From: Blautia sp. SC05B48
GTDB taxonomy: Bacteria > Bacillota > Clostridia > Lachnospirales > Lachnospiraceae
Length of the DNA: 64,000 nt
NCBI RefSeq assembly: GCF_005848555.1
Contig: NZ_CP040518.1
Span: 682,001 to 746,000 of the forward strand
Direction: 5' to 3'
Below the pieces are notes generated by a model. That model ran no database searches and was not told the DNA's origin. It saw only the letters and a list, made by a program, of their open reading frames with translations. A program made the position numbers and the translations under genes. This document shows positions 1-64,000 of this stretch, piece after piece; positions within the stretch are counted from its first letter, which is position 1, and each line of letters opens with the position of its first letter.

Positions 1-389
1 TCCCGTGCATCACCTGCACTGAAATCATCACCCGGATCTGTACTGTCCTCCGGTGTCGCATCCGGTGCTTCTGTAACCTCCGGTGTCTCTGTAGTTTCCG
101 GTGTTTCTGTAATCTCCGGTGTTTCTATAACATCCGGTGTCTCTGCCGGATTCTCCGGTTCAGCCGGTGTTTCTTCTGAACTGTCAGTACTACCTGTCTG
201 ATCCGCTTCTGTCTTCGGCTGCTGTACAGTCGTTCCCTCTTCATCACTGAATACATCCTCAGCCGGATCGCCGGCTGTCTCTGCTGCCATCTGCACGTCT
301 GTACTTCCCAAAGCCGCAGCGCCGGCTTCCAGAGTTCCGCCCATGCATAATGTCAGACTAAGAAAAATTGCCACAACTCTTCTCTTCAC
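1..389 (-). CDS. Secreted Thr/Pro/Glu-repeat protein, N-terminal part (runs off window)
   Basis: The frame opens with GTG at 389-387 behind an AGGAGGG ribosome site and stays open to the window edge, so only about 129 residues are seen. It starts with a signal peptide (VKRRVVAIFLSLTLCMGG, then an Ala-rich cleavage region). An acidic linker and a low-complexity stretch follow, with ETPE/TETPE-like units repeated from about residue 70 to 110. Such linkers usually space a surface or secreted enzyme from the cell wall; the functional domain lies outside the window. It is the gene after ptsH on the same strand, about 50 bp away. No function can be assigned from this part. Confidence 0.75.
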   Translation of the reverse strand, partial: MKRRVVAIFLSLTLCMGGTLEAGAAALGSTDVQMAAETAGDPAEDVFSDEEGTTVQQPKTEADQTGSTDSSEETPAEPENPAETPDVIETPEITETPETTETPEVTEAPDATPEDSTDPGDDFSAGDAR

Positions 390-441
390 AATAATCCCTC
401 CTGATCATGCTGCTGTAAATAATTACTGTATCTGTTACGTA

Positions 442-705
442 TCATTCGCCCAGTCCGCCTTCGATAAGAGCCACAAGTGCATCTATCGCAGCCTGTTCAT
501 CCTCACCCTCGCAGACCAGTGTGATCTCATCCCCGTTTTTTACACAGGCCCCCAGAACACTCAGAACACTTTTGGCATTCGCTGTACCTCCGGCATACTG
601 AAATGTTATGGACGATTTGTATTTTATTGCCTCGCCGCATAAAAGCCCTGCGGGACGAAGATGAAGCCCTGACGGGTTCCTGACCGTTACCTTATAACTT
701 AACAT
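442..705 (-). CDS. ptsH: Phosphocarrier protein HPr
   Basis: An 87-residue protein of normal HPr length. HPr takes a phosphoryl group from PEP through enzyme I on His15 and passes it to PTS EIIA domains; in Firmicutes HPr kinase also phosphorylates Ser46 for carbon catabolite control. Both residues sit at the canonical numbers here: GLHLRPA places His15, and NAKSVLSVLGA places Ser46. The residue after His15 is Leu where Ala is usual. A GGGAG ribosome site precedes the ATG. It follows cdaR by about 60 bp on the same strand, so it may be read from the c-di-AMP operon. Enzyme I is not adjacent. Confidence 0.93.
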   Translation of the reverse strand: MLSYKVTVRNPSGLHLRPAGLLCGEAIKYKSSITFQYAGGTANAKSVLSVLGACVKNGDEITLVCEGEDEQAAIDALVALIEGGLGE

Positions 706-763
706 TGCTGCTGTCTCCCTTTATATTACTTATCCTTCAAACCTTGTCAAAAGCTATGGTCTT

Positions 764-2065
764 TTACTGATTGCTGCTGTCTACATTGGAAACCTTAGAG
801 ATTTTGATCTCCGCAGTTACATCCTCCAGCAGTTTGTAGCCTTCCGGAAGACTGATTTTGATCGGTACTTCGTAGCTGCCCTCCTCCCAGTCATCCATGG
901 AAAGTACTGCTCCTACCGACTTCAGATCGAATTTGGAAAGATCTTCGTCTTCCGCCTGCACCTTTAGCTCAATATCTGCAACTTCAAATGCCAGCTGCAG
1001 ATCATCAGGCAGACCTTTTACTTTGATATCCTCTGTCGGGAAGCTGTATATCTTACTGCCCTCCGGCAGGATATTGACTGTGATCCAGAGGTCCGTGCTG
1101 GATCCAGATGTCAGCTTAAGGCCATCCGGAAGAAGCTCTGACAGGTTTACTTTCTTTTCCACGTCATTGCTCTTTCCTGAAATATCCACATTCTCATTAT
1201 CAAGATAAATAGTATTTCCCTGAAGTTTCAGATTATCCAGTGCTTCTTCACTTCCGGCTACGCTGAAAGTCTCCGGTACTGTCGTGACACTGTCCACAAC
1301 ATAACCTTCTGCCGGTTCTCCCGTATATCCCGCACTGATTCGTATATCAGAACGCACCTTCCAGAGCTTTGCCGTGACATTGACCTTTCCGTTGTTGTCA
1401 AATTTCAGATAGCTCATGGAATTTGATGAAAGTGTATCCTGATTCTTATCTGTAATGGTCAGTTCTGCGCCTGTGATCGTCGTATCCTGGTCGATTCCCT
1501 CAAGCTTTGAACTTACATCCACACTCACACTATCTATTTTACCAACCAGGGATTCCGGTCCTGTAATACGGACTTTTTCCGGATTTGCAGTAAGAGAAGC
1601 AACCTCCAGCCCCTGTGCAGGCTTGCTGTCATCACTGGTAACATTGATTGCAAATTCCTTGGTTACCTTTTTTTCCAGATGGACACTTAGATTCTGCGGT
1701 GACACCCTGACATTCTCCGGAAGTATCCCGGAACAGGTTGCTGTAATGGGGATCATTACAGGATCTGTATCGGTAGACTGGGCCTGCTGCAGGTCTGCAA
1801 CTGCCTTAATATCACTTGAGGTGAGACGGTTGACTATCTTCCGCTCACCTGTAATATAAACACGTACTGAATTTTCACGATCATCCTGCATGACCATCTC
1901 GCCCAGCTGATCCACATAAGCTTCGTTGATGATCTGTACATCTGAGATCACAAAGCCTTTCGTAATGATAGGGTCATCAACATTTACTACGATCAGCCAC
2001 ACCAGGATTCCCACAATAATCGACATGATTTTCAAAGGGATGTTCTTAGTCAGATTTTTCTTCAT
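764..2065 (-). CDS. cdaR: CdaA regulator CdaR, YbbR-domain protein
   Basis: A 433-residue protein with one N-terminal membrane segment (about residues 11-28, LKIMSIIVGILVWLIVVNV) and an extracytoplasmic part made of several beta-rich YbbR repeats. In Firmicutes CdaR binds and modulates the membrane diadenylate cyclase CdaA. Its start overlaps the 3' end of cdaA by 20 bp, which indicates translational coupling. The usual third gene of this operon, glmM, is not downstream; ptsH is. A GGGAGA ribosome site lies inside the cdaA coding end. Confidence 0.93.
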   Translation of the reverse strand: MKKNLTKNIPLKIMSIIVGILVWLIVVNVDDPIITKGFVISDVQIINEAYVDQLGEMVMQDDRENSVRVYITGERKIVNRLTSSDIKAVADLQQAQSTDTDPVMIPITATCSGILPENVRVSPQNLSVHLEKKVTKEFAINVTSDDSKPAQGLEVASLTANPEKVRITGPESLVGKIDSVSVDVSSKLEGIDQDTTITGAELTITDKNQDTLSSNSMSYLKFDNNGKVNVTAKLWKVRSDIRISAGYTGEPAEGYVVDSVTTVPETFSVAGSEEALDNLKLQGNTIYLDNENVDISGKSNDVEKKVNLSELLPDGLKLTSGSSTDLWITVNILPEGSKIYSFPTEDIKVKGLPDDLQLAFEVADIELKVQAEDEDLSKFDLKSVGAVLSMDDWEEGSYEVPIKISLPEGYKLLEDVTAEIKISKVSNVDSSNQ

Positions 2066-2930
2066 GTTTCACTCTCCCTTTCAGCAGATTTCTCAGCTTA
2101 CCGTTGTCAACAACCTTTTTATTCTGAGCAGAAACAAGTATTTCTCGAAGCTGTTTGCTGTTAAGCCCTCTGGATAACTCACCGCCTCTGGCCACAGAAA
2201 CCTGTCCCGTTTCTTCCGAAACAATGATCGTAAGAGAATCCGTAGCTTCACTGATACCCACACCTGCTCTGTGTCTTGTTCCCAGCTGTTTGCTCAGTTC
2301 CATATTATCTGAAAGAGGTAGATAGCAGGTTGCTGCTACCACGCGGTTACCTCGCACGATCACCGCTCCGTCATGAAGAGGTGTATTATGCTCAAAAATA
2401 TTGATCAGAAGCTGACTGGTAAGGATACCGTCAATATTGATACCGGTTCTCACATATTCATCAAGCCGGATCTCTTCCTCGATCACGATCAGTGCTCCGG
2501 TCTTAACTTCACCCATATCAAAACAGGCCTTTACCAGTTCATTGATAGTCTTGTCATTAAAACGCTCCTGTACTTCCCTGCCGGAATCAAAGGGAATAAT
2601 GTTAGAAACAAACTTCTTCTGTCCCAGCTGCTCCAGGGCCTTCCTCAGCTCCGGCTGAAAGATTACGATCACACCGATCACCAGCACATTAGCCAGATTC
2701 CGGAAGATCCAGAGGATCGTATTCATTTTGAAGATATATGCGACCAGGATAAATCCAAGGACGATCAAAATGCCCTTCAGAAGGGTATATGCACGTGTGA
2801 ATTTGATCCATGCCATAAACTGATATACAAAAAAGGAAATCAGTCCGATCTCAATGATATCTATCACGCCAAATCCCGGAAGGGAAATTTTTCCCAGATA
2901 TCCGACCACAACTGTCAGCACATTCTGCAT
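2046..2930 (-). CDS. cdaA: Membrane diadenylate cyclase CdaA (c-di-AMP synthase)
   Basis: A 294-residue enzyme that makes c-di-AMP from two ATP. Three membrane helices occupy about residues 22-42, 45-67 and 71-92, followed by a DAC catalytic domain. The signature motifs are visible: DGA at 187-189 (metal/ATP binding) and RHR at 219-221 (phosphate binding), in LHDGAVIVRGNR and GTRHRAGVG. The start follows AAAGGAGGAG. c-di-AMP controls potassium and osmolyte transport and wall homeostasis in these bacteria. It is coupled to cdaR downstream and follows two membrane-protein genes. Confidence 0.96.
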   Translation of the reverse strand: MQNVLTVVVGYLGKISLPGFGVIDIIEIGLISFFVYQFMAWIKFTRAYTLLKGILIVLGFILVAYIFKMNTILWIFRNLANVLVIGVIVIFQPELRKALEQLGQKKFVSNIIPFDSGREVQERFNDKTINELVKACFDMGEVKTGALIVIEEEIRLDEYVRTGINIDGILTSQLLINIFEHNTPLHDGAVIVRGNRVVAATCYLPLSDNMELSKQLGTRHRAGVGISEATDSLTIIVSEETGQVSVARGGELSRGLNSKQLREILVSAQNKKVVDNGKLRNLLKGRVKHEEKSD

Positions 2931-2972
2931 AAGTCTCCTCCTTTCTTCCTGAGCTATTCCAATCGTTCCTGT

Positions 2973-4082
2973 TTAAAGATCCTTCAGTGATTCCTCCAGC
3001 TGTTTTTCGAAATCGATCTTGTCCAATCCCTGCGGTTTCTCACTTACTGTATTTTCGGAAACCATATCCGGCATCTTTACTGTATGCATTTCTTTCTTCT
3101 CATGAAATACATCATCACTGAAAGACACAACACTGTCTTCTTTTTTTTCTTCCTTTACCGGCTCCGCATTGATCTTTTTGATACTTCTCTCAGAAGTGGC
3201 GACCGATGCCTTCGGAACGGCTTTTACGTAGTAATAGTACTCATCATCCTCATATTCCAGACGTTCTGTTCTGCTGTAATCTCCGCCAAAAACAAAGAAC
3301 TCCAGAACAAATCCTGCCAGTACGGAAACCACTGTGGACAGGATCATCGGCACCATGGCTACCGTAATACTAAGGCAGAAATCTCCGGCAAGGATAATCA
3401 GGATATAGATCACGCCGCCGGCAATGACAGCGATCCTCCATGCATAATCAAACGCCCGTGTTCTCAGAAGGTTCACAAACAGGACCACTGCCACAAACGC
3501 AATCACCGTGATCCACATTGCCCAGTTGTGGACAAGTCCGTCAGAGATCAGCTTCAGTTTTTCTGTGATCTCTGCGGCAGGATCACTGAGTGCCGCCGAC
3601 TGCGCATGTACAAACCGTATAAAATAATAGATCACAACACCGCATCCGGCCGGAAGCGCTGACAATGCGCTGCCCAGCAGGCCTGCTCCGATCGGCATAA
3701 GTGCAGGAACACCAAATCCAAAGGAAAGTGGTGTAAGGATCATTGCAAGATTCTGTGACCTGCTGAATCTGAGGAACAGAATCATCATCAACAGAATAAG
3801 AAGCAGCATAAATCCTGCCGTTTCGATCCCGACTGCATAACAGTGACCGATCATCAACGCAAATCCCATAAACATCATCACGGAAACCGGAAGGATCGAA
3901 CATACAAGCGCCAGGATCAGGACAATAAAAATATTATCCAGCTGTTTCATGTAGCCCATATTGCTGTTGATCCAGAGAAAATAGGCAAATGCCAGAACAA
4001 ACTTCAGGACCGGCAGTATATATACTTCATATTGTCCGTAAAATCTTTTGATATTCTGTTTGATCTCAAGTAAAGCTGTCAT
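2973..4082 (-). CDS. Polytopic membrane protein upstream of cdaA, function unknown
   Basis: 369 residues. About nine hydrophobic segments fill residues 20-275. A soluble, charged cytoplasmic tail follows (DDEYYYYVKAVPK, then Lys/Glu-rich to the C-terminus). I do not recognise an enzyme or transporter motif; proteins like this are sometimes labelled ABC permease without support. The tail, the position directly before cdaA (42 bp gap) and the 4-bp overlap with the membrane gene upstream suggest a partner of the c-di-AMP or envelope system. That is inference from context only. GGAGGA precedes the ATG. Confidence 0.7.
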   Translation of the reverse strand: MTALLEIKQNIKRFYGQYEVYILPVLKFVLAFAYFLWINSNMGYMKQLDNIFIVLILALVCSILPVSVMMFMGFALMIGHCYAVGIETAGFMLLLILLMMILFLRFSRSQNLAMILTPLSFGFGVPALMPIGAGLLGSALSALPAGCGVVIYYFIRFVHAQSAALSDPAAEITEKLKLISDGLVHNWAMWITVIAFVAVVLFVNLLRTRAFDYAWRIAVIAGGVIYILIILAGDFCLSITVAMVPMILSTVVSVLAGFVLEFFVFGGDYSRTERLEYEDDEYYYYVKAVPKASVATSERSIKKINAEPVKEEKKEDSVVSFSDDVFHEKKEMHTVKMPDMVSENTVSEKPQGLDKIDFEKQLEESLKDL

Positions 4083-4513
4083 TTTCTATGTCCTCCTGCA
4101 TTTCTCCGGACCGGATTTCTTTTTTCCTCCCGCCCGTAGATTTTTTCCAGTCTTGTAAGATCCTGATAATATTCCCTGACACTTTTTTTTGCCCGGAAAT
4201 ATTTCACAGAATACTGGATGTAGGTCAGTATCGAATACATGACAAGTACGATCAGATAGCCGACGACGATATAGATCCCAACCTCGACCAGATTAATCTT
4301 ATTCACATTATCCATAAGATATTCGCTGAAATATGCAGCAACACCTGCAAGTCCCAATACATACCCGATCGTTACCAGAAAAAAGTTTCTGATCAGTGCA
4401 AGTCCAATATAATCACTTCGATAATATCTGCTCACCGGAAGATACTTCCTGCCTTCGCCATGTTCATACATAGCCAGACGGTTCATGATCTTCACTTTTT
4501 CTTCATTTACCAT
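4079..4513 (-). CDS. Small two-helix membrane protein, first gene of the c-di-AMP operon
   Basis: 144 residues with two predicted membrane helices (about 44-66 and 79-100) and basic ends. The C-terminus is rich in Arg/Lys (REEKRNPVRRNAGGHRK). It overlaps the next gene by 4 bp (ATGA type), so the two are probably co-translated. GAGGAG precedes the ATG. About 150 bp of sequence separates it from comFC, which fits this gene being the promoter-proximal member of the operon that ends at cdaR or ptsH. No family is recognised. Confidence 0.7.
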   Translation of the reverse strand: MVNEEKVKIMNRLAMYEHGEGRKYLPVSRYYRSDYIGLALIRNFFLVTIGYVLGLAGVAAYFSEYLMDNVNKINLVEVGIYIVVGYLIVLVMYSILTYIQYSVKYFRAKKSVREYYQDLTRLEKIYGREEKRNPVRRNAGGHRK

Positions 4514-4660
4514 AAAAATAACTCCTCATAAGCTTTCTTTATCAGGAAAATCCCCGATATATGATCCGCATTACGCTTTCCATACAGTTATACTGTTTAA
4601 CTGCAATCAAATTTATTGTAGCATAGTTCCATACCTATGAAAAGTGTTTTTTCGGCTGTT

Positions 4661-5368
4661 TCATGCCCTTCCTGCGCATATTGTCAGAAAATAAACTTTC
4701 TCTGCACCGGCCTCAAAAAGACACATTGCCATGGCATCTGCTGTACTTCCTGTTGTGTATACATCATCCACCACAAGTACAGAAAAACCCGTGATCTTTT
4801 CGGTTACCCGATATGCATTTTTCAGGTTCTGACGCCTCTGTATGGCATTGAGTTTTTTCTGAGATCTTGTGCTTCGTATCTTCTTTACCAGATGCTCATT
4901 CCATGGGATCCCTGTAAGATCACTGAGCCTTTCTGCCAGATACGCTGCCTGGTTAAAGCCTCTCATCCTTTTTTTTCTGGGATGCAGAGGAACGGGAACG
5001 ATCAGATCAGGCTTCCACCGTTCCAGATATTTTTTTCCGAAGACGCTCATTGCCTTTGCATAAAAATCCCCATATTCCCGACATCCGTAATACTTAAATC
5101 GTACCAGAGACTGTCTCCAGACCTCTCCGTACCAGAAAATACTTCTGCCCTCCGTAAAATGATGAGCACCCTTGCGGCAGTCTTCACAGTATTCTTCTTC
5201 CATTTTTACCGGTCTTCCGCATTTCATACACCGGGGACCGGATATAGGTCTGACCTTTCCGGAACACTCCGGACAGATCAGCCGATCTTTTTCTTTCAGT
5301 ATCTGATGACACAGCGGGCATTTTTTCGGGTAAAGCATGGCAAGTAAAAAATCTGCTGTTTTTTTCAA
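4661..5368 (-). CDS. comFC: ComF-family phosphoribosyltransferase-like protein
   Basis: 235 residues, the normal size of ComFC. The N-terminus is a zinc-ribbon region with paired cysteines at about 17/20, 32/35, 47/50 and 61/64. The C-terminal half is a type I phosphoribosyltransferase fold with the PRPP loop VVDDVYTTGS at about 199-208. The family takes part in natural DNA uptake; the exact reaction is not settled. The start is TTG at 5368-5366 within TTGA, overlapping the recD2 stop by 4 bp, with AAAGGA upstream, so it is translationally coupled to recD2. Confidence 0.9.
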   Translation of the reverse strand: MKKTADFLLAMLYPKKCPLCHQILKEKDRLICPECSGKVRPISGPRCMKCGRPVKMEEEYCEDCRKGAHHFTEGRSIFWYGEVWRQSLVRFKYYGCREYGDFYAKAMSVFGKKYLERWKPDLIVPVPLHPRKKRMRGFNQAAYLAERLSDLTGIPWNEHLVKKIRSTRSQKKLNAIQRRQNLKNAYRVTEKITGFSVLVVDDVYTTGSTADAMAMCLFEAGAEKVYFLTICAGRA

Positions 5369-7650
5369 GAAAGTCCTTTCTCCCCGATGGCGCTCTCTTT
5401 CTGTTCAGATTCATCCAGCTCCCGGATCCGTCTGTCCAGAGAGCTGTATCTCTGCTGCTGTTTTTCATTGCGGATCATCTCCGCAAAAGTGGTCTCGCTG
5501 CCTACTACGGTAACACATTTTCTGGCTCTGGTCACTGCTGTATACAGAAGATTCCGATTCATCAGCATCCTTGGTCCGGAAAGGATCGGAAGGATCACTG
5601 CCGGATATTCTGAGCCCTGGGACTTATGTATGGTCACTGCATAGGCGAGTTCCAGTTCCTCAAGCTGTTTGAAGGAATATTCTGCCTGTCTGCCATCCTC
5701 AAATTCCACGGTGGCCGTTTCCGCAAATTCATTGATCTCCGTCATAATACCGGTATCTCCGTTAAACACGCCCACGCCTTTATCCACAGGAATCTTGTAT
5801 CGTCCAAGGATTTCCCACTCCAGCTGGTAATTGTTCTTCACCTGCATCACCTTATCCCCTTCACGGAAAAGACGCTGTCCGATCTCTTTCTCCTTTTTCT
5901 TTTCATCCGGCGGGTTCAAATATCTCTGAAGGATCTGGTTCAGCCGCTCCACACCTAAAAGTCCCTTACGCATAGGAGTGAGCACCTGAATCTCATAAGG
6001 CTTTGCATCTACATAACGCGGAAGCTTCTCCTGGATCAGTGCGATCACCACACGGATAATGATGTCCGCGTCATATCTTTTCAGAAAAAAGAAATCCCGG
6101 CTCTTGTTATTGATGGTCACCTGCTCGCCCCGGTTGATCTTATGGGCATTCACCACAATATCACTTTCAGATGCCTGGCGGAAAATCTTTTTCAACTCTA
6201 CTACCGAAAAACAGCCGCTGCGGATAATATCCCTCAGAACATTTCCCGGGCCTACACTGGGAAGCTGATTTTCATCACCTACCAGGATCAGCCTGGTCCC
6301 TGCTGTCACTGCAAGAAGCAATGAATGCATCAGTGCGATATCTACCATGGACATCTCATCAATGATGATCACATCCGCTTCCAGCGGATTCTCCGAATTC
6401 CTGTCAAAATGAACTGCACGGCCTTCCTGCTCTTCCTCCGGCATCCCGTTCAGTTCCAGAAGTCTGTGGATCGTCTGAGCCTCGTATCCGGTAGCCTCTG
6501 TCATTCGCTTGGCTGCACGGCCGGTAGGGGCTGCAAGCCGCAGCTCAGCGCCTTCCTCTTCAAAATAACGGATAATAGCATTGATCGTTGTAGTCTTTCC
6601 GGTTCCCGGCCCTCCGGTCAGAATGAACAGACCATGACTGGCAGCTGCCGCCACTGCCTGTTTCTGCATTTCATCTAACCGGGTTCCTGTCTCCTTTTCG
6701 ATCCTGTTGATCCGTTTCTCCACCATCTCCTCATCTTCCGGGCAGAGAATGTTCAGCTCACAGAGCATTCTGGCTGAATTCAGCTCAAGATAATAATATC
6801 GTGTGGGATAGACAACTGCACCTTCTTCTGTTTCTTTCAGGATCAGTTTCCGGTCTACTATCATGTCCATGAGATGTTTTTCCATGTAGGAGGAATCTAC
6901 TCCCAAAAGTCCGGATGCCCTGGAAAAAAGTTCCTCCTTCGGAAGATAGATATGGCCTTCTCCTGAAGCCTGTAGGAGAGTATACAGCATTCCGCTTCTT
7001 ATCCTGTAATCTGAATCTGTATGGATCCCGATCCGGGAAGCGATCTCATCTGCGATACGGAATCCCACACCACTGATATCCTCTGCAAGGCGATACGGAT
7101 TCTCCTGCAGGACTCCATATACAGTCTGTCCGTATTTCTGATAGATTTTTGCGCCGAGATTCAGCGATATCCCGTATTTCTGGAGAAAGATCATAGCGCG
7201 GCGCATATCTGCTTTCTCCGTCATCTGTTCTGCGATCTCCATGGCCTTTTTTTCGCTGATTCCCTTGATCTCAGCCAGCCGCTCCGGTTCTTCCTCCACA
7301 ATACGCATGGTATCATCGCCGAAACGACGTACGATCCTGGCCGCCAGTGCCGCACCGATCCCTTTGATCGCGCCGGAACCCAGATAACGTTCCATGGCCA
7401 GTGCATCCTCCGGCATTTTTTCTACGTAGGAGGATATCTGAAACTGTTTACCATACACCGGATGTGTTGTATAATTTCCGGAAGCTTCAATGGCAGCCCC
7501 CTGGGTGATAGCAGGAAATGTTCCCACACAGGTCAGTTCCTGTTCCTCTTCCATCCCTTTCAGTACCATGACCGTATATCCATTATCTTCATTCCGGAAG
7601 ATCACATGATCTATATATCCTGTAACTGTCTCACTCATTTTCTTCTCCAT
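5365..7650 (-). CDS. recD2: RecD2-type 5'-3' DNA helicase
   Basis: 761 residues from the ATG at 7650, chosen because AGAGG precedes it; an in-frame start 30 bp upstream lacks a site. The N-terminal part carries an OB-like domain and helix-hairpin-helix motifs (about 95-145, GSGAIKGIG and AEIKGISEKKA). A superfamily 1B helicase core follows with Walker A GGPGTGKTT at about 346-354, DEMSM as motif II, GDENQLPSVGPG as motif III, and a C-terminal TIHKSQGSEYP/YTAVTRA block. RecD2 occurs in bacteria outside RecBCD and acts in recombination and replication-fork repair. It is followed by comFC in a 4-bp overlap. Confidence 0.95.
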   Translation of the reverse strand: MEKKMSETVTGYIDHVIFRNEDNGYTVMVLKGMEEEQELTCVGTFPAITQGAAIEASGNYTTHPVYGKQFQISSYVEKMPEDALAMERYLGSGAIKGIGAALAARIVRRFGDDTMRIVEEEPERLAEIKGISEKKAMEIAEQMTEKADMRRAMIFLQKYGISLNLGAKIYQKYGQTVYGVLQENPYRLAEDISGVGFRIADEIASRIGIHTDSDYRIRSGMLYTLLQASGEGHIYLPKEELFSRASGLLGVDSSYMEKHLMDMIVDRKLILKETEEGAVVYPTRYYYLELNSARMLCELNILCPEDEEMVEKRINRIEKETGTRLDEMQKQAVAAAASHGLFILTGGPGTGKTTTINAIIRYFEEEGAELRLAAPTGRAAKRMTEATGYEAQTIHRLLELNGMPEEEQEGRAVHFDRNSENPLEADVIIIDEMSMVDIALMHSLLLAVTAGTRLILVGDENQLPSVGPGNVLRDIIRSGCFSVVELKKIFRQASESDIVVNAHKINRGEQVTINNKSRDFFFLKRYDADIIIRVVIALIQEKLPRYVDAKPYEIQVLTPMRKGLLGVERLNQILQRYLNPPDEKKKEKEIGQRLFREGDKVMQVKNNYQLEWEILGRYKIPVDKGVGVFNGDTGIMTEINEFAETATVEFEDGRQAEYSFKQLEELELAYAVTIHKSQGSEYPAVILPILSGPRMLMNRNLLYTAVTRARKCVTVVGSETTFAEMIRNEKQQQRYSSLDRRIRELDESEQKESAIGEKGLS

Positions 7651-7671
7651 CTGTAAACCTCTGATAACAGC

Positions 7672-7697
7672 AAAAGGCACTGCAGCTGCAGCGCCTT
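7672..7697 (-). terminator. Intrinsic terminator after mreB
   Basis: An almost perfect palindrome (AAGGC-CTGCAG-CTGCAG-GCCTT with one mismatch near each end) followed on the minus strand by TTTT. It lies between the mreB stop and the recD2 start and would end mreB transcripts. The alternative is a simple PstI/PvuII-like palindrome with no role. Confidence 0.6.
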
Positions 7698-7763
7698 ATC
7701 TGTATGAGTTTCCTGCGGCAATCACTTCTCTGCTCCTGTGCCGTCCAGACAACCCATAACGGT

Positions 7764-8747
7764 TTACATCCTTGACATGATTTCCGCATATTTTCCTGTT
7801 CCTGCAGCCACTACAAGCATTGCATCCTGTACAGTCAGTGTGCTGACTCCTGTTTTCTGCTCGATCAATGTATCCATTCCATGCAGCATAGCACCTCCAC
7901 CTGTAAGAACGATTCCTCTGTCCATGATATCTGCCGCCAGCTCTGGTGGTGTTTTTTCAAGAACACCATGTACAGTTTCCACGATCTGCCCGGTCGTTTC
8001 CCTTAAAGCGGTCCGGATCTCCTCAGAAGTCAGTGTTGCCACCTTCGGAAGTCCTGTGATGATATTTCTGCCCTTGACCTCCATCGTTCGAAGATCCGCT
8101 TCTTCACTGGCTGTTCCGATCTTGATCTTGATATTCTCCGCTGCATCCTCCCCGATAAAGAGACTATGCTTCTCACGTACATAATTCATGATTGCATGAT
8201 CAAAATTATCTCCTGCAACCTTCACAGAAGCGGAAACAACCACTCCCCCTACCGATATGACCGCAACATCCGTAGTCCCTGCACCGATATCCACGATCAG
8301 ATTACCAAATGGCTTGGTGATATCTACACCTGCACCGATAGCAGCAGCGATAGGCTCGTCCACAAGAAAAACTTCCCTGGCTCCTGACTGATAGGCAGCT
8401 TCCTCAATTGCTTTACGCTCAATCTCCGTGATCCCACTCGGAACACTGATGCTGACTCTCGGTTTCCGGAACGCTCTTCGTCCCATAGCCTGTGAAATAA
8501 AATATTTCAGCATCTTTTCCATTACATTATAATCTACGATCACACCTCTTCGGATCGGCCAGATCACTTCCATATTGGAAGTCAGATGGCTTGCCATCTG
8601 TCTGGCTTCCTCACCGATCGCTCTGATCTTCTCTGTATCTTTATCATAAACAACCACAGAAGGCTCTCTTAAAACGATCCCCTTGCCTGTGGAAAACACC
8701 AGACTGTTTCTGGTTCCCAGATCGATTCCAATATCCTTTGCCGGCAT
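7764..8747 (-). CDS. mreB: MreB/Mbl family rod-shape actin homologue
   Basis: 327 residues from the ATG at 8747, which has GGGAGG six bases upstream; the frame is open 29 codons further but without a ribosome site. It shows the actin-family phosphate-1 loop (DIGIDLGTRNSLVF), phosphate-2 (NLIVDIGAGTTDVAVIS) and adenosine (GIVLTGGGAMLHGMD) motifs. MreB-type filaments guide lateral wall synthesis under the membrane. mreC and mreD are absent nearby, so this is a lone paralogue; whether it is closer to MreB, Mbl or MreBH cannot be decided by eye. Confidence 0.92.
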   Translation of the reverse strand: MPAKDIGIDLGTRNSLVFSTGKGIVLREPSVVVYDKDTEKIRAIGEEARQMASHLTSNMEVIWPIRRGVIVDYNVMEKMLKYFISQAMGRRAFRKPRVSISVPSGITEIERKAIEEAAYQSGAREVFLVDEPIAAAIGAGVDITKPFGNLIVDIGAGTTDVAVISVGGVVVSASVKVAGDNFDHAIMNYVREKHSLFIGEDAAENIKIKIGTASEEADLRTMEVKGRNIITGLPKVATLTSEEIRTALRETTGQIVETVHGVLEKTPPELAADIMDRGIVLTGGGAMLHGMDTLIEQKTGVSTLTVQDAMLVVAAGTGKYAEIMSRM

Positions 8748-8879
8748 AAATCCTCCCGCCTGCGTCATACTCATTCGTATGCTGACGCATTTCTGACTTA
8801 TTCTGTTCCGGTCTGTGCCGAAACGTTCCCGCACTTCATTATATACAAAACCACAGAAATTGAAAAGAACTTTTACCGG

Positions 8880-11729
8880 TTATTTCTGTTCCAGATATTT
8901 TTTCACATATTTGCCGGTGTAGGAAACCGGATTCTCTGCTACTTCCTCCGGAGTTCCTCTGGCAATTACCGTTCCGCCTCTGTCACCGCCTTCCGGTCCG
9001 ATATCAATAATATGATCTGCCGTCTTGATCACATCCAGATTGTGCTCAATGACCACAACTGTGTTTCCTCCTTCAGACAGACGGCGCAGGATCTCGATCA
9101 GCTTGTGAACATCCGCAAAGTGCAGTCCTGTGGTAGGCTCATCCAGGATATAGATCGTCTTTCCGGTACTGCGCTTGCTGAGTTCTGTAGCAAGCTTGAT
9201 CCGCTGTGCTTCTCCTCCGGAAAGAGTAGTGGAGGGCTGCCCCAGACGGATATAGGAAAGCCCTACATCATACAGAGTCTCGATCTTTCTCCTGATCGAC
9301 GGTACATTCTCAAAAAATGTCAGTGCTTCTTCCACAGTCATATTCAATACATCATAAATGCTCTTGCCCTTATACTTCACTTCCAGAGTCTCACGATTGT
9401 AGCGTTTGCCCTTGCAGACTTCGCAGGGCACATATACATCCGGAAGAAAATGCATCTCGATCTTGATGATTCCGTCACCACTGCAGGCCTCGCACCGTCC
9501 GCCCTTGACATTAAAACTGAAACGTCCCTTCTTGTAGCCCTTTGCCTTGGCATCTGCGGTGGCTGCAAAAAGATCACGAATCTGGTCAAAAACCCCGGTA
9601 TATGTGGCAGGATTGGAACGGGGAGTTCTTCCGATCGGGGACTGGTCGATATTGATCACCTTATCCAGCTGATCGATACCCAGGATGTCATCATGTTTCC
9701 CGGGGATCACTCTGGCACGGTTCAGGTCTCTGGCAAGTCTCTTGTACAAGATCTCATTGATCAGAGAGCTCTTACCGGAGCCGGAAACACCTGTGATACA
9801 GGTCATCACTCCAAGAGGAATATCTACGTCGATATGCTTCAGGTTGTTCTCTGCCGCACCCTTTATATGAAGAAATCCGATTGGTTCCTTCCTCACTTCC
9901 GGTACCGGGATCTTCAGCCTTCCGCTTAAATAAGCTCCTGTCACAGACTCCTCATTTTTCATCAGATCCTCAGCTGTCCCCATTGCGACCAGTTGTCCAC
10001 CATGTTCTCCGGCTCCGGGGCCGATATCGATGACACAGTCTGCCGCACGCATGGTATCTTCATCGTGCTCCACCACAATCAGACTGTTTCCAAGATCACG
10101 GAGACGCATCAGTGCCCCCAGAAGCTTGTCATTATCTCTCTGGTGAAGCCCGATACTCGGCTCATCCAGGATATATGCAACCCCCACAAGCCCGGATCCG
10201 ATCTGTGTGGCAAGACGGATTCTCTGAGCCTCTCCGCCGGAAAGGGTTCCGGTAGCTCTTCCAAGTGAAAGATACTCCAGACCAACCTCTGCCAGAAATC
10301 CAACTCTGGCACGGATTTCCTTCAGGATCTGCCTTCCAATAAGCTCCTGCTGCTTTGAAAGCTTCAGATTGCAGAGAAAACCCTGCAGCTTCTGTACCGG
10401 CATATTGGTCACTTCATAAATATTCTTATCCGCCACAGTCACTGCCAGTGACTCTTTCTTCAGCCTCTGTCCCTTACATGTGGTGCACGGAGTAATCTGC
10501 ATAAAGCTCTCGTATTCCTGCTTCATGGCCTCAGAACCGGTTTCACGGTATCTCTGCTCCACATTGCGGATCAGTCCCGGGAACGCCACATCGTAAACAC
10601 CTTCTCCTCGCTGTCCTTTATAATAAACCTTCACAGAATGACCGCCGGTACCATGGATGAGGATATCCTGAACCTTTTTCGGATACTCGCAGAAAGGCGT
10701 ATCCAGAGAAAATTCATATTCCCTTGCCAGGGCATCCAGGATCGCTCTGGAAAAGCTTCCCTGCGTGGTACAGGACTGCCATCCGAGAACAGCGATAGCC
10801 CCTTCATTGATACTCAGTTTCTTATCCGGGATCATCAGATCGATATCAAATTCCATCTTATATCCAAGACCCAGACACTGCGGGCAGGCACCAAATGGAT
10901 TATTAAAGGAAAAGCTCCTGGGTTCGATCTCATCAATGCTGATGCCACAATCCGGGCAGGAAAAACTCTGGCTGAAATTCAGAAGCTTCCCGTCCATAGT
11001 GTCTACTACCAGCAGACCATCCGCCAGATCCAGTACGGTTTCAATGGAATCGGAAAGACGCTTCTCTATTCCCGGTTTCACAATAAGTCGATCCACAACG
11101 ATCTCAATGTTATGTTTGATATTCTTATCCAGCTTGATCTCCTCGGAAAGCTCATAGAGATTTCCGTCGATCTGCACTCTCACATACCCGCTTCTTCTGG
11201 CCTGATCCAGAAGTTTGACATGGGTTCCCTTGCGGCCCCGTACTACCGGTGCAAGAAGCTGGATCTTCTGGCGTTCCGGAAGCGTCATGATCTGATCCAC
11301 CATCTGATCTACCGTCTGTTTGCGGATTTCCCTTCCACATTTGGGACAGTGCGGGATTCCCACACGGGCATACAGAAGTCGGAAATAATCGTAGATCTCT
11401 GTTACCGTACCCACTGTAGAACGGGGATTCCGGTTCGTTGACTTCTGATCAATGGAAATTGCCGGCGGAAGACCCTCGATACTCTCCACATCCGGTTTCT
11501 CCATCTGTCCCAGGAACTGCCTCGCATAGGAAGAAAGTGACTCCATATAACGTCTCTGTCCCTCTGCATAAATGGTATCAAATGCAAGAGATGACTTACC
11601 GGAGCCGCTGAGTCCGGTAAGTACCACAAACTGGTCTCTGGGAATATCGACGCTGAGATTCTTAAGATTATTCTCATTGGCTCCGCGTATCCTGATAAAA
11701 CGCTTCTTATCGTTTGCTTCTGCTGACAT
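8880..11729 (-). CDS. uvrA: Excinuclease ABC subunit A
   Basis: 949 residues, full length for UvrA, the damage-recognition ATPase of nucleotide excision repair. Two ABC modules are present: Walker [11 protein letters not shown] near residue 38 and [10 protein letters not shown] near residue 645, each with an [15 protein letters not shown] signature and a DEPSIGLH or DEPTTGLH Walker B. Zinc-finger cysteine pairs are visible (CPKCG, CPDC/CPQC, and CEAC with CEVC). A GGAGG ribosome site precedes ATG. uvrB is not in the window. Confidence 0.98.
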
Positions 11730-11883
11730 GAAACCTCCTACTCTGTCCGGTCATACAAAAATACTCCGGTATTCTTCTCAACAGCAGAATCTACCTCTCT
11801 TATTCCGCTGTAAAACTTCTGATTTTTTATCAGTATACCGCCAGAACATCCGTTCGTCAAGGTGAAAAAATCGACAAATTTTT

Positions 11884-13020
11884 CTACAGCAGAAAATCTG
11901 CCATCACTCCATTGCTCACATGGATTCCCTTTCTCGAAAGATATATCCTGTCTCCTTTTTGTTCCAGCATTCCGATCTCCAGATGTTTTTTCAGGACCTC
12001 TCCGTAAACGTTTTCCATATTTTTTCCAAAATATTCCGCAAACTCTTTCATTGAAACGCCCTCTGTCATCCGAAGCCCCAGAAACATAAACTCAGCCATC
12101 TCATCTGCCTCTGTAAGACTCTCCATATTCTGACGGATCTTATCCGGAAACGCACTGTTTCCAATATATTCCTTCATATCCGCAGTATTGGAAAAACGCA
12201 TATGATCCAGAAGTGAAGACGCCCCAAGTCCCAGCCCCAGATAATCGATTCTCTGCCAGTATCCCTTATTATGGCGGCATTCCCGTCCGCCTTTTGCATA
12301 ATTGGAGATCTCGTACTGATGAAACCCATATTCCTCCAGGATTCCTGCCGTATTCTCATACATACGGTACTCCGTATCCTCATCCGGTAATTTCAGCTTT
12401 CTCTCCCCGAAAGGAGTGCCTTCCTCAATGATCAGACTGTAGGCGGAAATATGTTCCGGCGAAATCCCTGCCACCGTGCGAAGATTTTTTTCCCAGTCTT
12501 CATAGGTCTGTTCCGGAATGGCACTCATCAGATCGATATTGATATTGGAAAAGCCTGCATCCCTTGCCATAAAAAAGCTCTCCTGAAACTCTTCCCACGT
12601 ATGGATCCTTCCAAGGATCTTTAATTCCCGGTTCTGCGGGGACTGAAGCCCCAGACTCAGCCGGTTGATCCCGTGTTCCAGATATATCTGAAGTTTTTCT
12701 TTATATAAAGTCCCCGGATTTGCTTCGATAGTGATCTCAGCATCCGGGGCCATAAAAAACTTATTTCTGATCTGATCCAGTATCTCTCCCACAAGAGACG
12801 GATCCGGCACGGAAGGTGTTCCTCCGCCGATAAAAACTGTGGTGATCTCCCTGTCCGAAAAATCCGGAACAGCAGCGATCTCCCTTTCCAGAGCCTGGAA
12901 ATATTCACGCTGCCTCTCTTTTCCTGCAGGTCCGGAAAGGAAATCACAGTAATCGCATTTTTTTACACAAAACGGAATATGGATATAGAGCTCCAGCGGT
13001 TTTTTCGCCTTATTCTCCAT
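11884..13020 (-). CDS. hemW: Radical SAM heme chaperone HemW
   Basis: 378 residues from the ATG at 13020, which follows AAGGAG; the frame is open upstream inside the lipoprotein gene but without support. The radical-SAM cluster motif is CVKKCDYC (Cys18, Cys22, Cys25), followed by GGGTPS. HemW proteins resemble oxygen-independent coproporphyrinogen III oxidase but in studied cases transfer heme to respiratory enzymes; automatic labels of hemN are common. The start overlaps the lipoprotein gene by 11 bp. It is the last gene of the gpr-spoIIP-lepA-hemW cluster, an order common in Firmicutes. Confidence 0.93.
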   Translation of the reverse strand: MENKAKKPLELYIHIPFCVKKCDYCDFLSGPAGKERQREYFQALEREIAAVPDFSDREITTVFIGGGTPSVPDPSLVGEILDQIRNKFFMAPDAEITIEANPGTLYKEKLQIYLEHGINRLSLGLQSPQNRELKILGRIHTWEEFQESFFMARDAGFSNINIDLMSAIPEQTYEDWEKNLRTVAGISPEHISAYSLIIEEGTPFGERKLKLPDEDTEYRMYENTAGILEEYGFHQYEISNYAKGGRECRHNKGYWQRIDYLGLGLGASSLLDHMRFSNTADMKEYIGNSAFPDKIRQNMESLTEADEMAEFMFLGLRMTEGVSMKEFAEYFGKNMENVYGEVLKKHLEIGMLEQKGDRIYLSRKGIHVSNGVMADFLL

Positions 13021-13387
13021 CCATGGCTCCTTCCTCTCCACCGGCATCTGTTGTATCAGTATCTTCACCGGAGGCTGCAGCTTCACCGGCAGTATCCATG
13101 CTTCCATCCGAAGCAGCCGGTGTCGGTGTCACGCCATCTATCCCCAGGGCCTCGCTGCCGTTTTCTGCCAGGTACTCATTGACCATTGTCAGATTTCCAT
13201 TGCTCGTCACTGCATCCGGATCTACTGTTTTCGGATCAGGAGTGGCAGTCGGTTCCGGCGCTGTGCTGATTTTGATCACACTTTCCTCTTCTGCATTTTT
13301 CTTCTTTGAACCACATCCGGTAAGCAGAGCTCCTGTCATAGCCAGAAGTCCTGCTGCCAGAAACAGTTTTTTTATATTTTTTTTCAA
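13010..13387 (-). CDS. Small lipoprotein between lepA and hemW
   Basis: 125 residues with a type II signal peptide: positive start MKKNIKKLF, hydrophobic core, and lipobox LLTGC placing the lipidated Cys near residue 25. The mature part is low-complexity, with Pro/Thr (EPTATPDPKT) and Asp/Glu/Gly-rich segments and a short central region (NGNLTMVNEYLAENGSEALGIDG) that may be the conserved piece. It starts 11 bp after lepA and overlaps hemW by 11 bp, so it is part of the same transcript. No function is known to me. Confidence 0.8.
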   Translation of the reverse strand: MKKNIKKLFLAAGLLAMTGALLTGCGSKKKNAEEESVIKISTAPEPTATPDPKTVDPDAVTSNGNLTMVNEYLAENGSEALGIDGVTPTPAASDGSMDTAGEAAASGEDTDTTDAGGEEGAMDGE

Positions 13388-13398
13388 AAAGTCATCTC

Positions 13399-15207
13399 CT
13401 ATTTATCATCCAGCTTCAGGACACTCATAAATGCCTTCTGCGGGATCTCCACGTTACCTACCTGACGCATACGTTTCTTACCTTCCTTCTGTTTCTCCAG
13501 AAGCTTCTTCTTACGGGAGATATCTCCACCGTAGCACTTGGCAAGTACGTCTTTACGCATGGCTCTTACCGTCTCTCTGGCAATGACCTTGCTTCCGATA
13601 GCTGCCTGGATCGGGATCTCAAAGAGCTGTCTCGGGATCTCGTCTTTCAGCTTCTCACACATCTTTCTTCCGCGCTCGTAAGCAGTATCTGCATGCACGA
13701 TAAAGGAAAGAGCATCCACTTCTTCTTTATTCACAAGGATATCCAGCTTCACAAGCTCACTTCTCTCATATCCGTCCAGTTCGTAATCCAGGGATGCATA
13801 ACCTCTGGAACGTGATTTCAGTGCATCAAAGAAATCATAGATGATCTCGTTCAGCGGCAGTCTGTATTTCAGGAGTGCACGGGTTTCTTCCATATATTCC
13901 ATGCCTTCATACTGACCACGTCTCTCCTGGCAAAGATCCATGATCGCACCAATGAACTCTGTGGTTACCATGATCTCTGCCTTCACCATGGGCTCTTCCA
14001 TGTATTCGATCTCTGAAGGATCCGGAAGGTTGGTGGGATTGGTCAGCTCGATGATCTCACCATTGGTTTTATAGACCTTATAGATAACACTCGGTGCTGT
14101 AGTTACAAGATCCAGGTTATACTCTCTCTCCAGACGCTCCTGAATGATCTCAAGATGAAGAAGTCCCAGGAAGCCGCAGCGGAAACCAAATCCAAGAGCG
14201 ACCGATGTCTCCGGTTCATAATAAAGGGAAGCATCGTTGAGCTGAAGCTTCTCCAGTGCGTCACGGAGATCGCCGTACTTGGCACCATCTGCCGGATAAA
14301 GGCCACAATAAACCATAGGGTTTACCTTCTTATACCCCGGAAGCGCCTCTGCACAGGGGTTGTCCGCATCCGTTACCGTATCACCCACGCGGGTATCACG
14401 GACATTCTTGATGCTGGCTGTGATATATCCGACCATGCCTGCTGTCAGCTCGTCACATGGGATAAACTGACCCGCTCCAAAATATCCAACCTCCACAACC
14501 TCCGTGGTGAATCCGGTCGCCATCATATGGATCCTCGTGCCCTTTTTCACACGTCCGTCCTTCACTCTGCAAAATACGATAACACCCTTATAAGGGTCAT
14601 AAACAGAGTCAAAGATCAGAGCCTTCAGCGGTGCATCCACATCCCCCGACGGCGCCGGGACCTTATTGACGATCTGCTCCAGGACCTGGTCTACATTCAG
14701 TCCTGTTTTTGCGGAGATCTGCGGTGCATCCTGCGCCTCAATTCCGATCACATCCTCAATCTCATTGATAACACGCTCCGGATCCGCACTTGGAAGGTCA
14801 ATCTTGTTGATCACCGGAACCACATCCAGATCATGGTCCAGTGCCATATATACATTGGCAAGTGTCTGAGCTTCGATTCCCTGTGCTGCATCCACAACAA
14901 GGATCGCTCCGTCACAGGCAGCAAGGCTTCGTGAAACCTCATAGTTAAAGTCTACATGTCCCGGGGTATCGATCAGGTTAAAAATATACTCATTTCCGTC
15001 CTTGGCTTTGTATACAATACGAACCGCCTGGGATTTGATGGTGATTCCTCGTTCTCTCTCAAGGTCCATGTTATCCAGAACCTGGGCCTGCATTTCCCTT
15101 TCGGTAAGAAGTCCCGTCATCTCGATGATACGGTCCGCAAGTGTTGACTTGCCATGGTCAATATGTGCAATGATACAAAAATTCCGAATTTTACTCTGGT
15201 CTATCAT
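13399..15207 (-). CDS. lepA: Elongation factor 4 (LepA)
   Basis: 602 residues, standard length. The translational-GTPase G1 motif is AHIDHGKST (14-22); DTPGHVDF and NKIDLP give G3 and G4. The C-terminus has the LepA-specific domain ([46 protein letters not shown]). EF4 binds ribosomes and affects initiation or stalled elongation. AAGGAGG precedes the ATG. It lies between spoIIP and the lipoprotein gene. Confidence 0.98.
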
Positions 15208-15289
15208 TTAGGAAGTCCTCCTTAAATTTCTCTCGTATAAAGCGTTCAGAACGCATATTTTTCCATACTGCTCTTTATCATACCATATT

Positions 15290-16621
15290 TCAGTCTTCTT
15301 TGTCACTGCCTTTCAGAACTCTGTTTAAGATATCTGCAAAAGGTTCCATGGCATTTCGGACTTCCTCCACGGTATTTGTCTGCGCTCCGGCCTCCAGAAG
15401 CAGCGCACGTGGCTTAAGATGCAGATTATAGCGAAGACCTGCCAGATAGATTCCCCGGTAAAGATCGGGGTAATACTGTGCCGCCTGATATTCCAGCTGA
15501 AAGGAAAATGCCAGATTCTCTTCTATGTAAGGATTGGGCAGATAACTCACTGCCCCCTGACTGACTGTATAGCTTAATCCATTATAAAAAAGTAGCTGAG
15601 CAGTAGGTTTTCCATTCACCTGCGTTACCAGATGCCGGTCATCCGGCACACCATCTCTGTGAAGGTCGATCACAACTTCAATGGTGGGGTTTTCCTCCAG
15701 CACTTTTTCTATGGAGGCCCTGGCATAATCATAAGCCTTGCTCCTGTCCAGTGTTCCTCCCATCATATCAAAGGAATCTGTTATATGAATGACCTGGTAC
15801 CCGTATGTTTTTTCCAGAAGTTCAGTAAGATAATCTCCCACTCCTACGATGGTGTCCTCAGTCTGTCCTTCTCTTGAATCTACAAAAGCCTCCTGGGAAT
15901 GGGTATGATAGATCAGGATCTGGGGTACCGATGAATCCTTTTTAACGGACAGATCCTCCTTCAGAAAACGGGGCGCACTGATCTGCTGTGCATTCGTCTC
16001 CGTATTGGAATCCAATATAAAAAACTGATTCATCACATAGTCAAAATCTGCCAGTTTCGCCTGAGACAAATCAATCTGCGGATGTGGCAGTGCCACTGTC
16101 TCCTGTTCCTTCGCGGTATTTTCACCGGATCGGTTCTCCTCTGACGCCGGAGTCTCCTGTTCTGCAACTTCCTGTCCTGTGTCTCCCGACTCCGTAACTT
16201 CCGGCTCTGCATTTTCCTTACCGGTCTCCTTTTCACTTTTTTTGCCGTCAGAAGATTTTTTCTCTGCCTCTTCCGCTTCTTTCTTTTGAATTTCTTTTTT
16301 CTTTTGAAGCTCTTCTTTCTTCTGAAGCTCTTCTTTCTTCTCCACCTCTTCCGCCTCGGCCATCAGCAGCGTCTCCTGCTCTTTTCGGTTCTCTGCTTCC
16401 ACTTCTTTACCCAGATGCTCTGCGTTTTTTTCCTGCAAAAGCATCTCTGTTTCCCTGTCTCTGCCATTTTCCTTCTGCAGAGCTTTCTTTTCCAGAAAGC
16501 AATACAGCGGCAGCTGTCTGTAGATCTCACCATGCCTGAAAAAATCTCCCGGAAGGACAGCCACCACACACAGGAAAATCAGGCTCAAAACCACGCAGAA
16601 AGCCCTCTGGATATTCGTCAC
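15290..16621 (-). CDS. spoIIP: Stage II sporulation protein P, peptidoglycan hydrolase
   Basis: 443 residues from a GTG start with AGAGGTGA upstream. One N-terminal membrane anchor (about 6-25) is followed by a long Lys/Glu coiled-coil with near-tandem KKEELQKKEELQ units at about 90-125, then a linker. The C-terminal amidase/endopeptidase domain contains ILIYHTHSQEAF, VIDLHRDGVPD and a terminal LLLEAGAQTNTVEEV, typical of SpoIIP. It works with SpoIID and SpoIIM to thin septal wall during engulfment. The charged insertion is longer than in Bacillus. It sits 23 bp after gpr. Confidence 0.94.
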   Translation of the reverse strand: MTNIQRAFCVVLSLIFLCVVAVLPGDFFRHGEIYRQLPLYCFLEKKALQKENGRDRETEMLLQEKNAEHLGKEVEAENRKEQETLLMAEAEEVEKKEELQKKEELQKKKEIQKKEAEEAEKKSSDGKKSEKETGKENAEPEVTESGDTGQEVAEQETPASEENRSGENTAKEQETVALPHPQIDLSQAKLADFDYVMNQFFILDSNTETNAQQISAPRFLKEDLSVKKDSSVPQILIYHTHSQEAFVDSREGQTEDTIVGVGDYLTELLEKTYGYQVIHITDSFDMMGGTLDRSKAYDYARASIEKVLEENPTIEVVIDLHRDGVPDDRHLVTQVNGKPTAQLLFYNGLSYTVSQGAVSYLPNPYIEENLAFSFQLEYQAAQYYPDLYRGIYLAGLRYNLHLKPRALLLEAGAQTNTVEEVRNAMEPFADILNRVLKGSDKED

Positions 16622-16644
16622 CCACGATCACCTCTTATGGTATT

Positions 16645-17574
16645 TTATGACCTGTCCTCTTCGATTAGACTATCGGAAAAAGCCAGATTCAGTCCCTCGG
16701 AAATGGTAAAGCTTAAATACCGTACCGTTTCATCCACATCCTTTGGTGTTACAAACATGGTGTAAAGCTTCGGCGAGATCATTTCTTCCAGAAACTCCTT
16801 CTGCTCATCTTCCTCCAGCGCCTCCAGAAGCTCCGCCATGGAATCATGGACAATAGTAGCCGCATCCACCACAGTCGGAACACCGATCCCGATCACACGG
16901 ACCGAAAGATTTTCTTCATTCAGGCCTTCCCTGTGATTCCCCACGCCGGAGCCCGGACTGATCCCGGTATCCGTGATCTGGATCGTCCGGTTAAGTCTTG
17001 TCGTACTTCTGGCCGCCAGCGCATCTACGGCGATCACCAAATCCGGCTTTGTCTCAGAAACAACACCCCGAACAATTTCCAGGGTTTCCATTCCGGTCTG
17101 TGCCATCACACCCGGAACGATCCCGCTGATCTGGTGCATTTTCATATGTCCATTGCTCTTCAGCCCATATTCCCGAATCACATGCCTTGTCATGTGAAGA
17201 TTGGAAACTGTACGAGGACCAAGGGAATCCGCAGTAATCTCCTGATTTCCAAGCCCTACCACCAGAATTGACAACTGACGTCCAAGATCGATCAGTTCCC
17301 TTAAATGATGTGCCACTTCTTCAGAAATCTCCCTGTGATAATCCTCATCCGGAACGGAAAGATCCGGTGCCTCAATGGTAATATAGGTTCCCTGTGGTTT
17401 TCCCATGGTCCTGGCTCCGTTTTCCGTTGTGATCCTTACAACTGTAGTACGCACCTCCTTTTCCTCATCGTATTTTTCCCTGATCTCTACTCCATGTACT
17501 TCTACATTTTCCTCCCGAAAGCGTTCCGTTGCTTCCAGCGCCAGGTCTGTTCTGATTCTGCTCCTTCCAGCCAT
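16645..17574 (-). CDS. gpr: Spore (germination) protease GPR
   Basis: 309 residues. GPR is made in the forespore as a zymogen, self-processes, and degrades small acid-soluble spore proteins at germination. The start MAGRSRIRTDLALEATE carries a typical pro-region; the core shows VVGLGNQEITADSLGPR and DLVIAVDALAARSTTRLNRTIQITDTGISPGSGVGN, hallmarks of peptidase family A25. AGAGGA precedes the ATG. It is the first gene of the cluster, divergent from rpsT. A forespore sigma factor promoter would be expected but I could not confirm one. Confidence 0.95.
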   Translation of the reverse strand: MAGRSRIRTDLALEATERFREENVEVHGVEIREKYDEEKEVRTTVVRITTENGARTMGKPQGTYITIEAPDLSVPDEDYHREISEEVAHHLRELIDLGRQLSILVVGLGNQEITADSLGPRTVSNLHMTRHVIREYGLKSNGHMKMHQISGIVPGVMAQTGMETLEIVRGVVSETKPDLVIAVDALAARSTTRLNRTIQITDTGISPGSGVGNHREGLNEENLSVRVIGIGVPTVVDAATIVHDSMAELLEALEEDEQKEFLEEMISPKLYTMFVTPKDVDETVRYLSFTISEGLNLAFSDSLIEEDRS

Positions 17575-17711
17575 ACTCTCATCCTCTTTTTCTGTAAAAT
17601 CAAAAAGATATTTTCGCTGCTGCCTGCAGCTTTTCCAGTGTTTTCCCTTTTATTATTTCCCTTTTTCCCATAAATATGTATCATTTCCGCTTTTACACAC
17701 AGCATCTGGTA

Positions 17712-17746
17712 TTTTTCGCATATTTTTTTTGAATTTTTGCGAAAAA
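17712..17746. other. Hairpin in the gpr-rpsT intergenic region
   Basis: Perfect 9-bp inverted repeat TTTTTCGCA / TGCGAAAAA with a 17-base AT-rich loop, just upstream of the rpsT promoter and in the gpr upstream region. It could be a bidirectional terminator-like barrier or a binding site; nothing further can be said from sequence. Confidence 0.4.
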
Positions 17747-17750
17747 CATC

Positions 17751-17779
17751 TTGACATTCCTGTGCACGTATAATAATAT
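17751..17779 (+). promoter_or_regulatory. Sigma-A-type promoter of rpsT
   Basis: Consensus -35 TTGACA (17751-17756), 17-base spacer, and -10 TAATAT (17774-17779), followed by a leader of roughly 80 bases before the rpsT start. S20 genes are often autoregulated through the leader; no specific structure is claimed here. Confidence 0.75.
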
Positions 17780-17866
17780 ATATAAGCATGTTTCATAGGA
17801 GCGCCCGTGTCTGTTCCTGTGAATGTAATTTAATATTATATTTTTAAGGAATCGGAGGTGTACGAA

Positions 17867-18130
17867 TTGGCTAACATTAAATCCGCAAAGAAGAGAATCT
17901 TAGTTAACAGCACTAAGGCTGCAAGAAACAAAGCAATCCGTTCTGCAGTTAAGACTTCCATCAAGAAAGTTGAGACAGCAGTTGAGAATAAGGATAAGGC
18001 AGCTGCAGAGGTTGCTCTTAAGGACGCAATCTCCACAATCAGCAAAGCTACATCCAAGGGCGTTTATCACAAAAATAACTGCGCCAGAAAAATTTCCCGT
18101 CTTTCCAAAGCTGTCAACAGCATTGCGTAA
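17867..18130 (+). CDS. rpsT: 30S ribosomal protein S20
   Basis: 87 residues starting at TTG (17867), giving ANIKSAKKRILVNSTKAARNK after the initiator, the normal S20 beginning. An in-frame GTG nine bases upstream overlaps the GGAGG ribosome site (17854-17858) and cannot be the start. S20 binds 16S rRNA early in 30S assembly. A TTG start on a ribosomal protein is typical for S20 genes and is thought to aid translational autocontrol. Divergent from gpr. Confidence 0.97.
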   Translation: MANIKSAKKRILVNSTKAARNKAIRSAVKTSIKKVETAVENKDKAAAEVALKDAISTISKATSKGVYHKNNCARKISRLSKAVNSIA

Positions 18131-18172
18131 TAGACCACGGAATATTTTAGTTATAAGCTTATAAGTAAAAGG

Positions 18173-18206
18173 AAAGACAGTCGAACCGTCAGCGACTGTC
18201 TTTTTT
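18173..18206 (+). terminator. Intrinsic terminator of rpsT
   Basis: Perfect 11-bp stem AAAGACAGTCG / CGACTGTCTTT with a 9-base loop and a six-T tail, about 40 bp after the rpsT stop. Confidence 0.9.
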
Positions 18207-18243
18207 GTATATAGATTTCTGCATTGACCAAAAGGAGTTTTTT

Positions 18244-18816
18244 ATGATATCTCATCCCTTTCCCTACCGCATTATCCGCAGCAGCCGGAAAACCCTGGCG
18301 ATCCAGGTCAGCGTTTCCGGTCAGGTGACTGTCCGCGCTCCACACACAATGCCAGATTCCACCATCCATCGTTTTCTCTCACAGAAAGAAAGCTGGATCC
18401 TGGAGCATCTCTCACACGCTGCCACTGAGCCGGCACAGTCCCCGGCTGAAAATCCGCCTCTTTCGGAATTCCGCCGCAGTTATTATATGGAATCCGCCAG
18501 AAAAATATTCAAAAGAAAAACCGCAGCCTACGCCAGAAAAATGGGCGTAACCTACGGCCGTATCACGATCCGGGAACAAAAAACCCGCTGGGGAAGCTGC
18601 ACCAGCGAAGGAAACCTGAACTTCAACTGGCGGCTGATCTTCGCCCCGGAAAAAATCCTGGATTATGTTGTGGTGCACGAACTTTCCCACAGAAAAGAAA
18701 TGAATCATTCCCCTGCCTTTTATGCAGTGGTGGCATCTGTGATGCCGGAGTATAAAGCCTGCGAAAAATGGCTCAGGGACAACGGAGCGACCCTGTGGCA
18801 GAACCCGGCTCCGTAA
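18244..18816 (+). CDS. YgjP/DUF45-type metal-dependent hydrolase
   Basis: 190 residues from ATG 18244, which has AAAAGGAG upstream. The C-terminal half shows the zincin-like signature VVHELSHRKEMNHSPAF (HExxH plus a downstream His) and the family motif KTRWGSC. The N-terminal half is a beta-rich domain (IIRSSRKTLAIQV...VRAP). Proteins of this DUF45/WLM-like group have been described as UTP pyrophosphatase or predicted metallopeptidase; the substrate here is unknown. It lies after the rpsT terminator and its stop is only 3 bp from the holA stop (convergent). Confidence 0.85.
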   Translation: MISHPFPYRIIRSSRKTLAIQVSVSGQVTVRAPHTMPDSTIHRFLSQKESWILEHLSHAATEPAQSPAENPPLSEFRRSYYMESARKIFKRKTAAYARKMGVTYGRITIREQKTRWGSCTSEGNLNFNWRLIFAPEKILDYVVVHELSHRKEMNHSPAFYAVVASVMPEYKACEKWLRDNGATLWQNPAP

Positions 18817-18819
18817 AAC

Positions 18820-19815
18820 TCAGGCTCTCACTGCTCTCGCCGAGCTGTACTTCACGATCAGAAGCTCCACGCTGAGCACATCTCCAAGTGTACCTGTCTT
18901 TACCGCCTCTTCCGCATCCACAAAATCCCGCACGGCATTCTCCAGCTCTTCCACAGTGTAGGATCTGGCACAGGACGCCAGATTCCGCACAACAAAAGAG
19001 GGTACTCCCAGTTTGGAAGCGATCTCAGTCTGAGAAAGACCTTCCTGCGACATTTTCTTAGTCAGGCAGATCTGGCGAAACTGTTTCGCCAGAAGAAACA
19101 ATATCCTCATTGGCGGTTCCCGAAGAGTCAGAAGGTCATAGTACAGATCCAGGGCCCGCTTCTGATTCTTCTCCGTCACCGCACGCACCATATCAAAGAT
19201 CTTATTGGTTGTCTGTGTAGTACAGACAGCCCGGATATCTGCAGCAGTCACAACATCTCTTCCAACTGTATAGGAGATCAGCTTTTCCAGCTCCATCCTT
19301 ATATTTCCCATATCTGTTCCCGTCATGGTCAGCAAAAGCTCCACATCTCTCTGGGTGATCCTGCGGCCATTTTTTCCAAGGATTCCTGCTGCCCACCGCA
19401 TAAGAGTCTTTTCATCCTGCTGTTTAAATTCCCCGATGCTGCCGCAGGCTTTTACCGCCTTGTACATACGGCTTCTTTTATCTACTTCAGACTCGCAGAA
19501 CACCAGATACAGATAATCAGGCAGAGCTTTCATATAATCTGCCAGTTCCTCACATTTATTCTTAAAGAATCCCGTATCCTCAAGAAGGACTACTCTTCGC
19601 TCTGCAAAAAAGGGCATGGTATCACAAAGACTCAAAAGCTCCCGGACATCGATTCCCTTCCCCTCATATCTGTTGAAATTCATGGTATCATCGTCCGGGT
19701 TCAGAGCTTTCACCAGATTTCTTTTATATTGCTGTTTCAGATAGGCTTCCTCACCATAAAGGAGATATGCCTGCTTAAATTTTCCTGTTTTAATATCTTC
19801 CTGAATATTCTTCAA
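18820..19815 (-). CDS. holA: DNA polymerase III delta subunit
   Basis: 331 residues if translation starts at TTG 19815 (KNIQEDIKTGKFKQAYLLYGEE follows, the usual family beginning) with AGGGG upstream. An in-frame ATG 33 codons earlier encodes sequence unlike HolA. Delta opens the sliding clamp during clamp loading. The fold is recognised from YLLYGEEAYLKQQY, LVFCESEVDKRSRMYKAV and the C-terminal helical region with LAKQFRQICLTKKM. The start assignment is the uncertain part. Confidence 0.9.
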   Translation of the reverse strand: MKNIQEDIKTGKFKQAYLLYGEEAYLKQQYKRNLVKALNPDDDTMNFNRYEGKGIDVRELLSLCDTMPFFAERRVVLLEDTGFFKNKCEELADYMKALPDYLYLVFCESEVDKRSRMYKAVKACGSIGEFKQQDEKTLMRWAAGILGKNGRRITQRDVELLLTMTGTDMGNIRMELEKLISYTVGRDVVTAADIRAVCTTQTTNKIFDMVRAVTEKNQKRALDLYYDLLTLREPPMRILFLLAKQFRQICLTKKMSQEGLSQTEIASKLGVPSFVVRNLASCARSYTVEELENAVRDFVDAEEAVKTGTLGDVLSVELLIVKYSSARAVRA

Positions 19816-19986
19816 TCTCTGTACCCCTGTCTGATTTTCTCTGTAATCCAGTTTATACGACAACCGCCGGAAATGCAACACCCAAGCAAAAATTTGACTT
19901 TCCACCGGATTCATGATACTGTAAACAGGTACATATTCCGACAGATCAGTTCTGTCAGCGAGATATGTGGAAGGGAGTGTTCCATT

Positions 19987-20394
19987 ATGGAAAAAAGAAG
20001 AAACAGCAGAACAAGCAACCTGAAGAGCGCAACCACCAAAGCCAAAGCTACCGTGAAATCAACTGTAGAAAAGATTGAAAAAACACCTGCAGCTGAAAAA
20101 ACCGTTAAAGCAGTCAAAAAAGCAACAGAGACTGTAGCAGCCAAGGCACCAGAAGTAGTAGAAGAAGTTAAGAACACTGTAAAAAATCATAAGATCAGCG
20201 GCATCACACTTGAAATTTTTGAGACATCCATCACAGTTGCCGACCTTGAGGCAGCTGTTAAGAAAGATGCAGAAGCAAAAGGCCTGAAAGGCAAAGAGCT
20301 CCACATTTATGTAAATGCAGAAGAAAGAGCAGCTTACTACACTGCTGACGGAGAAGGTTCCGACGATTACAGAATCGATCTGACCACTCTGTAA
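19987..20394 (+). CDS. DUF6465-type protein with Lys/Ala-rich N-terminus
   Basis: 135 residues from ATG 19987 (GGGAG upstream; a longer in-frame extension lies inside holA antisense and is not credible). The first 75 residues are a Lys/Ala/Glu/Thr tail (KSATTKAKATVKSTVEKIEKTPAAEK), histone-like in composition. The C-terminal 60 residues form the compact domain ITLEIFETSITVADLEAAVKKDAEAKGLKGKELHIYVNAEERAAYYTADG, which resembles DUF6465 of Lachnospiraceae. Function unknown; the tail could bind nucleic acid or anionic polymer (inference). Confidence 0.75.
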   Translation: MEKRRNSRTSNLKSATTKAKATVKSTVEKIEKTPAAEKTVKAVKKATETVAAKAPEVVEEVKNTVKNHKISGITLEIFETSITVADLEAAVKKDAEAKGLKGKELHIYVNAEERAAYYTADGEGSDDYRIDLTTL

Positions 20395-20460
20395 ACTCCG
20401 GCGGATCTGTTCCGCGATCGCTTACTATGACGGTCTGTCTGTGACATTCCGAAAGCGCAA

Positions 20461-20516
20461 AAAAGCCATGCACAGGACATTTTCATCCGGTCCCGCTGCA
20501 TGACTTTTCTTTTTTA
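20461..20516. terminator. Bidirectional terminator between the DUF6465 gene and glpK
   Basis: Stem of AAAAG-CATGCA paired with TGCATG-CTTTT around one mismatch, arms 20461-20472 and 20497-20508, with a T-tract on both strands. The two genes converge on it. Confidence 0.7.
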
Positions 20517-20520
20517 CCTT

Positions 20521-22071
<1,551 letters not shown>

Positions 22072-22647
22072 TTACAATTCCCATACCTTCTGATTTGTAG
22101 TGGAAACCGCTGCTGCCCCCGCACCCAGCGCTCCCATTACATCCTCCTTATCGGAGATCAAACCGCCTGCGATCACAGGCACTTTGCTTGTTTTACATAT
22201 CTGTTTAAGAATCTTCGGCATCACCCCCGGCAGAACCTCCACCACATCCGGCAGCTGCTCATGCTGATTTTCCAGATTCTCAATGTTCTTGATTGCCATG
22301 GAATCAATAAGGAAAAAACGCAGAACTGTATACATTCCAAGCTTCTTCGCCCTGTTGATCATGGATGCTTTTGTTGAAATGATCCCATCTGCATGGATAT
22401 TTTTACAAATATAATCCACAGAAACCTCTTTTGAGCTTAAACCTGTGATCAGGTCTATATGTGCCATCGCGATCTTCCCCGCCTGGTGGATCCGCTCCAC
22501 AATTCCCCCAATAGAACGGATATCTCCATACAGGATAAAGATCACGGTAAGCTCCTCCCTGCCCAAACAGTTCTGAAGCCCCTGCTCATCCTTTACAGCC
22601 GCTATGATCGGGTTCGCCTCGATCGCGTCCAGAAATTCTTTGTTCAT
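22072..22647 (-). CDS. glpP: Glycerol-3-phosphate responsive antiterminator GlpP
   Basis: 191 residues from ATG 22647 (GGAGGA upstream). GlpP is a TIM-barrel RNA-binding protein that, with glycerol-3-phosphate, prevents termination in leaders of glp operons. Characteristic stretches are NPIIAAVKDEQGLQ, HIDLITGLSSKEVSVDYI, DGIISTKASMINRAKKLG, EVLPGVMPKI and PVIAGGLISDKEDVMGALGAGA. A likely target, a terminator inside the long leader of the GlpA-like operon, lies at 28,517-28,556 in this window (inference). Confidence 0.93.
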   Translation of the reverse strand: MNKEFLDAIEANPIIAAVKDEQGLQNCLGREELTVIFILYGDIRSIGGIVERIHQAGKIAMAHIDLITGLSSKEVSVDYICKNIHADGIISTKASMINRAKKLGMYTVLRFFLIDSMAIKNIENLENQHEQLPDVVEVLPGVMPKILKQICKTSKVPVIAGGLISDKEDVMGALGAGAAAVSTTNQKVWEL

Positions 22648-22817
22648 CTTCTCTCTTCCTCCGCAATGTTCACACAATATCATTTTATCTCCGCGCATTA
22701 TTTGAAGATATTATTCTTATTGTATCAGTTTATTGCTTCAAAGACCAGACGCATTTGCCAAATATATTTGTTTTATTTCCGGCTGTATTACAATTCTCAG
22801 ACAATCTTCTTCTCTGG

Positions 22818-22852
22818 TAAAAGAAGGGAAGCCCCTATGGACTTCCCTTCTG
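22818..22852 (-). terminator. Intrinsic terminator of the Ldh2-type dehydrogenase gene
   Basis: Stem AGAAGGGAAG / CTTCCCTTCT with a short loop and a T-run on the minus strand, directly after the dehydrogenase stop. It separates this gene from glpP. Confidence 0.85.
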
Positions 22853-22860
22853 CAGATACA

Positions 22861-23979
22861 TTATTTCTCAAACGGGAATTTGAACTGTGTAAGTCCGAAT
22901 TCATCGCGAAGTCCGATAAACTCTTTCTGAACTGCCTCTGTCACCGGAACTCCCTTATCCTTACGATACATCCATACATCATATTCCTTCTCGCCTGCTG
23001 TGTAGATACGTTCCTGTCCAGGAGCCTTCTCGGAGCCTCTCAGGTCTCTCAGGATATCACCGCATGTTTTCTTGAATGCCTCTGCACCCATAAATGCCTC
23101 TGTGTCGATAGCAATAAAGAAATGTCCAAGATGATATGGACGGATCTTTCCTTCCTCATCCTTACCATCCAGAGCTTTCAGGAAGAGACCGGACTGAAGA
23201 GCAGCGGAAAGGATCTCAACAACAGTAGAGTATCCGTATCCCTTATATCCTCCGGTTGTCTCACCAAATCCACCGAGAGGAGCAAGTGCTGCCTGCTGGC
23301 TTCTGATCTTCTTAAGGATCTCTGCACTATCTGTAAGCTCCTCTCCTTCTCTGGAAATAACAAGACCCTTAGGAGTATCATGGTTAATACGTGCGTAGTA
23401 TTCGATCTTGCCATTCTGGATAACAGATGTTGCACAGTCCAGTGTAAACGGGAACGGCTCATCTGTAGGCATACTAAATGTCAGTGGGTTGGTTCCAAGC
23501 ATATTCTCAACACCAAATGTCGGTGCAACGGATGGTCTTGCGTTGGTACCGCTGATACCGATCATATTCTCTTTTGCTGCGAGACCTGTCCAATATCCTG
23601 CGATTCCATAATGAGAAGAGTTACGGACTGCAACCATACCCATGCCGTATTTATGTGCCTTTTCGATACACATGTCCATAGCCTTCTTGCTGGCTACCAT
23701 TCCCATACCATCGTTAGCATCAAGAACTGCAGTTGTCGGTGTCTCTTTAAGAATATCGATCTTTGTTACAGGATTTAAGATTCCGGATTTGATACGGTCG
23801 ATATAGATCGGTTTAAAGCGGTTGCAACCATGGCTCTCGATTCCACGTCTGTCACTTTCCAGAAGTACATCAGCGCAAAGTCTTGCATCCTCCGTCGGAA
23901 CTCCCATTTTCTCAAATACTGCAGTCATAAAATCATCTGCAAGCTGCCAGGAAATAAAAGGTCTTGTTTCTTTCTCCAT
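22861..23979 (-). CDS. Malate/L-lactate/sulfolactate dehydrogenase family (Ldh2) oxidoreductase
   Basis: 372 residues. This NAD(P)-dependent family uses an unusual fold unrelated to classical malate dehydrogenase. Diagnostic segments include ESDRRGIESHGCNRF (catalytic His and Arg region), AVRNSSHYGIAGYW, NARPSVAPTFGVENMLGTNPLTFSMP and GYKGYGYSTVVEILSAAL. The substrate (malate, lactate, sulfolactate, ureidoglycolate and others) cannot be told by eye. It has its own terminator and lies among glycerol genes, but no link is proven. Confidence 0.88.
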   Translation of the reverse strand: MEKETRPFISWQLADDFMTAVFEKMGVPTEDARLCADVLLESDRRGIESHGCNRFKPIYIDRIKSGILNPVTKIDILKETPTTAVLDANDGMGMVASKKAMDMCIEKAHKYGMGMVAVRNSSHYGIAGYWTGLAAKENMIGISGTNARPSVAPTFGVENMLGTNPLTFSMPTDEPFPFTLDCATSVIQNGKIEYYARINHDTPKGLVISREGEELTDSAEILKKIRSQQAALAPLGGFGETTGGYKGYGYSTVVEILSAALQSGLFLKALDGKDEEGKIRPYHLGHFFIAIDTEAFMGAEAFKKTCGDILRDLRGSEKAPGQERIYTAGEKEYDVWMYRKDKGVPVTEAVQKEFIGLRDEFGLTQFKFPFEK

Positions 23980-24119
23980 TGTAAAAATCCTCCATATACA
24001 TTATTATAGTTTTTTATTTTGCTTATATAGATCTGCAGCAGGACCCCCTCCTGCCGGAGATTTCAAATTTAGCCTGCCTCCTGTATGTACCTTACAGAAA
24101 GCGTCTTTGCATTACAGTT

Positions 24120-24851
24120 TCAATCCTCGTCTGCCACTGCTCTTCCTCTGTCCGGATAATTGGTGATGATGGAGTTTACTCCCCATTTCTTCATCCTTCT
24201 CATATCCTCTTCCTCGTTTACAGTCCAGACATTCACTCCGATCCCGTTCTGGGAACAGCTGCGTACATGCTCTTCCTTCAGGTATTCCAGATTCGGATGA
24301 TAATACTGCACATCACAGGTTCTTGCATAAACCCCTGCATTATCCACGTATTTCTCTACCAGAAAGCCTCCTGCAATAGTCTCATCACTCTGTCTGCACA
24401 ATACAATGGATGCGTTATTGAAAGAGGAAAGGATGATCCGATCCTCCAGACCATATTCGCAGATCATATCAATGACCTTCTCTTCCATACCACCATAATA
24501 ATAAACACTGTTCTTCAGCTCGATGTTTGTAATCAGATCTTCCTCCTCTGCCATCCACTCCAAATACTCTCTCAGAGTCGGAATCTGAAGCCTGCCGAAT
24601 TTTCCGGCAAACTTATCCGGATAACTGCAATCCAGTTTACACAGCTCAGCATATGTAAGATCATAGATATATCCGTTTCCATCTGTGGTACGGTCAACCT
24701 TCTCATCGTGCATGATCACCGGAACCAGATCCTTGGTCAGCTGCACATCAAGCTCGATTCCCTCGCAGCCAGCCTCCACAGCTTTCTGAAACGCCAGCAT
24801 TGTATTCTCCGGATATTCTCCGCTGAAACCACGATGTCCAAATACTTTCAT
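24120..24851 (-). CDS. glpQ: Glycerophosphodiester phosphodiesterase
   Basis: 243 residues from ATG 24851; the GGAGG lies nine bases before it and too close to an ATG three codons upstream. Hydrolyses glycerophosphodiesters to glycerol-3-phosphate plus alcohol. The GDPD motifs are complete: GHRGFSGEYPENTMLAF (catalytic His and Asn), EGIELDVQLTKDLVPVIMHDEKVDRTT (metal ligands and second His), and NIELKN. There is no signal peptide, so it is cytoplasmic. It supplies G3P to the GlpA-type dehydrogenase next door. Confidence 0.95.
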   Translation of the reverse strand: MKVFGHRGFSGEYPENTMLAFQKAVEAGCEGIELDVQLTKDLVPVIMHDEKVDRTTDGNGYIYDLTYAELCKLDCSYPDKFAGKFGRLQIPTLREYLEWMAEEEDLITNIELKNSVYYYGGMEEKVIDMICEYGLEDRIILSSFNNASIVLCRQSDETIAGGFLVEKYVDNAGVYARTCDVQYYHPNLEYLKEEHVRSCSQNGIGVNVWTVNEEEDMRRMKKWGVNSIITNYPDRGRAVADED

Positions 24852-24914
24852 TCTAATCATCCTCCATTCAATGCATTACATCATTGTGAGCATTTTTGCC
24901 AATTTATATTTCTG

Positions 24915-24943
24915 ATTATATCATAGTATTTATTTATTTTCAA
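24915..24943 (-). promoter_or_regulatory. Promoter of glpQ
   Basis: Minus-strand -35 TTGAAA (24943-24938), 17-base spacer, -10 TATAAT (24920-24915), about 64 bases before the glpQ start. Confidence 0.75.
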
Positions 24944-25052
24944 CATTTTTCATCTATTTTTATGTATATTTTTTGTTGTTTTTAATCAATTATCTTTTTT
25001 TAAGCGCTGATATTTTTTGTGCATTTTGTATATTTCATTTCATAGCAAACAA

Positions 25053-25092
25053 AGCGATAAAAAAGCCTTTTCAGGTTTATTTTATTCGCTTT
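25053..25092 (-). terminator. Probable terminator of the GlpA/oxidoreductase/DUF1667 operon
   Basis: A 7-bp outer stem (AAAGCGA / TCGCTTT) encloses a smaller hairpin, AACCTgaaaAGG, followed on the minus strand by CTTTTTTA. It lies about 60 bp after the DUF1667 stop. Confidence 0.5.
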
Positions 25093-25151
25093 GTCTGCCG
25101 GAGGGCTGACATATTATAAGCATACAGTTTGCCATATATATCCTCTGCTGA

Positions 25152-25523
25152 TCACTGTATGATCTGCTTCACATTTCCTGTAGCCACGATATCCACGCCT
25201 GTTCCTGCTGCATTCTCCAGGATCACGTCCCCGATCTGAACCGGTGCTTCCACACATACATCCCGCAGCGTTTCCACACAGTCAAAAATCTTTCCTTTCG
25301 GAATATCCTGTGCTGTCTTTACTGACACCACCGGCATGCTTCCATTCTTCACACGCACGGTCGTTGTCACGATCCTGGTCGGATCTGTCACTTCCTTCAC
25401 TGCATATTCCGCGCCTTTTTTACAGGTATTTCCTGTGACGGAAATGATCTCTTTTCCATTCATTTCCACCAGAAGGGCGCATCCCATAGGACATCCGATA
25501 CAAGTAAGATTCCTTTTTTCCAT
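25152..25523 (-). CDS. DUF1667 small cysteine-motif protein, third subunit of G3P oxidation set
   Basis: About 123 residues from ATG 25523 (another ATG 9 bp upstream is possible; GGAGGAG precedes both). The N-terminus has CIGCPMGC, an iron-sulfur or metal-binding type motif, with a further Cys in GNTCKKGAEYA. DUF1667 genes regularly follow a GlpA-like and an FAD-dependent oxidoreductase gene in Clostridia, as here; its start overlaps or abuts the preceding stop. It may act as an electron-transfer subunit in place of GlpC (inference). Confidence 0.88.
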   Translation of the reverse strand: MEKRNLTCIGCPMGCALLVEMNGKEIISVTGNTCKKGAEYAVKEVTDPTRIVTTTVRVKNGSMPVVSVKTAQDIPKGKIFDCVETLRDVCVEAPVQIGDVILENAAGTGVDIVATGNVKQIIQ

Positions 25524-25528
25524 TTTCA

Positions 25529-26830
25529 TCACTCCTCCACCTGGATCACAAGTTCATGTTTATCCTGTTTCTGTTTTCCTTCCAGAATGGAAAGAAGCTG
25601 CTCTTTTTTCAATTTGATCTGTTCCATCTCTCCGGGTGCTGCCACCTGTTTTTTTCTGGAAAAGATCCGTTCTCCATCCAGATATGCACGGATGTAACAA
25701 TTTTTATACACATTTCCCACACGGAAGCGGACCAGCTGCTCCTCCGCCATATGACCGATACGGATCTCAGACGGCACTGTATAGCGGACTCCGTTTTTGG
25801 GCGAAAGCGTGATCTTTATCTCTTCCGGTATTTTGTCCTCTCCATTGTTGTTTATATAGAGAGCCGCATTTCTTCCTGCATTGCCGGCTTCCTCCGAAAC
25901 AAAATCCACCAGGTCATGAACATGAAGAACATTTCCGCAGGCAAAAACGCCTTCTACATTTGTCTCCAGACTTTCATTTACCACCGGTCCGGAGGTCACA
26001 TTGCTCAGCTTCACACCTGCCTGTCCGGAAAGCTCATTCTCCGGGATCAGACCAACAGAAAGAAGAAGCGTATCGCATTCAAAAAATTCCTCTGTACCGG
26101 GAATCGGGCGTCTGTTTTCGTCTACCTCTGCAAGAGTGATTCCTTCCACACGCTCTTTTCCTTTTATGTCAACCACTGTATGGCTAAGCTTCAACGGGAT
26201 CCCAAAGTCGTCCAGGCACTGCACGATATTTCGCTTCAGGCCTCCGGAATATGGCATCAGTTCTGCCACTGCCTTAACCTCTACGCCTTCCAGCGTCATA
26301 CGTCTGGCCATGATCAATCCGATATCACCGGATCCCAGGATCACTACTTTTTTTCCCGGCATAAATCCTTCCATGTTTACAAGGCGCTGTGCTGTTCCTG
26401 CTGAATAAATGCCTGCCGGTCGATATCCCGGAATGTTCAGCGCACCTCGCGGTCTCTCCCTGCAGCCCATGGCAAGGATCACAGCTTTTGCCCGGATCTG
26501 ATACATTCCCTCCTGGCGGCTCATGGCAGTGATCACCTTATCCTGGCTGATATCCATGACCATGGTGTTCAGCCGGTACTCGATCTGCTGCTCTTTTACC
26601 ATCCGGATAAAGCGTGCCGCATATTCCGGTCCTGTCAGCTCCTCCTGAAATGTATGAAGGCCAAATCCATTATGGATACACTGATTCAAAATCCCGCCCA
26701 GTTCCTTATCACGTTCCAGGATCAGGATACTCTCTGCTCCCTCTTTCTTTGCAGCCAGGGCTGCTGCCAGTCCTGCAGGGCCTCCGCCTATGATCACGAT
26801 ATCTCTCTTCACCATAATCTTATCATTCAT
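25529..26830 (-). CDS. FAD/NAD-dependent oxidoreductase, GlpB-like partner of the GlpA-type dehydrogenase
   Basis: 433 residues from ATG 26830 (GGAGGG upstream), overlapping the preceding gene by 8 bp. FAD-binding dinucleotide fold VIIGGGPAGLAAALAAKKEG near the start; a second NAD-type fold VVILGSGDIGLIMARRMTLEG mid-protein; FAD closing motif ESLETNVEGVFACGNVLHVHDLVD; CRERPRGALNIPGYRPAGIYSAGTAQ near the middle. This is the disulfide-reductase-like FAD oxidoreductase commonly found between GlpA-like and DUF1667 genes. It probably passes electrons from G3P oxidation on to NAD or another carrier (inference). Confidence 0.88.
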   Translation of the reverse strand: MNDKIMVKRDIVIIGGGPAGLAAALAAKKEGAESILILERDKELGGILNQCIHNGFGLHTFQEELTGPEYAARFIRMVKEQQIEYRLNTMVMDISQDKVITAMSRQEGMYQIRAKAVILAMGCRERPRGALNIPGYRPAGIYSAGTAQRLVNMEGFMPGKKVVILGSGDIGLIMARRMTLEGVEVKAVAELMPYSGGLKRNIVQCLDDFGIPLKLSHTVVDIKGKERVEGITLAEVDENRRPIPGTEEFFECDTLLLSVGLIPENELSGQAGVKLSNVTSGPVVNESLETNVEGVFACGNVLHVHDLVDFVSEEAGNAGRNAALYINNNGEDKIPEEIKITLSPKNGVRYTVPSEIRIGHMAEEQLVRFRVGNVYKNCYIRAYLDGERIFSRKKQVAAPGEMEQIKLKKEQLLSILEGKQKQDKHELVIQVEE

Positions 26831-28280
26831 GGTTCTCGCCCTCCTCTGCAATTTTCTTGTTGATTCCTTCGATCAGTCTGGAATCTCCGCCTGTTTTTGT
26901 GATCTCCTCCATGGAAATGCCAAGCTCCCGGCTGAGGATCTCCATTGTTCTGGGAGAGCAAAAGCCTGACTGACATCTTCCCATTCCTGCTCTTGTACGA
27001 CGTTTTACTCCATCCAGAGATTTCGCTCCGAGAGGTCTTCGGATCGCATCCAGAATCTCTCCCTCAGAGATCATCTCACATCTGCAGATGATATTTCCAT
27101 ATTCCGGTGATCTTTTGATCAGCTCATTTCTTTCTTCCAGAGAAAGCTCTGACGGATCCAGGATCCCTTTTCTCACCGGATTAAAATCCGGATTTACTTC
27201 CGGATGTAATTTTTCTTTTACGATGTCAGCAATCATACAGCCAATGGCCGGTGAGCTGGTAAGTCCCGGTGATGCGATTCCTGCACAATCGATAAATCCG
27301 GGTGCATCCTCCACCTCTTTGATCACAAAATCCATACCATCCTCGACAGCACGGAGTCCCGCAAAGCTTGTGATCACCTTCCGCAGTGGAATATCCTTTA
27401 CTGTTTTACCGGATTTGACGCTTACTGTCTCCATCCCCTCCGAGGTAGTTGCTGTTTCCTCCCGATCCTCCAGATCCGTAGCTGTAGGTCCGATCAAAAG
27501 GTTTCCATGAACAGTCTGTGTTACCAGAACTCCTTTTCCGCTCTTGTTTGGAAGTGCAAAGATCGTATGATTCACATGTGTTCCTGCACTTTTATCAAGG
27601 AGCATATACTCACCCTTACGAGGAGTGATATGCAGTTTTTTCTCACTTACCATATTATGAAAAACATCCGCATAGACACCGGCAGCATTAACGATACAGC
27701 CTGTCTCAAAATCACCTTTTGAGGTTTCCACAACAAAACCTTTTTCCTTTTTTCGGATGTTCTTTACTTCTGTGTCAAATTTAAATTCCACACCATTGTT
27801 ATATGCATTCTCTGCCATTGCAATGTTCAGTTCAAAGGGACAGACAATTCCGGCTGTCGGTGCATACAGTGCTGCCAGCACCTGGTCAGACAGATTCGGC
27901 TCCATGGCAAGTGCCTCTTCTCTGTCAAGGACCCTCAGTCCCTCTACTCCGTTTTTCAGTCCTCTTTCACGCAGCTTATGCAGCATGGCGATTCCATTCT
28001 CAGTTGTACAGACAGTCAGTGAACCAGTCTGTTTAAAAGGAAAATCCAGTTCCTTCGAAAGCTGTCCCATCATATTGCTGCCCTTCACATTCAGTTCCGC
28101 CATAAGGCTTCCCGGTTCTGCATCATAACCGGAATGAGCGATTCCGCTGTTTGCCTTGGAAGTTCCACAGCATACATCCTCTTCTCGCTCCAGAACGCAG
28201 ATTTTCAGCCGATATCTTGAAAGCTCTCTCGCCGCTGCCGCTCCGGAAACTCCTGCTCCGATAATGATCACATCATACAT
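26823..28280 (-). CDS. glpA: Anaerobic glycerol-3-phosphate dehydrogenase, GlpA-like
   Basis: 485 residues. An N-terminal FAD Rossmann motif (DVIIIGAGVSGAAAARELSRY) opens a DAO-type oxidase domain with CGTSKANSGIAHSGYDAEPGSLMAELN. From about residue 400 a BFD-like domain follows, with CRCEMISEGEI and GRCQSGFCSPR (Cys-x-Cys and Cys-x4-Cys), which binds [2Fe-2S]. This layout is that of GlpA; close relatives oxidise other 2-hydroxyacids, but the glpK, glpQ and glpP neighbourhood supports G3P. AAAGGAG precedes ATG. First gene of a three-gene operon with a long leader. Confidence 0.87.
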   Translation of the reverse strand: MYDVIIIGAGVSGAAAARELSRYRLKICVLEREEDVCCGTSKANSGIAHSGYDAEPGSLMAELNVKGSNMMGQLSKELDFPFKQTGSLTVCTTENGIAMLHKLRERGLKNGVEGLRVLDREEALAMEPNLSDQVLAALYAPTAGIVCPFELNIAMAENAYNNGVEFKFDTEVKNIRKKEKGFVVETSKGDFETGCIVNAAGVYADVFHNMVSEKKLHITPRKGEYMLLDKSAGTHVNHTIFALPNKSGKGVLVTQTVHGNLLIGPTATDLEDREETATTSEGMETVSVKSGKTVKDIPLRKVITSFAGLRAVEDGMDFVIKEVEDAPGFIDCAGIASPGLTSSPAIGCMIADIVKEKLHPEVNPDFNPVRKGILDPSELSLEERNELIKRSPEYGNIICRCEMISEGEILDAIRRPLGAKSLDGVKRRTRAGMGRCQSGFCSPRTMEILSRELGISMEEITKTGGDSRLIEGINKKIAEEGENHE

Positions 28281-28737
28281 AGATCTGTTTCTCCTTTCCT
28301 GTTTGCGGATCTTCTGAACTGTCCCCGGCTTTCTCTGCGCCGGAAACAGCAGAATATCCGTTGCAACACAAGCATTGCCGTCCGCAGGTAAATATTCTGC
28401 GAGGAGTACTGCTTACGAACAGCAATCTTTCAAGCGAATATGCCATTATTTTTATGCCGTAACCCTTGTAACCCTTGTAATCCTTTTGAAACATTAACAT
28501 TTGTACATAAAAATAGCCGGCATAAAAACACATTTATCCATGTGTCTTCATGCCGGTCTCTGTTCTCAATGGCATTCTCTGTATTCAGCAAGCTGAATCA
28601 GATTCCTTCTTCACTTTGTACTCATTATATCAGGCTATTCTTCGTATTTCAAGTGCATTTTTCGTAAAATATATCGTTTTTTCTTTAACGTACTTTTAAC
28701 TTCATCAAAAAAATGATAAGTTTCATTGTATTCCCGA
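28281..28737 (-). promoter_or_regulatory. Leader/intergenic region of the glpA operon with terminator-type hairpin
   Basis: 457 bp without a supported gene. On the minus strand: a two-tier hairpin at 28,517-28,556 (outer CCGGCAT/ATGCCGG, inner ACACAT/ATGTGT) followed by CTATTTTT; then three TTACAAGGG-like 9-base units at 28,457-28,485; then a 9-bp stem GCAGAATAT/ATATTCTGC (arms 28,349-28,357 and 28,392-28,400) before the glpA ribosome site. The hairpin may simply end the mgtC transcript (about 180 bp after its stop), or it may be a GlpP-controlled attenuator for glpA. A GlpP gene is in the window, which favours testing the second reading. Confidence 0.55.
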
Positions 28738-29454
28738 TCATATTTCCTCCACAGAAATAACTCCTTCCTGCTGTCTTACCTCACGAAATACAGTATGGCG
28801 TGCTTTCCATTTGGCAGCCTCCATTGTTGCCTGGATCACCACACTCTGTGTTTTGGATCTCTTTTTGATGATAACTACGTTGGAGATCAGGATGTCCTCT
28901 TCCCGAAGCTTCTTTATGACCATACTCATCTTGTCTTCATTTTCAAACTCCATATATACGTCATAGGTATTGGAATGCTCTTCCACATAAACCTCTATAT
29001 ATTTCGCATATTTGAACACCAGAATAAGTCCCAGCGTGGTAAAGATCGCACCGCTGTAAAAGCCGATCCCCACAGCCAGTCCGATACATGCGGATGTCCA
29101 GAGACTGGCCGCCGTCGTGAGACCTGAAACATGTCTCTGCCCGGTCACGATAATCGTTCCTACGCCAAGAAAACCAATCCCGCTGACAACCTGCGCGCCA
29201 AGTCGTGCAGTATCTCCGATCCCTGCCCCGTTAGAATATACATGGATAAAATCGCCCGTCATCATAACTAGGGTTGCCCCCATACAGACGATCATATGTG
29301 TTTTTACACCTGCCACACGCTTCTTCATTCCACGGTCAATACCGATCAGACATCCAAGAAACATCGCAAGGATCAGCCGAAACAGCGTCGATCCCATATT
29401 TAAAGTGTGCAAATAATCCGATATTGCATTATATGCTCCGAGAATTCCGCCCAT
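28738..29454 (-). CDS. MgtC/SapB family membrane protein
   Basis: 238 residues from ATG 29454 (AAGGGG upstream). The N-terminal half is a multi-helix MgtC domain with the family signatures FLGCLIGIDRG, MKTH-like VAGVKTHMIVCMGA, GIGFLGVGTIIV and VSGLTTAASLWTSACIGLAVG. The C-terminal part (from about 165) is a soluble ACT-like domain (VYMEFENEDKMSMVIKKLREEDI). MgtC proteins affect magnesium or phosphate homeostasis and stress survival; the role here is unknown. It lies between ugpB and the glpA operon on the same strand. Confidence 0.9.
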   Translation of the reverse strand: MGGILGAYNAISDYLHTLNMGSTLFRLILAMFLGCLIGIDRGMKKRVAGVKTHMIVCMGATLVMMTGDFIHVYSNGAGIGDTARLGAQVVSGIGFLGVGTIIVTGQRHVSGLTTAASLWTSACIGLAVGIGFYSGAIFTTLGLILVFKYAKYIEVYVEEHSNTYDVYMEFENEDKMSMVIKKLREEDILISNVVIIKKRSKTQSVVIQATMEAAKWKARHTVFREVRQQEGVISVEEI

Positions 29455-29675
29455 AAATTTGCCCCTTTCCTGTTGTATCATTATTTTCCGCCGGTGATAA
29501 CGCCAATAGCGTATCCTTCCATTTTGCCCTGCACAAACGCCGTAGACCACACTCCCGCCATTCGAAAGCTGTCTAGTCAGCCGGACTCTCTCTGTCCGTC
29601 TCACTACGCAGTTTTTCATATGATCCTATGCCCCGGATATACATTATCTGTAGTCTCACAGCATGTAAAACAGCA

Positions 29676-29704
29676 GGGATACCGGCGCCTGGCGGCGGTA
29701 TCCC
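29676..29704 (-). terminator. Terminator hairpin after ugpB
   Basis: GGGATACCG / CGGTATCCC 9-bp perfect arms with a GC-rich inner stem, about 40 bp after the ugpB stop. The T-tract is weak. Confidence 0.65.
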
Positions 29705-29742
29705 TATCTGTTACTCTATCTACTGATCAGAGGGCATTCTGA

Positions 29743-31065
29743 TTATTTAATAGACTCGTTATAGTTCTCGATTGCTTTGTTTACAGAAGCTGCAAGCTGA
29801 TCAACAGCGTCCTGAGTTGTGAGCTTGCCATCATATACCTGCGGCATGATCTCGTTGAATGTAAGACGGGCCTCTGTCTGTACACCGGAAAGAACACCTG
29901 CTGTATTGCAGTTTACAGGAGAATCCTTCAGCTGGTTGATAGCTGTCATAAAGTTCGGATTCTCTTCAAGATAAGCTTTCATATCGTCTGTCTCATAAGC
30001 TTTCTCGTTGATTGCGAAGTATCCTGTGCCCATGGACCATTTAGCCTGTACATCAGGAGTTGTGATGTACTCGATGAATTTCCATGCTGCATCTTCGTTA
30101 GCTTCGTTACCTGTATCTGTAAGCCACAGGGATCCACCACCGATGATAACACCGCCTTCATCATTCTGCTCGATTCTCGGAAGATATCCTGTACCAACTT
30201 CGAACGGTGAAGAATCAACTGCGTTTTTCAGGATAGCAGTAGACTCGATGAACATACCAACCTGTCCGGAGAAGAACGCTGTCTGAGTATCTGCTGTTGT
30301 TGTTCCGTAATCTTCGAAGTATCCGGAATCATACAGCTTTTTCCACATGTCAAATACTTTCAGTCCGCCGCCGTTGGAATCAAAATCAACAGCTGTAACT
30401 GCCTCTGTACGTCCATTGTCATTGTTTCCGTATGTTACGCCAAGTCCTGCAAGCTGCTGCTCAAAGAACCATCCGTAAATAGCCTGTGAATAACCAACCG
30501 GAGCTGCTCCGCTCTCTACGATCTTCTTGGCATCCTCAAGAACCTCATCATAAGTTGTCGGAGGAGTTTCAGGATCAAGTCCTGCTGCCTCAAATACGTC
30601 TTTGTTGTAATACAGCATAGGTGTGGATACGTTAAATGGCATTGCATACTGCTTGCCTTCTACGGTATAGTAGCTGCTGATAACATCCATAACGGAACTC
30701 TTATCATAGCCTGTGCTCTCAAATTTGTCTTCTACAGGAATGACAGCACCACTGTCATACATGAACTTTGTTCCTACGTCATACATCTGGCAAACATCCG
30801 GAAGACCGGAATCACTCTGCATAGCAGCTTTCAGTTTTGTGATGGTATCATCATAGGTTCCCTGATACTCAGCCTTAATCTCGATCTCATCCTGGGATGC
30901 GTTGAAATCATCCACGATCTGCTGAAGCACCTCACCGTTTGTGCCGCCCATTGCATGCCAGAAAGTAATTGTTGTTTTCTCTGCTGCGCTTACTGAACAC
31001 GGAGCTGCCAGAGATGCTGCCATGATTCCTCCTAAAAGAATCGCCATCCATTTTTTGTTTTTCAA
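29743..31065 (-). CDS. ugpB: UgpB-like sugar / glycerol-3-phosphate ABC transporter binding protein, 5' end altered by ICE
   Basis: About 440 residues: signal peptide KNKKWMAILLGGIMAASLAAPCSVSA, then a type 1 extracellular solute-binding domain (TTITFWHAMGGTNGEVLQQIVDDFN). The closest known relatives bind glycerol-3-phosphate or its diesters, which suits the neighbouring glp genes; other sugars cannot be excluded. No ATG with a ribosome site is left: the frame reads TTG (31065) where the native ATG should be, and upstream of it runs ICE end sequence, which stays open for about 46 more codons. Expression is therefore probably impaired or depends on ICE sequence. Its permease genes are not downstream; they may lie beyond the ICE. 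Confidence 0.82.
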   Translation of the reverse strand: MKNKKWMAILLGGIMAASLAAPCSVSAAEKTTITFWHAMGGTNGEVLQQIVDDFNASQDEIEIKAEYQGTYDDTITKLKAAMQSDSGLPDVCQMYDVGTKFMYDSGAVIPVEDKFESTGYDKSSVMDVISSYYTVEGKQYAMPFNVSTPMLYYNKDVFEAAGLDPETPPTTYDEVLEDAKKIVESGAAPVGYSQAIYGWFFEQQLAGLGVTYGNNDNGRTEAVTAVDFDSNGGGLKVFDMWKKLYDSGYFEDYGTTTADTQTAFFSGQVGMFIESTAILKNAVDSSPFEVGTGYLPRIEQNDEGGVIIGGGSLWLTDTGNEANEDAAWKFIEYITTPDVQAKWSMGTGYFAINEKAYETDDMKAYLEENPNFMTAINQLKDSPVNCNTAGVLSGVQTEARLTFNEIMPQVYDGKLTTQDAVDQLAASVNKAIENYNESIK

Positions 31066-31099
31066 TGAAAAACTTACTAAATTTCTGATTATCTTTTCA

Positions 31100-31229
31100 T
31101 AAGTTGGTAAATGCCGATATATCCCGTATTTTAGGGCTTTATCGGTATTTTCTTTTCGGAAGATACCTTGCATAAGCTGGCATTTACCAGCATGAAAATG
31201 CAACCAAAAGTAGTAAATGAGTAGTAAAT
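31100..31229. repeat. ICE right-end repeats: inverted pair and tandem arm-type sites
   Basis: An inverted pair, GTTGGTAAATGCC (31,103-31,115) and GGCATTTACCAGC (31,169-31,181), matches at 12 of 13 positions. Next to int are two direct copies of AGTAGTAAAT (31,209-31,218 and 31,220-31,229), spaced 11 bp, one helical turn. Tn916 Int binds short repeats of this kind inside the element ends with its N-terminal domain, so these are probable Int arm sites; the inverted pair may be Xis or Int related (inference). Confidence 0.6.
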
Positions 31230-31242
31230 ATAAGCTCCGATA

Positions 31243-32433
31243 TTAACAAGCCAGCCTTTCCAGTTCTGCTTTTGCAGATTGAAATGTGCCGTGTGCATAA
31301 TAGCCAAGTGTCATGGTTATGTTAGCGTGTCCCATGAGATATTGCAGAGTGTTTGGGTTCATTCCTCTGTTTGCCATATTCGTACAATAAGTATGTCTGA
31401 ATGAATGTGGCGTGATGTTCGGTAACTTGTCCGTGTGATACTTGTTATACTTCTTAATCAGTCCTCGCACCATGCCCTCATAGTTTCCTGCAACTTTAGG
31501 CAAGCCCTCACGATTTAGGAATAGGAAATTGCTGTAACCACCTACAATCAGCGGTTGTGCCTTTCCTCTGTTCTTTAGTATTCTTTGGATTGCTTGATAA
31601 GCCCGTTCTGTCAATGGAAGTTCCCGTTTTCCGTTTTTGGTCTTTGGTGTTTCAATATAGTAGCCCATTTCGCTATCTTTCAATAACTGGTGGTCTATAT
31701 TGAGTATTCTGTTCTGCATATCAATATGCGTCGTCAGTCCGCAAAATTCAGAAATACGAAGTCCCGTTTCCAGCAGAAGCACAACCTCATCATAATACTT
31801 ACTGTAAATCTTGTCCTTTTCCATAAAGGCAAGCAGGTGTTCTTCCTGCTCTGGTGTAAGGATAACTTTCTGTTCGGTATCATCTTCCAGAACATCACTT
31901 AACTTAAATTCAAATGGGTTCTTTCTGATACAGTCGTCTTGTATTGCCATGTAAAATGACGCTTTCAAGGAACGTTTATAGTTATCAATCGTTTTATAGG
32001 CATATCCTTTTTCGCTCATTCTGATAGCCCATTCTTTAGCGTCCGACTGCTTAACCGTATCAATCGCCCTCATACCTAATGGGTCATTTTTCAAAGCGTT
32101 CATAAGATACTGTCGTCCTTTTTCAGTAGCCCTTTTGATGTTCTTTCTTTGACTGTTCTTCTTGTCGTAGAGCTGGCAGACTGTCATTTTACCGCCGACT
32201 GTGTCGATACCGTCGTTAAGGTCTTTTTTTATCTGTGCTTCTTTTTCCCTCAACGATATATCATCACGCTTTCCAGCAGGTGTCTTGTCTGTCGGTACAA
32301 GTTTCCAAGAATAGATAAATTGTGGCTTTCCGTATATATCGGTATATTTATAAACGTATCTTCCGTCTTTTCGCTGGCTCTCTCCATTACGCAAATTGCG
32401 ATTTTTACTGTCTTTTCGTTTCACATTAGACAT
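31243..32433 (-). CDS. int: Tn916-type tyrosine integrase
   Basis: 396 residues from ATG 32433 (AAAGGAG upstream). The N-terminal arm-binding domain (NLRNGESQRKDGRYVYKYTDIYGKPQFIYSWKL) and the catalytic domain are both present: Arg in TGLRISEF, the HSFRHTYC box (His-x-x-Arg) and the terminal Tyr in MTLGYYAHG. It closely follows the Tn916 Int layout from memory. It catalyses excision and integration at AT-rich sites of low specificity. It is the gene nearest the host junction. Confidence 0.96.
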   Translation of the reverse strand: MSNVKRKDSKNRNLRNGESQRKDGRYVYKYTDIYGKPQFIYSWKLVPTDKTPAGKRDDISLREKEAQIKKDLNDGIDTVGGKMTVCQLYDKKNSQRKNIKRATEKGRQYLMNALKNDPLGMRAIDTVKQSDAKEWAIRMSEKGYAYKTIDNYKRSLKASFYMAIQDDCIRKNPFEFKLSDVLEDDTEQKVILTPEQEEHLLAFMEKDKIYSKYYDEVVLLLETGLRISEFCGLTTHIDMQNRILNIDHQLLKDSEMGYYIETPKTKNGKRELPLTERAYQAIQRILKNRGKAQPLIVGGYSNFLFLNREGLPKVAGNYEGMVRGLIKKYNKYHTDKLPNITPHSFRHTYCTNMANRGMNPNTLQYLMGHANITMTLGYYAHGTFQSAKAELERLAC

Positions 32434-32510
32434 AGTGTAAAGCTCCTTTCCGTCATGGAATGAGCCGTGATACGCTACTAATATTATACCATATCTACGG
32501 CTCAATGACA

Positions 32511-32714
32511 TTAGATTTCGTCCAATGTATCTATGATTTTTTCAAATTGTTTTCGCTTAATCTGAATACGATTACCGTTCACGATAACCCAGCCAGCGTC
32601 AAGATTTTCTTCGGCTAATTTACGCAATTTCTTTTCGCCAATACGGAAGTATTTAGACGCTTCTTCAATCGTCAGCGTATATTTTTCCCAGATAGGCACA
32701 TCAGTATTGTTCAT
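32511..32714 (-). CDS. xis: Tn916-type excisionase
   Basis: 67 residues, winged-helix DNA-binding protein: [31 protein letters not shown], then [22 protein letters not shown]. This is nearly the Tn916 Xis sequence from memory. It bends DNA at the element ends and promotes excision. Located directly before int; an AAAGGGGG stretch precedes ATG. Confidence 0.95.
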
Positions 32715-33028
32715 AATCTATGCACCCCCTTTACTGTGTGTCATTTTTTTACAAGCAGACAAACGGCTTTGGAAAGCTCCGTTAGTATCTCAACTATTCC
32801 CATTCTTGTGGGCAGAACCGCACCATGCGGACGTATCATTATTCTGTGAGGATAGGTCGTGGCAAAACGACTATTCCAACAGTCGCTCTCGGATCACTGC
32901 GTGGGTCGCTCGCTTTCTTTTGGAAAGGTCATGGCGTACAGTCCCCGTGGCTTGCTATCTCACAAACGTATCTGTCTGCTTTATTCAGTTGTCAAAGACC
33001 AGACGGGCATAATCAATCCCAATATGAA
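32715..33028. other. xis-orf8 interval without a supported gene
   Basis: About 314 bp. Short frames exist on both strands but none has a convincing ribosome site. On the minus strand a 9-codon frame (MPVWSLTTE) opens near 32,998 without a clear site. In Tn916 transcription reaches xis-int from far upstream through the orf7/orf8 region, so this is probably an untranslated part of that transcript. Confidence 0.4.
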
Positions 33029-33262
33029 TTAGAAGCGTTTAATATCAAAGTTTAAGATTTTACGAATAATCGCTTCTTTGATAAAACCTTTCATTTCCAA
33101 ATCTACCGCAAGACGTAAGTTGTTGTTATCGTCGTAAAACGGACGCATACAGCACTGATTGATATATGGGTCATAAAATTCCAAGATTTTTGAAATTGCT
33201 GTTTCGTCGCCGTCGCAGGCTTTGGAAATAACCGTGAAAGTCGGTGTCAGCTCTTTTGGCAT
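33029..33262 (-). CDS. Orf8-like helix-turn-helix regulator of Tn916 family
   Basis: 77 residues: TPTFTVISKACDGDETAISKILEFYDPYINQCCMRPFYDDNNN, the helix-turn-helix/sigma-region-2-like pattern of Tn916 Orf8. It overlaps the sigma-like gene upstream by 16 bp. In Tn916 the orf7-orf8 pair drives its own expression and xis-int after read-through from the cargo. Function here is inferred from that similarity. Confidence 0.82.
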   Translation of the reverse strand: MPKELTPTFTVISKACDGDETAISKILEFYDPYINQCCMRPFYDDNNNLRLAVDLEMKGFIKEAIIRKILNFDIKRF

Positions 33263-33687
33263 TTTTCTTTTTCCTCCTCAATCAGTTGCTTTAACTTGTC
33301 TAGTGCTTGTATTCTGCACTTCGTTACATTCGCTCTGGAACAGTCAAGCATTTTCCCAATGTAAGTGTCCGTGTCGCCAATGAAAAAATACTGTAAAACG
33401 ATATTACGCTTTCGTTCTTCAATAGCTTTCAATGCACGAGCCAGTTGTTCATCTTCGATTGATACTTTTTCTCCACAGACTTCAAATACCGCAACATAAT
33501 CCGTAGAATATGTATCTTCTGTACCTATGGAATTTAAGAGGTCGTCCATAATTTCGGCGAATGGCATTTCTTTTTTCTCTGAACGACGTATCGCTCGATA
33601 GAAGTCAATCGCTCTATGACGTATAACTGTTTTAATAGCACAATCGAATTGATGACAGGTTTTTTCTTGTAGTTCTGACGGTTTCAT
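33247..33687 (-). CDS. Orf7-like sigma-70 family regulator
   Basis: 146 residues from ATG 33687 (AGGAGG upstream). The C-terminal region reads RALKAIEERKRNIVLQYFFIGDTDTYIGKMLDCSRANVTKCRIQALDKLKQLIEEE, a sigma region 4 helix-turn-helix. Matches Tn916 Orf7 in size, position and overlap with orf8. It probably activates excision genes. Confidence 0.87.
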   Translation of the reverse strand: MKPSELQEKTCHQFDCAIKTVIRHRAIDFYRAIRRSEKKEMPFAEIMDDLLNSIGTEDTYSTDYVAVFEVCGEKVSIEDEQLARALKAIEERKRNIVLQYFFIGDTDTYIGKMLDCSRANVTKCRIQALDKLKQLIEEEKEKCQKS

Positions 33688-33961
33688 TTTCCTCACCTCC
33701 TTTCGCTAGTCGAAAAGAGGTGTCTGCCCCTTTTCATATATACCGCGTTGAAAGTGGGGGACAGCGTAACCAAAATCGAAAAAACTTTAAAAAATTTTTT
33801 TCTGGCATGAAAAAAGCCCGCACAAAACATATAGTCTGTACGAGCTTTTAAAACTGTGCTATATTCAGTTGTTATAAAAATGCCGTTAGGTTCAAACTGA
33901 TTGCGTCGAGGTATATCTAAAATATTCCATAATGACAACTCCTTTACGGCACTATTCTAAT
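33688..33961. other. Region between the ABC exporter operon and the orf7-like gene
   Basis: About 270 bp. On the minus strand an AAAGGAG site near 33,940 precedes a 12-codon frame (MEYFRYTSTQSV) that could be a leader peptide. A terminator follows at 33,809-33,847. This arrangement resembles a regulated leader controlling entry into orf7-orf8-xis-int. A longer overlapping frame is open through the hairpin but starts inside the ribosome site, so I do not call it. Confidence 0.45.
33809..33847 (-). terminator. Terminator/attenuator before the orf7-like gene
   Basis: 10-bp stem AAGCTCGTAC / GTGCGGGCTT (with G-T pairs), loop of about 14 bases, followed by a T-run on the minus strand. It stands between the ABC operon and the excision regulators. 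Confidence 0.75.
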
Positions 33962-34597
33962 TTAATCAGACAGAAAAGAAATTGCACCGTTTTTAATTTC
34001 TAAGATTTCGTCGGCTTCTTCTGCCAAATGCTTACTGTGTGTAACCACAACAACACATTTTCCTAATTCATGTGCAGTCTTTTTCAGCAAAGCAATGATT
34101 TCATCAGCGGTAGTTTCGTCAAGATTTCCCGTCGGTTCGTCTGCCAAAAGTACATGAGCGTCGCTGGCTAATGCTCTTGCAATCGCTACACGCTGTTGCT
34201 GTCCGCCAGATAGTTGCAATACATTTCTCTGCCAGTATTCTTTTCCAATGCCGACTTCTTCCAATAATTTTTCAGCATTTCCACTACCACCTAATTTGAC
34301 ATTTTCAACCGTTGTCAAATAATCAATCAGATTATAATTTTGAAATACCAATGAGATATTATGCTTTCTGTGGTAATTCAGCCCTTTTTTTGTAATGTCC
34401 TCGCCATTGCAAAGGACAGTCCCTTTTACCGCTGTGTCTAAGCCTGCTAACAACGATAAGAGTGTTGTTTTTCCTGCACCACTCGGACCGACAATGGTAT
34501 AGAAGATACCCTCCTCGAAAGTAGCAGATACATTATTCAAAATGGTTTTATCTTTTTTTGTTTTGTAAGCATAGCTTACATTCTTTACTTCTAACAT
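33962..34597 (-). CDS. MacB/LolD-type ABC transporter ATPase (module 1)
   Basis: 211 residues. Walker A GPSGAGKTTLLSLL, signature LSGGQQQRVAIARAL, Walker B VLLADEPTGNLDE, switch VVVTHSKHLAEEADE. This is the short ATPase type that pairs with FtsX-like permeases in bacitracin/peptide-detoxification or lipoprotein-release systems. It follows two permease genes by 13 bp with GGAGG upstream. Together with the divergent kinase/regulator pair it forms a probable antimicrobial-peptide resistance module (inference). Confidence 0.93.
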   Translation of the reverse strand: MLEVKNVSYAYKTKKDKTILNNVSATFEEGIFYTIVGPSGAGKTTLLSLLAGLDTAVKGTVLCNGEDITKKGLNYHRKHNISLVFQNYNLIDYLTTVENVKLGGSGNAEKLLEEVGIGKEYWQRNVLQLSGGQQQRVAIARALASDAHVLLADEPTGNLDETTADEIIALLKKTAHELGKCVVVVTHSKHLAEEADEILEIKNGAISFLSD

Positions 34598-34610
34598 TTT
34601 CGTCGTCCTC

Positions 34611-36056
34611 CTAACTCATTTCCGATAAAATATCTTTCGGGTTTCTCTTTAGTATTACAATTCCAGATACCAGAACAGAAGCCGTTATCAACACAAGAAC
34701 ACTTACACCGTCCAACAGATACATTTCTGGCGTAACCTCTACGCTGATACTCTGCACGTCCTGCTTTGGTGCAACGTATTCTGTGGATACTTTTCCCTCA
34801 TTATTCTTTTCTTCCTCTTGCATTTGCTGAACCTGCTGTGATACCAGATAATTTGCAGTTACTTTAGAAACAGCAGGAGCGACAGCAAAGGACAACATAA
34901 GGGAGAGAACAGCAATCATAATCGCTTCGCTCCAAATTTGTCCGATAATTCTAAATTTCGGAACACCGAGAGATAAGAAAATACCAACTTCCTGCACCCG
35001 ATTTTTCAGCCAGAACAGAAATACTAAAACAAGGATAACAAAACTTGCAACAGAGATTACCAATATCATCATTTCGCTCACTTTTGCTAAATCATTGAAG
35101 TTTGAGGACATGGTTTCGGAATTTCCGTTATTGTCAATCAAATCATATTGCTCCCAATTGATGTCTACTTTTTGCAGATTTTCTTTTACTTCGTCGTAAG
35201 CTTCCACATCTTCCACTTTGAAATAGGCTCTTTCATATAATGGACTTGTTTCACCCTCTGCCTTTTCTGGAAATCTCAAATCTGTAAATATTACATTTTC
35301 CGAACGGTAAGTATCTCCCTGCATAAGTGGGGACATCTTTTGATCCACTTGATAAATTCCAACAATCTCAGCTTCTGATACCTTTGAATTTTCAGTATCG
35401 TGGTAATCATTAAAAGAAATCTTATCGCCGATTTTCAGATTATTTTGCTTTGCCAGTTCCTCTGAAATGACACACATATCTTTATCCTCTGGGGTTATCA
35501 TTCGTCCCTCTTTGATATGCAGGTTTCCAGATAAAACATTTCTGTCTAGTTTCATATCTTTGTTTCCAATTAAACTTACACCGCCAACATCTGCATTCTG
35601 GTCTACATCTTTATCTTCAATCCTTTTGAAATTTACAGGGTTTACGGGAGTTGTTACTGTTGTAATATTGTAATCAGCAATTCCTTTTGCTTTTGCCAAT
35701 TTCTCAATGTCTTTTATATCTAAGCTTTCAAATTCATTTGTTGTCCAGCCTGTCCAAGTCTCCACACCATTGATAATCTCTTTTTCCTGATGGTAGCCAC
35801 CAAAACTACCTTCCTTATCATTACCAATCTTTTCTGAGTATTCACGAACTCGCTTTGTTCGGTACTCTGCATTTCTTTCTAAAAGAAAGCCTGCACCTAT
35901 GGCTTGTCTGGTTTTGTCCTGCACCTCAATACTGGCATTTTTGCTCGCCACACCTGCAAGAAGCAAGGTACTGATTGCAAAAACAATCAACAATAAGAGA
36001 ATACTTTTTACGGGCTTTCTGAACACAGAACGCCTTGCCAATCCAAAAAAATTCAT
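34611..36056 (-). CDS. FtsX-family ABC permease (module 1, second)
   Basis: 481 residues: one N-terminal membrane helix (about 17-36), a large extracytoplasmic MacB-like domain (40-330), then three helices with the FtsX signature around VQEVGIFLSLGVPKFRIIGQIWSEAIMIAVLSL. An insertion between the last helices (QQMQEEEKNNEGKVSTEYVAPKQD) is charged. It starts 4 bp after the first permease gene ends. Topology is MacB-like (four helices), not the ten-helix BceB type. Confidence 0.9.
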   Translation of the reverse strand: MNFFGLARRSVFRKPVKSILLLLIVFAISTLLLAGVASKNASIEVQDKTRQAIGAGFLLERNAEYRTKRVREYSEKIGNDKEGSFGGYHQEKEIINGVETWTGWTTNEFESLDIKDIEKLAKAKGIADYNITTVTTPVNPVNFKRIEDKDVDQNADVGGVSLIGNKDMKLDRNVLSGNLHIKEGRMITPEDKDMCVISEELAKQNNLKIGDKISFNDYHDTENSKVSEAEIVGIYQVDQKMSPLMQGDTYRSENVIFTDLRFPEKAEGETSPLYERAYFKVEDVEAYDEVKENLQKVDINWEQYDLIDNNGNSETMSSNFNDLAKVSEMMILVISVASFVILVLVFLFWLKNRVQEVGIFLSLGVPKFRIIGQIWSEAIMIAVLSLMLSFAVAPAVSKVTANYLVSQQVQQMQEEEKNNEGKVSTEYVAPKQDVQSISVEVTPEMYLLDGVSVLVLITASVLVSGIVILKRNPKDILSEMS

Positions 36057-36059
36057 GTA

Positions 36060-37283
36060 CTATCCCTCCATTTTTGCTAATATATCTTTTGGGTTTGCTC
36101 GTAATATCGGAAGAATGGAACAGCACAATGCCACCAAAATAACTGCACCGCCTAAAAGGAACAACATTCCAATATCTTGTATCTGCAAAACCACTTTCAG
36201 ATTTTCTGTTACTGTTTCTGAACCGGTAATGACGTTTTGCAAAACGCCCGAGAACAATTTACCAATGGCTGTTGCTCCTAAAACCGAAAGTGTAAATACA
36301 CTGCCTGCTTCTAATAAAGTTTGCAGGAAAATTTCACTTTTTGTCTTGCCGAGGCTCATAAAGATTGCCACCTCTTTTTGCCTTGTCCGCATCCACATAC
36401 ATAACAGCAGGGAAACAACAACAGTACCAGTTACCAATGTAAGTACCAGCATAAGATTTGCCACCTTACTGATTTGCTCTAATGGAGCAGACATCTGTTG
36501 ATAAAGGGTATCGGAAGTGCTAAGTTCTACATCATTTCCGAATATTTTTTGCAGGCTGGTTTCCAGCACATCTAATTTTTCTGGTCTTTTTGAATAAACG
36601 CAGAGTTTTTCAAATTCAGCTTCTTTGAACAATTCTTTATAAGTGCTGTTGTCAATAAAGACTTGATTTTCTATTCGATTGACCGCCGTAGTTTTTGACG
36701 GCTGGTCTTTTTCCGCATTTCCTGCGGACATGAAAATTCCAATAATCTGAACAGATACTTTTGTTCCGTTTTCTGTACCTAGTTCAATCGTATCTCCAAC
36801 CTTTAGTCCATTTTGATTTGCAAGGTTCGCATTGATAACAGCACCTTTTTTCTCATGTTTGATATAATCGCCAGAAGCTAAGCGGTACTGCATTTCTGAA
36901 AAAGGACTGTCTTTTTCCAAATCATCATAGGAGAGCAACGCTATTTTCAAATTTTCCTCATTCGTAGAAGTATTGAGCGTAACGGGAGCAAAATCATTCG
37001 GAAATACCTCTTGTCTGCCGATACGGTTGATAGACGAAACATCTTCCAGCGTTTCAATCTTGTTTACTTCATTCTCGGTTATCTTGCTGTCCTTACTTGT
37101 AATTTCAGCTACAATCTTAGAATTTGTCTTTTCCTGCATGGCTTGTTTGGACTCATTTGTAGTCCTTAAAATCATGCTTGTACCTAAAATCATACTGTTT
37201 ACAAGTATCAAAACAATCAACAGAAGAATGGTTTTTCCTTTTTTTCGCTGTAAATAGCGAAAGCCAAGTTGATAAAACTTCAT
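36060..37283 (-). CDS. FtsX-family ABC permease (module 1, first)
   Basis: 407 residues with the same plan as its neighbour: helix at about 17-37, extracytoplasmic domain, three C-terminal helices with RTRQKEVAIFMSLGKTKSEIFLQTLLEAG. The C-terminus ends LRANPKDILAKMEG, mirroring the LKRNPKDILSEMS end of the second permease, so the two are paralogues that probably form a heterodimer. It follows the lipoprotein gene by 11 bp. Confidence 0.9.
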   Translation of the reverse strand: MKFYQLGFRYLQRKKGKTILLLIVLILVNSMILGTSMILRTTNESKQAMQEKTNSKIVAEITSKDSKITENEVNKIETLEDVSSINRIGRQEVFPNDFAPVTLNTSTNEENLKIALLSYDDLEKDSPFSEMQYRLASGDYIKHEKKGAVINANLANQNGLKVGDTIELGTENGTKVSVQIIGIFMSAGNAEKDQPSKTTAVNRIENQVFIDNSTYKELFKEAEFEKLCVYSKRPEKLDVLETSLQKIFGNDVELSTSDTLYQQMSAPLEQISKVANLMLVLTLVTGTVVVSLLLCMWMRTRQKEVAIFMSLGKTKSEIFLQTLLEAGSVFTLSVLGATAIGKLFSGVLQNVITGSETVTENLKVVLQIQDIGMLFLLGGAVILVALCCSILPILRANPKDILAKMEG

Positions 37284-37294
37284 ACTTCACACCT

Positions 37295-37789
37295 CTATTC
37301 CCAACGAGCTACGACAACCTTTGTTGCATTAAAATGAAGTGTGTCTGAAAACTCTCCATAGAGATATACTTCAGATTGTTTTTTTACATCGGATATAGAA
37401 CCCGTTGTTACATTCCTAACACCAGACTGTGCATTTACTGTGGCAATGACAAATTCACAATCTGGGTTATAGGTTACAGAAACAGCATTCTCTTTTTTTT
37501 CCATTCCCGGTGCTTCTATTTTTATCCCAGCTCCACCCTCAATATCTTTTGCTTGATTTACCAAGCAACCATTGTCTGTAAATTCCAAAACACTTCCTAT
37601 CAAATTAGCAGAATCTAATATGTCGTTTCCTTTATTTTCTGAAGAACCATTTGCATTTTCTTCATTCGTATTAGAATTGACAATAGGATTAGACGTATCT
37701 GGTTTTTCATCTGGACTTGCACCACACCCCGTCAATGCACAGATACATAATCCAACTGCTACAAATTTACTGATGTTTGTTTTTTTCAT
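37295..37789 (-). CDS. Lipoprotein of ABC module 1
   Basis: 164 residues. Type II signal peptide with lipobox ALTGC (Cys near residue 22), a Ser/Asn-rich linker, then a compact domain (IGSVLEFTDNGCLVNQAKDIEGG ... FSDTLHFNATKVVVARWE). First gene of the lipoprotein-permease-permease-ATPase operon. It may be an accessory or substrate-binding partner on the outer face of the membrane. I know of no assigned function. Confidence 0.8.
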   Translation of the reverse strand: MKKTNISKFVAVGLCICALTGCGASPDEKPDTSNPIVNSNTNEENANGSSENKGNDILDSANLIGSVLEFTDNGCLVNQAKDIEGGAGIKIEAPGMEKKENAVSVTYNPDCEFVIATVNAQSGVRNVTTGSISDVKKQSEVYLYGEFSDTLHFNATKVVVARWE

Positions 37790-37852
37790 TTTTGTATTCC
37801 ACCTTTCTTGTTCGATATGCCCCTATTGTAAAAGGAAACCATTCTAAAAATC

Positions 37853-37901
37853 CTGTAAAAAAGTAAGAAAATCATCATCATTTTTTAGAGGATTTTTACA
37901 G
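37853..37901. promoter_or_regulatory. Candidate response-regulator operator between divergent module 1 operons
   Basis: Inverted repeat CTGTAAAAA (37,853-37,861) and TTTTTACAG (37,893-37,901), perfect over 9 bp, in the short divergent region between the lipoprotein and response-regulator genes. A TATAAT-like element (37,919-37,924) follows on the plus strand. The position fits control of both operons by the adjacent OmpR-type regulator (inference). Confidence 0.5.
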
Positions 37902-37951
37902 ACTTTTCTGTTATACTGTCTATAATTTATATAGAAAAGGATTGATACATT

Positions 37952-38638
37952 ATGAAAATACTTCTTCTGGAAGATGATTTAGAATTATGTAAAAATATAA
38001 AAATTTCGCTGGAAAAAGAAAACTATATGGTTGATTGTTGCAATGACGGGGAAACCGCTATGCTGTATGCCTTAAATACCGACTATGCTTATGACCTCGC
38101 CATTGTAGACCGTATGCTACCAATCATTGACGGTTTGACAATCATAAAATCTATGCGTAGAAAAGGAATATCTATTCCTATCCTTATCATTACTGCCATG
38201 AGTACCCTTGACAATCGGGTTGAGGGTTTAGACGGCGGTGCTGATGATTACTTAGTAAAGCCATTTCATATCAAAGAATTGCTTGCAAGAGTTCGGGCAT
38301 TGACAAGGCGACCTGCCAATATCCAGTTATCGTCTAAATTACAATATGGAGATTTAACTTTCGATAAAGACAGCCGAACCTTATCTACACCCGTCAATTC
38401 TATTTTATTAACTTCAAAGGAAACCGAATTGACTTTTGTATTTATGCAGAACCCAGAAACACTATTTTCCCGTGAACAGCTTATCCTTAAAATCTGGGGC
38501 AGTTCTTCTGAGGTGGAAACTGGCAATGTAGACAGTTACATTTCTTTTCTGCGAAAACGCCTAAAAGAGTTAAAAAGTTCCTGTAAAATAACAACGGTCT
38601 ACGGTGCAGGGTACAAACTGGAGAAAGAAACATGTTAA
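37952..38638 (+). CDS. OmpR-family response regulator (module 1)
   Basis: 228 residues. The receiver domain shows LLLEDDLELC, phospho-acceptor Asp in LAIVDRMLP, Thr/Lys positions in ILIITAMST and YLVKPF; the C-terminal winged helix ends VDSYISFLRKRLKELKSSCKITTVYGAGYKLE. Divergent from the ABC operon it presumably regulates. Its stop overlaps the kinase start by 7 bp. Confidence 0.93.
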   Translation: MKILLLEDDLELCKNIKISLEKENYMVDCCNDGETAMLYALNTDYAYDLAIVDRMLPIIDGLTIIKSMRRKGISIPILIITAMSTLDNRVEGLDGGADDYLVKPFHIKELLARVRALTRRPANIQLSSKLQYGDLTFDKDSRTLSTPVNSILLTSKETELTFVFMQNPETLFSREQLILKIWGSSSEVETGNVDSYISFLRKRLKELKSSCKITTVYGAGYKLEKETC

Positions 38639-39924
38639 ATAATTTATACCGAAAACTTCATATTCTGTTTGCAAGTTCTGTTATGCTGATTATTACCCTT
38701 GTGATTTCCTTTGTTGTTGCGAACACAGTTCACACGGAAAAAATCAACGAAAGCACCTTGTTTCAAAGATTGACAACCTTGCTGATTTATCAAGTGGAAA
38801 GTGCTTCTTCGGATATGGATAAGGAACTTAAAGCCTACGAAGAAAGTTATCATATTTTTTCCTTGATTAGCGATACAAAAGGAAATACCATTTATCAGAG
38901 TAATTTTCCATTTCCAACTCCTACGGACAATCTGTTGCATGATGTAGAAAAGCAGATTTCTACACAACCATTATCACAAACAGAAAACAGCACAACTTCA
39001 CAAGGCGGTTTTCTGGAAATAAGAGGAACACATCACGATACTTATTTTGTTATTCCTGCTACCATTCGGACAGCAAATGATACCGTATATCATGCAACCT
39101 TTTTTTATCAGACAGCCAGTTTGACGGATATTTTACAAAAGACATTGCCTATCTATCTTCTTATCTGGTTTTTGGCTTGTATCGTTGTTATCGTGCTGAC
39201 CCGTTATCTGCTGAAAAAGTCGTTTGCTCCAACGGAACGGATACTGCAAAGCCAAAAAGATTTTGTTGCAACAGCGTCCCATGAATTAAAATCTCCACTT
39301 GCTGTTATGATTTCCAACACGGATATGCTTCTTGATAATGTTTCCTTAAACGAGCAGGCAAGGCAAGCCGTACAGACCATAGATTTTGAATGTATGCGGT
39401 TATCCCGTTTAGTCAAAGATATGTTGCTTCTGGCTTCTTCCGACGCTAAAACATGGACATTGCATAAAAGCACAATCAATGTAGATACCTTACTCATCAC
39501 GTTATATGAAACCTACGAACCCGTCTGCATGAAGCAGAATTTAGAACTAAAACTGCATTTATCCGAGGAAAGTTATCCTGCCATGCTTACCGACAAAGAC
39601 CGATTATTTCAAATCTTGTGTGTCTTTATGGATAATGCCATTCAACATTCCAAGAATAATTCTTTGATAGAGATAGAAGTAATCGCCACCGAAAAGAATA
39701 TTGCTTTTTCTGTGGCAGACCACGGACAAGGCATTTCTGATGAAGATAAGCAGTATATTTTTGACCGCTTTTATAGTGGCGACAAGTCCCATACGAACAA
39801 ATCAAATTTTGGACTGGGACTAAGTATCGCCAAAGAATTAACCCAAATGCTGAACGGCACAATAACTATCAATGATACTGCTGGTGGCGGTGCTACTTTT
39901 ACTGTTAAATTTCCTCTGAAATAG
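38632..39924 (+). CDS. Sensor histidine kinase (module 1)
   Basis: 430 residues. Two membrane helices (about 12-31 and 168-188) border an extracytoplasmic sensor domain of about 135 residues. The phospho-accepting H-box is FVATASHELKSPLAVM, followed by N-box MDNAIQHSKNN, and G boxes DHGQGISDEDKQYIF and GLGLSIAKEL. The large outer domain implies direct sensing of an extracellular ligand, unlike BceS kinases that have almost none. Confidence 0.93.
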   Translation: MLNNLYRKLHILFASSVMLIITLVISFVVANTVHTEKINESTLFQRLTTLLIYQVESASSDMDKELKAYEESYHIFSLISDTKGNTIYQSNFPFPTPTDNLLHDVEKQISTQPLSQTENSTTSQGGFLEIRGTHHDTYFVIPATIRTANDTVYHATFFYQTASLTDILQKTLPIYLLIWFLACIVVIVLTRYLLKKSFAPTERILQSQKDFVATASHELKSPLAVMISNTDMLLDNVSLNEQARQAVQTIDFECMRLSRLVKDMLLLASSDAKTWTLHKSTINVDTLLITLYETYEPVCMKQNLELKLHLSEESYPAMLTDKDRLFQILCVFMDNAIQHSKNNSLIEIEVIATEKNIAFSVADHGQGISDEDKQYIFDRFYSGDKSHTNKSNFGLGLSIAKELTQMLNGTITINDTAGGGATFTVKFPLK

Positions 39925-39927
39925 ATT

Positions 39928-39970
39928 AAGGCTTGCAGATCATACAATATGTATGGAGCAAGCCTTTTTT
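39928..39970 (+). terminator. Terminator of module 1 regulator-kinase operon
   Basis: 8-bp perfect stem AGGCTTGC / GCAAGCCT with a T-run, directly after the kinase stop. Confidence 0.85.
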
Positions 39971-40194
39971 CAAATCTTTGTCTTTTTGGTAATCTTGTAA
40001 ATATATTCTTCTGGGGTAGGGCGTTTATTACCAAAATATTTTTTGAAATTTGCCTGCACCTCTGGGTCTGGGCTGTTCATGGCTTCATCAATCGTTGCTT
40101 CAATATCAGCCCGTATATCAGCCAATGAAACACCGCCAGCCTTTGCACCTGCTTTCAAAGCTTTTTTAATATCTCGTTTTTTTAGACCTATCAT
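39970..40194 (-). CDS. Short protein with Spo0A-C-like tail, unknown
   Basis: 74 residues: [55 protein letters not shown], ending [15 protein letters not shown]. Small proteins with this end are sometimes labelled as Spo0A C-terminal-like; I cannot verify that here. It starts with AAAGG upstream at weak spacing. It lies at the boundary between the two resistance modules and may belong to the second. Confidence 0.55.
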
Positions 40195-40237
40195 ATTTCA
40201 AATAACCTTTAATCTATATATTTTTCATAAACATTTT

Positions 40238-40522
40238 TTACATAAAAGTGGCTATTAAGCCAAAAGCTAAAATACCAAACATAAGAAAACCGAAAAAAGC
40301 ACTAACACATAAAGCGACGATTGAAAATACATCTCGTCGTTTGGGATTTTTTACTAACGAAACCGAAAGAACAAAACCAGATAATATCGAGATTACATTT
40401 AATACAATCAATCCCGTTTGAAGTCCTCCTGTAATTTCTTCTGTAAAAAGAGAAATCAATAACGTGATAAATGGTAACAGCGAAATGATAAATGTAATAA
40501 CACTTAATTTATTTTTTTTCAT
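40238..40522 (-). CDS. Small three-helix membrane protein next to LanG-like permease
   Basis: 94 residues, almost all hydrophobic: helices at about 8-26, 34-57 and 67-93, with short charged turns (KNPKRRD). It begins 6 bp after the LanG-like gene ends and is probably co-transcribed. It resembles DUF4190-like small membrane proteins in size. Role unknown; an immunity accessory is possible from context. Confidence 0.6.
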   Translation of the reverse strand: MKKNKLSVITFIISLLPFITLLISLFTEEITGGLQTGLIVLNVISILSGFVLSVSLVKNPKRRDVFSIVALCVSAFFGFLMFGILAFGLIATFM

Positions 40523-40528
40523 TTTATA

Positions 40529-41293
40529 TTACCTCATTTCTTTTCGTCCAAAGCATTTAATAGAAACATATAGTGCAAGGGCTGATATGATTACAGCACA
40601 CGGTATAAAAGGAAATAGCGATATTGTACTTCCTGTTCCCGTCGTTGTTACAGTATGTAATGCGTCTGATACGACATAACCACTATAACAATAAGGGTAC
40701 ACTAACCATAAAGGCGTATTAGCAATTAAAACCCCCGGAATTATTAAGAGTAAATTTAATCCCATAGACAATAGTGGTTTTTCAAATAGTACAGTAATCG
40801 CCCACATACAAGCAATAGCTGGAATCATTGTTGCAAACAATTTTAATGTCCATGTGAGTAAGTAGAAAACAGGAATATTTTCTGCCACATTCATTATTTT
40901 AGTAGCAATAATGCCTGCAATGATGAATGAACTGAAAAAGATTAATAATTCAATCATTAAAAAACTTAATAATACAAAGAACTTTGCCAATGCAAGTTTT
41001 CCTTTACTGATGGGCAAAGCAAGCATTTTTAATATACCATTATTCTTTGTTTCTCTGTTGGAAATCATAACGCAAACAATTACCATTGAAAATGGAAGTA
41101 AATAATATCCAAAAAGTAATGCACTTTGAATGAACATTGCCGACCAAGCGTCTGTATATTCTGGCGTCATATACATACTAATACTAGATACGCCAGAAAT
41201 CACAACTAAGATAGGCGGAATTAAAAGCAAAGGTAAAATCATAGACCTTTTTACTTTCATAAATTCTATTTTTAACAATTCAATAATTGACAT
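40529..41293 (-). CDS. Lantibiotic-immunity-type ABC permease, LanG/CprC-like (module 2)
   Basis: 254 residues with six membrane segments, starting MSIIELLKIEFMKVKRSMILPLLLIPP, the usual opening of ABC-2 type LanE/LanG permeases. AAGGGGGG precedes ATG. Third gene of a LanF-LanE-LanG operon. Such transporters expel lantibiotics from the membrane and give producers or targets resistance; no lantibiotic structural gene is in the window, so this is resistance cargo. Confidence 0.85.
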   Translation of the reverse strand: MSIIELLKIEFMKVKRSMILPLLLIPPILVVISGVSSISMYMTPEYTDAWSAMFIQSALLFGYYLLPFSMVIVCVMISNRETKNNGILKMLALPISKGKLALAKFFVLLSFLMIELLIFFSSFIIAGIIATKIMNVAENIPVFYLLTWTLKLFATMIPAIACMWAITVLFEKPLLSMGLNLLLIIPGVLIANTPLWLVYPYCYSGYVVSDALHTVTTTGTGSTISLFPFIPCAVIISALALYVSIKCFGRKEMR

Positions 41294-41308
41294 ACGATTG
41301 CCCCCCTT

Positions 41309-42034
41309 TTATTCATAATGCTTTATTTTGCAAAGATACCAGCCAATCATAAAGAATATGATTGTTTCAAAAACTCCCAATATTAAAATACCTGTATCAA
41401 TACTTGCTGTTGAAGCTACCGCAGGTTTCATCATCAGTACAAATGGATTGACAAGAAATAGTGATATATCTGAAAGGGACATTGCCATACCGCTAAAAAA
41501 ACCTGCTACTCCAATACCTAATGTAAACCATATATTTTCACATCGTGATGACACCAAAAGCATAAATGCCAATACAGGTAAAGATGATACAAAGCAATAT
41601 CCTGTATATTTGACAAGTGTTAGTAACTCAAAAGTTCCGTTGGGTAAAAAGATATTTCCAATAATACACAATGCTCCATTTTGCAAGACGATACAAAAAG
41701 TAAGCAAAACAAATAATATATAAAATTTATTTTTGAAAATAGATGATGTCTTAAAAGGAAGCATATACATCTTTTTAATTGCATTTCCTTGAAACTCCAT
41801 ATTATATGTTAAAGTTGTTGCCACGATAATGCCGAACATATTAAGAACCATAACCATTCCATAAAGTTGTGTCAGCAAAACGTCCATAGGCGGAAGCGGT
41901 AAACTCAACAAAACCTCTTTACGAACTATAAAATTTACAAAAGCGTATAATGCACCAAGAAGTCCAACAAGCGGTAAAACCACTAATATTCCAGTACGTT
42001 TACATTTTTTTAATTCTACGGTTAAATTCTTCAT
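41309..42034 (-). CDS. Lantibiotic-immunity-type ABC permease, LanE/CprB-like (module 2)
   Basis: 241 residues, six membrane segments, opening MKNLTVELKKCKRTGILVVLPLVGLLGALYAFVNF. Overlaps the ATPase gene by 4 bp (ATGA), so translation is coupled. Paired with the next permease as a heterodimer. Identification rests on topology, size and operon order. Confidence 0.85.
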   Translation of the reverse strand: MKNLTVELKKCKRTGILVVLPLVGLLGALYAFVNFIVRKEVLLSLPLPPMDVLLTQLYGMVMVLNMFGIIVATTLTYNMEFQGNAIKKMYMLPFKTSSIFKNKFYILFVLLTFCIVLQNGALCIIGNIFLPNGTFELLTLVKYTGYCFVSSLPVLAFMLLVSSRCENIWFTLGIGVAGFFSGMAMSLSDISLFLVNPFVLMMKPAVASTASIDTGILILGVFETIIFFMIGWYLCKIKHYE

Positions 42035-42795
42035 AATTTTAACCTCTGCTTTCTATTGGCATTGTCCTCATCAATCATAGATAAAAACATTTCTTCTAAG
42101 TTATCATTTTCAAAGCCAGCTTGATGTGCCGTCAATTTCAAATCATCAAGACTTCCTTCAAATAATAATCTTCCATGATTTAAAATACCAATATTGTCTG
42201 CTAATAATTCAATTTCTGACAGCATATGTGACGAAATTAGAACCGTACAGTCATATCTTTTTGGAAGTGTTTTAATGAGATTGCGAATTTCGTGAATACC
42301 TGCTGGATCTAAACCATTGGTTGGTTCATCTAAAATTAAAACTGGTGGTTCGCCAAGTAGAGCAGAAGCAAGACCTAAACGCTGTTTCATTCCTAAAGAA
42401 TATTTTTTTGCCAAGCGATTACCAAATTCAGATAATCCTACTAATTCTAATGCTTTATCAACACTTGACGCTGGAAGTTCTAAAATTCTACGAATAATAT
42501 CAAGGTTTTCTCTACCTGTTAAATTTGGATAGAATGACGGAGACTCGATAAATGAACCAACTTCTTTCAAAATACGAACACGGTCATTCGGGAAAGTCAT
42601 GTTATCAATTTGAAATTCTCCATCAGTAGGTGCAGTCAAACCCAAAAGCATTTTCATAGTCGTAGATTTCCCAGCACCATTTGGTCCGAGAAAACCGTAA
42701 ATACTACCTTTCTTAATGTGTAAAGATACGTGGTCTACTGCAATAAACTCTTTGTATGTTTTTGTCAAATTTTTAGTTTCAATCATGTTTTTCAT
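42031..42795 (-). CDS. Lantibiotic-immunity-type ABC ATPase, LanF/CprA/BcrA-like (module 2)
   Basis: 254 residues. Walker A GPNGAGKSTTMKMLL, signature YSLGMKQRLGLASALL, Walker B PVLILDEPTNGLDPAG. Q-loop Glu replacement: the family often has Glu for Gln in the Q-loop (E-loop), and here the region reads VGSFIESPSFYPNLT, consistent with that subgroup. First gene of the operon, divergent from its regulator gene; AAAGGAG upstream. Confidence 0.92.
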   Translation of the reverse strand: MKNMIETKNLTKTYKEFIAVDHVSLHIKKGSIYGFLGPNGAGKSTTMKMLLGLTAPTDGEFQIDNMTFPNDRVRILKEVGSFIESPSFYPNLTGRENLDIIRRILELPASSVDKALELVGLSEFGNRLAKKYSLGMKQRLGLASALLGEPPVLILDEPTNGLDPAGIHEIRNLIKTLPKRYDCTVLISSHMLSEIELLADNIGILNHGRLLFEGSLDDLKLTAHQAGFENDNLEEMFLSMIDEDNANRKQRLKL

Positions 42796-42957
42796 AATTT
42801 TTAACTCCTTTCTCGTTACTTATAATATAAAACACCGACATTACAGCAACATTCTCTCTACCTTACATTTACCTTACAAATGCGAAAATGACTGTTCAAC
42901 TTTTTTCAGAATGTTATAATAGGATAAAGAAAAAGATAAAGAGAGTGTGACAAACAA

Positions 42958-43668
42958 ATGAAAGATACATACTTAAAATCAAAAAAAGTATTAATAGTTG
43001 ATGATGAAGAAAGTTTAAGAAGTATGCTCATTACCATATTAGAAGATGAAAACTTTTTTAATATTATTACCGCTGATTGTGTAAAATCAGCTTTGGAAAT
43101 CTGCCAACAGGAAAAACCAGATATAGCTATATTAGATGTTATGCTTCCAGACGGAAACGGTTTTGAACTTATGGACGCACTAAGAAGTTTCACTAATATT
43201 CCAGTAATATTTTTGACTGCAAAAGATGATATACAAGATAAATATTCTGGTTTTGGGTTAGGAGCTGACGATTATATAACAAAACCCTTTATGCCAAAAG
43301 AACTTGTCTTTCGCCTAAATGCCGTATTACGCAGATGTTATAAGGAAGATAGCCCTCTTATAGAATTACATGATTGTAAAATTGATTTGGCTAATGCACA
43401 AGTTATAAAGAACGATGAAGTTTTACCTCTTACCGCAAAAGAACATGATATTTTAGAAACACTTGTACGAAATGCTAATCATATTGTAACAATAGACGCT
43501 CTTTGTGAAGCTGTATGGGGCGATAACCCATTTGGATATGGAAATTCTCTCCTTGCTCATATTCGACGTATAAGAGAAAAAATTGAACTTAACCCCTCAA
43601 AACCAAAATCATTAATAACTGTTAAAGGATTGGGATATAAAATAAACGTGGAAAGCAGGTTACAATAA
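42958..43668 (+). CDS. OmpR-family response regulator (module 2), CprR/SpaR-like
   Basis: 236 residues. Receiver: VLIVDDEESLRSM, acceptor Asp in IAILDVMLPDGNG, VIFLTAKDD, YITKPF; winged-helix C-terminus ends LLAHIRRIREKIELNPSKPKSLITVKGLGYKINV. Divergent from the LanFEG-like operon and overlapping the kinase gene by one base. DNA here is clearly more AT-rich than in the conjugation genes. Confidence 0.92.
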   Translation: MKDTYLKSKKVLIVDDEESLRSMLITILEDENFFNIITADCVKSALEICQQEKPDIAILDVMLPDGNGFELMDALRSFTNIPVIFLTAKDDIQDKYSGFGLGADDYITKPFMPKELVFRLNAVLRRCYKEDSPLIELHDCKIDLANAQVIKNDEVLPLTAKEHDILETLVRNANHIVTIDALCEAVWGDNPFGYGNSLLAHIRRIREKIELNPSKPKSLITVKGLGYKINVESRLQ

Positions 43669-45044
43669 TGCGTAATTTTGGAAAATTTATCAGTAAACAT
43701 TTCTTTATATACTTATCAGTAGTAATTCTTATAGTGCTTTTAGATTTATTAATTTTCTTCCTAACTTTTAATGGTACTGTCAACAGTATAAGCAAAGATA
43801 ATCCTATTCAAATACTAGAAAAAGTATCTAATAACCTTACTATTCAAAATGGAGAATATATATTAAATAATAAATGTCAAAAAGATTTAGTTACAAACAA
43901 TATCTGGGGAATAGTAATAGATGATAATGGTAATGTAGTATGGAAACACAATCTACCAAAAGAAATACCATTAAACTATTCATTACAAGATGTTGCTACC
44001 TTTTCTAAGGGGTATATCGAAAATTATCCCGTATTTACATGGAAACAAGGAAATGATTTATTAGTATTAGGTTATCCAAAGAACAGCTATTCAAAATTTA
44101 TGACTAACTATCTTCCCTTATCAGCAATACAGAAAACACCCTTTCTTTTTTTGATTATGTTAGTATCAAATATTGCCATTCTATTTATTGTGTACTACTT
44201 ATCAAAACGAAATGTGATGTTAAAAATTTCCCCTATACTCAATGGAATAGATAAACTATCACACGGCGAAACGGTTACACTTAATATAAATGGAGAATTG
44301 GAAGAAATTGGAAATCGTATCAACGAAACGTCATTGCAATTAAAAAAACAAAATCAAGCAAGAGCAAACTGGATAAGTGGCGTTTCACACGATATACGAA
44401 CACCCCTTTCCATGATTATGGGATATGCAGATAGAATATCTTCTTCATTAAATGTTGAGGAAAACGCTAGAAAACAAGCTAATATTATCAAAATTCAAAG
44501 TGTAAAAATCAAAAATTTGGTTCAAGATTTAAACCTTGTAAGCCAATTAAATTATAATGTGCAACCACATCAAGAAAAACCAGTTCATTTCTGTAAATTG
44601 ATACGAGAAATTGTTGCTGAATATCTAAACAGCAATATAAATAATAAGTTTGAATTTGAATTGAACTTAAACCATAATACAGAACAAATCACTATTATAG
44701 GCGACGAAAGATTGCTATGTCGAGCAATACAAAATATTATTTCTAACAGTATCAATCATAATGAAAACGGCTGTATAATTTCAGTTAGATTAGAAATAAA
44801 TGGAAATAATTTAGAATTAGTAATCAGCGATAATGGAAAAGGAATTTCCGAAAAAGAACTACAAAAAATACAATCGACACCTCATTATTTACAAAGTACA
44901 GATAATAGGTTAGATTTGCGACATGGTCTAGGACTTCTTCTTGTGAAAGAAATCATTTCTATTCATAAAGGAACAGTTTCCATTTCAAGTGCATTAAATA
45001 AAGGCTTTTCTACAACTATTTCCTTACCTATAAATAATCAATGA
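43668..45044 (+). CDS. Sensor histidine kinase (module 2), CprK/NisK-like
   Basis: 458 residues: helix at about 13-34, outer domain of roughly 130 residues, second helix at about 163-183, short linker, then H-box WISGVSHDIRTPLSMIMGYADRI, N-box NIISNSINHNENG, and G boxes SDNGKGISEKEL and GLGLLLVKEI. The layout fits kinases that sense lantibiotics and induce the adjacent LanFEG pump, as CprK does in Clostridioides difficile (established for that system, inferred here). Confidence 0.9.
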   Translation: MRNFGKFISKHFFIYLSVVILIVLLDLLIFFLTFNGTVNSISKDNPIQILEKVSNNLTIQNGEYILNNKCQKDLVTNNIWGIVIDDNGNVVWKHNLPKEIPLNYSLQDVATFSKGYIENYPVFTWKQGNDLLVLGYPKNSYSKFMTNYLPLSAIQKTPFLFLIMLVSNIAILFIVYYLSKRNVMLKISPILNGIDKLSHGETVTLNINGELEEIGNRINETSLQLKKQNQARANWISGVSHDIRTPLSMIMGYADRISSSLNVEENARKQANIIKIQSVKIKNLVQDLNLVSQLNYNVQPHQEKPVHFCKLIREIVAEYLNSNINNKFEFELNLNHNTEQITIIGDERLLCRAIQNIISNSINHNENGCIISVRLEINGNNLELVISDNGKGISEKELQKIQSTPHYLQSTDNRLDLRHGLGLLLVKEIISIHKGTVSISSALNKGFSTTISLPINNQ

Positions 45045-45049
45045 CAAAA

Positions 45050-45101
45050 CCGTAGCTTGTATATCACATCAGAGTGTTATATTACAGGCTACGGTCTTTT
45101 T
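45050..45101 (+). terminator. Terminator of module 2 regulator-kinase operon
   Basis: CCGTAGC / GCTACGG 7-bp stem extended by TTGTA/TACAG pairing, then a T-run, a few bases after the kinase stop. Confidence 0.8.
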
Positions 45102-45108
45102 ATATCAT

Positions 45109-46020
45109 TTATCCTACAATCTTCCAGTTACTATCCTTTTGTAACACAAGCTCATACTGTGATACCTGCGTCGCCTTTGTCTGATTATCAAGGAATTTTA
45201 CCGCTACCTTGACTTTCACATTATCCCCGTTCTTTGTAAAGATAGGGTTTACCAATTCAGAATAAAGGTAGTCCCTGCCGATAGGTTCAATCACATTTCC
45301 AGCTACATAGTAGGCAAGCTCTTTTTCTGTGGCTGTTGGGTAGAGCTTAAAGAATGTTTCCAGAAATGCGGTAGCGTCATTGACGGTATCAGCGTCTACG
45401 CTTGCGTCTGCTTCTGGTGTCTTTAGCTCATAGTCTGATTTTTCGATTGCTGGTGCAAGGGTAGGGTTCTGAACGATTACCATATCCCCGTCAGCGTCTA
45501 CATGGACTTTTACGGTATAGGTTGCCTTGACATTTCTTGTCTGTTCTCCCTCTTTTATCTGCTGATCTACTTCGTAGGTAGCAGAAAAAGTGTCCGTTCC
45601 CGATTGCTCGATATGCCACACAATCACATCTGTAACTGTGGAGCTGGTCGGTATATCGGTTCTAATGGTATCTATATTCAAGTCCTGCAATTCCTTTGTC
45701 AGATAACCGTTGATTGCCTGCGTCCTTGCTTCAATCGCTTCTTTACTGTTACTCCATGTGTAGTAGGACTTCGCAAAGTTCTTCACGAAATTTTCTATCC
45801 CGTTGGTGTCCTGTAAGCGAAGCTCAATGATTTCTTTTTCGTGGGTCGTGTGCTGGTCGATAGCCGTAAAATTCTTATACACCCCAAAACTCACGCTTGC
45901 GATAAGCACCACCCACAACGCAATCACGGTTTTCTGATGTGTGCCTACCTTGACAGTACGCACCTTTTTTTCTTTTGGTTCTTTGATAGTTTCTGTCTGT
46001 TTCTTATTCTTCTTAAACAT
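45109..46020 (-). CDS. Conjugal transfer protein TcpC/Orf13 (VirB8-like)
   Basis: About 303 residues from ATG 46020 (AAAGGAC upstream; a TTG nine bases earlier is possible). A basic cytoplasmic N-terminus, one helix (about 31-50), then two NTF2-like domains outside the membrane (LRLQDTNGIENFVKNFAKSYYTW and NDATAFLETFFKLYPTATEKELAYYV). TcpC-type proteins resemble VirB8 and are needed for mating-channel assembly. Last of the orf17-orf13 series, as in Tn916. Confidence 0.9.
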   Translation of the reverse strand: MFKKNKKQTETIKEPKEKKVRTVKVGTHQKTVIALWVVLIASVSFGVYKNFTAIDQHTTHEKEIIELRLQDTNGIENFVKNFAKSYYTWSNSKEAIEARTQAINGYLTKELQDLNIDTIRTDIPTSSTVTDVIVWHIEQSGTDTFSATYEVDQQIKEGEQTRNVKATYTVKVHVDADGDMVIVQNPTLAPAIEKSDYELKTPEADASVDADTVNDATAFLETFFKLYPTATEKELAYYVAGNVIEPIGRDYLYSELVNPIFTKNGDNVKVKVAVKFLDNQTKATQVSQYELVLQKDSNWKIVG

Positions 46021-46036
46021 ATTTTTCAAGTCCTTT

Positions 46037-47044
46037 CTATTGTTTTACTCGTCCTGCACCGATTAAGTGCTGTTGCCAGTAACTACTGCTTAGGTCTGCA
46101 TATCCTATCGGGTCGCCTGCATGGTACATCTGGTTATTTCCCACATATATTCCCACATGGGTTACATACGAACCAGCATTATAGGTGGAATGGAAAAACA
46201 CCAAGTCCCCAGCCTTTGCCTGCGAGAGTGGAAGATGTTGGGTAGCGTCATACTGTGCTTGTGCTGTTCTCGGTAAGGAGATACCAGCTTTTCCATAGCA
46301 CCATTGCACAAGTCCGCTACAATCAAAGGAAGTGTTCGGGTTACTGCCACCATACACATACTTCCAGCCTTGATATTTCAACGCTTCATTCATAATCGCT
46401 TGTGCCGTCGCATTATCAAAATGTGCCACAGTCAGATATTGATTGACTAATTCCACATAGAACATATTTCCATAGCCATACCGCCAGCCCCCGTTCTTCG
46501 CAACAGCTATCGGGTTGGTGTAGGTTACTTTCTTTCCGCCCGATTTCTCACGGGCGAAGCTCTCTGCAAGATTGTAGGTATGTTTCTTTCCTTTTCCTGC
46601 CACATATCCCACATAACCACCGCCATAGTTATAGGACTGTATCGCTACATTCAAATCGTCGATACCTTGATTTTTGCAGGAAGAAAGCAGGGACGCAAAA
46701 TATTTACACCCCTGCTTGATTGAGCTTTCTGTATCTAAAGAGTTGGGCGGTAGTCCCAGACTTTCTGAACTCTGCATAACATCTTCTGCCGTACCGCCAC
46801 TTTCTACTTGAATGATAGCCAGTAGCACATTGACATACTCGGAAATGCCGTATTCCCTGGCATATTTTTCCACCATAGGCTGATGTTTCAAGACTTCTGC
46901 GGATAAGTTCATACCCGTAATGCCAGAAGAAAAGTTACTGTTCTCGTCGTCGCTGTCCGCACTAATCAAGACACCAAAGAAAAGCACCAGAGAAAAGAGG
47001 ATAGGAAACAGACTGCCAATGATAGCGATATGTTTCAGTTTCAT
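46037..47044 (-). CDS. Bifunctional wall hydrolase, lysozyme-like plus NlpC/P60 (Orf14/CwlT-like)
   Basis: 335 residues. N-terminal helix (about 5-27), a lysozyme-like domain with catalytic Glu in LLAIIQVESGG and YNYGGGYVGYV, and an NlpC/P60 domain with Cys in FDCSGLVQWCYG and His in THVGIYVGNNQMYHAG. It opens peptidoglycan locally for the transfer channel. Overlaps orf15 by 4 bp. In Tn5397 this gene carries a group II intron; here it is intact and the intron sits in orf16. Confidence 0.94.
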   Translation of the reverse strand: MKLKHIAIIGSLFPILFSLVLFFGVLISADSDDENSNFSSGITGMNLSAEVLKHQPMVEKYAREYGISEYVNVLLAIIQVESGGTAEDVMQSSESLGLPPNSLDTESSIKQGCKYFASLLSSCKNQGIDDLNVAIQSYNYGGGYVGYVAGKGKKHTYNLAESFAREKSGGKKVTYTNPIAVAKNGGWRYGYGNMFYVELVNQYLTVAHFDNATAQAIMNEALKYQGWKYVYGGSNPNTSFDCSGLVQWCYGKAGISLPRTAQAQYDATQHLPLSQAKAGDLVFFHSTYNAGSYVTHVGIYVGNNQMYHAGDPIGYADLSSSYWQQHLIGAGRVKQ

Positions 47045-49251
47045 TTTTTCTTCTGTCCTTTCTTCATTACAAGACTACGGTTCTTTTCGGTATGTTCTGT
47101 TGTACGCTTTGATTGTTCAAAGGTCTGTGTCTTTGTAGTACGCTCTGCTTTGTAGTTCTGGCGTGTTTCCTGCGATACCACTTTTTCTACATTCTGCCTA
47201 TGTACTGGCTGTACAGACTGGGTCGCTTTTCTATCAGAAGCACCAGAAGATAGCGGACGCTCTTTGATAACACTTGTCTTGACTGGCTCACTTGTTTTTG
47301 AAGTGGTCGCTGTGGCAGGGCGTTTGACTTCCTGCGTCTTTTCCATACTCGGCTTTGGAATGGTTGAAGCCGTGGCTGGTCGCTCATGGGGACGGGTAGC
47401 TCCCGTTGTCGCTGATCCGTCAGCCTTTCGCTGTGCCTGCCTTGCTTCTTGTGCCTTTTGAAGCTCCATACGCTTATCGGCGATATTTTGTCTATGCTGT
47501 GTCTGCTTTTCCAATCGTCCCGTTTGTCTGGACTGCTGTTCCTGCACCATACCACGCTTGAAGTCAGACACGCTGGACTTTGCTTTTTCCTTTGCGGAAT
47601 ATACCGCATAAGCGGTCTGTGTTGGCATATCCTTGATATTCTCTTTGACAGCGTTTGCCTTGTCTTTTACTTTATTTTTCGTATCTAAGACAGCACCAAC
47701 CTTTGAGCCTGCACGCTGTCCCATGCTGGAAGTGGTATTGCCCCGATTTTCTTTTGAAGCTGTATTTTTTCTTTCCGCTCGTTTATTAGCAACGGCACTT
47801 CCAGCCACCGCACCAGCGACACCGCCCGAAATACCGCCAGCACTTACCGCCCTTGCAATACGGTGTTCCATACGCCTAGCCCCATGTCGCATAAACAGAT
47901 ACGGTCTGCGGAAAATTCTTCGTCCCATGCTTTGACTGTCATTAGCGTTCAAAGAGAACATACTCATTAAATCGCCCAGCTTCATGTAGATACCAGCGAA
48001 ACATACTATCTGCAAAAACGCCACCATGAAAAATGGATAGTCTGTGGATATGTTATAAAACATACTGGAAATACTGAACGCCACCGTTACAATGAGCGTT
48101 ATTCCTGCCCGTGTCATAATGGTATTAAACACCCTCACGATTGCCTGCTTTGCCATGCTTTCATAGCTCGGTATCATGGAAAGTAAAAAGCTGATAGGTA
48201 AAAACATTGCAAAGATAATAAAAAGTATCTGGCTGAACAACATCATGCCCGTAAGTAAGAATACAAATATTGTTATCCCTAAATTGAAGAACAATAGGAA
48301 GAACACCATGCCTAAACGGTTTACCACCTGCGGTATCGTCAGATTGTTGTTGTCGTTGTCCTCGATTTCTGTTTTCACGACTTCCTCTCTGGTCTTTCCG
48401 TCCTCGTCCTCTGGGCTTGCCGATACGAGAGCTTCTACACGGTCTGCCCCGATTTCCTCTGCGTTGCTGTTTCCAAATTGCAGAAGTAGCCACGGCTGTT
48501 CCACTTGAATAGAAAATAAGCTGTCCCGTATCAAGTCTACGCTGTCCTTGCCCTCGCTGTCAGAGTTGGGGAGCATGATTTTTGTTCCCAAATCAAGTGA
48601 AGCGGTACTGATGTCTGATGAAAATTCATTTATCTTCTTGATGTAATCGGGAGCATAGGCGATAAACGAAGCGGACAGTACGAACACCACTACAAAGTTG
48701 ATAACGGCGTGAAGTGCCTTGCTGGTTTCCCGTTTGATAAGTCCCGTATAGGCAACATAAAGTCCCACCACTAAGATAATGAGAAGCAGGAAACCAACAT
48801 AAAAGCCCGTAGAAGAAAAGCCGTTCTGTGTTACGCCTGCAAGGGTCTGTATGCTCTTTCCGATACTGTCTGCCATATCGTTAATGAAGTCCAGCTTATA
48901 GGCTTCCTGCACCACATAGCCCGTAGCATTGCTTAAATAAAGGCTTATCGTCCAGACAAAGTTGGTAATGCAGTAAAGCCCGTACTGCACCGATTTTCCA
49001 ATCCCGTCCAGCCAGTTCCACGGCAACCACGACCAGCTATTATCCACATAAAAATCAAGCTGGTAGTTGGAAAGGGGATATTTTGAGTAAAGATTTTCTG
49101 CGTTTATGGTATCGTCCACAAGCCCCGTTGCATGAGCCACCGTCCCCAGAAGTGAAAGCAGGATAAGGGAGAGTGCCACCACGAACAGAGCCATTTTGAG
49201 AAAGTGGAAAATCTTCTTTTTTGTGAACGCACCTTTTATCCTTTCTTTCAT
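47041..49251 (-). CDS. Conjugation channel membrane protein Orf15 (VirB6/TcpH-like)
   Basis: 736 residues from ATG 49251. A first helix (about 14-37) then a cluster of six or more helices between 85 and 430, followed by a long hydrophilic, Lys/Gln/Arg/Thr-rich tail (480-736) predicted to be coiled and flexible (AKEKAKSSVSDFKRGMVQEQQSRQTGRLEKQTQHRQN). It starts one base inside the orf16 stop. VirB6-like role in the inner-membrane channel; the tail is cytoplasmic or surface (undetermined). Confidence 0.88.
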   Translation of the reverse strand: MKERIKGAFTKKKIFHFLKMALFVVALSLILLSLLGTVAHATGLVDDTINAENLYSKYPLSNYQLDFYVDNSWSWLPWNWLDGIGKSVQYGLYCITNFVWTISLYLSNATGYVVQEAYKLDFINDMADSIGKSIQTLAGVTQNGFSSTGFYVGFLLLIILVVGLYVAYTGLIKRETSKALHAVINFVVVFVLSASFIAYAPDYIKKINEFSSDISTASLDLGTKIMLPNSDSEGKDSVDLIRDSLFSIQVEQPWLLLQFGNSNAEEIGADRVEALVSASPEDEDGKTREEVVKTEIEDNDNNNLTIPQVVNRLGMVFFLLFFNLGITIFVFLLTGMMLFSQILFIIFAMFLPISFLLSMIPSYESMAKQAIVRVFNTIMTRAGITLIVTVAFSISSMFYNISTDYPFFMVAFLQIVCFAGIYMKLGDLMSMFSLNANDSQSMGRRIFRRPYLFMRHGARRMEHRIARAVSAGGISGGVAGAVAGSAVANKRAERKNTASKENRGNTTSSMGQRAGSKVGAVLDTKNKVKDKANAVKENIKDMPTQTAYAVYSAKEKAKSSVSDFKRGMVQEQQSRQTGRLEKQTQHRQNIADKRMELQKAQEARQAQRKADGSATTGATRPHERPATASTIPKPSMEKTQEVKRPATATTSKTSEPVKTSVIKERPLSSGASDRKATQSVQPVHRQNVEKVVSQETRQNYKAERTTKTQTFEQSKRTTEHTEKNRSLVMKKGQKKK

Positions 49252-52200
49252 CACTCCACCTCATTTCTCTGTACGGGCGGTCTGGTATCAAAGGCGTGTA
49301 GCAGTTCTTCAAAGACGGGGTGTATCTGTACCACACCGACACGCCCGTATAAGTCCTGCAATAAACATTGTCCGTTTTCCAAATCACGCAAGCGTTTCTG
49401 GTTGTTTTCATCGTCCTTGTCGATACCGAAAAATTCTAAGGTCTGCTTTATCTCGTTTATATCCGTGCTTCTAAAGGCAAATTTCAAGCCGATATTGTTT
49501 TTCAGACTTTCCTTTGAAACATCATAGGCAGACTGGGTAACAAAATAAACGCCTGCCTGCATAGCTCGTCCAGCACGAACCAGCTTGTTAGAGAGCGTTT
49601 CTCCTTGTGCCACATTTAAGAACGCCCACGCTTCATCAAGGTCTACAATCTTAAAAATGCTTCTGTCGCTGTGAATGAAGTCGAGTGCAAAGGTACTAAT
49701 CACAATCAGCATAGACACCGATAATAATTCAATGGTTGTGTATTCATTAAAAGTGGTGTCTTTATCTGGCAATACTAAGTCCGCTACTTGAATGATATTG
49801 AGCTGATTATCTAGGCTGATTGTATTTTTTACTGTCCCGTCTGAAAACAATAAATGTGCAAAATCATAGTTCGTAAAACTGGCAATATGATTTGCAATAT
49901 GGTTCGCAATCGGCGTATTTTCTTTCCGTAATTCTGTGATAACATTTAACAGCCCTCGGTGTTCGCTTTCAGATACATTGCTGATTGCACTAATAAGCAC
50001 AGGAAATTTATCTCCGTCACGGGTAGAGATACCCGTTAAGAATGTTAAAATTTCTTTTGCCAGCGTCGCTCCGTCCTCTTTGTCTTTCATAATCACAAAT
50101 GGGTCAAGAAGTCCTGCATTGTCCTTGTCGCTGGTAAGATTTACGATATTGATTTCATGGGCGATTTCTGGAAGTGTTTCTTTCCAGTTGCCACGCTATA
50201 GCGATAGGTAACTTTTTGATGTTATCTCCAAGTTTTCCCCCGCTTCACACCGTACATGAAACTTTCGCTTCATACGGCGTTCCATCATATCCAAATAGAT
50301 TTATAAGTTATTTCCCAGTTATTGTCTGGTATCCGTAATTCGTCCGTATTCTGTTCAGTTTTTTCTTCTGCTGACTATTAAGAACATAACCTTTTAACAG
50401 TGATTTTGCTTCGTCTGCTGATTCTGTTAGGATTGCCTTTGCAATGGGAATTTCCACAAATGCCAGATTAGAATATCTATCAAGGTTATCTCCTTTGTCT
50501 GATTTGTGAATACATATCAGAGTGGACGGAGTTCCTCGACGATTCATTACATAGCAGTTGCCTTGTTGTGCGATATATGCCGAAATACGATTGTCGTTAA
50601 ACTCTACGCTATCGGCAGGGTTTTCATTTTCCAACAACGCTCGGATTTCTTCTTTTGTTACAACTACAACGTCCTCATGCACCTTGTTTCTCCCTTGCTT
50701 TGTAAAATTACAAATATCTTGCGAGAAATTCATAGGATTTTTGTGTTGTACTCCTTGAATCGGCAATAGCGGATTATCCGCAATCATCACTATTTTTGTT
50801 TTTGGTCTGATTCCTTTTGTCCTGCTCTGAAATTCTGAACTTGTACTTTCAAATGGAACTGATTTTGCAATGTTCCTTAAACGGATTCGTATGGTCGGTA
50901 AGAGAGCGTAACTTACTTCTGTCAGGTTGTTATATACGTTAGTTGCTATGCAGTAGTAATTCTGCATACCGATAACTGTCAGATTATATCTGCTGATATT
51001 GAAGCCAGTCGTATGTCTGGCTATATCTTTTACCTTTAACTTTAGATTTGTTTTCGCTTTCTTTAATGCTTTTTGGTTCATATCTGTTTTGGCAACATAA
51101 CCGTGTTTCGTTCTTCCTTTTGGAATGACTTTGATTTTGAACCCCAGAAAATCTGATGAATTTTTCTTCAGATTTACTACCTTTGATTTCTCTGGACTGA
51201 TTTCTAATTTCAGCCTTTTATTAAGAAAATCTACGGTACTGTGGTAAAATCTTTGTGCTTCTCCATAGGTTGAACACATGATTTTAAAATCATCAGCGTA
51301 ACGTACAATAAAACCGCTTTTCAGTTTGGTATATTTCTTTGCGTATTGAAGCCACCCATTTTTACTGCGGTTCTTCGGCTGGAATGTTTCCCACTGACTG
51401 CTTACCCACCAGTCTAATTCATTAAGGACTATGAGGGAGAGCAGTGGACTTAACAGACCGCCTTGTGGCGTTCCTTTTTCTGGGACACCCTCGCCGTCAA
51501 TTTCGGCTTTCAGCATTTTGCTGATAATGCAAATCAATCTTTTATCCCGAATACCAAGTGTCCAGATTTGTTTTAATAGTTTTCCATGATTGACATTATC
51601 GAAAAATCCTTTAATGTCTACGTCAACACAGTAATGATATTTTGATAAATTTATCAGTGTCGTTACTCTGCTGACTGCATGGTGGGCACTTCGATTCGCA
51701 CGGAATCCATAGGAATGATTATGGAACTTTGGTTCGCATATCGGCTCTAGGACTTGCAGGATACATTGTTGTACCAGCCTGTCCCAGATACACGGAATCC
51801 CCAATGGACGCATTTTATCGCTCCCAGCTTTTGGAATGAAAACACGTCTGACTGATTTGGGGCGGTAGTTGCTAAGGCTTTCCCGAACGGTAGCAACAAT
51901 CTCAGCATTGCTGAGTTGTTTTATATCGTCTATCGTCATTCCATCCGTTCCAGCCGTTTTACTGCCACTGTTTGATTTCAGATTACGGTAAGCTAAACAA
52001 ATATTTTGTTCCGAACCAATAATTTCAAGTAACTTATAAAAGTTATTACCGTTCTTGCTCTGTGCGTATAACTCGTCATAAATATGTTGCATATCATAAT
52101 ACTCGTTATAGCGGAGCTTGTTTTTCTTTAGCATGGTCTGTACCCTCCTTGTTTGCAGGAGCAAGTACATCTCTTAGTCTTACTCGAACCCATACCATTT

Positions 52201-54381
52201 TTCTTAGTAATTCTATTCTTCATATGACTAGTGGCTATCCCTCCACCGCTTGTTATCACGGTTTCATAGGTACTGTGCCACCACTCTCACTGACATTAAC
52301 ACACCTTATATCATTGCTAATCTCACAATAACTTTCTGATGTGAACACTTCACAGACAGTAAAATCTCCATGTTGTCAGCTTTCAACGTTCCAAACACAC
52401 TATCTGTACATATATCCTTAGGTTTCCTCTATAAGCCTGCTACCTTGATAACGCCTTTAACGTTATATGGATTTTCATAAATGCGGAGTCTTACTCACCC
52501 ACAGTAGCGACACTGTTTGTGTCACTGGACATTTCTATCCAGCCCCGATATAGACCTGTACATTCAAGGATTCGTCAGTAGACCTCTCATCTACATTCTA
52601 ACCATAGATATTTTATAGACTTCCGGCATATAGGACACAACGCCCACCTCTGGGAATCTTTCGTCAGCATTATCTGTTACGGTGTCTGTCTGCCGACTTC
52701 ACCGAGCTTCTGACAGAGCCTTGTTTACTCAAGTTTCTGCCAGTCGGAGTATTAAAGTAGCCTTTCAGGGCGTTACCCCGTCATTCGACTATTCGTGTGT
52801 TTAGTTCTCCAACACACATTAAATATTGATTTAATGAAGTGCTGTGCCTACTCTTTTCAAGTAGGAACGTTTCGCACCTGATTTTGGGTCTAAGATAACC
52901 GCTTGTCCCCCAAACAACACCGAATAATACACAAGAAGATTGTTGCAGAACGACTTTCCACCGCCAAGCGAACCGACAAAAGCAGAAGCAAGGGCATTTG
53001 TAACTGTGCCTTTTACGCCCTGCGAAGCTAAAGACGGTTGCAGGTACACATTTCTTCCCGTATCAACGGAATAGCCCATATAGATACCCGTAGTTTCCCC
53101 TAACTGCTGGGTCGCTCCAAAGCCAAGCCCTGCCAAGAAGTCTGATTTTACATACTGCACATAGTCATTGATATATCGCTTGCTGGCTGGAAGAAATTCA
53201 GAATGAAGCCCCAGCATATCCCCAGCAGGACGCACCAGCTTTACATTGAGGTCATCGTAAAAGTCCTTGACTTCATCACAACGGCGTTTCAGCTCGTCAA
53301 GATCGGGTGCAGACACCCGTATCACGTAGCTTAACTTATACATACTTTCTTTGCTCTGGTCTAAATCGGTTTCCAGCTCGTCCACGCTGTCTAATGCGTC
53401 CACCACATTTGAGCTGGTTTCACTTCCTGCTTGATAAGCGTGATTGTCAAGGTCTTTCAATTCCTTTTTCTTATTGCGGACGGTTGTTAATGCTTTTCGG
53501 TTCTCCACGATTTCTACATTCATAGAAGTATCAACGGGGAATGTGAATTGCTGTTGCTGGAAATAGAAGATTTCACTTGACGGAAAATCAAGCTCCCCGA
53601 CAATCGCATTGACAGTAAAATAGGACACATAACTTTCCTTGTCCTCATGTTCCAATCTTAAATACCGCTGGCTTTCCTCAATCACACACCTTGTCGGACG
53701 GATAAGGTCGTAGTATTTTATCAGCGTTTCTTTCTGTAATTTCTTCTTCGGTAGCTGGTATTCATAATCTTCATAGGCGATACCGTCCCTGCCGTAAAGA
53801 TGTTCCATGAGATACCCAAAATCGTTGATTTCCAAGCGACGCACCTTAAAACGACGGGAGATTTTATTTTCCAGTAACTTTTCCATTTTCATGTAACGGT
53901 TGATTTCATCATTCGGCATGGAAACAAAGTCATTCATCAGCGTGTGGTTCACTTCATGGAGAAATTCCGTGAACGTCAGCCACGCCGATTTTTTGATGTT
54001 CTTCAGATTGAGCTGTTCTTCCGTAACCATGAGCTTAAAGCCAAGAAAAAAGCGGTAGTCCACTTGATTGTCCCCAATCATAGATACTAACGCTTCGGTC
54101 TGTTCGTCTATCTTCTGATAGGCAACTTCCTTTAATTTTCCAGTTACCAGCTTCTTTGACTGCTCCTGCATACTGCGGATTGAGCTTTCTGTGGCAATCT
54201 GCAACGCATGAATTTTACCCTCACGGGACTGTGCGATTAGCTGTCGAAAGCTGTCATGCACGATAAATTTCTGCTCTGCGGATAAGAAAGAATAGTTATA
54301 CGGTATCAGCTCATAGTAGGCGAATACCTCATTGTCCTTGTTCCAGACAAGGTTATTGTCAATATATTTTATCGGGAACAT
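49251..54381 (-). CDS. VirB4-like conjugation ATPase Orf16, split by a group II intron
   Basis: Exon 1 is 54381-52878 (1,504 nt) and exon 2 is 50197-49251 (947 nt). Joined, they give 2,451 nt, exactly 816 codons plus stop, close to the usual Orf16 length. Without splicing the frame ends 15 codons into the intron. The join restores DPKSERGNWKETLPEIAHEINIVN, the expected family sequence. Walker A GSLGGGKSF (about 470-478) lies in exon 1, and Walker B and the C-terminal motor (IVDLDEAWAFL, QSAYDVSKESLKNNIGLKFAFRS) in exon 2. It powers DNA or protein movement through the mating channel. Function depends on intron splicing. Confidence 0.94.
50247..50279 (-). ncRNA. Group II intron catalytic domain V
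   Basis: A short hairpin with arms GCCGTATGAAG and CATGTACGGTGT around a GAAA-type tetraloop, the strongly conserved catalytic domain of group II introns, about 50 nt before the 3' splice site. Confidence 0.85.
50308..52134 (-). CDS. ltrA: Group II intron-encoded reverse transcriptase/maturase
   Basis: 608 residues from ATG 52134 (GGAGGG upstream). Reverse-transcriptase blocks RPLGIPCIWDRLVQQCILQVLEPICEP, SYGFRANRSAHHAV, CVDVDIKGFFDNVNH, GTPQGGLLSPLLSLIVLNELD and the active site YADD (about 279-282). Domain X follows. The C-terminal part (CYVMNRRGTPSTLICIHKSDKGDNLDRYSNLAFVEI) resembles an HNH endonuclease region but lacks the usual His-His pair and second Cys set, so nuclease activity is doubtful. 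It promotes splicing and retrohoming of the intron. Confidence 0.95.
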   Translation of the reverse strand: MLKKNKLRYNEYYDMQHIYDELYAQSKNGNNFYKLLEIIGSEQNICLAYRNLKSNSGSKTAGTDGMTIDDIKQLSNAEIVATVRESLSNYRPKSVRRVFIPKAGSDKMRPLGIPCIWDRLVQQCILQVLEPICEPKFHNHSYGFRANRSAHHAVSRVTTLINLSKYHYCVDVDIKGFFDNVNHGKLLKQIWTLGIRDKRLICIISKMLKAEIDGEGVPEKGTPQGGLLSPLLSLIVLNELDWWVSSQWETFQPKNRSKNGWLQYAKKYTKLKSGFIVRYADDFKIMCSTYGEAQRFYHSTVDFLNKRLKLEISPEKSKVVNLKKNSSDFLGFKIKVIPKGRTKHGYVAKTDMNQKALKKAKTNLKLKVKDIARHTTGFNISRYNLTVIGMQNYYCIATNVYNNLTEVSYALLPTIRIRLRNIAKSVPFESTSSEFQSRTKGIRPKTKIVMIADNPLLPIQGVQHKNPMNFSQDICNFTKQGRNKVHEDVVVVTKEEIRALLENENPADSVEFNDNRISAYIAQQGNCYVMNRRGTPSTLICIHKSDKGDNLDRYSNLAFVEIPIAKAILTESADEAKSLLKGYVLNSQQKKKLNRIRTNYGYQTITGK

Positions 54382-54757
54382 AGTTCACACTCCTTACTGC
54401 CGTGATTGTTTCATTCAAGGTCTGCTTATGCAGTTTTACGGCTTTTCCTGCATAAGTGATTTTAGGTCGCAGGGCATAGGTTATCTGTGATTTCAAAAAG
54501 CTGTACGGCTTCTTTCCGTCAAAGGTTTTCTGCGACATAAACCAAGTGAGAGCAACAGGAATACCGAAGTATTTGAGAAATGCTCCCTCAATCATGGAAA
54601 GTGGAGGAATATCCCCAAACAGAATGATGATAAATTCCGTAATCACAAACCATGTAATCTGTGTAAAAGTAACGGGAAAGGGTAAGTTAAAGTCATTGAT
54701 TGCATACAAGACTTTTTCCACGTTCCAGATACCTGTATAAGATTTAATCTTTTTCAA
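54359..54757 (-). CDS. Conjugation membrane protein Orf17 (TcpE family)
   Basis: 132 residues with two helices (about 29-48 and 53-78) and a basic C-terminus (ALRPKITYAGKAVKLHKQTLNETITAVRSV). TcpE-type proteins are small parts of the Tn916/pCW3 mating channel. Overlaps orf16 by 23 bp, indicating coupled translation. Confidence 0.85.
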   Translation of the reverse strand: MKKIKSYTGIWNVEKVLYAINDFNLPFPVTFTQITWFVITEFIIILFGDIPPLSMIEGAFLKYFGIPVALTWFMSQKTFDGKKPYSFLKSQITYALRPKITYAGKAVKLHKQTLNETITAVRSVNYVPDKIY

Positions 54758-54782
54758 GTTCTTTCAGCTCCTTTCAAAATAG

Positions 54783-54812
54783 AAAAGGACAGCCATTTTC
54801 AGACTGTCCCTT
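54783..54812 (-). terminator. Attenuator-like hairpin between ardA and orf17
   Basis: GGACAG / CTGTCC arms (54,787-54,792 and 54,804-54,809) with TTTT on the minus strand. It sits between the anti-restriction genes and the channel operon and could set their ratio. Confidence 0.5.
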
Positions 54813-54865
54813 AAAAGAGAAATACGCTGTCAGTAGCAACAATGCTTGTTGCTGATCTTCCAGCG

Positions 54866-55369
54866 TTAGTATGGTATCTCGCACATACCTCGGCTTGTTT
54901 CAATAAAGCAACCGCCCATATCCAAATCTCGCCCGTAGGCTTCATAGTCAATGTAGTTCTGTAAGCTGGGTGGAATGTCGCCAAGTGCCTGCAATTCGTC
55001 TATGTAGTAGTAGGCAACGTCTGTCATGGTTTCACAGTCGGGATAATAATAAATATCGTCCTTGTGTTCCACGACTTCTTCCAGCGTCCCGTAGTGGCTG
55101 ATAAATTCGTCCAGACACTCTACGATATAGTCGGGAAGTTCCTCTATCATTTCATACATCTCATTGAGTTCTTCAATGGAAACATACTCGCCAATCGCAA
55201 TCGGGAAGTTGTCGGTATCATGGATTGCGTATTCCTCATACTGTTCATTCAAGCCGATTTTTTCTTTCACATCTTCTTCGTCAATGGGGAACGTGAACCA
55301 AGCACCGACTAAATAACCCTCATTGTATTTACCAAGATTAGCAATATAAACCGCCATATCATCAATCAT
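54866..55369 (-). CDS. ardA: ArdA-like antirestriction protein (Orf18), copy 1
   Basis: 167 residues from ATG 55369 (GAGGTGG upstream). Very acidic, DNA-mimic type: AVYIANLGKYNEGYLVGAWFTFPIDEEDVKEKIGL, IDELQALGDIPPSLQNYIDYEAYGRDLDMGG. ArdA blocks type I restriction enzymes and helps incoming ICE DNA survive. Sits in the Orf18 position of Tn916. Confidence 0.92.
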   Translation of the reverse strand: MIDDMAVYIANLGKYNEGYLVGAWFTFPIDEEDVKEKIGLNEQYEEYAIHDTDNFPIAIGEYVSIEELNEMYEMIEELPDYIVECLDEFISHYGTLEEVVEHKDDIYYYPDCETMTDVAYYYIDELQALGDIPPSLQNYIDYEAYGRDLDMGGCFIETSRGMCEIPY

Positions 55370-55386
55370 AAGCACCACCTCATTTC

Positions 55387-55890
55387 CTACTCTGGCAGTT
55401 CAAAGATACCGTGTTCTGTTACTGAAAATTTCCCGTGTTCCTGCAAGTGAGAAGCGTAGGCTTCAAAATCAAAGTAATATTCTTGACAGTCCTCGGACAG
55501 ATGTTTGAACGTCGGGTCGTTCATCAGCTTTTGCCTTGCAACATCTATCATGCTTTTGCAGTCTGGATAAACGGTAATCACGTTCCTGCAAATATAAAGT
55601 GCTTCTAAATTCTCAAACACCGTAAGTAGTGATACATATTCTTCCTGCATATCACTTGAAAGCTGGCGGTACATAAAATCTAATTCGTTAAGCTGATACA
55701 CGCTTGTATGTTCGTGAACTTCATCAGCATAAGGCAACACCTTTTCGATAATGCGGTAATCCCCACTTTCTGCACCGATACCTAACTTTTCTTCAAACTC
55801 TGCAACATCTATCGGCAGGTCGAACCAGTATGATGTTGTTTCTTCGCCAGTTGTTCCTTTCGTTTCCACCAGCACCCTTGTTTCCTGCAT
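55387..55890 (-). CDS. ArdA-like antirestriction protein, copy 2
   Basis: 167 residues, acidic. It shares the ArdA plan with copy 1 (SYWFDLPIDVAEFEEKLGIG; YFDFEAYASHLQEHGKFSVTEHGIFELPE against DYEAYGRDLDMGGCFIETSRGMCEIPY) but differs at most positions. It begins 17 bp upstream of copy 1. The two are an old tandem duplication or separately acquired paralogues, and may target different restriction systems (inference). Confidence 0.85.
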   Translation of the reverse strand: MQETRVLVETKGTTGEETTSYWFDLPIDVAEFEEKLGIGAESGDYRIIEKVLPYADEVHEHTSVYQLNELDFMYRQLSSDMQEEYVSLLTVFENLEALYICRNVITVYPDCKSMIDVARQKLMNDPTFKHLSEDCQEYYFDFEAYASHLQEHGKFSVTEHGIFELPE

Positions 55891-56105
55891 TGTTCCTCAC
55901 GTCCTTTCTGTTGTTTCATCACATCTTTTATGGTCTGGTACGACATACCAAACACATACTTTGAAAAATCTTCTAACTGTCTTTCTTCATAGTCAGCAAG
56001 GTTCAGCCGTTTCATTTCATGCCACACCTTACGCTTGTAAGAGGGCAGGTCGGAAAGATAATCACAGCCGACTTTTGCCTGCATATCCTTAAAAATATCG
56101 TTCAT
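55809..56105 (-). CDS. Orf19-like small protein of Tn916 family
   Basis: 98 residues: MNDIFKDMQAKVGCDYLSDLPSYKRKVWHEMKRLNLADYEERQLEDFSKYVFGM, probably helical. The last 27 codons overlap the start of ardA copy 2 in another frame (82 bp), and that tail is compositionally odd (CRKQGCWWKRKEQLAKKQHH), so the true end may have been altered by the neighbouring gene. GGAG lies nine bases before the ATG. Confidence 0.7.
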   Translation of the reverse strand: MNDIFKDMQAKVGCDYLSDLPSYKRKVWHEMKRLNLADYEERQLEDFSKYVFGMSYQTIKDVMKQQKGREEQCRKQGCWWKRKEQLAKKQHHTGSTCR

Positions 56106-56190
56106 TTCATCACTCCAATCTGAAATTTTGGTAAGAAAAAAGCAGTCAATCCTAAGACTAACTGCTTTGTGTGTAGGGATATGAAATTGT
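56102..56190 (-). repeat. Cassette 3' module, copy A (89-bp direct repeat with terminator)
   Basis: Nearly identical (two differences seen) to 56,796-56,884. It contains the hairpin core AAGCAGT...ACTGCTT followed on the minus strand by TTTTTTC (terminator, core 56,135-56,166) and, on its far side, the ribosome site and start codon of the orf19-like gene. It lies directly after the GNAT gene. Confidence 0.85.
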
Positions 56191-56205
56191 AAACTAGATT
56201 GTTTG

Positions 56206-56679
56206 TTATAGATTTATAGTCATAATATATTCTTCGCTGTTTTCATCAACAACAAGAAAACCTGCTTTCTTATACATTTTTACTGCATAATTATTTTTCT
56301 GAACAGATAAGGAAATTTTTGAATAACCAAAAGATTTTTCCACTAACAATAATTGTTGCAATAATGAAGTCCCAATCCCTTGTCCTCTATACTTTTGAAA
56401 AACAGACATAGCAAGGGACGGTGTATCATTGTCAATGTGTCCGTAATCGTTCATTATTCGCACCCAAATAGCACCTACGACATTTCCTTGAACTTCCGCA
56501 ACTAAAGCCCTATCATCTTTTCGCTTTCCAAATTCAAAAACATATTCTTGTAATTCTGGACAGTTAATTATTGATTTAGGTGGTGGCTCAACACCGTCTG
56601 GAATATAAATTGCTTCATACAAAAAGTCATTGAGTAAATCATATTCTGCTTTTTTAATTTCCCTTATGATATAATCCAT
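56206..56679 (-). CDS. GNAT acetyltransferase (cassette A cargo)
   Basis: 157 residues. GNAT fold with acetyl-CoA motif FQKYRGQGIGTSLLQQLL (R/Q-x-x-G-x-G/A), VGAIWVRIMND as the beta-4 region and NNYAVKMYKKAGF near the end. Substrate unknown; small-molecule or antibiotic acetylation is possible but not shown. It has its own promoter (56,720-56,748) and ends before the shared terminator, unlike the overlapping transfer genes. Confidence 0.87.
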   Translation of the reverse strand: MDYIIREIKKAEYDLLNDFLYEAIYIPDGVEPPPKSIINCPELQEYVFEFGKRKDDRALVAEVQGNVVGAIWVRIMNDYGHIDNDTPSLAMSVFQKYRGQGIGTSLLQQLLLVEKSFGYSKISLSVQKNNYAVKMYKKAGFLVVDENSEEYIMTINL

Positions 56680-56719
56680 AACTTGACTCCTAATCTATTT
56701 TATCTTTTTTCATACCCCG

Positions 56720-56748
56720 ATTATACCATTCACATATAAGCACTACAA
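56720..56748 (-). promoter_or_regulatory. Cassette promoter A
   Basis: Minus-strand -35 TTGTAG, 17-base spacer, -10 TATAAT. Part of a module that aligns without gaps to the regions upstream of the hydrolase and of the small membrane protein gene. Confidence 0.8.
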
Positions 56749-56754
56749 CAAAAT

Positions 56755-56796
56755 TTTATGCTTCGATAATCTTGTTGAAAAGTTCTAAGAGTATAT
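56755..56796 (-). pseudogene. Fossil of the tcpD-like 3' end
   Basis: On the minus strand this reads DILLELFNKIIEA then TAA, against KDVLLELFNKIIGA at the end of the tcpD-like gene (57,586). No start or upstream part remains. It directly abuts 3' module B, which marks the joint of the tandem cassette arrangement. Confidence 0.8.
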
Positions 56797-56884
56797 CATT
56801 TCATCACTCCAATCTGAAATTTTTGTAAGAAAAAAGCAGTCAATCCTAAGACTAACTGCTTTGTGTGTATGGATATGAAATTGT
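56796..56884 (-). repeat. Cassette 3' module, copy B
   Basis: 89-bp repeat of 56,102-56,190 with the same terminator hairpin (core 56,829-56,860). It still contains the orf19 ribosome site and ATG, now followed by tcpD fossil and leading to no gene. Confidence 0.85.
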
Positions 56885-56887
56885 TTA

Positions 56888-57515
56888 TCAGACATATTGT
56901 TTGAAAAATACATTTAACTTTTGCCCTAGTAGTGTTGGGTTATCTGTATTTACTTCATGTCCTGCATTTTCAATAATAGCTATTTCTGCGTTTTCTATCT
57001 GTTGTTGCAATTCTAAAGAAGCTTTTTTATTTATCTTATCCTTATCGCCACAGACAACAAGTACCGAACATGATATTTTTTTCAGTTTATGTTTAAAACT
57101 AAGTTCCGTCATAGATTTGCATAGATTGATAAAATCTGTTTTCTGAAAGCCCATTTTTTCAAATGCTGAACAAGGCATAATACGGAATATCAGATTTTGC
57201 ATTTTTAACAGATACTTTGGCATTTCATATTGTTGTGCCTATTAACACTAATGAGTTCATTTTTTCTGGGTGTTCTATCGCATACTGCATAGCAAGAATA
57301 CCACCTAAAGAAAGTCCACAAATATTTAGCGGTTCTTCAAACTGTTCACAGTATGTTTCCAATGTCCGATACAATGTATCATAACATGGTGTTTTCCCAA
57401 AAAGCCAATCTGATAAATTAGGGCATAAAACTTCAAAATCATCATTGAATACTTTTACGGTATCACTCCAACTTTCAGAAGATTGTCCCAAACCATGAAG
57501 CATTATATATTTCAT
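56888..57515 (-). pseudogene. Alpha/beta hydrolase, single frameshift (cassette B cargo)
   Basis: The N-terminal part (57515-57225) has the HGLG oxyanion region (MLHGLGQSSESW) and nucleophile elbow GLSLGG; it stops after LVLIGTTI. The C-terminal part (57223-56888, MPKYLLKMQN...) supplies the acid and His regions (VVCGDKDKINKKA, ENAGHEVN). Removing one A in the run at about 57,228-57,236 gives IGTQYEMPKYLLK and one frame of about 208 codons. This is either a real inactivation or a sequencing error. Substrate unknown. Confidence 0.82.
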
Positions 57516-57549
57516 TCCATCACTCCTAGATACTGTGTTTCATATCCAC

Positions 57550-57578
57550 ATTATAACATTCGCATATCAGCACCACAA
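57550..57578 (-). promoter_or_regulatory. Cassette promoter B
   Basis: Minus-strand -35 TTGTGG, 17-base spacer, -10 TATAAT, in the same alignment as promoter A. It begins directly after the tcpD-like stop codon. Confidence 0.8.
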
Positions 57579-57585
57579 TAAAATT

Positions 57586-57807
57586 TTACGCACCGATAAT
57601 CTTATTGAACAGCTCTAACAGTACATCTTTCACACCGCCAGCATTGAATACCAAACCGACAGCAATCAAGGCAACTACCAAGAAGCCAATGAGCTTTGAA
57701 AACTCACGCTTGAACCCTAAGTAGATACCGATAACCACAATCGCCATAAGCACTAAGCTCTGTGCGTTTGATAAAAACCATTGATACAAATTGTTTCCGA
57801 AATTCAT
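57586..57807 (-). CDS. TcpD-like small conjugation membrane protein
   Basis: 73 residues with two helices (about 17-31 and 37-55) and a short amphipathic end (VKDVLLELFNKIIGA). Small proteins of this kind sit next to mobT in Tn916-like elements and are described as TcpD family. Its stop partly lies within the promoter module for cassette B. Confidence 0.78.
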   Translation of the reverse strand: MNFGNNLYQWFLSNAQSLVLMAIVVIGIYLGFKREFSKLIGFLVVALIAVGLVFNAGGVKDVLLELFNKIIGA

Positions 57808-57808
57808 G

Positions 57809-57943
57809 TTATTTGTCCTCGCTTTCTTCTAATTGTTTCATTTCATAGTCAGCTTCTTTGCCGACATTCAAAATACACATCAAGACTACGCCGATACCCA
57901 TTCCCATAGATACCAGCAGGAAGTCTTTTAATAATACCCACAT
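57809..57943 (-). CDS. DUF3789-type small membrane protein
   Basis: 44 residues from ATG 57943 (AGGAG upstream): MWVLLKDFLLVSMGMGIGVV then a Cys and a charged tail ending KQLEESEDK. One membrane helix. Stop is 2 bp from the tcpD-like start. Such short frames are regular members of this ICE region; function unknown. Confidence 0.75.
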   Translation of the reverse strand: MWVLLKDFLLVSMGMGIGVVLMCILNVGKEADYEMKQLEESEDK

Positions 57944-57955
57944 TTTTTATCACTC

Positions 57956-59152
57956 CTAACTTTCTACTAAATCTTTTGCAGGGGTCGTCTGCTGTTTGAT
58001 TATCATTTCATGCTTTTCTGTGAGCTTTGCTTGCTGTTCGATTGTTTCCATGTAGTCTGTACCGTTTCCTTTATCAATCTTTTTCAGCATTTTCAAGGTC
58101 GGTGCTACCTGCCTTTGTACCCACCGCAATGTACGGTCTAAGGTGTAAGGCTCTGGCTTTGTCGTCAGCTTCAGACTTTGCCGATTATCGCCGATAAACC
58201 AAGCCCAGCGGTCATTGAGTTTCCAGTCATTTTTTCGCTTGTCTGGTTCTTCATCAACAAACCGCACATACTGGTTGATAATAGAAAAGGCGGTCTGTTC
58301 TGCGTCATAATAGGTCAGCAAATCTCGTACTGCATAATAGGCACGTTCATTGCGAAGTCGTATCTCAAAACGGTTGATAATGTCGGCTTCTTCAAGCGGT
58401 GTCCCTAACTTGACGTACTGCTCATAGTCCTTTTCATAGATACAGAAATACACATCTGATTTCAGCGAACCAAGATAAAGGGTACGTCCCATATATTCTC
58501 TGTCGTCCTCTCTGTGCTTGATAAGCTCGCCCGACTGATAAAACTTATAGCTTCTGGACTTTCCAATATATTCCTGTTTTCTGCATTTTTCCGCAAGCTC
58601 TGGAATATCTAAAATGCCCGTATGGTCGTTGATAGCAAGGTCGATACGCTTCATCACGCCACCGTCTACGAGTGCGTCCATGAGAAAGTCATACCAGCTT
58701 CTTTGTTGTGCTAACAGGTAACTTTCAAACTGCCTGCAACCACGCCCCTTTAACTCTAAAAGGACACCTTTTTCTTCGTCAGCCGACGTATAGATAAAGA
58801 TGTCCCCTAAAGAATAATGCTCCGTATAACTGTAACGTCCGTAATCTTCATGGAGCATATAATTGATATTCAGTTTTAATATATCTTTGATGATGTGCTG
58901 TATATCCAGCGTGGGAAAACGAATTTTCACATAATCAAACAGCATGGTAAGCGGTGCTTCTGGATTGAACCTTGCCAGTTCCTTATGCAAAGTTTCCAGA
59001 AGTTCCTTTGACGGCTTCATTTTTCCGCTTTCTATCTTGTTGAGATATTCCCTTGTGATACCCGAAGCCACCGCCAACCTGCCTTGTGAGATACCGTAAG
59101 CAATCCGTTTCTCCCGTAATTCTTTTATCCATTGTTCTTCATTCAGAACCAT
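57956..59152 (-). CDS. mobT: MobT relaxase (Orf20), Rep_trans family
   Basis: 398 residues. N-terminal helix-turn-helix (about 8-56: LREKRIAYGISQGRLAVASGITREYLNKIESGKMKPS) and a replication-initiation type nicking domain (LLELKGRGCRQFESYLLAQQRSWYDFL, MKRIDLAINDHTGILDI, TLYLGSLKSDVYFCIYEKDYEQ). MobT nicks oriT and binds the 5' end for transfer and rolling-circle replication. oriT lies just upstream (59,230-59,396). The stop and the next start are 13 bp apart. Confidence 0.95.
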   Translation of the reverse strand: MVLNEEQWIKELREKRIAYGISQGRLAVASGITREYLNKIESGKMKPSKELLETLHKELARFNPEAPLTMLFDYVKIRFPTLDIQHIIKDILKLNINYMLHEDYGRYSYTEHYSLGDIFIYTSADEEKGVLLELKGRGCRQFESYLLAQQRSWYDFLMDALVDGGVMKRIDLAINDHTGILDIPELAEKCRKQEYIGKSRSYKFYQSGELIKHREDDREYMGRTLYLGSLKSDVYFCIYEKDYEQYVKLGTPLEEADIINRFEIRLRNERAYYAVRDLLTYYDAEQTAFSIINQYVRFVDEEPDKRKNDWKLNDRWAWFIGDNRQSLKLTTKPEPYTLDRTLRWVQRQVAPTLKMLKKIDKGNGTDYMETIEQQAKLTEKHEMIIKQQTTPAKDLVES

Positions 59153-59229
59153 ACCCCCAATCTGTAAAGTGTGAAGTTTTTTAAGGCGACTTCACAACTG
59201 ATTTTTACTAGGAAATCATGCCAGAAGCC

Positions 59230-59396
59230 TTATGTTTCCTATGTTTTTTGTCTATTGTCTATTTGCAAACGTACCCCTCTGTTAGATACCGAGGGGTTCA
59301 TCAGCAGAGCAGGGACAAGCCCTGCTCTGCAAAACGGCTTCCACGGTCGTATTTGCTCCGCCGACCGTTCCTGCCGTTGTGCAGGCAGAACTTATC
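59230..59396 (-). other. oriT region with stacked inverted repeats
   Basis: Between mobT and the next gene. A palindrome with arms ACCCCTC (59,273-59,279) and GAGGGGT (59,291-59,297) contains CTAACAG on the minus strand, matching the known ICEBs1 oriT design of C-run, CTAACAG, G-run. Next come a perfect 11-bp stem GCAGAGCAGGG/CCCTGCTCTGC (59,304-59,330), a 7-bp stem ACGGTCG/CGACCGT (59,343-59,368) and CCTGC/GCAGG. In Tn916 oriT has this position. Confidence 0.85.
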
Positions 59397-59813
59397 CTAC
59401 CTGTTCATACCAATGTAAACCATGATGAATGAAACATCAGCGGATAAACATAAATTTAATGTTTCTTCTGATATTTCACTTTTACGGATAGGGTCTGTTT
59501 CCAGAAAAGACTTATCAAGCAATTCAAAAACAAAATCAATCTGGCTGTTGCAAGCCGACTGTTTTCTATTTAAGCGTATCAAGAACAAATCGGGCATGAA
59601 GTTTTTTTCGTGAATTGCATTTTCAAGAATAGTATCAGCTTTTTTCTCGAACTGATGTTTTGGATTACATTTAAAATCGTGATAACGTTTCTGCACAAAT
59701 CCCTCGCAATCGGCTAGAAAATCTCCATAATTGATACAGATACATTTTACGCTCTTAGCTTTCTCGTCTTTATCATCTGATTGTATTATTTTATTGATTT
59801 CTTTTATTTCCAT
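59397..59813 (-). CDS. Unknown protein between oriT and tcpA
   Basis: 138 residues, soluble: KSVKCICINYGDFLADCEGFVQKRYHDFKCNPKHQFEKKADTILENAIHEKNFMPDLFLIRLNRKQ, then DFVFELLDKSFLETDPIRKSEISEETLNLCLSADVSFIMVYIGMNR. I do not recognise the family. Its stop lies at the oriT edge, and it ends 4 bp after tcpA, so it is co-transcribed with tcpA. Tn916 has no gene here, so this is an addition. Confidence 0.7.
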   Translation of the reverse strand: MEIKEINKIIQSDDKDEKAKSVKCICINYGDFLADCEGFVQKRYHDFKCNPKHQFEKKADTILENAIHEKNFMPDLFLIRLNRKQSACNSQIDFVFELLDKSFLETDPIRKSEISEETLNLCLSADVSFIMVYIGMNR

Positions 59814-59816
59814 GAG

Positions 59817-61199
59817 TTAGTTCTCCTTTCCTTGTTGTTCTGGCATGACTTGTCTTTCTTGTGCAAGCCTGCCGATTGTTTGTAAAAAGTCATGTCCTTT
59901 CGGGACTAAAGGCGTGTAAAACTCACTGATAACGCTTGTTCCCACATCACAATAACCACGCCCCTTGATACGCTTCTGGAAAAACTGCTTTTTCACATCT
60001 GAACCGAACAGCATACCATAACCTAATTCGCTGATACGCCCCAATCCCACACGGAAATTGAAATTATCTCTGATACCGTCCGAGAAATACTTTGCGTCTG
60101 GACGCTGGCAGGCAACGATAAGGAAATATCCTGCTTGTCGTCCCAACATAACGATTTTCTTTAACTGGCTAAGTAAGCCCACGCTTTCTTTCGTCCCAAG
60201 CATTTCAAAAAATGCTACATATTCATCAAAGATAAGAAAGCAGGGTGGCAGTCCCAGATAGGCGTAGTTTTCGCCCGTCTTATAGTTTGGGTGTCGCTTC
60301 ATTTCCTCACTTCGCTGTACCATGCCCTCATAAAAGGCATTGACGCAATCTATCATTTCTTCTTTGGTGTGATACACATTTCCCATAACTGTTCCCAAGT
60401 CTGCTAAGTCTGAATTTTTTGGGTCTAAGATGTAAAGGACAGCGTTGGTATGCAGTAAGGCTTCAATGAGCGTCAGCAGGAAATAGGTTTTACCGCCACC
60501 AGTTCCACCAGCAATCAGAGCGTGAGGAAGTGCGTCATATTCCCAGACAAGATTTTTCATCAGTCTAAGACAGCCATTTTCTGCCCGTACTTCATCAATA
60601 GTAATGCGGTTCGCTATCATATCATAAAGCAGGGTATATTCGATATAACCGTCATGCAAGGTCTTGTCGGTCAGTTCACAATACAAGCCACTTTCCAATT
60701 TATCCTCTAACCGTAAAAGCTGGTCTTGATATTTTCCCAGCGTAATTTCACAGCAGATATGAAGCAGTCCCTTTTCCATTTGATAATAAATCTTTGGAAA
60801 CCAGACGATTTTTTCCCTTGATCTGCTTTGCAGGTCAGTAAAAAAACCGCTGTCTTGCACGGTATCGGCTTCATACCACTTATTTTCCAGTATCATTCTT
60901 GCCAGCTTTTGACGGTGCAGGAGCTTCTTGAAACTGTCGTAACAGAAGCGGTAATATAGAAAAGCGACCAATGCACAAACACCAGTCGCTATCAGTATAG
61001 TTATGAAGTTGTAAGGGGAAAGCGTCAAGCCGTTTTCTAACAAGCTGAAATGCTCCCAATCGGTACGCATGAGCTGTTTTATATTCAGTAGCAGAAGAAC
61101 CGCCACAAACACAAACAGAAGTGTCCCTATGGAAAAACGGTAAACAAGGTGCTTGTCGCTGGCTCTGATACGGTGTCCTTTGTTCCAAATCTTACGCAT
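59817..61199 (-). CDS. tcpA: TcpA/FtsK-like coupling ATPase (Orf21)
   Basis: 460 residues. Two helices (about 22-42 and 64-84), then an FtsK/SpoIIIE motor: Walker A GGTGGGKTY (231-239), Walker B CFLIFDEYVAF, and VACQRPDAKYFSDGIRDNFNFRVGLG. It brings the MobT-bound DNA strand to the channel. Located upstream of oriT and mobT as in Tn916. Confidence 0.95.
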   Translation of the reverse strand: MRKIWNKGHRIRASDKHLVYRFSIGTLLFVFVAVLLLLNIKQLMRTDWEHFSLLENGLTLSPYNFITILIATGVCALVAFLYYRFCYDSFKKLLHRQKLARMILENKWYEADTVQDSGFFTDLQSRSREKIVWFPKIYYQMEKGLLHICCEITLGKYQDQLLRLEDKLESGLYCELTDKTLHDGYIEYTLLYDMIANRITIDEVRAENGCLRLMKNLVWEYDALPHALIAGGTGGGKTYFLLTLIEALLHTNAVLYILDPKNSDLADLGTVMGNVYHTKEEMIDCVNAFYEGMVQRSEEMKRHPNYKTGENYAYLGLPPCFLIFDEYVAFFEMLGTKESVGLLSQLKKIVMLGRQAGYFLIVACQRPDAKYFSDGIRDNFNFRVGLGRISELGYGMLFGSDVKKQFFQKRIKGRGYCDVGTSVISEFYTPLVPKGHDFLQTIGRLAQERQVMPEQQGKEN

Positions 61200-61223
61200 A
61201 AATCGTTCACTCCTTTCTGGGTA

Positions 61224-61257
61224 TGAAAAAAGCAGTCAATCCTAAGACTAACTGCTA
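61224..61257 (-). repeat. Cassette 3' hairpin, copy C
   Basis: Carries the same terminator core as modules A and B (identical over about 30 bases, AAGCAGT ... ACTGCT with poly-T on the minus strand), at a different site: just upstream of the tcpA ribosome site and downstream of the 161-residue membrane gene. Confidence 0.85.
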
Positions 61258-61290
61258 AAATAATATAACTGTTTATTTGGGCGAAACGTA

Positions 61291-61776
61291 TTAGAGTAAA
61301 CTTTTCTCTTTTAACATTTCAAGAAATTCTTTATATCCAACACAGTCGCAAGAAACTGTACAAATTTTTTTGTTTCCTACAAATATTTTCAATCCTATTT
61401 GCTCTTTTTCTGTGCAACGGGAAATATCATTAAATGAAATTTCTCTTGTTCTTCCAACAGCAGGAGTAATACGCAAATTATTTCCGTCAATTACTACCTT
61501 ATGTCTTTTTAATGCCCACGCACAAAATTCAATCAATAGAACAAAAATAGCAAAAACAACAGAGTGTCCCACCGTATTATCAAATCCCATGAACAATCCT
61601 AAAGCTATTGCAATTCCTACCATTATCAATGAACAAATATGACATACTGTTTGATAGGCGTGTGATACAAAAACAGTATTTGTGAATTTTTCTTTTTTAG
61701 TTGCTTTTTGTGTCTTATCTAATACGAGAGATATAATAGGGACAACGAATACAGCAAATATAATAGCTCTTATCAT
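61291..61776 (-). CDS. Small membrane protein with PH-like domain (cassette C cargo)
   Basis: 161 residues from ATG 61776 (AGGAG upstream). Three helices (about 2-19, 44-65 and 69-90) and a C-terminal beta-rich domain (RHKVVIDGNNLRITPAVGRTREISFNDISRCTEKEQIGLKIFVGNKK) like the PH-type fold of DUF6560-like proteins. Own promoter (61,815-61,843) and the shared terminator. Not part of Tn916; role unknown. Confidence 0.75.
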   Translation of the reverse strand: MIRAIIFAVFVVPIISLVLDKTQKATKKEKFTNTVFVSHAYQTVCHICSLIMVGIAIALGLFMGFDNTVGHSVVFAIFVLLIEFCAWALKRHKVVIDGNNLRITPAVGRTREISFNDISRCTEKEQIGLKIFVGNKKICTVSCDCVGYKEFLEMLKEKSLL

Positions 61777-61814
61777 AAACAGCACTCCTTATAATTAAAT
61801 TTTTCATACCCATA

Positions 61815-61843
61815 TTATAACAGTTTTATATATCCGCTACAAC
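61815..61843 (-). promoter_or_regulatory. Cassette promoter C
   Basis: Minus-strand -35 TTGTAG, 17-base spacer, -10 TATAAT. It aligns without gaps to promoters A and B over about 45 bases but is more diverged. Confidence 0.75.
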
Positions 61844-61862
61844 GAAAATCTATCCAACAATC

Positions 61863-62246
61863 CTATTTCTTCGGCTGTCCCTGTGGTGTAGGGTTCTGTG
61901 GATTGCCTGCGTTCTGATTGCCTTTATTCTTCAACACAATATCCTCTGCCTTTACATACCAGTCCACATCTGCACCCATATAGGTTTTTCGTGATACAGT
62001 ATCGGCTACGGGATTGACAAGTTCCACGACTGCATTGTACGGAAATTCTCTTAACGGTACTTCTGGCGGTACAGACACGGGGATAATTCCACCATGCAAA
62101 CTGCACTTCAAATCATAGATACGCTTTTTAAGCTGGGTACTCGGTGTCCCGTCCTCATTCTGTAAGAACACATCACGCACCGCTGTAAATTTTAATTCTC
62201 CAAATGTTTTCTCTTTGTCAATAACAAACCCGTTTGATAATCTCAT
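61863..62246 (-). CDS. YdcP-family protein Orf22 of Tn916
   Basis: 127 residues: RLSNGFVIDKEKTFGELKFTAVRDVFLQNEDGTPSTQLKKRIYDLKCSLHGGIIPVSVPPEVPLREFPYNAVVELVNPVADTVSR, with a Gln/Asn/Pro-rich tail. YdcP/DUF961-type proteins open the transfer operon of Tn916 and ICEBs1; in related elements they act as helicase processivity factors during ICE replication. Paired with Orf23. Confidence 0.9.
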   Translation of the reverse strand: MRLSNGFVIDKEKTFGELKFTAVRDVFLQNEDGTPSTQLKKRIYDLKCSLHGGIIPVSVPPEVPLREFPYNAVVELVNPVADTVSRKTYMGADVDWYVKAEDIVLKNKGNQNAGNPQNPTPQGQPKK

Positions 62247-62261
62247 AAATTCTTCACTCCT

Positions 62262-62588
62262 TTACTTTTCTTCAACTGCTACAATATCATCAGCAACTAA
62301 CACATAATCGGTATGTCCCATATCCCCGATTGCATAACCTCTGCCGTATAACTTCGGATTGACAAGTTTTACTTTCTGTTCATACTTGAACTTTTTTTCG
62401 CCAGCCTGCACGGGAATTTCTACCACAACATTTTCGCCTTTCTGTACGTCAGAATAAAGGTTATAGCTTCGTCTTGCTAAGACCCTGCGGTTATTTTTAT
62501 CTCTTTCAAAGACTGGCTCACTTTCGCCTGCAAATTCAAGAGTTCCAAAAGACTGTACCATATCTGGCACGACATATTTCATTTCCAT
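62262..62588 (-). CDS. YdcP-family protein Orf23 of Tn916
   Basis: 108 residues with the same DUF961 pattern as Orf22: VQSFGTLEFAGESEPVFERDKNNRRVLARRSYNLYSDVQKGENVVVEIPVQAGEKKFKYEQKVKLVNPKLYGRGYAIGDMGHTDYVLVADDIV. First gene of the transfer operon in Tn916, 15 bp before Orf22. Confidence 0.9.
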   Translation of the reverse strand: MEMKYVVPDMVQSFGTLEFAGESEPVFERDKNNRRVLARRSYNLYSDVQKGENVVVEIPVQAGEKKFKYEQKVKLVNPKLYGRGYAIGDMGHTDYVLVADDIVAVEEK

Positions 62589-62822
62589 ATTGTTTTACCT
62601 CGTTTCTTTCTATTTTTGATAAATTGATTGTGATTTCTTATTCTGGCGGTTTGGGAAGTACCAGCAATCCCACAGATAGTAAAGGGTAAAATCAATGCTT
62701 ACGCACCCTTGACTATCCGTGTTCTTGCAGGTTGTTGGCAGACAAGCCAGAATAAGCGGAAGTCTGCCGTTTGACAACTTCGGCGGAGAGCGTGATTTTT
62801 CTTTTCTCATACCGTTACCGCC
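62589..62822 (-). other. Upstream region of the orf23 transfer operon
   Basis: 234 bp. In Tn916 the transfer-operon promoter lies here. A 66-codon frame (62,810-62,610, MRKEKSRSPPKLSNGRLPLILACLPTTCKN...) begins 12 bp after the adhesin stop with only a weak GGCGG; it could be a small gene or leader, but I do not call it with confidence. I could not pick out a clear -35/-10 pair. Confidence 0.4.
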
Positions 62823-64000
62823 TTATGATTTTTTCATTTTACGGCGTTTGTAGAAGAAGATACCTGCCAGTCCAGCACCAGAGGTCAAAAGAAGTGCAAG
62901 CAGTCCGTAAAGGTTTGTGTTATCGCCCGTTTTGGGACTGTCGCTCGGTCTGTTTGGCTTTTCTGGTGTCGGTGGTGTTTCGGGTTTCTCTGGTTCTTTT
63001 GGCTTTTCCTTAAAGGTAATCGTCTGTCCCTTATCCTCAATATCCTTATGCTCGGTAACTTTCTTCGGATCGTCTGGATTGCTTAAATCGTACAATTCTT
63101 CAAAAGTTACAAGCTGTTTGCCGTCAAGGGAAGTAGCGTCAAGGGTAAAGGCAACTTCCACTTTCATAGTTTCGCTGTCAGCAGTAAAAGTGTAATCACT
63201 TTCCACACGTTTCCCATTGATAAGAAGCTCGGCATTTTCTTTTTTCAACATCTGCCAGCCCACCAGTTTGTACTGTGTACCGACTTCTAAGCCCTCTAAG
63301 GTTACGGTATCAATGATTGTTACCTCTTTTCCAGCTTCAAGCTCTTTGTTGCCGTCCTTATCGGTAGCAGTCGTATGAATTTTGATGATACGCTCTGTGA
63401 TAAGTACGGTCTGCCCGTCGTCCTCAATGTCTTTATGCTCCGCAACTTTCACGGGTTCGTCTGGATTGCTGAAATCATACAATTCTTCAAAGGTAACAAG
63501 GTTCTTGCCACCTAAAGCAGACGCATTGAATATATAGGAAATTTCCACTTTCATTTCTTCATCATCAGCGACAAAGGTATAATCGTTTTCTACACGTTTC
63601 CCGTCAATGATAAGCTCGGCGTTTTCTTCCTTTAACATCTGCCAACCTTTCAACTGATACTTTGTGCCTTTTGTAAGCCCGTTTAATTTGACAGTATCAA
63701 CGATTGTTACCTCTTTTCCTGCAAGGATAGTTTTTTCGCCGTCCTTGCTGGTCGCTGTGGTATGGATAGAGATTTCTTTTTCGTATTCATCAGTCAACGT
63801 TCCTAAATCAATCACAAGGTTATTTCTTGATACCACGATTTCAAAAGGTGGGATAAGTTCAAAGCCTTTGTTACTGTCGCAACGCATTTCTTCAATGATG
63901 TAGGTATCATAAGGTAATGCACCCTTGCTGTCGTCTGGTTCAGAAGTTCCAAACCACACACCGTCCTCGCTGGTCTTGCCTGCGTTGGTATTGTGCTTAT
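62823..64000 (-). CDS. VaFE-repeat sortase-anchored surface protein, C-terminal part (runs off window)
   Basis: At least 391 codons; the frame is open to the window edge, so the start is not seen. Two tandem beta domains of about 120 residues each carry IHTTATDKDGNKELEAGKEVTIIDTVTLEGLEVGTQYKLVGWQML and end VTFEELYDLSNPDDP, the VaFE/T-Q ester-type repeat of Gram-positive adhesins. After a Pro-rich wall spacer come the sorting motif SPKTGD, a hydrophobic helix and a KRRKMKKS tail. It probably mediates adhesion or mating-pair contact; it lies outside the Tn916 core. Confidence 0.88.
   Translation of the reverse strand, partial: KHNTNAGKTSEDGVWFGTSEPDDSKGALPYDTYIIEEMRCDSNKGFELIPPFEIVVSRNNLVIDLGTLTDEYEKEISIHTTATSKDGEKTILAGKEVTIVDTVKLNGLTKGTKYQLKGWQMLKEENAELIIDGKRVENDYTFVADDEEMKVEISYIFNASALGGKNLVTFEELYDFSNPDEPVKVAEHKDIEDDGQTVLITERIIKIHTTATDKDGNKELEAGKEVTIIDTVTLEGLEVGTQYKLVGWQMLKKENAELLINGKRVESDYTFTADSETMKVEVAFTLDATSLDGKQLVTFEELYDLSNPDDPKKVTEHKDIEDKGQTITFKEKPKEPEKPETPPTPEKPNRPSDSPKTGDNTNLYGLLALLLTSGAGLAGIFFYKRRKMKKS

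Follow-up and report, generated by a model that had tools for sequence, protein, structure and literature searches.

The window, that is, the whole stretch of DNA analysed here, comprises 64,000 nt of Blautia sp. SC05B48 (GCF_005848555.1, NZ_CP040518.1, positions 682,001-746,000, forward strand). Three accessory genes in this window, in cassettes designated A, B and C, are carried by an ICE of the Tn916 family. A Tn916-type tyrosine integrase was found at window positions 31243-32511 (Pfam PF00589 and PF02920, 'DNA binding domain of tn916 integrase'), and the minus strand of the element encodes, in Tn916 order, two DUF961 proteins, FtsK_SpoIIIE, Rep_trans and two ArdA proteins (Pfam). In Tn916 this order is orf23/22, orf21 (FtsK), orf20 (relaxase) and orf18 (ArdA), and it was also observed in locus L163. 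All features of the three cassettes are located on the minus strand (Table 1). Cassettes A (GNAT) and B (hydrolase) form a tandem pair between a 73-aa gene, presumably tcpD-like (a name taken from an earlier, sequence-only reading and from general knowledge), and the 98-aa ORF preceding ardA. The same reading had described two sites, one between orf22 and tcpA and one between orf19 and tcpD; for the latter, that of the GNAT/hydrolase pair, the interval just given is the corrected position. Hereafter the orf22-tcpA interval is called slot a, the interval between the tcpD-like gene and the 98-aa ORF slot b, and the corresponding places in Tn6218-like elements slot c. The hydrolase of cassette B is split over two reading frames and therefore looks broken here; when its halves were scanned separately the N half matched PF00561 (E 3e-12) and the C half fell below the Pfam cut-off. 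Cassette C contains the promoter, the 5' arm and the hairpin, the latter 31 nt ahead of the tcpA start, and a 3' arm was not recognised in it. Rfam gave no match up to E 1 in region 55800-62300.

Table 1. Features of cassettes A, B and C and of the genes bounding slots a and b (window positions)
Feature	Position	Strand	Detail
98-aa transfer-region ORF, downstream bound of slot b	55809..56105	-	ORF list; no Pfam match
Cassette A terminator, hairpin then T-run	56135..56166	-	28 identical bases at 56139-56166
Cassette A 3' arm, ACAATTTCATATCCCTACACACAA	56167..56190	-	
Cargo A, GNAT acetyltransferase, 157 aa	56206..56679	-	Pfam PF00583, E 5.3e-15
Cassette A 5' arm, CGGGGTATGAAAAA	56706..56719	-	
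Promoter A, TTGTAG, 17 nt, TATAAT	56720..56748	-	
A/B cassette joint, standard, 86 nt	56749..56834	-	Begins inside T-run of terminator B
Cassette B terminator	56829..56860	-	28 identical bases at 56833-56860
Cassette B 3' arm, ACAATTTCATATCCATACACACAA	56861..56884	-	
Cargo B, alpha/beta hydrolase, two frames	56888..57515	-	N half 57225-57515, C half 56888-57223
Cassette B 5' arm, GTGGATATGAAA	57538..57549	-	
Promoter B, TTGTGG, 17 nt, TATAAT	57550..57578	-	
73-aa gene, presumably tcpD-like, upstream bound of slot b	57586..57807	-	ORF list; no Pfam match
tcpA (FtsK/SpoIIIE), downstream bound of slot a	59817..61199	-	Pfam PF01580
Cassette C terminator	61225..61256	-	28 identical bases at 61229-61256
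Cargo C, membrane protein, DUF6560, 164 aa	61291..61785	-	Pfam PF20197, E 7.5e-11
Cassette C 5' arm, ATGGGTATGAAA	61802..61813	-	
Promoter C, TTGTAG, 17 nt, TATAAT	61814..61842	-	
orf22 homologue (DUF961), upstream bound of slot a	61863..62246	-	Pfam PF06125

The sequence-only reading had proposed that the unrelated GNAT, hydrolase and membrane protein genes share one promoter module and one hairpin core, and both parts of this proposal were borne out. Each gene is preceded by TTGTAG or TTGTGG, a 17-base spacer and TATAAT, and in all three promoters a TG separated from TATAAT by a single base makes an extended -10. The upstream regions aligned without gaps over 45 bases, with best pairwise identities of 38, 34 and 32 of 45; these values exceeded all of the 2000 dinucleotide shuffles made for each pair (maxima 29, 31 and 30 of 45) as well as the values at 11 further gene starts on the minus strand of this ICE (at most 27 of 45). 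The hairpin core, identical over 28 bases at the three sites and followed by a T-run, consists of an 11-bp stem and a 4-nt loop (-13.6 kcal/mol), and it was absent from all 100 shuffled versions of the window. When tcpA instead of the hairpin was used as the anchor of the search, a hairpin was present in 20 of 24 matches (8 near-identical, 12 diverged) and absent from 4. In the diverged stems pairing was kept through double changes; this sense-only count required pairing at 9 or more of the 11 stem positions and sorted the stems according to their resemblance to the sense consensus, so that their pairing percentage and G-U excess result partly from selection. With its stable stem-loop, its T-run and pairing kept through sequence change, the hairpin is a predicted intrinsic terminator.

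The genome of this strain contains six copies of the hairpin, three in each of two ICEs. The hairpin was found in 3 of 61 genomes of relatives and in 11 of 392 genomes of an order sample (the own genome included in both counts), in 5 plasmid records and in 1 viral contig; phage records searched with a 106-nt hairpin stretch gave no match. A scan of GTDB species genomes yielded 84 stretches. We kept 94 hairpins, 90 with a gene in front and 4 without, and the gene behind belonged to the ArdA cluster in 24 cases and to the tcpA cluster in 23. Because this census was made with the hairpin as the query, the identity of the hairpin in it is partly by construction. The cargo of the 84 stretches and of other fetched loci formed 58 blastp clusters, some of them short or doubtful ORFs. 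A Pfam scan covered 49 of the 58 (short and doubtful ORFs were among the remaining nine), and 32 of the 50 proteins scanned reached the cut-off, representing 26 families by our own grouping. One cargo belonged to the family Cass2, 'integron-associated effector binding protein', and a PLD-like cargo (L089) matched the PADLOC models DpdK, MkoC and DrmC. Seven cargo sequences of the own genome (from the window and the second ICE) and two others had no PADLOC match.

Many different genes thus lie between the conserved ends, in agreement with the earlier proposal of a cassette in which only the middle gene changes, and hairpin and promoter both occur with cargo other than the three genes of the window. 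An error-free promoter match was detected within 400 nt in 25 of 55 clusters (best member of each), whereas the controls gave 1 match in 2000 random pieces, none in 85 antisense pieces and 1 in 425 shuffles. The frame is often partial, since a promoter with at most one error was present in only 32 of 58 clusters and the 3' arm in 37 of 57. The promoter type mostly goes with the slot: slot a contained 9 a-like, no b-like and 4 other promoters, and slot b 20 b-like, 3 a-like and 4 others, the disagreement being 3 of 27 in slot b. A simple duplication of one ancestor, which the sequence-only reading had named as an outcome that would speak against it, is ruled out as the origin of the three cassettes, because their cargo proteins are unrelated and one cassette is at a different site; the promoter type also mostly follows the slot.

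The second ICE of the same genome has a backbone 92-97% identical to the first, and its slots a and b are occupied by three genes that differ from those of the first. The two elements align as far as the arms or the hairpin and then diverge, at window positions 56190 and 57542 in slot b and at 61256 and 61800 in slot a. Conservation drops just inside the arms on both sides despite the unrelated cargo, and cargo of the same kind, at 92-97% DNA identity, occurs in slots a, b and c. Tandem cassettes are separated by a common joint of 82-86 nt composed of the ends of two transfer genes, which was also found in Tn6218-like elements; at 56749..56834 the ribosome site and the start of the 98-aa ORF survive as a remnant, to which some 35 nt from the end of the tcpD-like gene are fused. 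At the level of sequence, these comparisons demonstrate that the ends are constant while the cargo changes, that one kind of cargo occurs in more than one slot and that tandem cassettes share a standard joint. Ordinary backbone conservation, in which an old terminator and promoter of the ICE were joined to cargo by chance insertions and deletions and kept by selection, would account for the diverged ICEs that keep the hairpin, with paired changes, at the same place before tcpA, and for the many cassettes in which an arm is missing or the promoter is not recognisable, an outcome expected of random joins. We consider it quite improbable, as the border between constant and variable sequence falls at the same bases for unrelated genes, the same joint occurs in 14 tandem pairs (some of them related) and the same cargo is present in three slots.

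The inverted-repeat arms around the cargo are a new observation, and their 12-bp core covaries. With one cassette taken per cargo cluster, matched arms paired better than permuted ones: none of 20000 permutations reached the matched pairing for 32 clusters, 18 of 20000 did so for the 22 clusters with both arms, and 153 of 20000 when arms were permuted only within their slot. Double changes were found in three arm columns (TA in 17 and GC in 2; GC in 16, GT in 2 and AT in 1; AT in 8, GT in 9 and GC in 4), although the cassettes are related, and the covariation events are therefore fewer than the cells (by our own count, 6 kinds of G-U versus 2 kinds of A-C), and the patterns used for picking arms permitted some of these letters. 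In folds of whole transcripts (27 of 32 eligible cassettes) the expected number of arm pairs was 9.0 versus 4.4 with the 3' arm shuffled, and more than 5 arm pairs were formed in 21 of 27 cassettes versus 10 of 27 in the shuffled control, which was itself high in several cassettes. These results would fit arms that act in RNA, where the leader would pair with the 3' UTR just before the terminator and close the transcript, and thereby make it more stable or adjust its translation. This reading is possible but doubtful, since with the usual transcription start, ~7 nt past the -10, only half of the 12-bp core would be part of the cargo mRNA, and cassette C is without a 3' arm. The outer part of the arm complementarity, striking by eye, was rejected as unproven after it failed the permutation (1331 of 20000 reached it, 2170 of 20000 within slot), which also weighs against pairing in RNA.

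The arms might instead delimit a mobile cassette, serving as short inverted repeats for a recombinase by which cargo is captured and moved, in a gene-cassette system other than the integron. The fall of conservation just inside the arms, the switch of cargo at arms or hairpin between the two ICEs and the standard-joint cassettes in other elements are all consistent with this. We nevertheless regard it as unlikely: the Tn916-type integrase was the sole recombinase among 10 ICE proteins scanned with Pfam (a reverse transcriptase was also present), the constancy of the promoter and terminator beyond the arms is not a feature of transposon insertions, and in the arms G-U exceeds A-C (26 versus 2), which points to RNA.

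We consider it probable that the transfer operon of Tn916-family ICEs contains insulated expression slots whose genes can be exchanged. The fixed frame of such a slot would comprise, in this order, an extended -10 promoter, the 5' arm, a cargo gene that has its own ribosome site, the 3' arm and an intrinsic terminator. It is situated at two places of the transfer operon (slots a and b), and Tn6218-like elements have related frames (slot c). Once the ICE has excised, the long transfer transcript would have to pass the terminators, one of them just ahead of tcpA. In Tn916 internal terminators are passed by the transfer transcript thanks to the canT RNA (PMC11658703), and by analogy a processive antiterminator of this kind would be the most likely means of bypass. 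As long as the ICE is integrated, transcription from each cargo promoter would cover that cargo only and halt at the terminator of the cassette, so that the transfer genes behind would stay off. We thus infer, as the sequence-only reading had suggested, that the cargo is expressed independently of a silent transfer operon. Cargo may move between slots by homologous recombination over the shared ends and the backbone; homologous recombination does not explain the same joints in unrelated genes. A broader possibility, to which we give rather little credence, is a non-integron gene-cassette system, built from single cargo genes in the standard frame with its matching arms, with capture at precise ends, tandem stacking and arms that also pair in RNA, and with exchange among ICEs, Tn6218-like elements and gut Firmicute plasmids. 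If true, the expression slot would explain how Tn916-family elements acquire and express unrelated single genes with transfer undisturbed, and the arms and hairpin provide a short DNA signature by which such cargo, known or unknown, can be found by sequence search.

Conjugative elements of gut bacteria appear to hold many unrelated genes in a fixed frame of promoter, matching ends and terminator, which resembles an integron slot; an integron integrase was not seen among the 10 ICE proteins scanned. Integron cassettes, too, carry a large variety of unrelated small genes, at times arranged in tandem, and have constant ends. They are mostly promoterless and are read from one outside promoter, and the hallmarks of the system are attC recombination sites and an adjacent integron-type integrase. 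The cassettes described here differ in having their own promoter (error-free in the 25 of 55 clusters) and a predicted intrinsic terminator. The likeness to the Tn916/Tn1545 family lies in the integrase domain, the two DUF961 proteins, the FtsK-like TcpA, the Rep_trans relaxase and ArdA, but in Tn916 itself ~30 nt separate orf22 and tcpA and the frame is absent there; the available text of the canT study (PMC11658703) does not mention a shared promoter, arm and terminator frame for cargo. Tn6218 elements are small relatives of Tn916 in which int, xis, rep and xre are accompanied by accessory genes that vary (PMC3914685). In the three slot-c loci inspected the arrays adjoin genes of these kinds, annotated in L015, int and xis in L016, and rep- and xre-like ORFs in L053; the accessible parts of the Tn6218 paper (PMC3914685) describe the variable accessory genes, but no constant promoter, arms and hairpin around each. 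In the literature covered, which lies mostly outside subscription journals, such cassettes are not described, including in the accessible parts of PMC3914685 and PMC3158075; PMC8955417 contained none of the terms looked for in it. For the arms, the closest likeness noted is the icaR mRNA of Staphylococcus aureus, whose leader is reported to pair with the 3' UTR of its own mRNA (PMC3868564); icaR is one gene, whereas here a common frame with predicted pairing surrounds many genes.

Most of one Tn916-family ICE lies within the window, and its transfer operon, on the minus strand, contains genes for a GNAT acetyltransferase, an alpha/beta hydrolase and a DUF6560 membrane protein. The three are unrelated, as the sequence-only reading had proposed, and the promoter and hairpin that it had ascribed to each were both present, well above the chance expectation. 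One cassette occupies slot a, between orf22 and tcpA, and two tandem cassettes occupy slot b, between a tcpD-like gene and the 98-aa ORF preceding ardA. Because it is split over two reading frames, the hydrolase copy is probably inactive. The ICE ATPase gene is interrupted by a stretch that carries a reverse-transcriptase ORF (PF00078) and has the look of a group II intron, and ICE transfer should therefore depend on splicing. Judged by eye, the ICE is apparently inserted in a sugar ABC-transporter operon, where it separates the gene for the binding protein from the permease genes. A 12-bp stem-loop followed by a T-run was seen within tcpA, with comparable stem-loops in tcpA of four relatives (L141, L144, L146 and L147).

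Coordinates of features in the window and in compared loci
Feature	Sequence	Position
Apparent insertion site of the ICE	window	29743-31203
Apparent insertion site of the ICE	L164	4248-5932
Integrase, left end of the ICE part in the window	window	31243-32511
Interrupted ATPase gene, whole	window	49251-54381
ATPase gene, parts	window	52831-54381; 49251-50096
Reverse-transcriptase ORF	window	50308-52170
Alpha/beta hydrolase cargo	window	56888-57515
Stem-loop within tcpA	window	60963-60990
Large surface-protein gene, crosses right window end	window	62823 to ~65945
Blocks aligned with the second ICE (L007)	window	54801-56190; 57542-59298; 59851-61256; 61800-62998
Third Tn916-like ICE of the genome	L166	G000:C1:398001-417900
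Cargo joined to surface-protein gene	L028	34-684
dfrF-type cassettes	L013	1001-2408
dfrF-type cassettes	L016	7400-9600
MGMT-like cassette	L053	3395-4666

The hairpin was found six times in the Blautia genome itself and, counting that genome, in 3/61 relatives and 11/392 genomes of the order sample. A degenerate form gave 84 stretches in GTDB species genomes, which an inspection of record titles by eye placed mostly in Lachnospiraceae and Erysipelotrichales-like Firmicutes, with one Bifidobacterium. Five plasmid records carried the hairpin (Enterococcus 3, Clostridioides 1, Vescimonas 1), the exact sequence matched one IMG/VR stretch with two copies, and the phage records searched gave no match. 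After removal of duplicates by the 60 nt preceding the hairpin, 97 hairpins with at most 5 mismatches remained; three with 5 mismatches were excluded, and a gene preceded 90 of the 94 left. The sequence-only reading had suggested listing the genes between the conserved ends in other genomes, and many different genes were indeed found: by blastp the 90 genes formed 58 clusters, some of them short or doubtful. Of 50 scanned proteins, which together represent 49 clusters, 32 reached the Pfam cut-off in 26 families by our grouping. These include dihydrofolate reductase, chloramphenicol acetyltransferase, nitroreductase, isochorismatase, NUDIX, VanZ, signal peptidase II, CAAX protease, pentapeptide repeat, PLD, SnoaL and several DUFs. 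In one locus (L028) a cargo copy was joined in frame to the surface-protein gene normally upstream, apparently by deletion of the intervening genes and the promoter. Cassette frames in Enterococcus and other elements held dfrF-type (L013, L016) and MGMT-like genes; this setting may partly account for the spread of dfrF with different neighbours.

Since this census itself relied on the hairpin, a search anchored on tcpA was added. The tcpA 5' end was matched in 19 of 298 family genomes (own genome counted), and 20 of the 24 matches had a hairpin at this place. Eight of these hairpins had no more than 4 mismatches, and the other 12 had a diverged loop or stem; none was found at the remaining four matches, two of which were short and perhaps not tcpA. 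In 18 distinct sense stems 193/198 cells were paired, but stems with fewer than 9/11 pairs had been excluded, so the double changes seen (e.g. A-T to G-C) weigh more than the pairing percentage. An error-free promoter match lay within 400 nt of the gene in 25/55 cargo clusters (best member), compared with 1/2000 random pieces.

The second ICE of the same genome (L007) carries different cargo in the equivalent slots: a Cass2/GyrI-like protein, a hydrolase-like protein scoring under the Pfam cut-off and a metallo-beta-lactamase-fold protein. Backbone identity between the two elements is 92-97%; the alignment stops at the arms or the hairpin, and the cargo regions do not align. In Tn916-type copies with tcpA 66% identical (E. 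faecium DO plasmid, L158) the orf22-tcpA gap is just ~30 nt. A third Tn916-like ICE of the genome (L166; tcpA 84% identical) has a related hairpin with a 5-nt loop ahead of tcpA.

Cargo was also shared between slots. One 145-aa cargo occurred in slots a, b and c, the last in apparently Tn6218-like elements, with 92-97% DNA identity, and a Cass2-like cargo in slots b, c and a fourth slot preceding a 404-aa gene whose annotation is XRE regulator. Between clearly different slots homology stopped ~30-37 nt past the hairpin start, which is expected anyway because the hairpin is common to all slots. More telling is that promoter type follows the slot: among 48 cassettes, slot a had 9 a-like, 0 b-like and 4 neither, slot b 20 b-like, 3 a-like and 4 neither, and slot c with other slots 5 b-like, 2 a-like and 1 neither. 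In 14 tandem joints from 12 loci, not fully independent because some pairs have a cargo in common, the same 82-86 nt separated the hairpin from the next promoter, and consisted of the 98-aa ORF ribosome site and start fused to the final ~35 nt of the tcpD-like gene; by our count the other 14 of 28 rows examined were not such joints. Four of these joint-bearing loci (L013, L016, L053 and L091) have slot c, which is not part of the transfer operon, at their end, so an ICE slot b is the probable origin of their units.

The cargo is flanked by inverted copies, a 5' arm ATGGRTATGAAR directly after the -10 and a 3' arm YTTCATATCCATACACACAA directly before the hairpin. Across unrelated cargo, conservation was mostly lost past ~+30 on the left (n = 32 clusters) and before ~-38 on the right (n = 57), and the 3' arm was present in 37/57 clusters. 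The arms co-occurred (both 19, one only 2 and 4, neither 7; p = 0.003). For the pairing of matched arms, none of 20000 permutations was as good over 32 clusters, 18/20000 over the 22 clusters with both arms and 153/20000 when permuted within slots. In 21 cassettes (252 cells) 216 cells were Watson-Crick, 26 G-U, 2 A-C and 8 other, a count that exaggerates the number of events because the cassettes are related. Outer complementarity was not significant (1331/20000 permutations; 2170/20000 within slots), and transcription likely starts inside the 5' arm, which counts against arm pairing.

From its layout, each slot, with a promoter and a terminator of its own, would be an insulated unit; in the integrated ICE this would leave the cargo expressed and the transfer genes silent. 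The tcpA start lies 31 nt behind the terminator and no promoter was seen in those 31 nt; the transfer transcript must therefore pass the terminator. In Tn916, according to PMC11658703, canT RNA lets the transcript pass internal and foreign terminators after excision, and by analogy a canT-type bypass may operate in the window ICE. Homologous recombination across the shared ends would be the cheapest explanation for cargo exchange, as distinct from the initial attachment of a new gene to the arms. We found no description of a common frame around each cargo in the literature searched; accessory genes as such are well known in Tn916-like, CTn and Tn6218 elements (PMC3914685 and PMC3158075).
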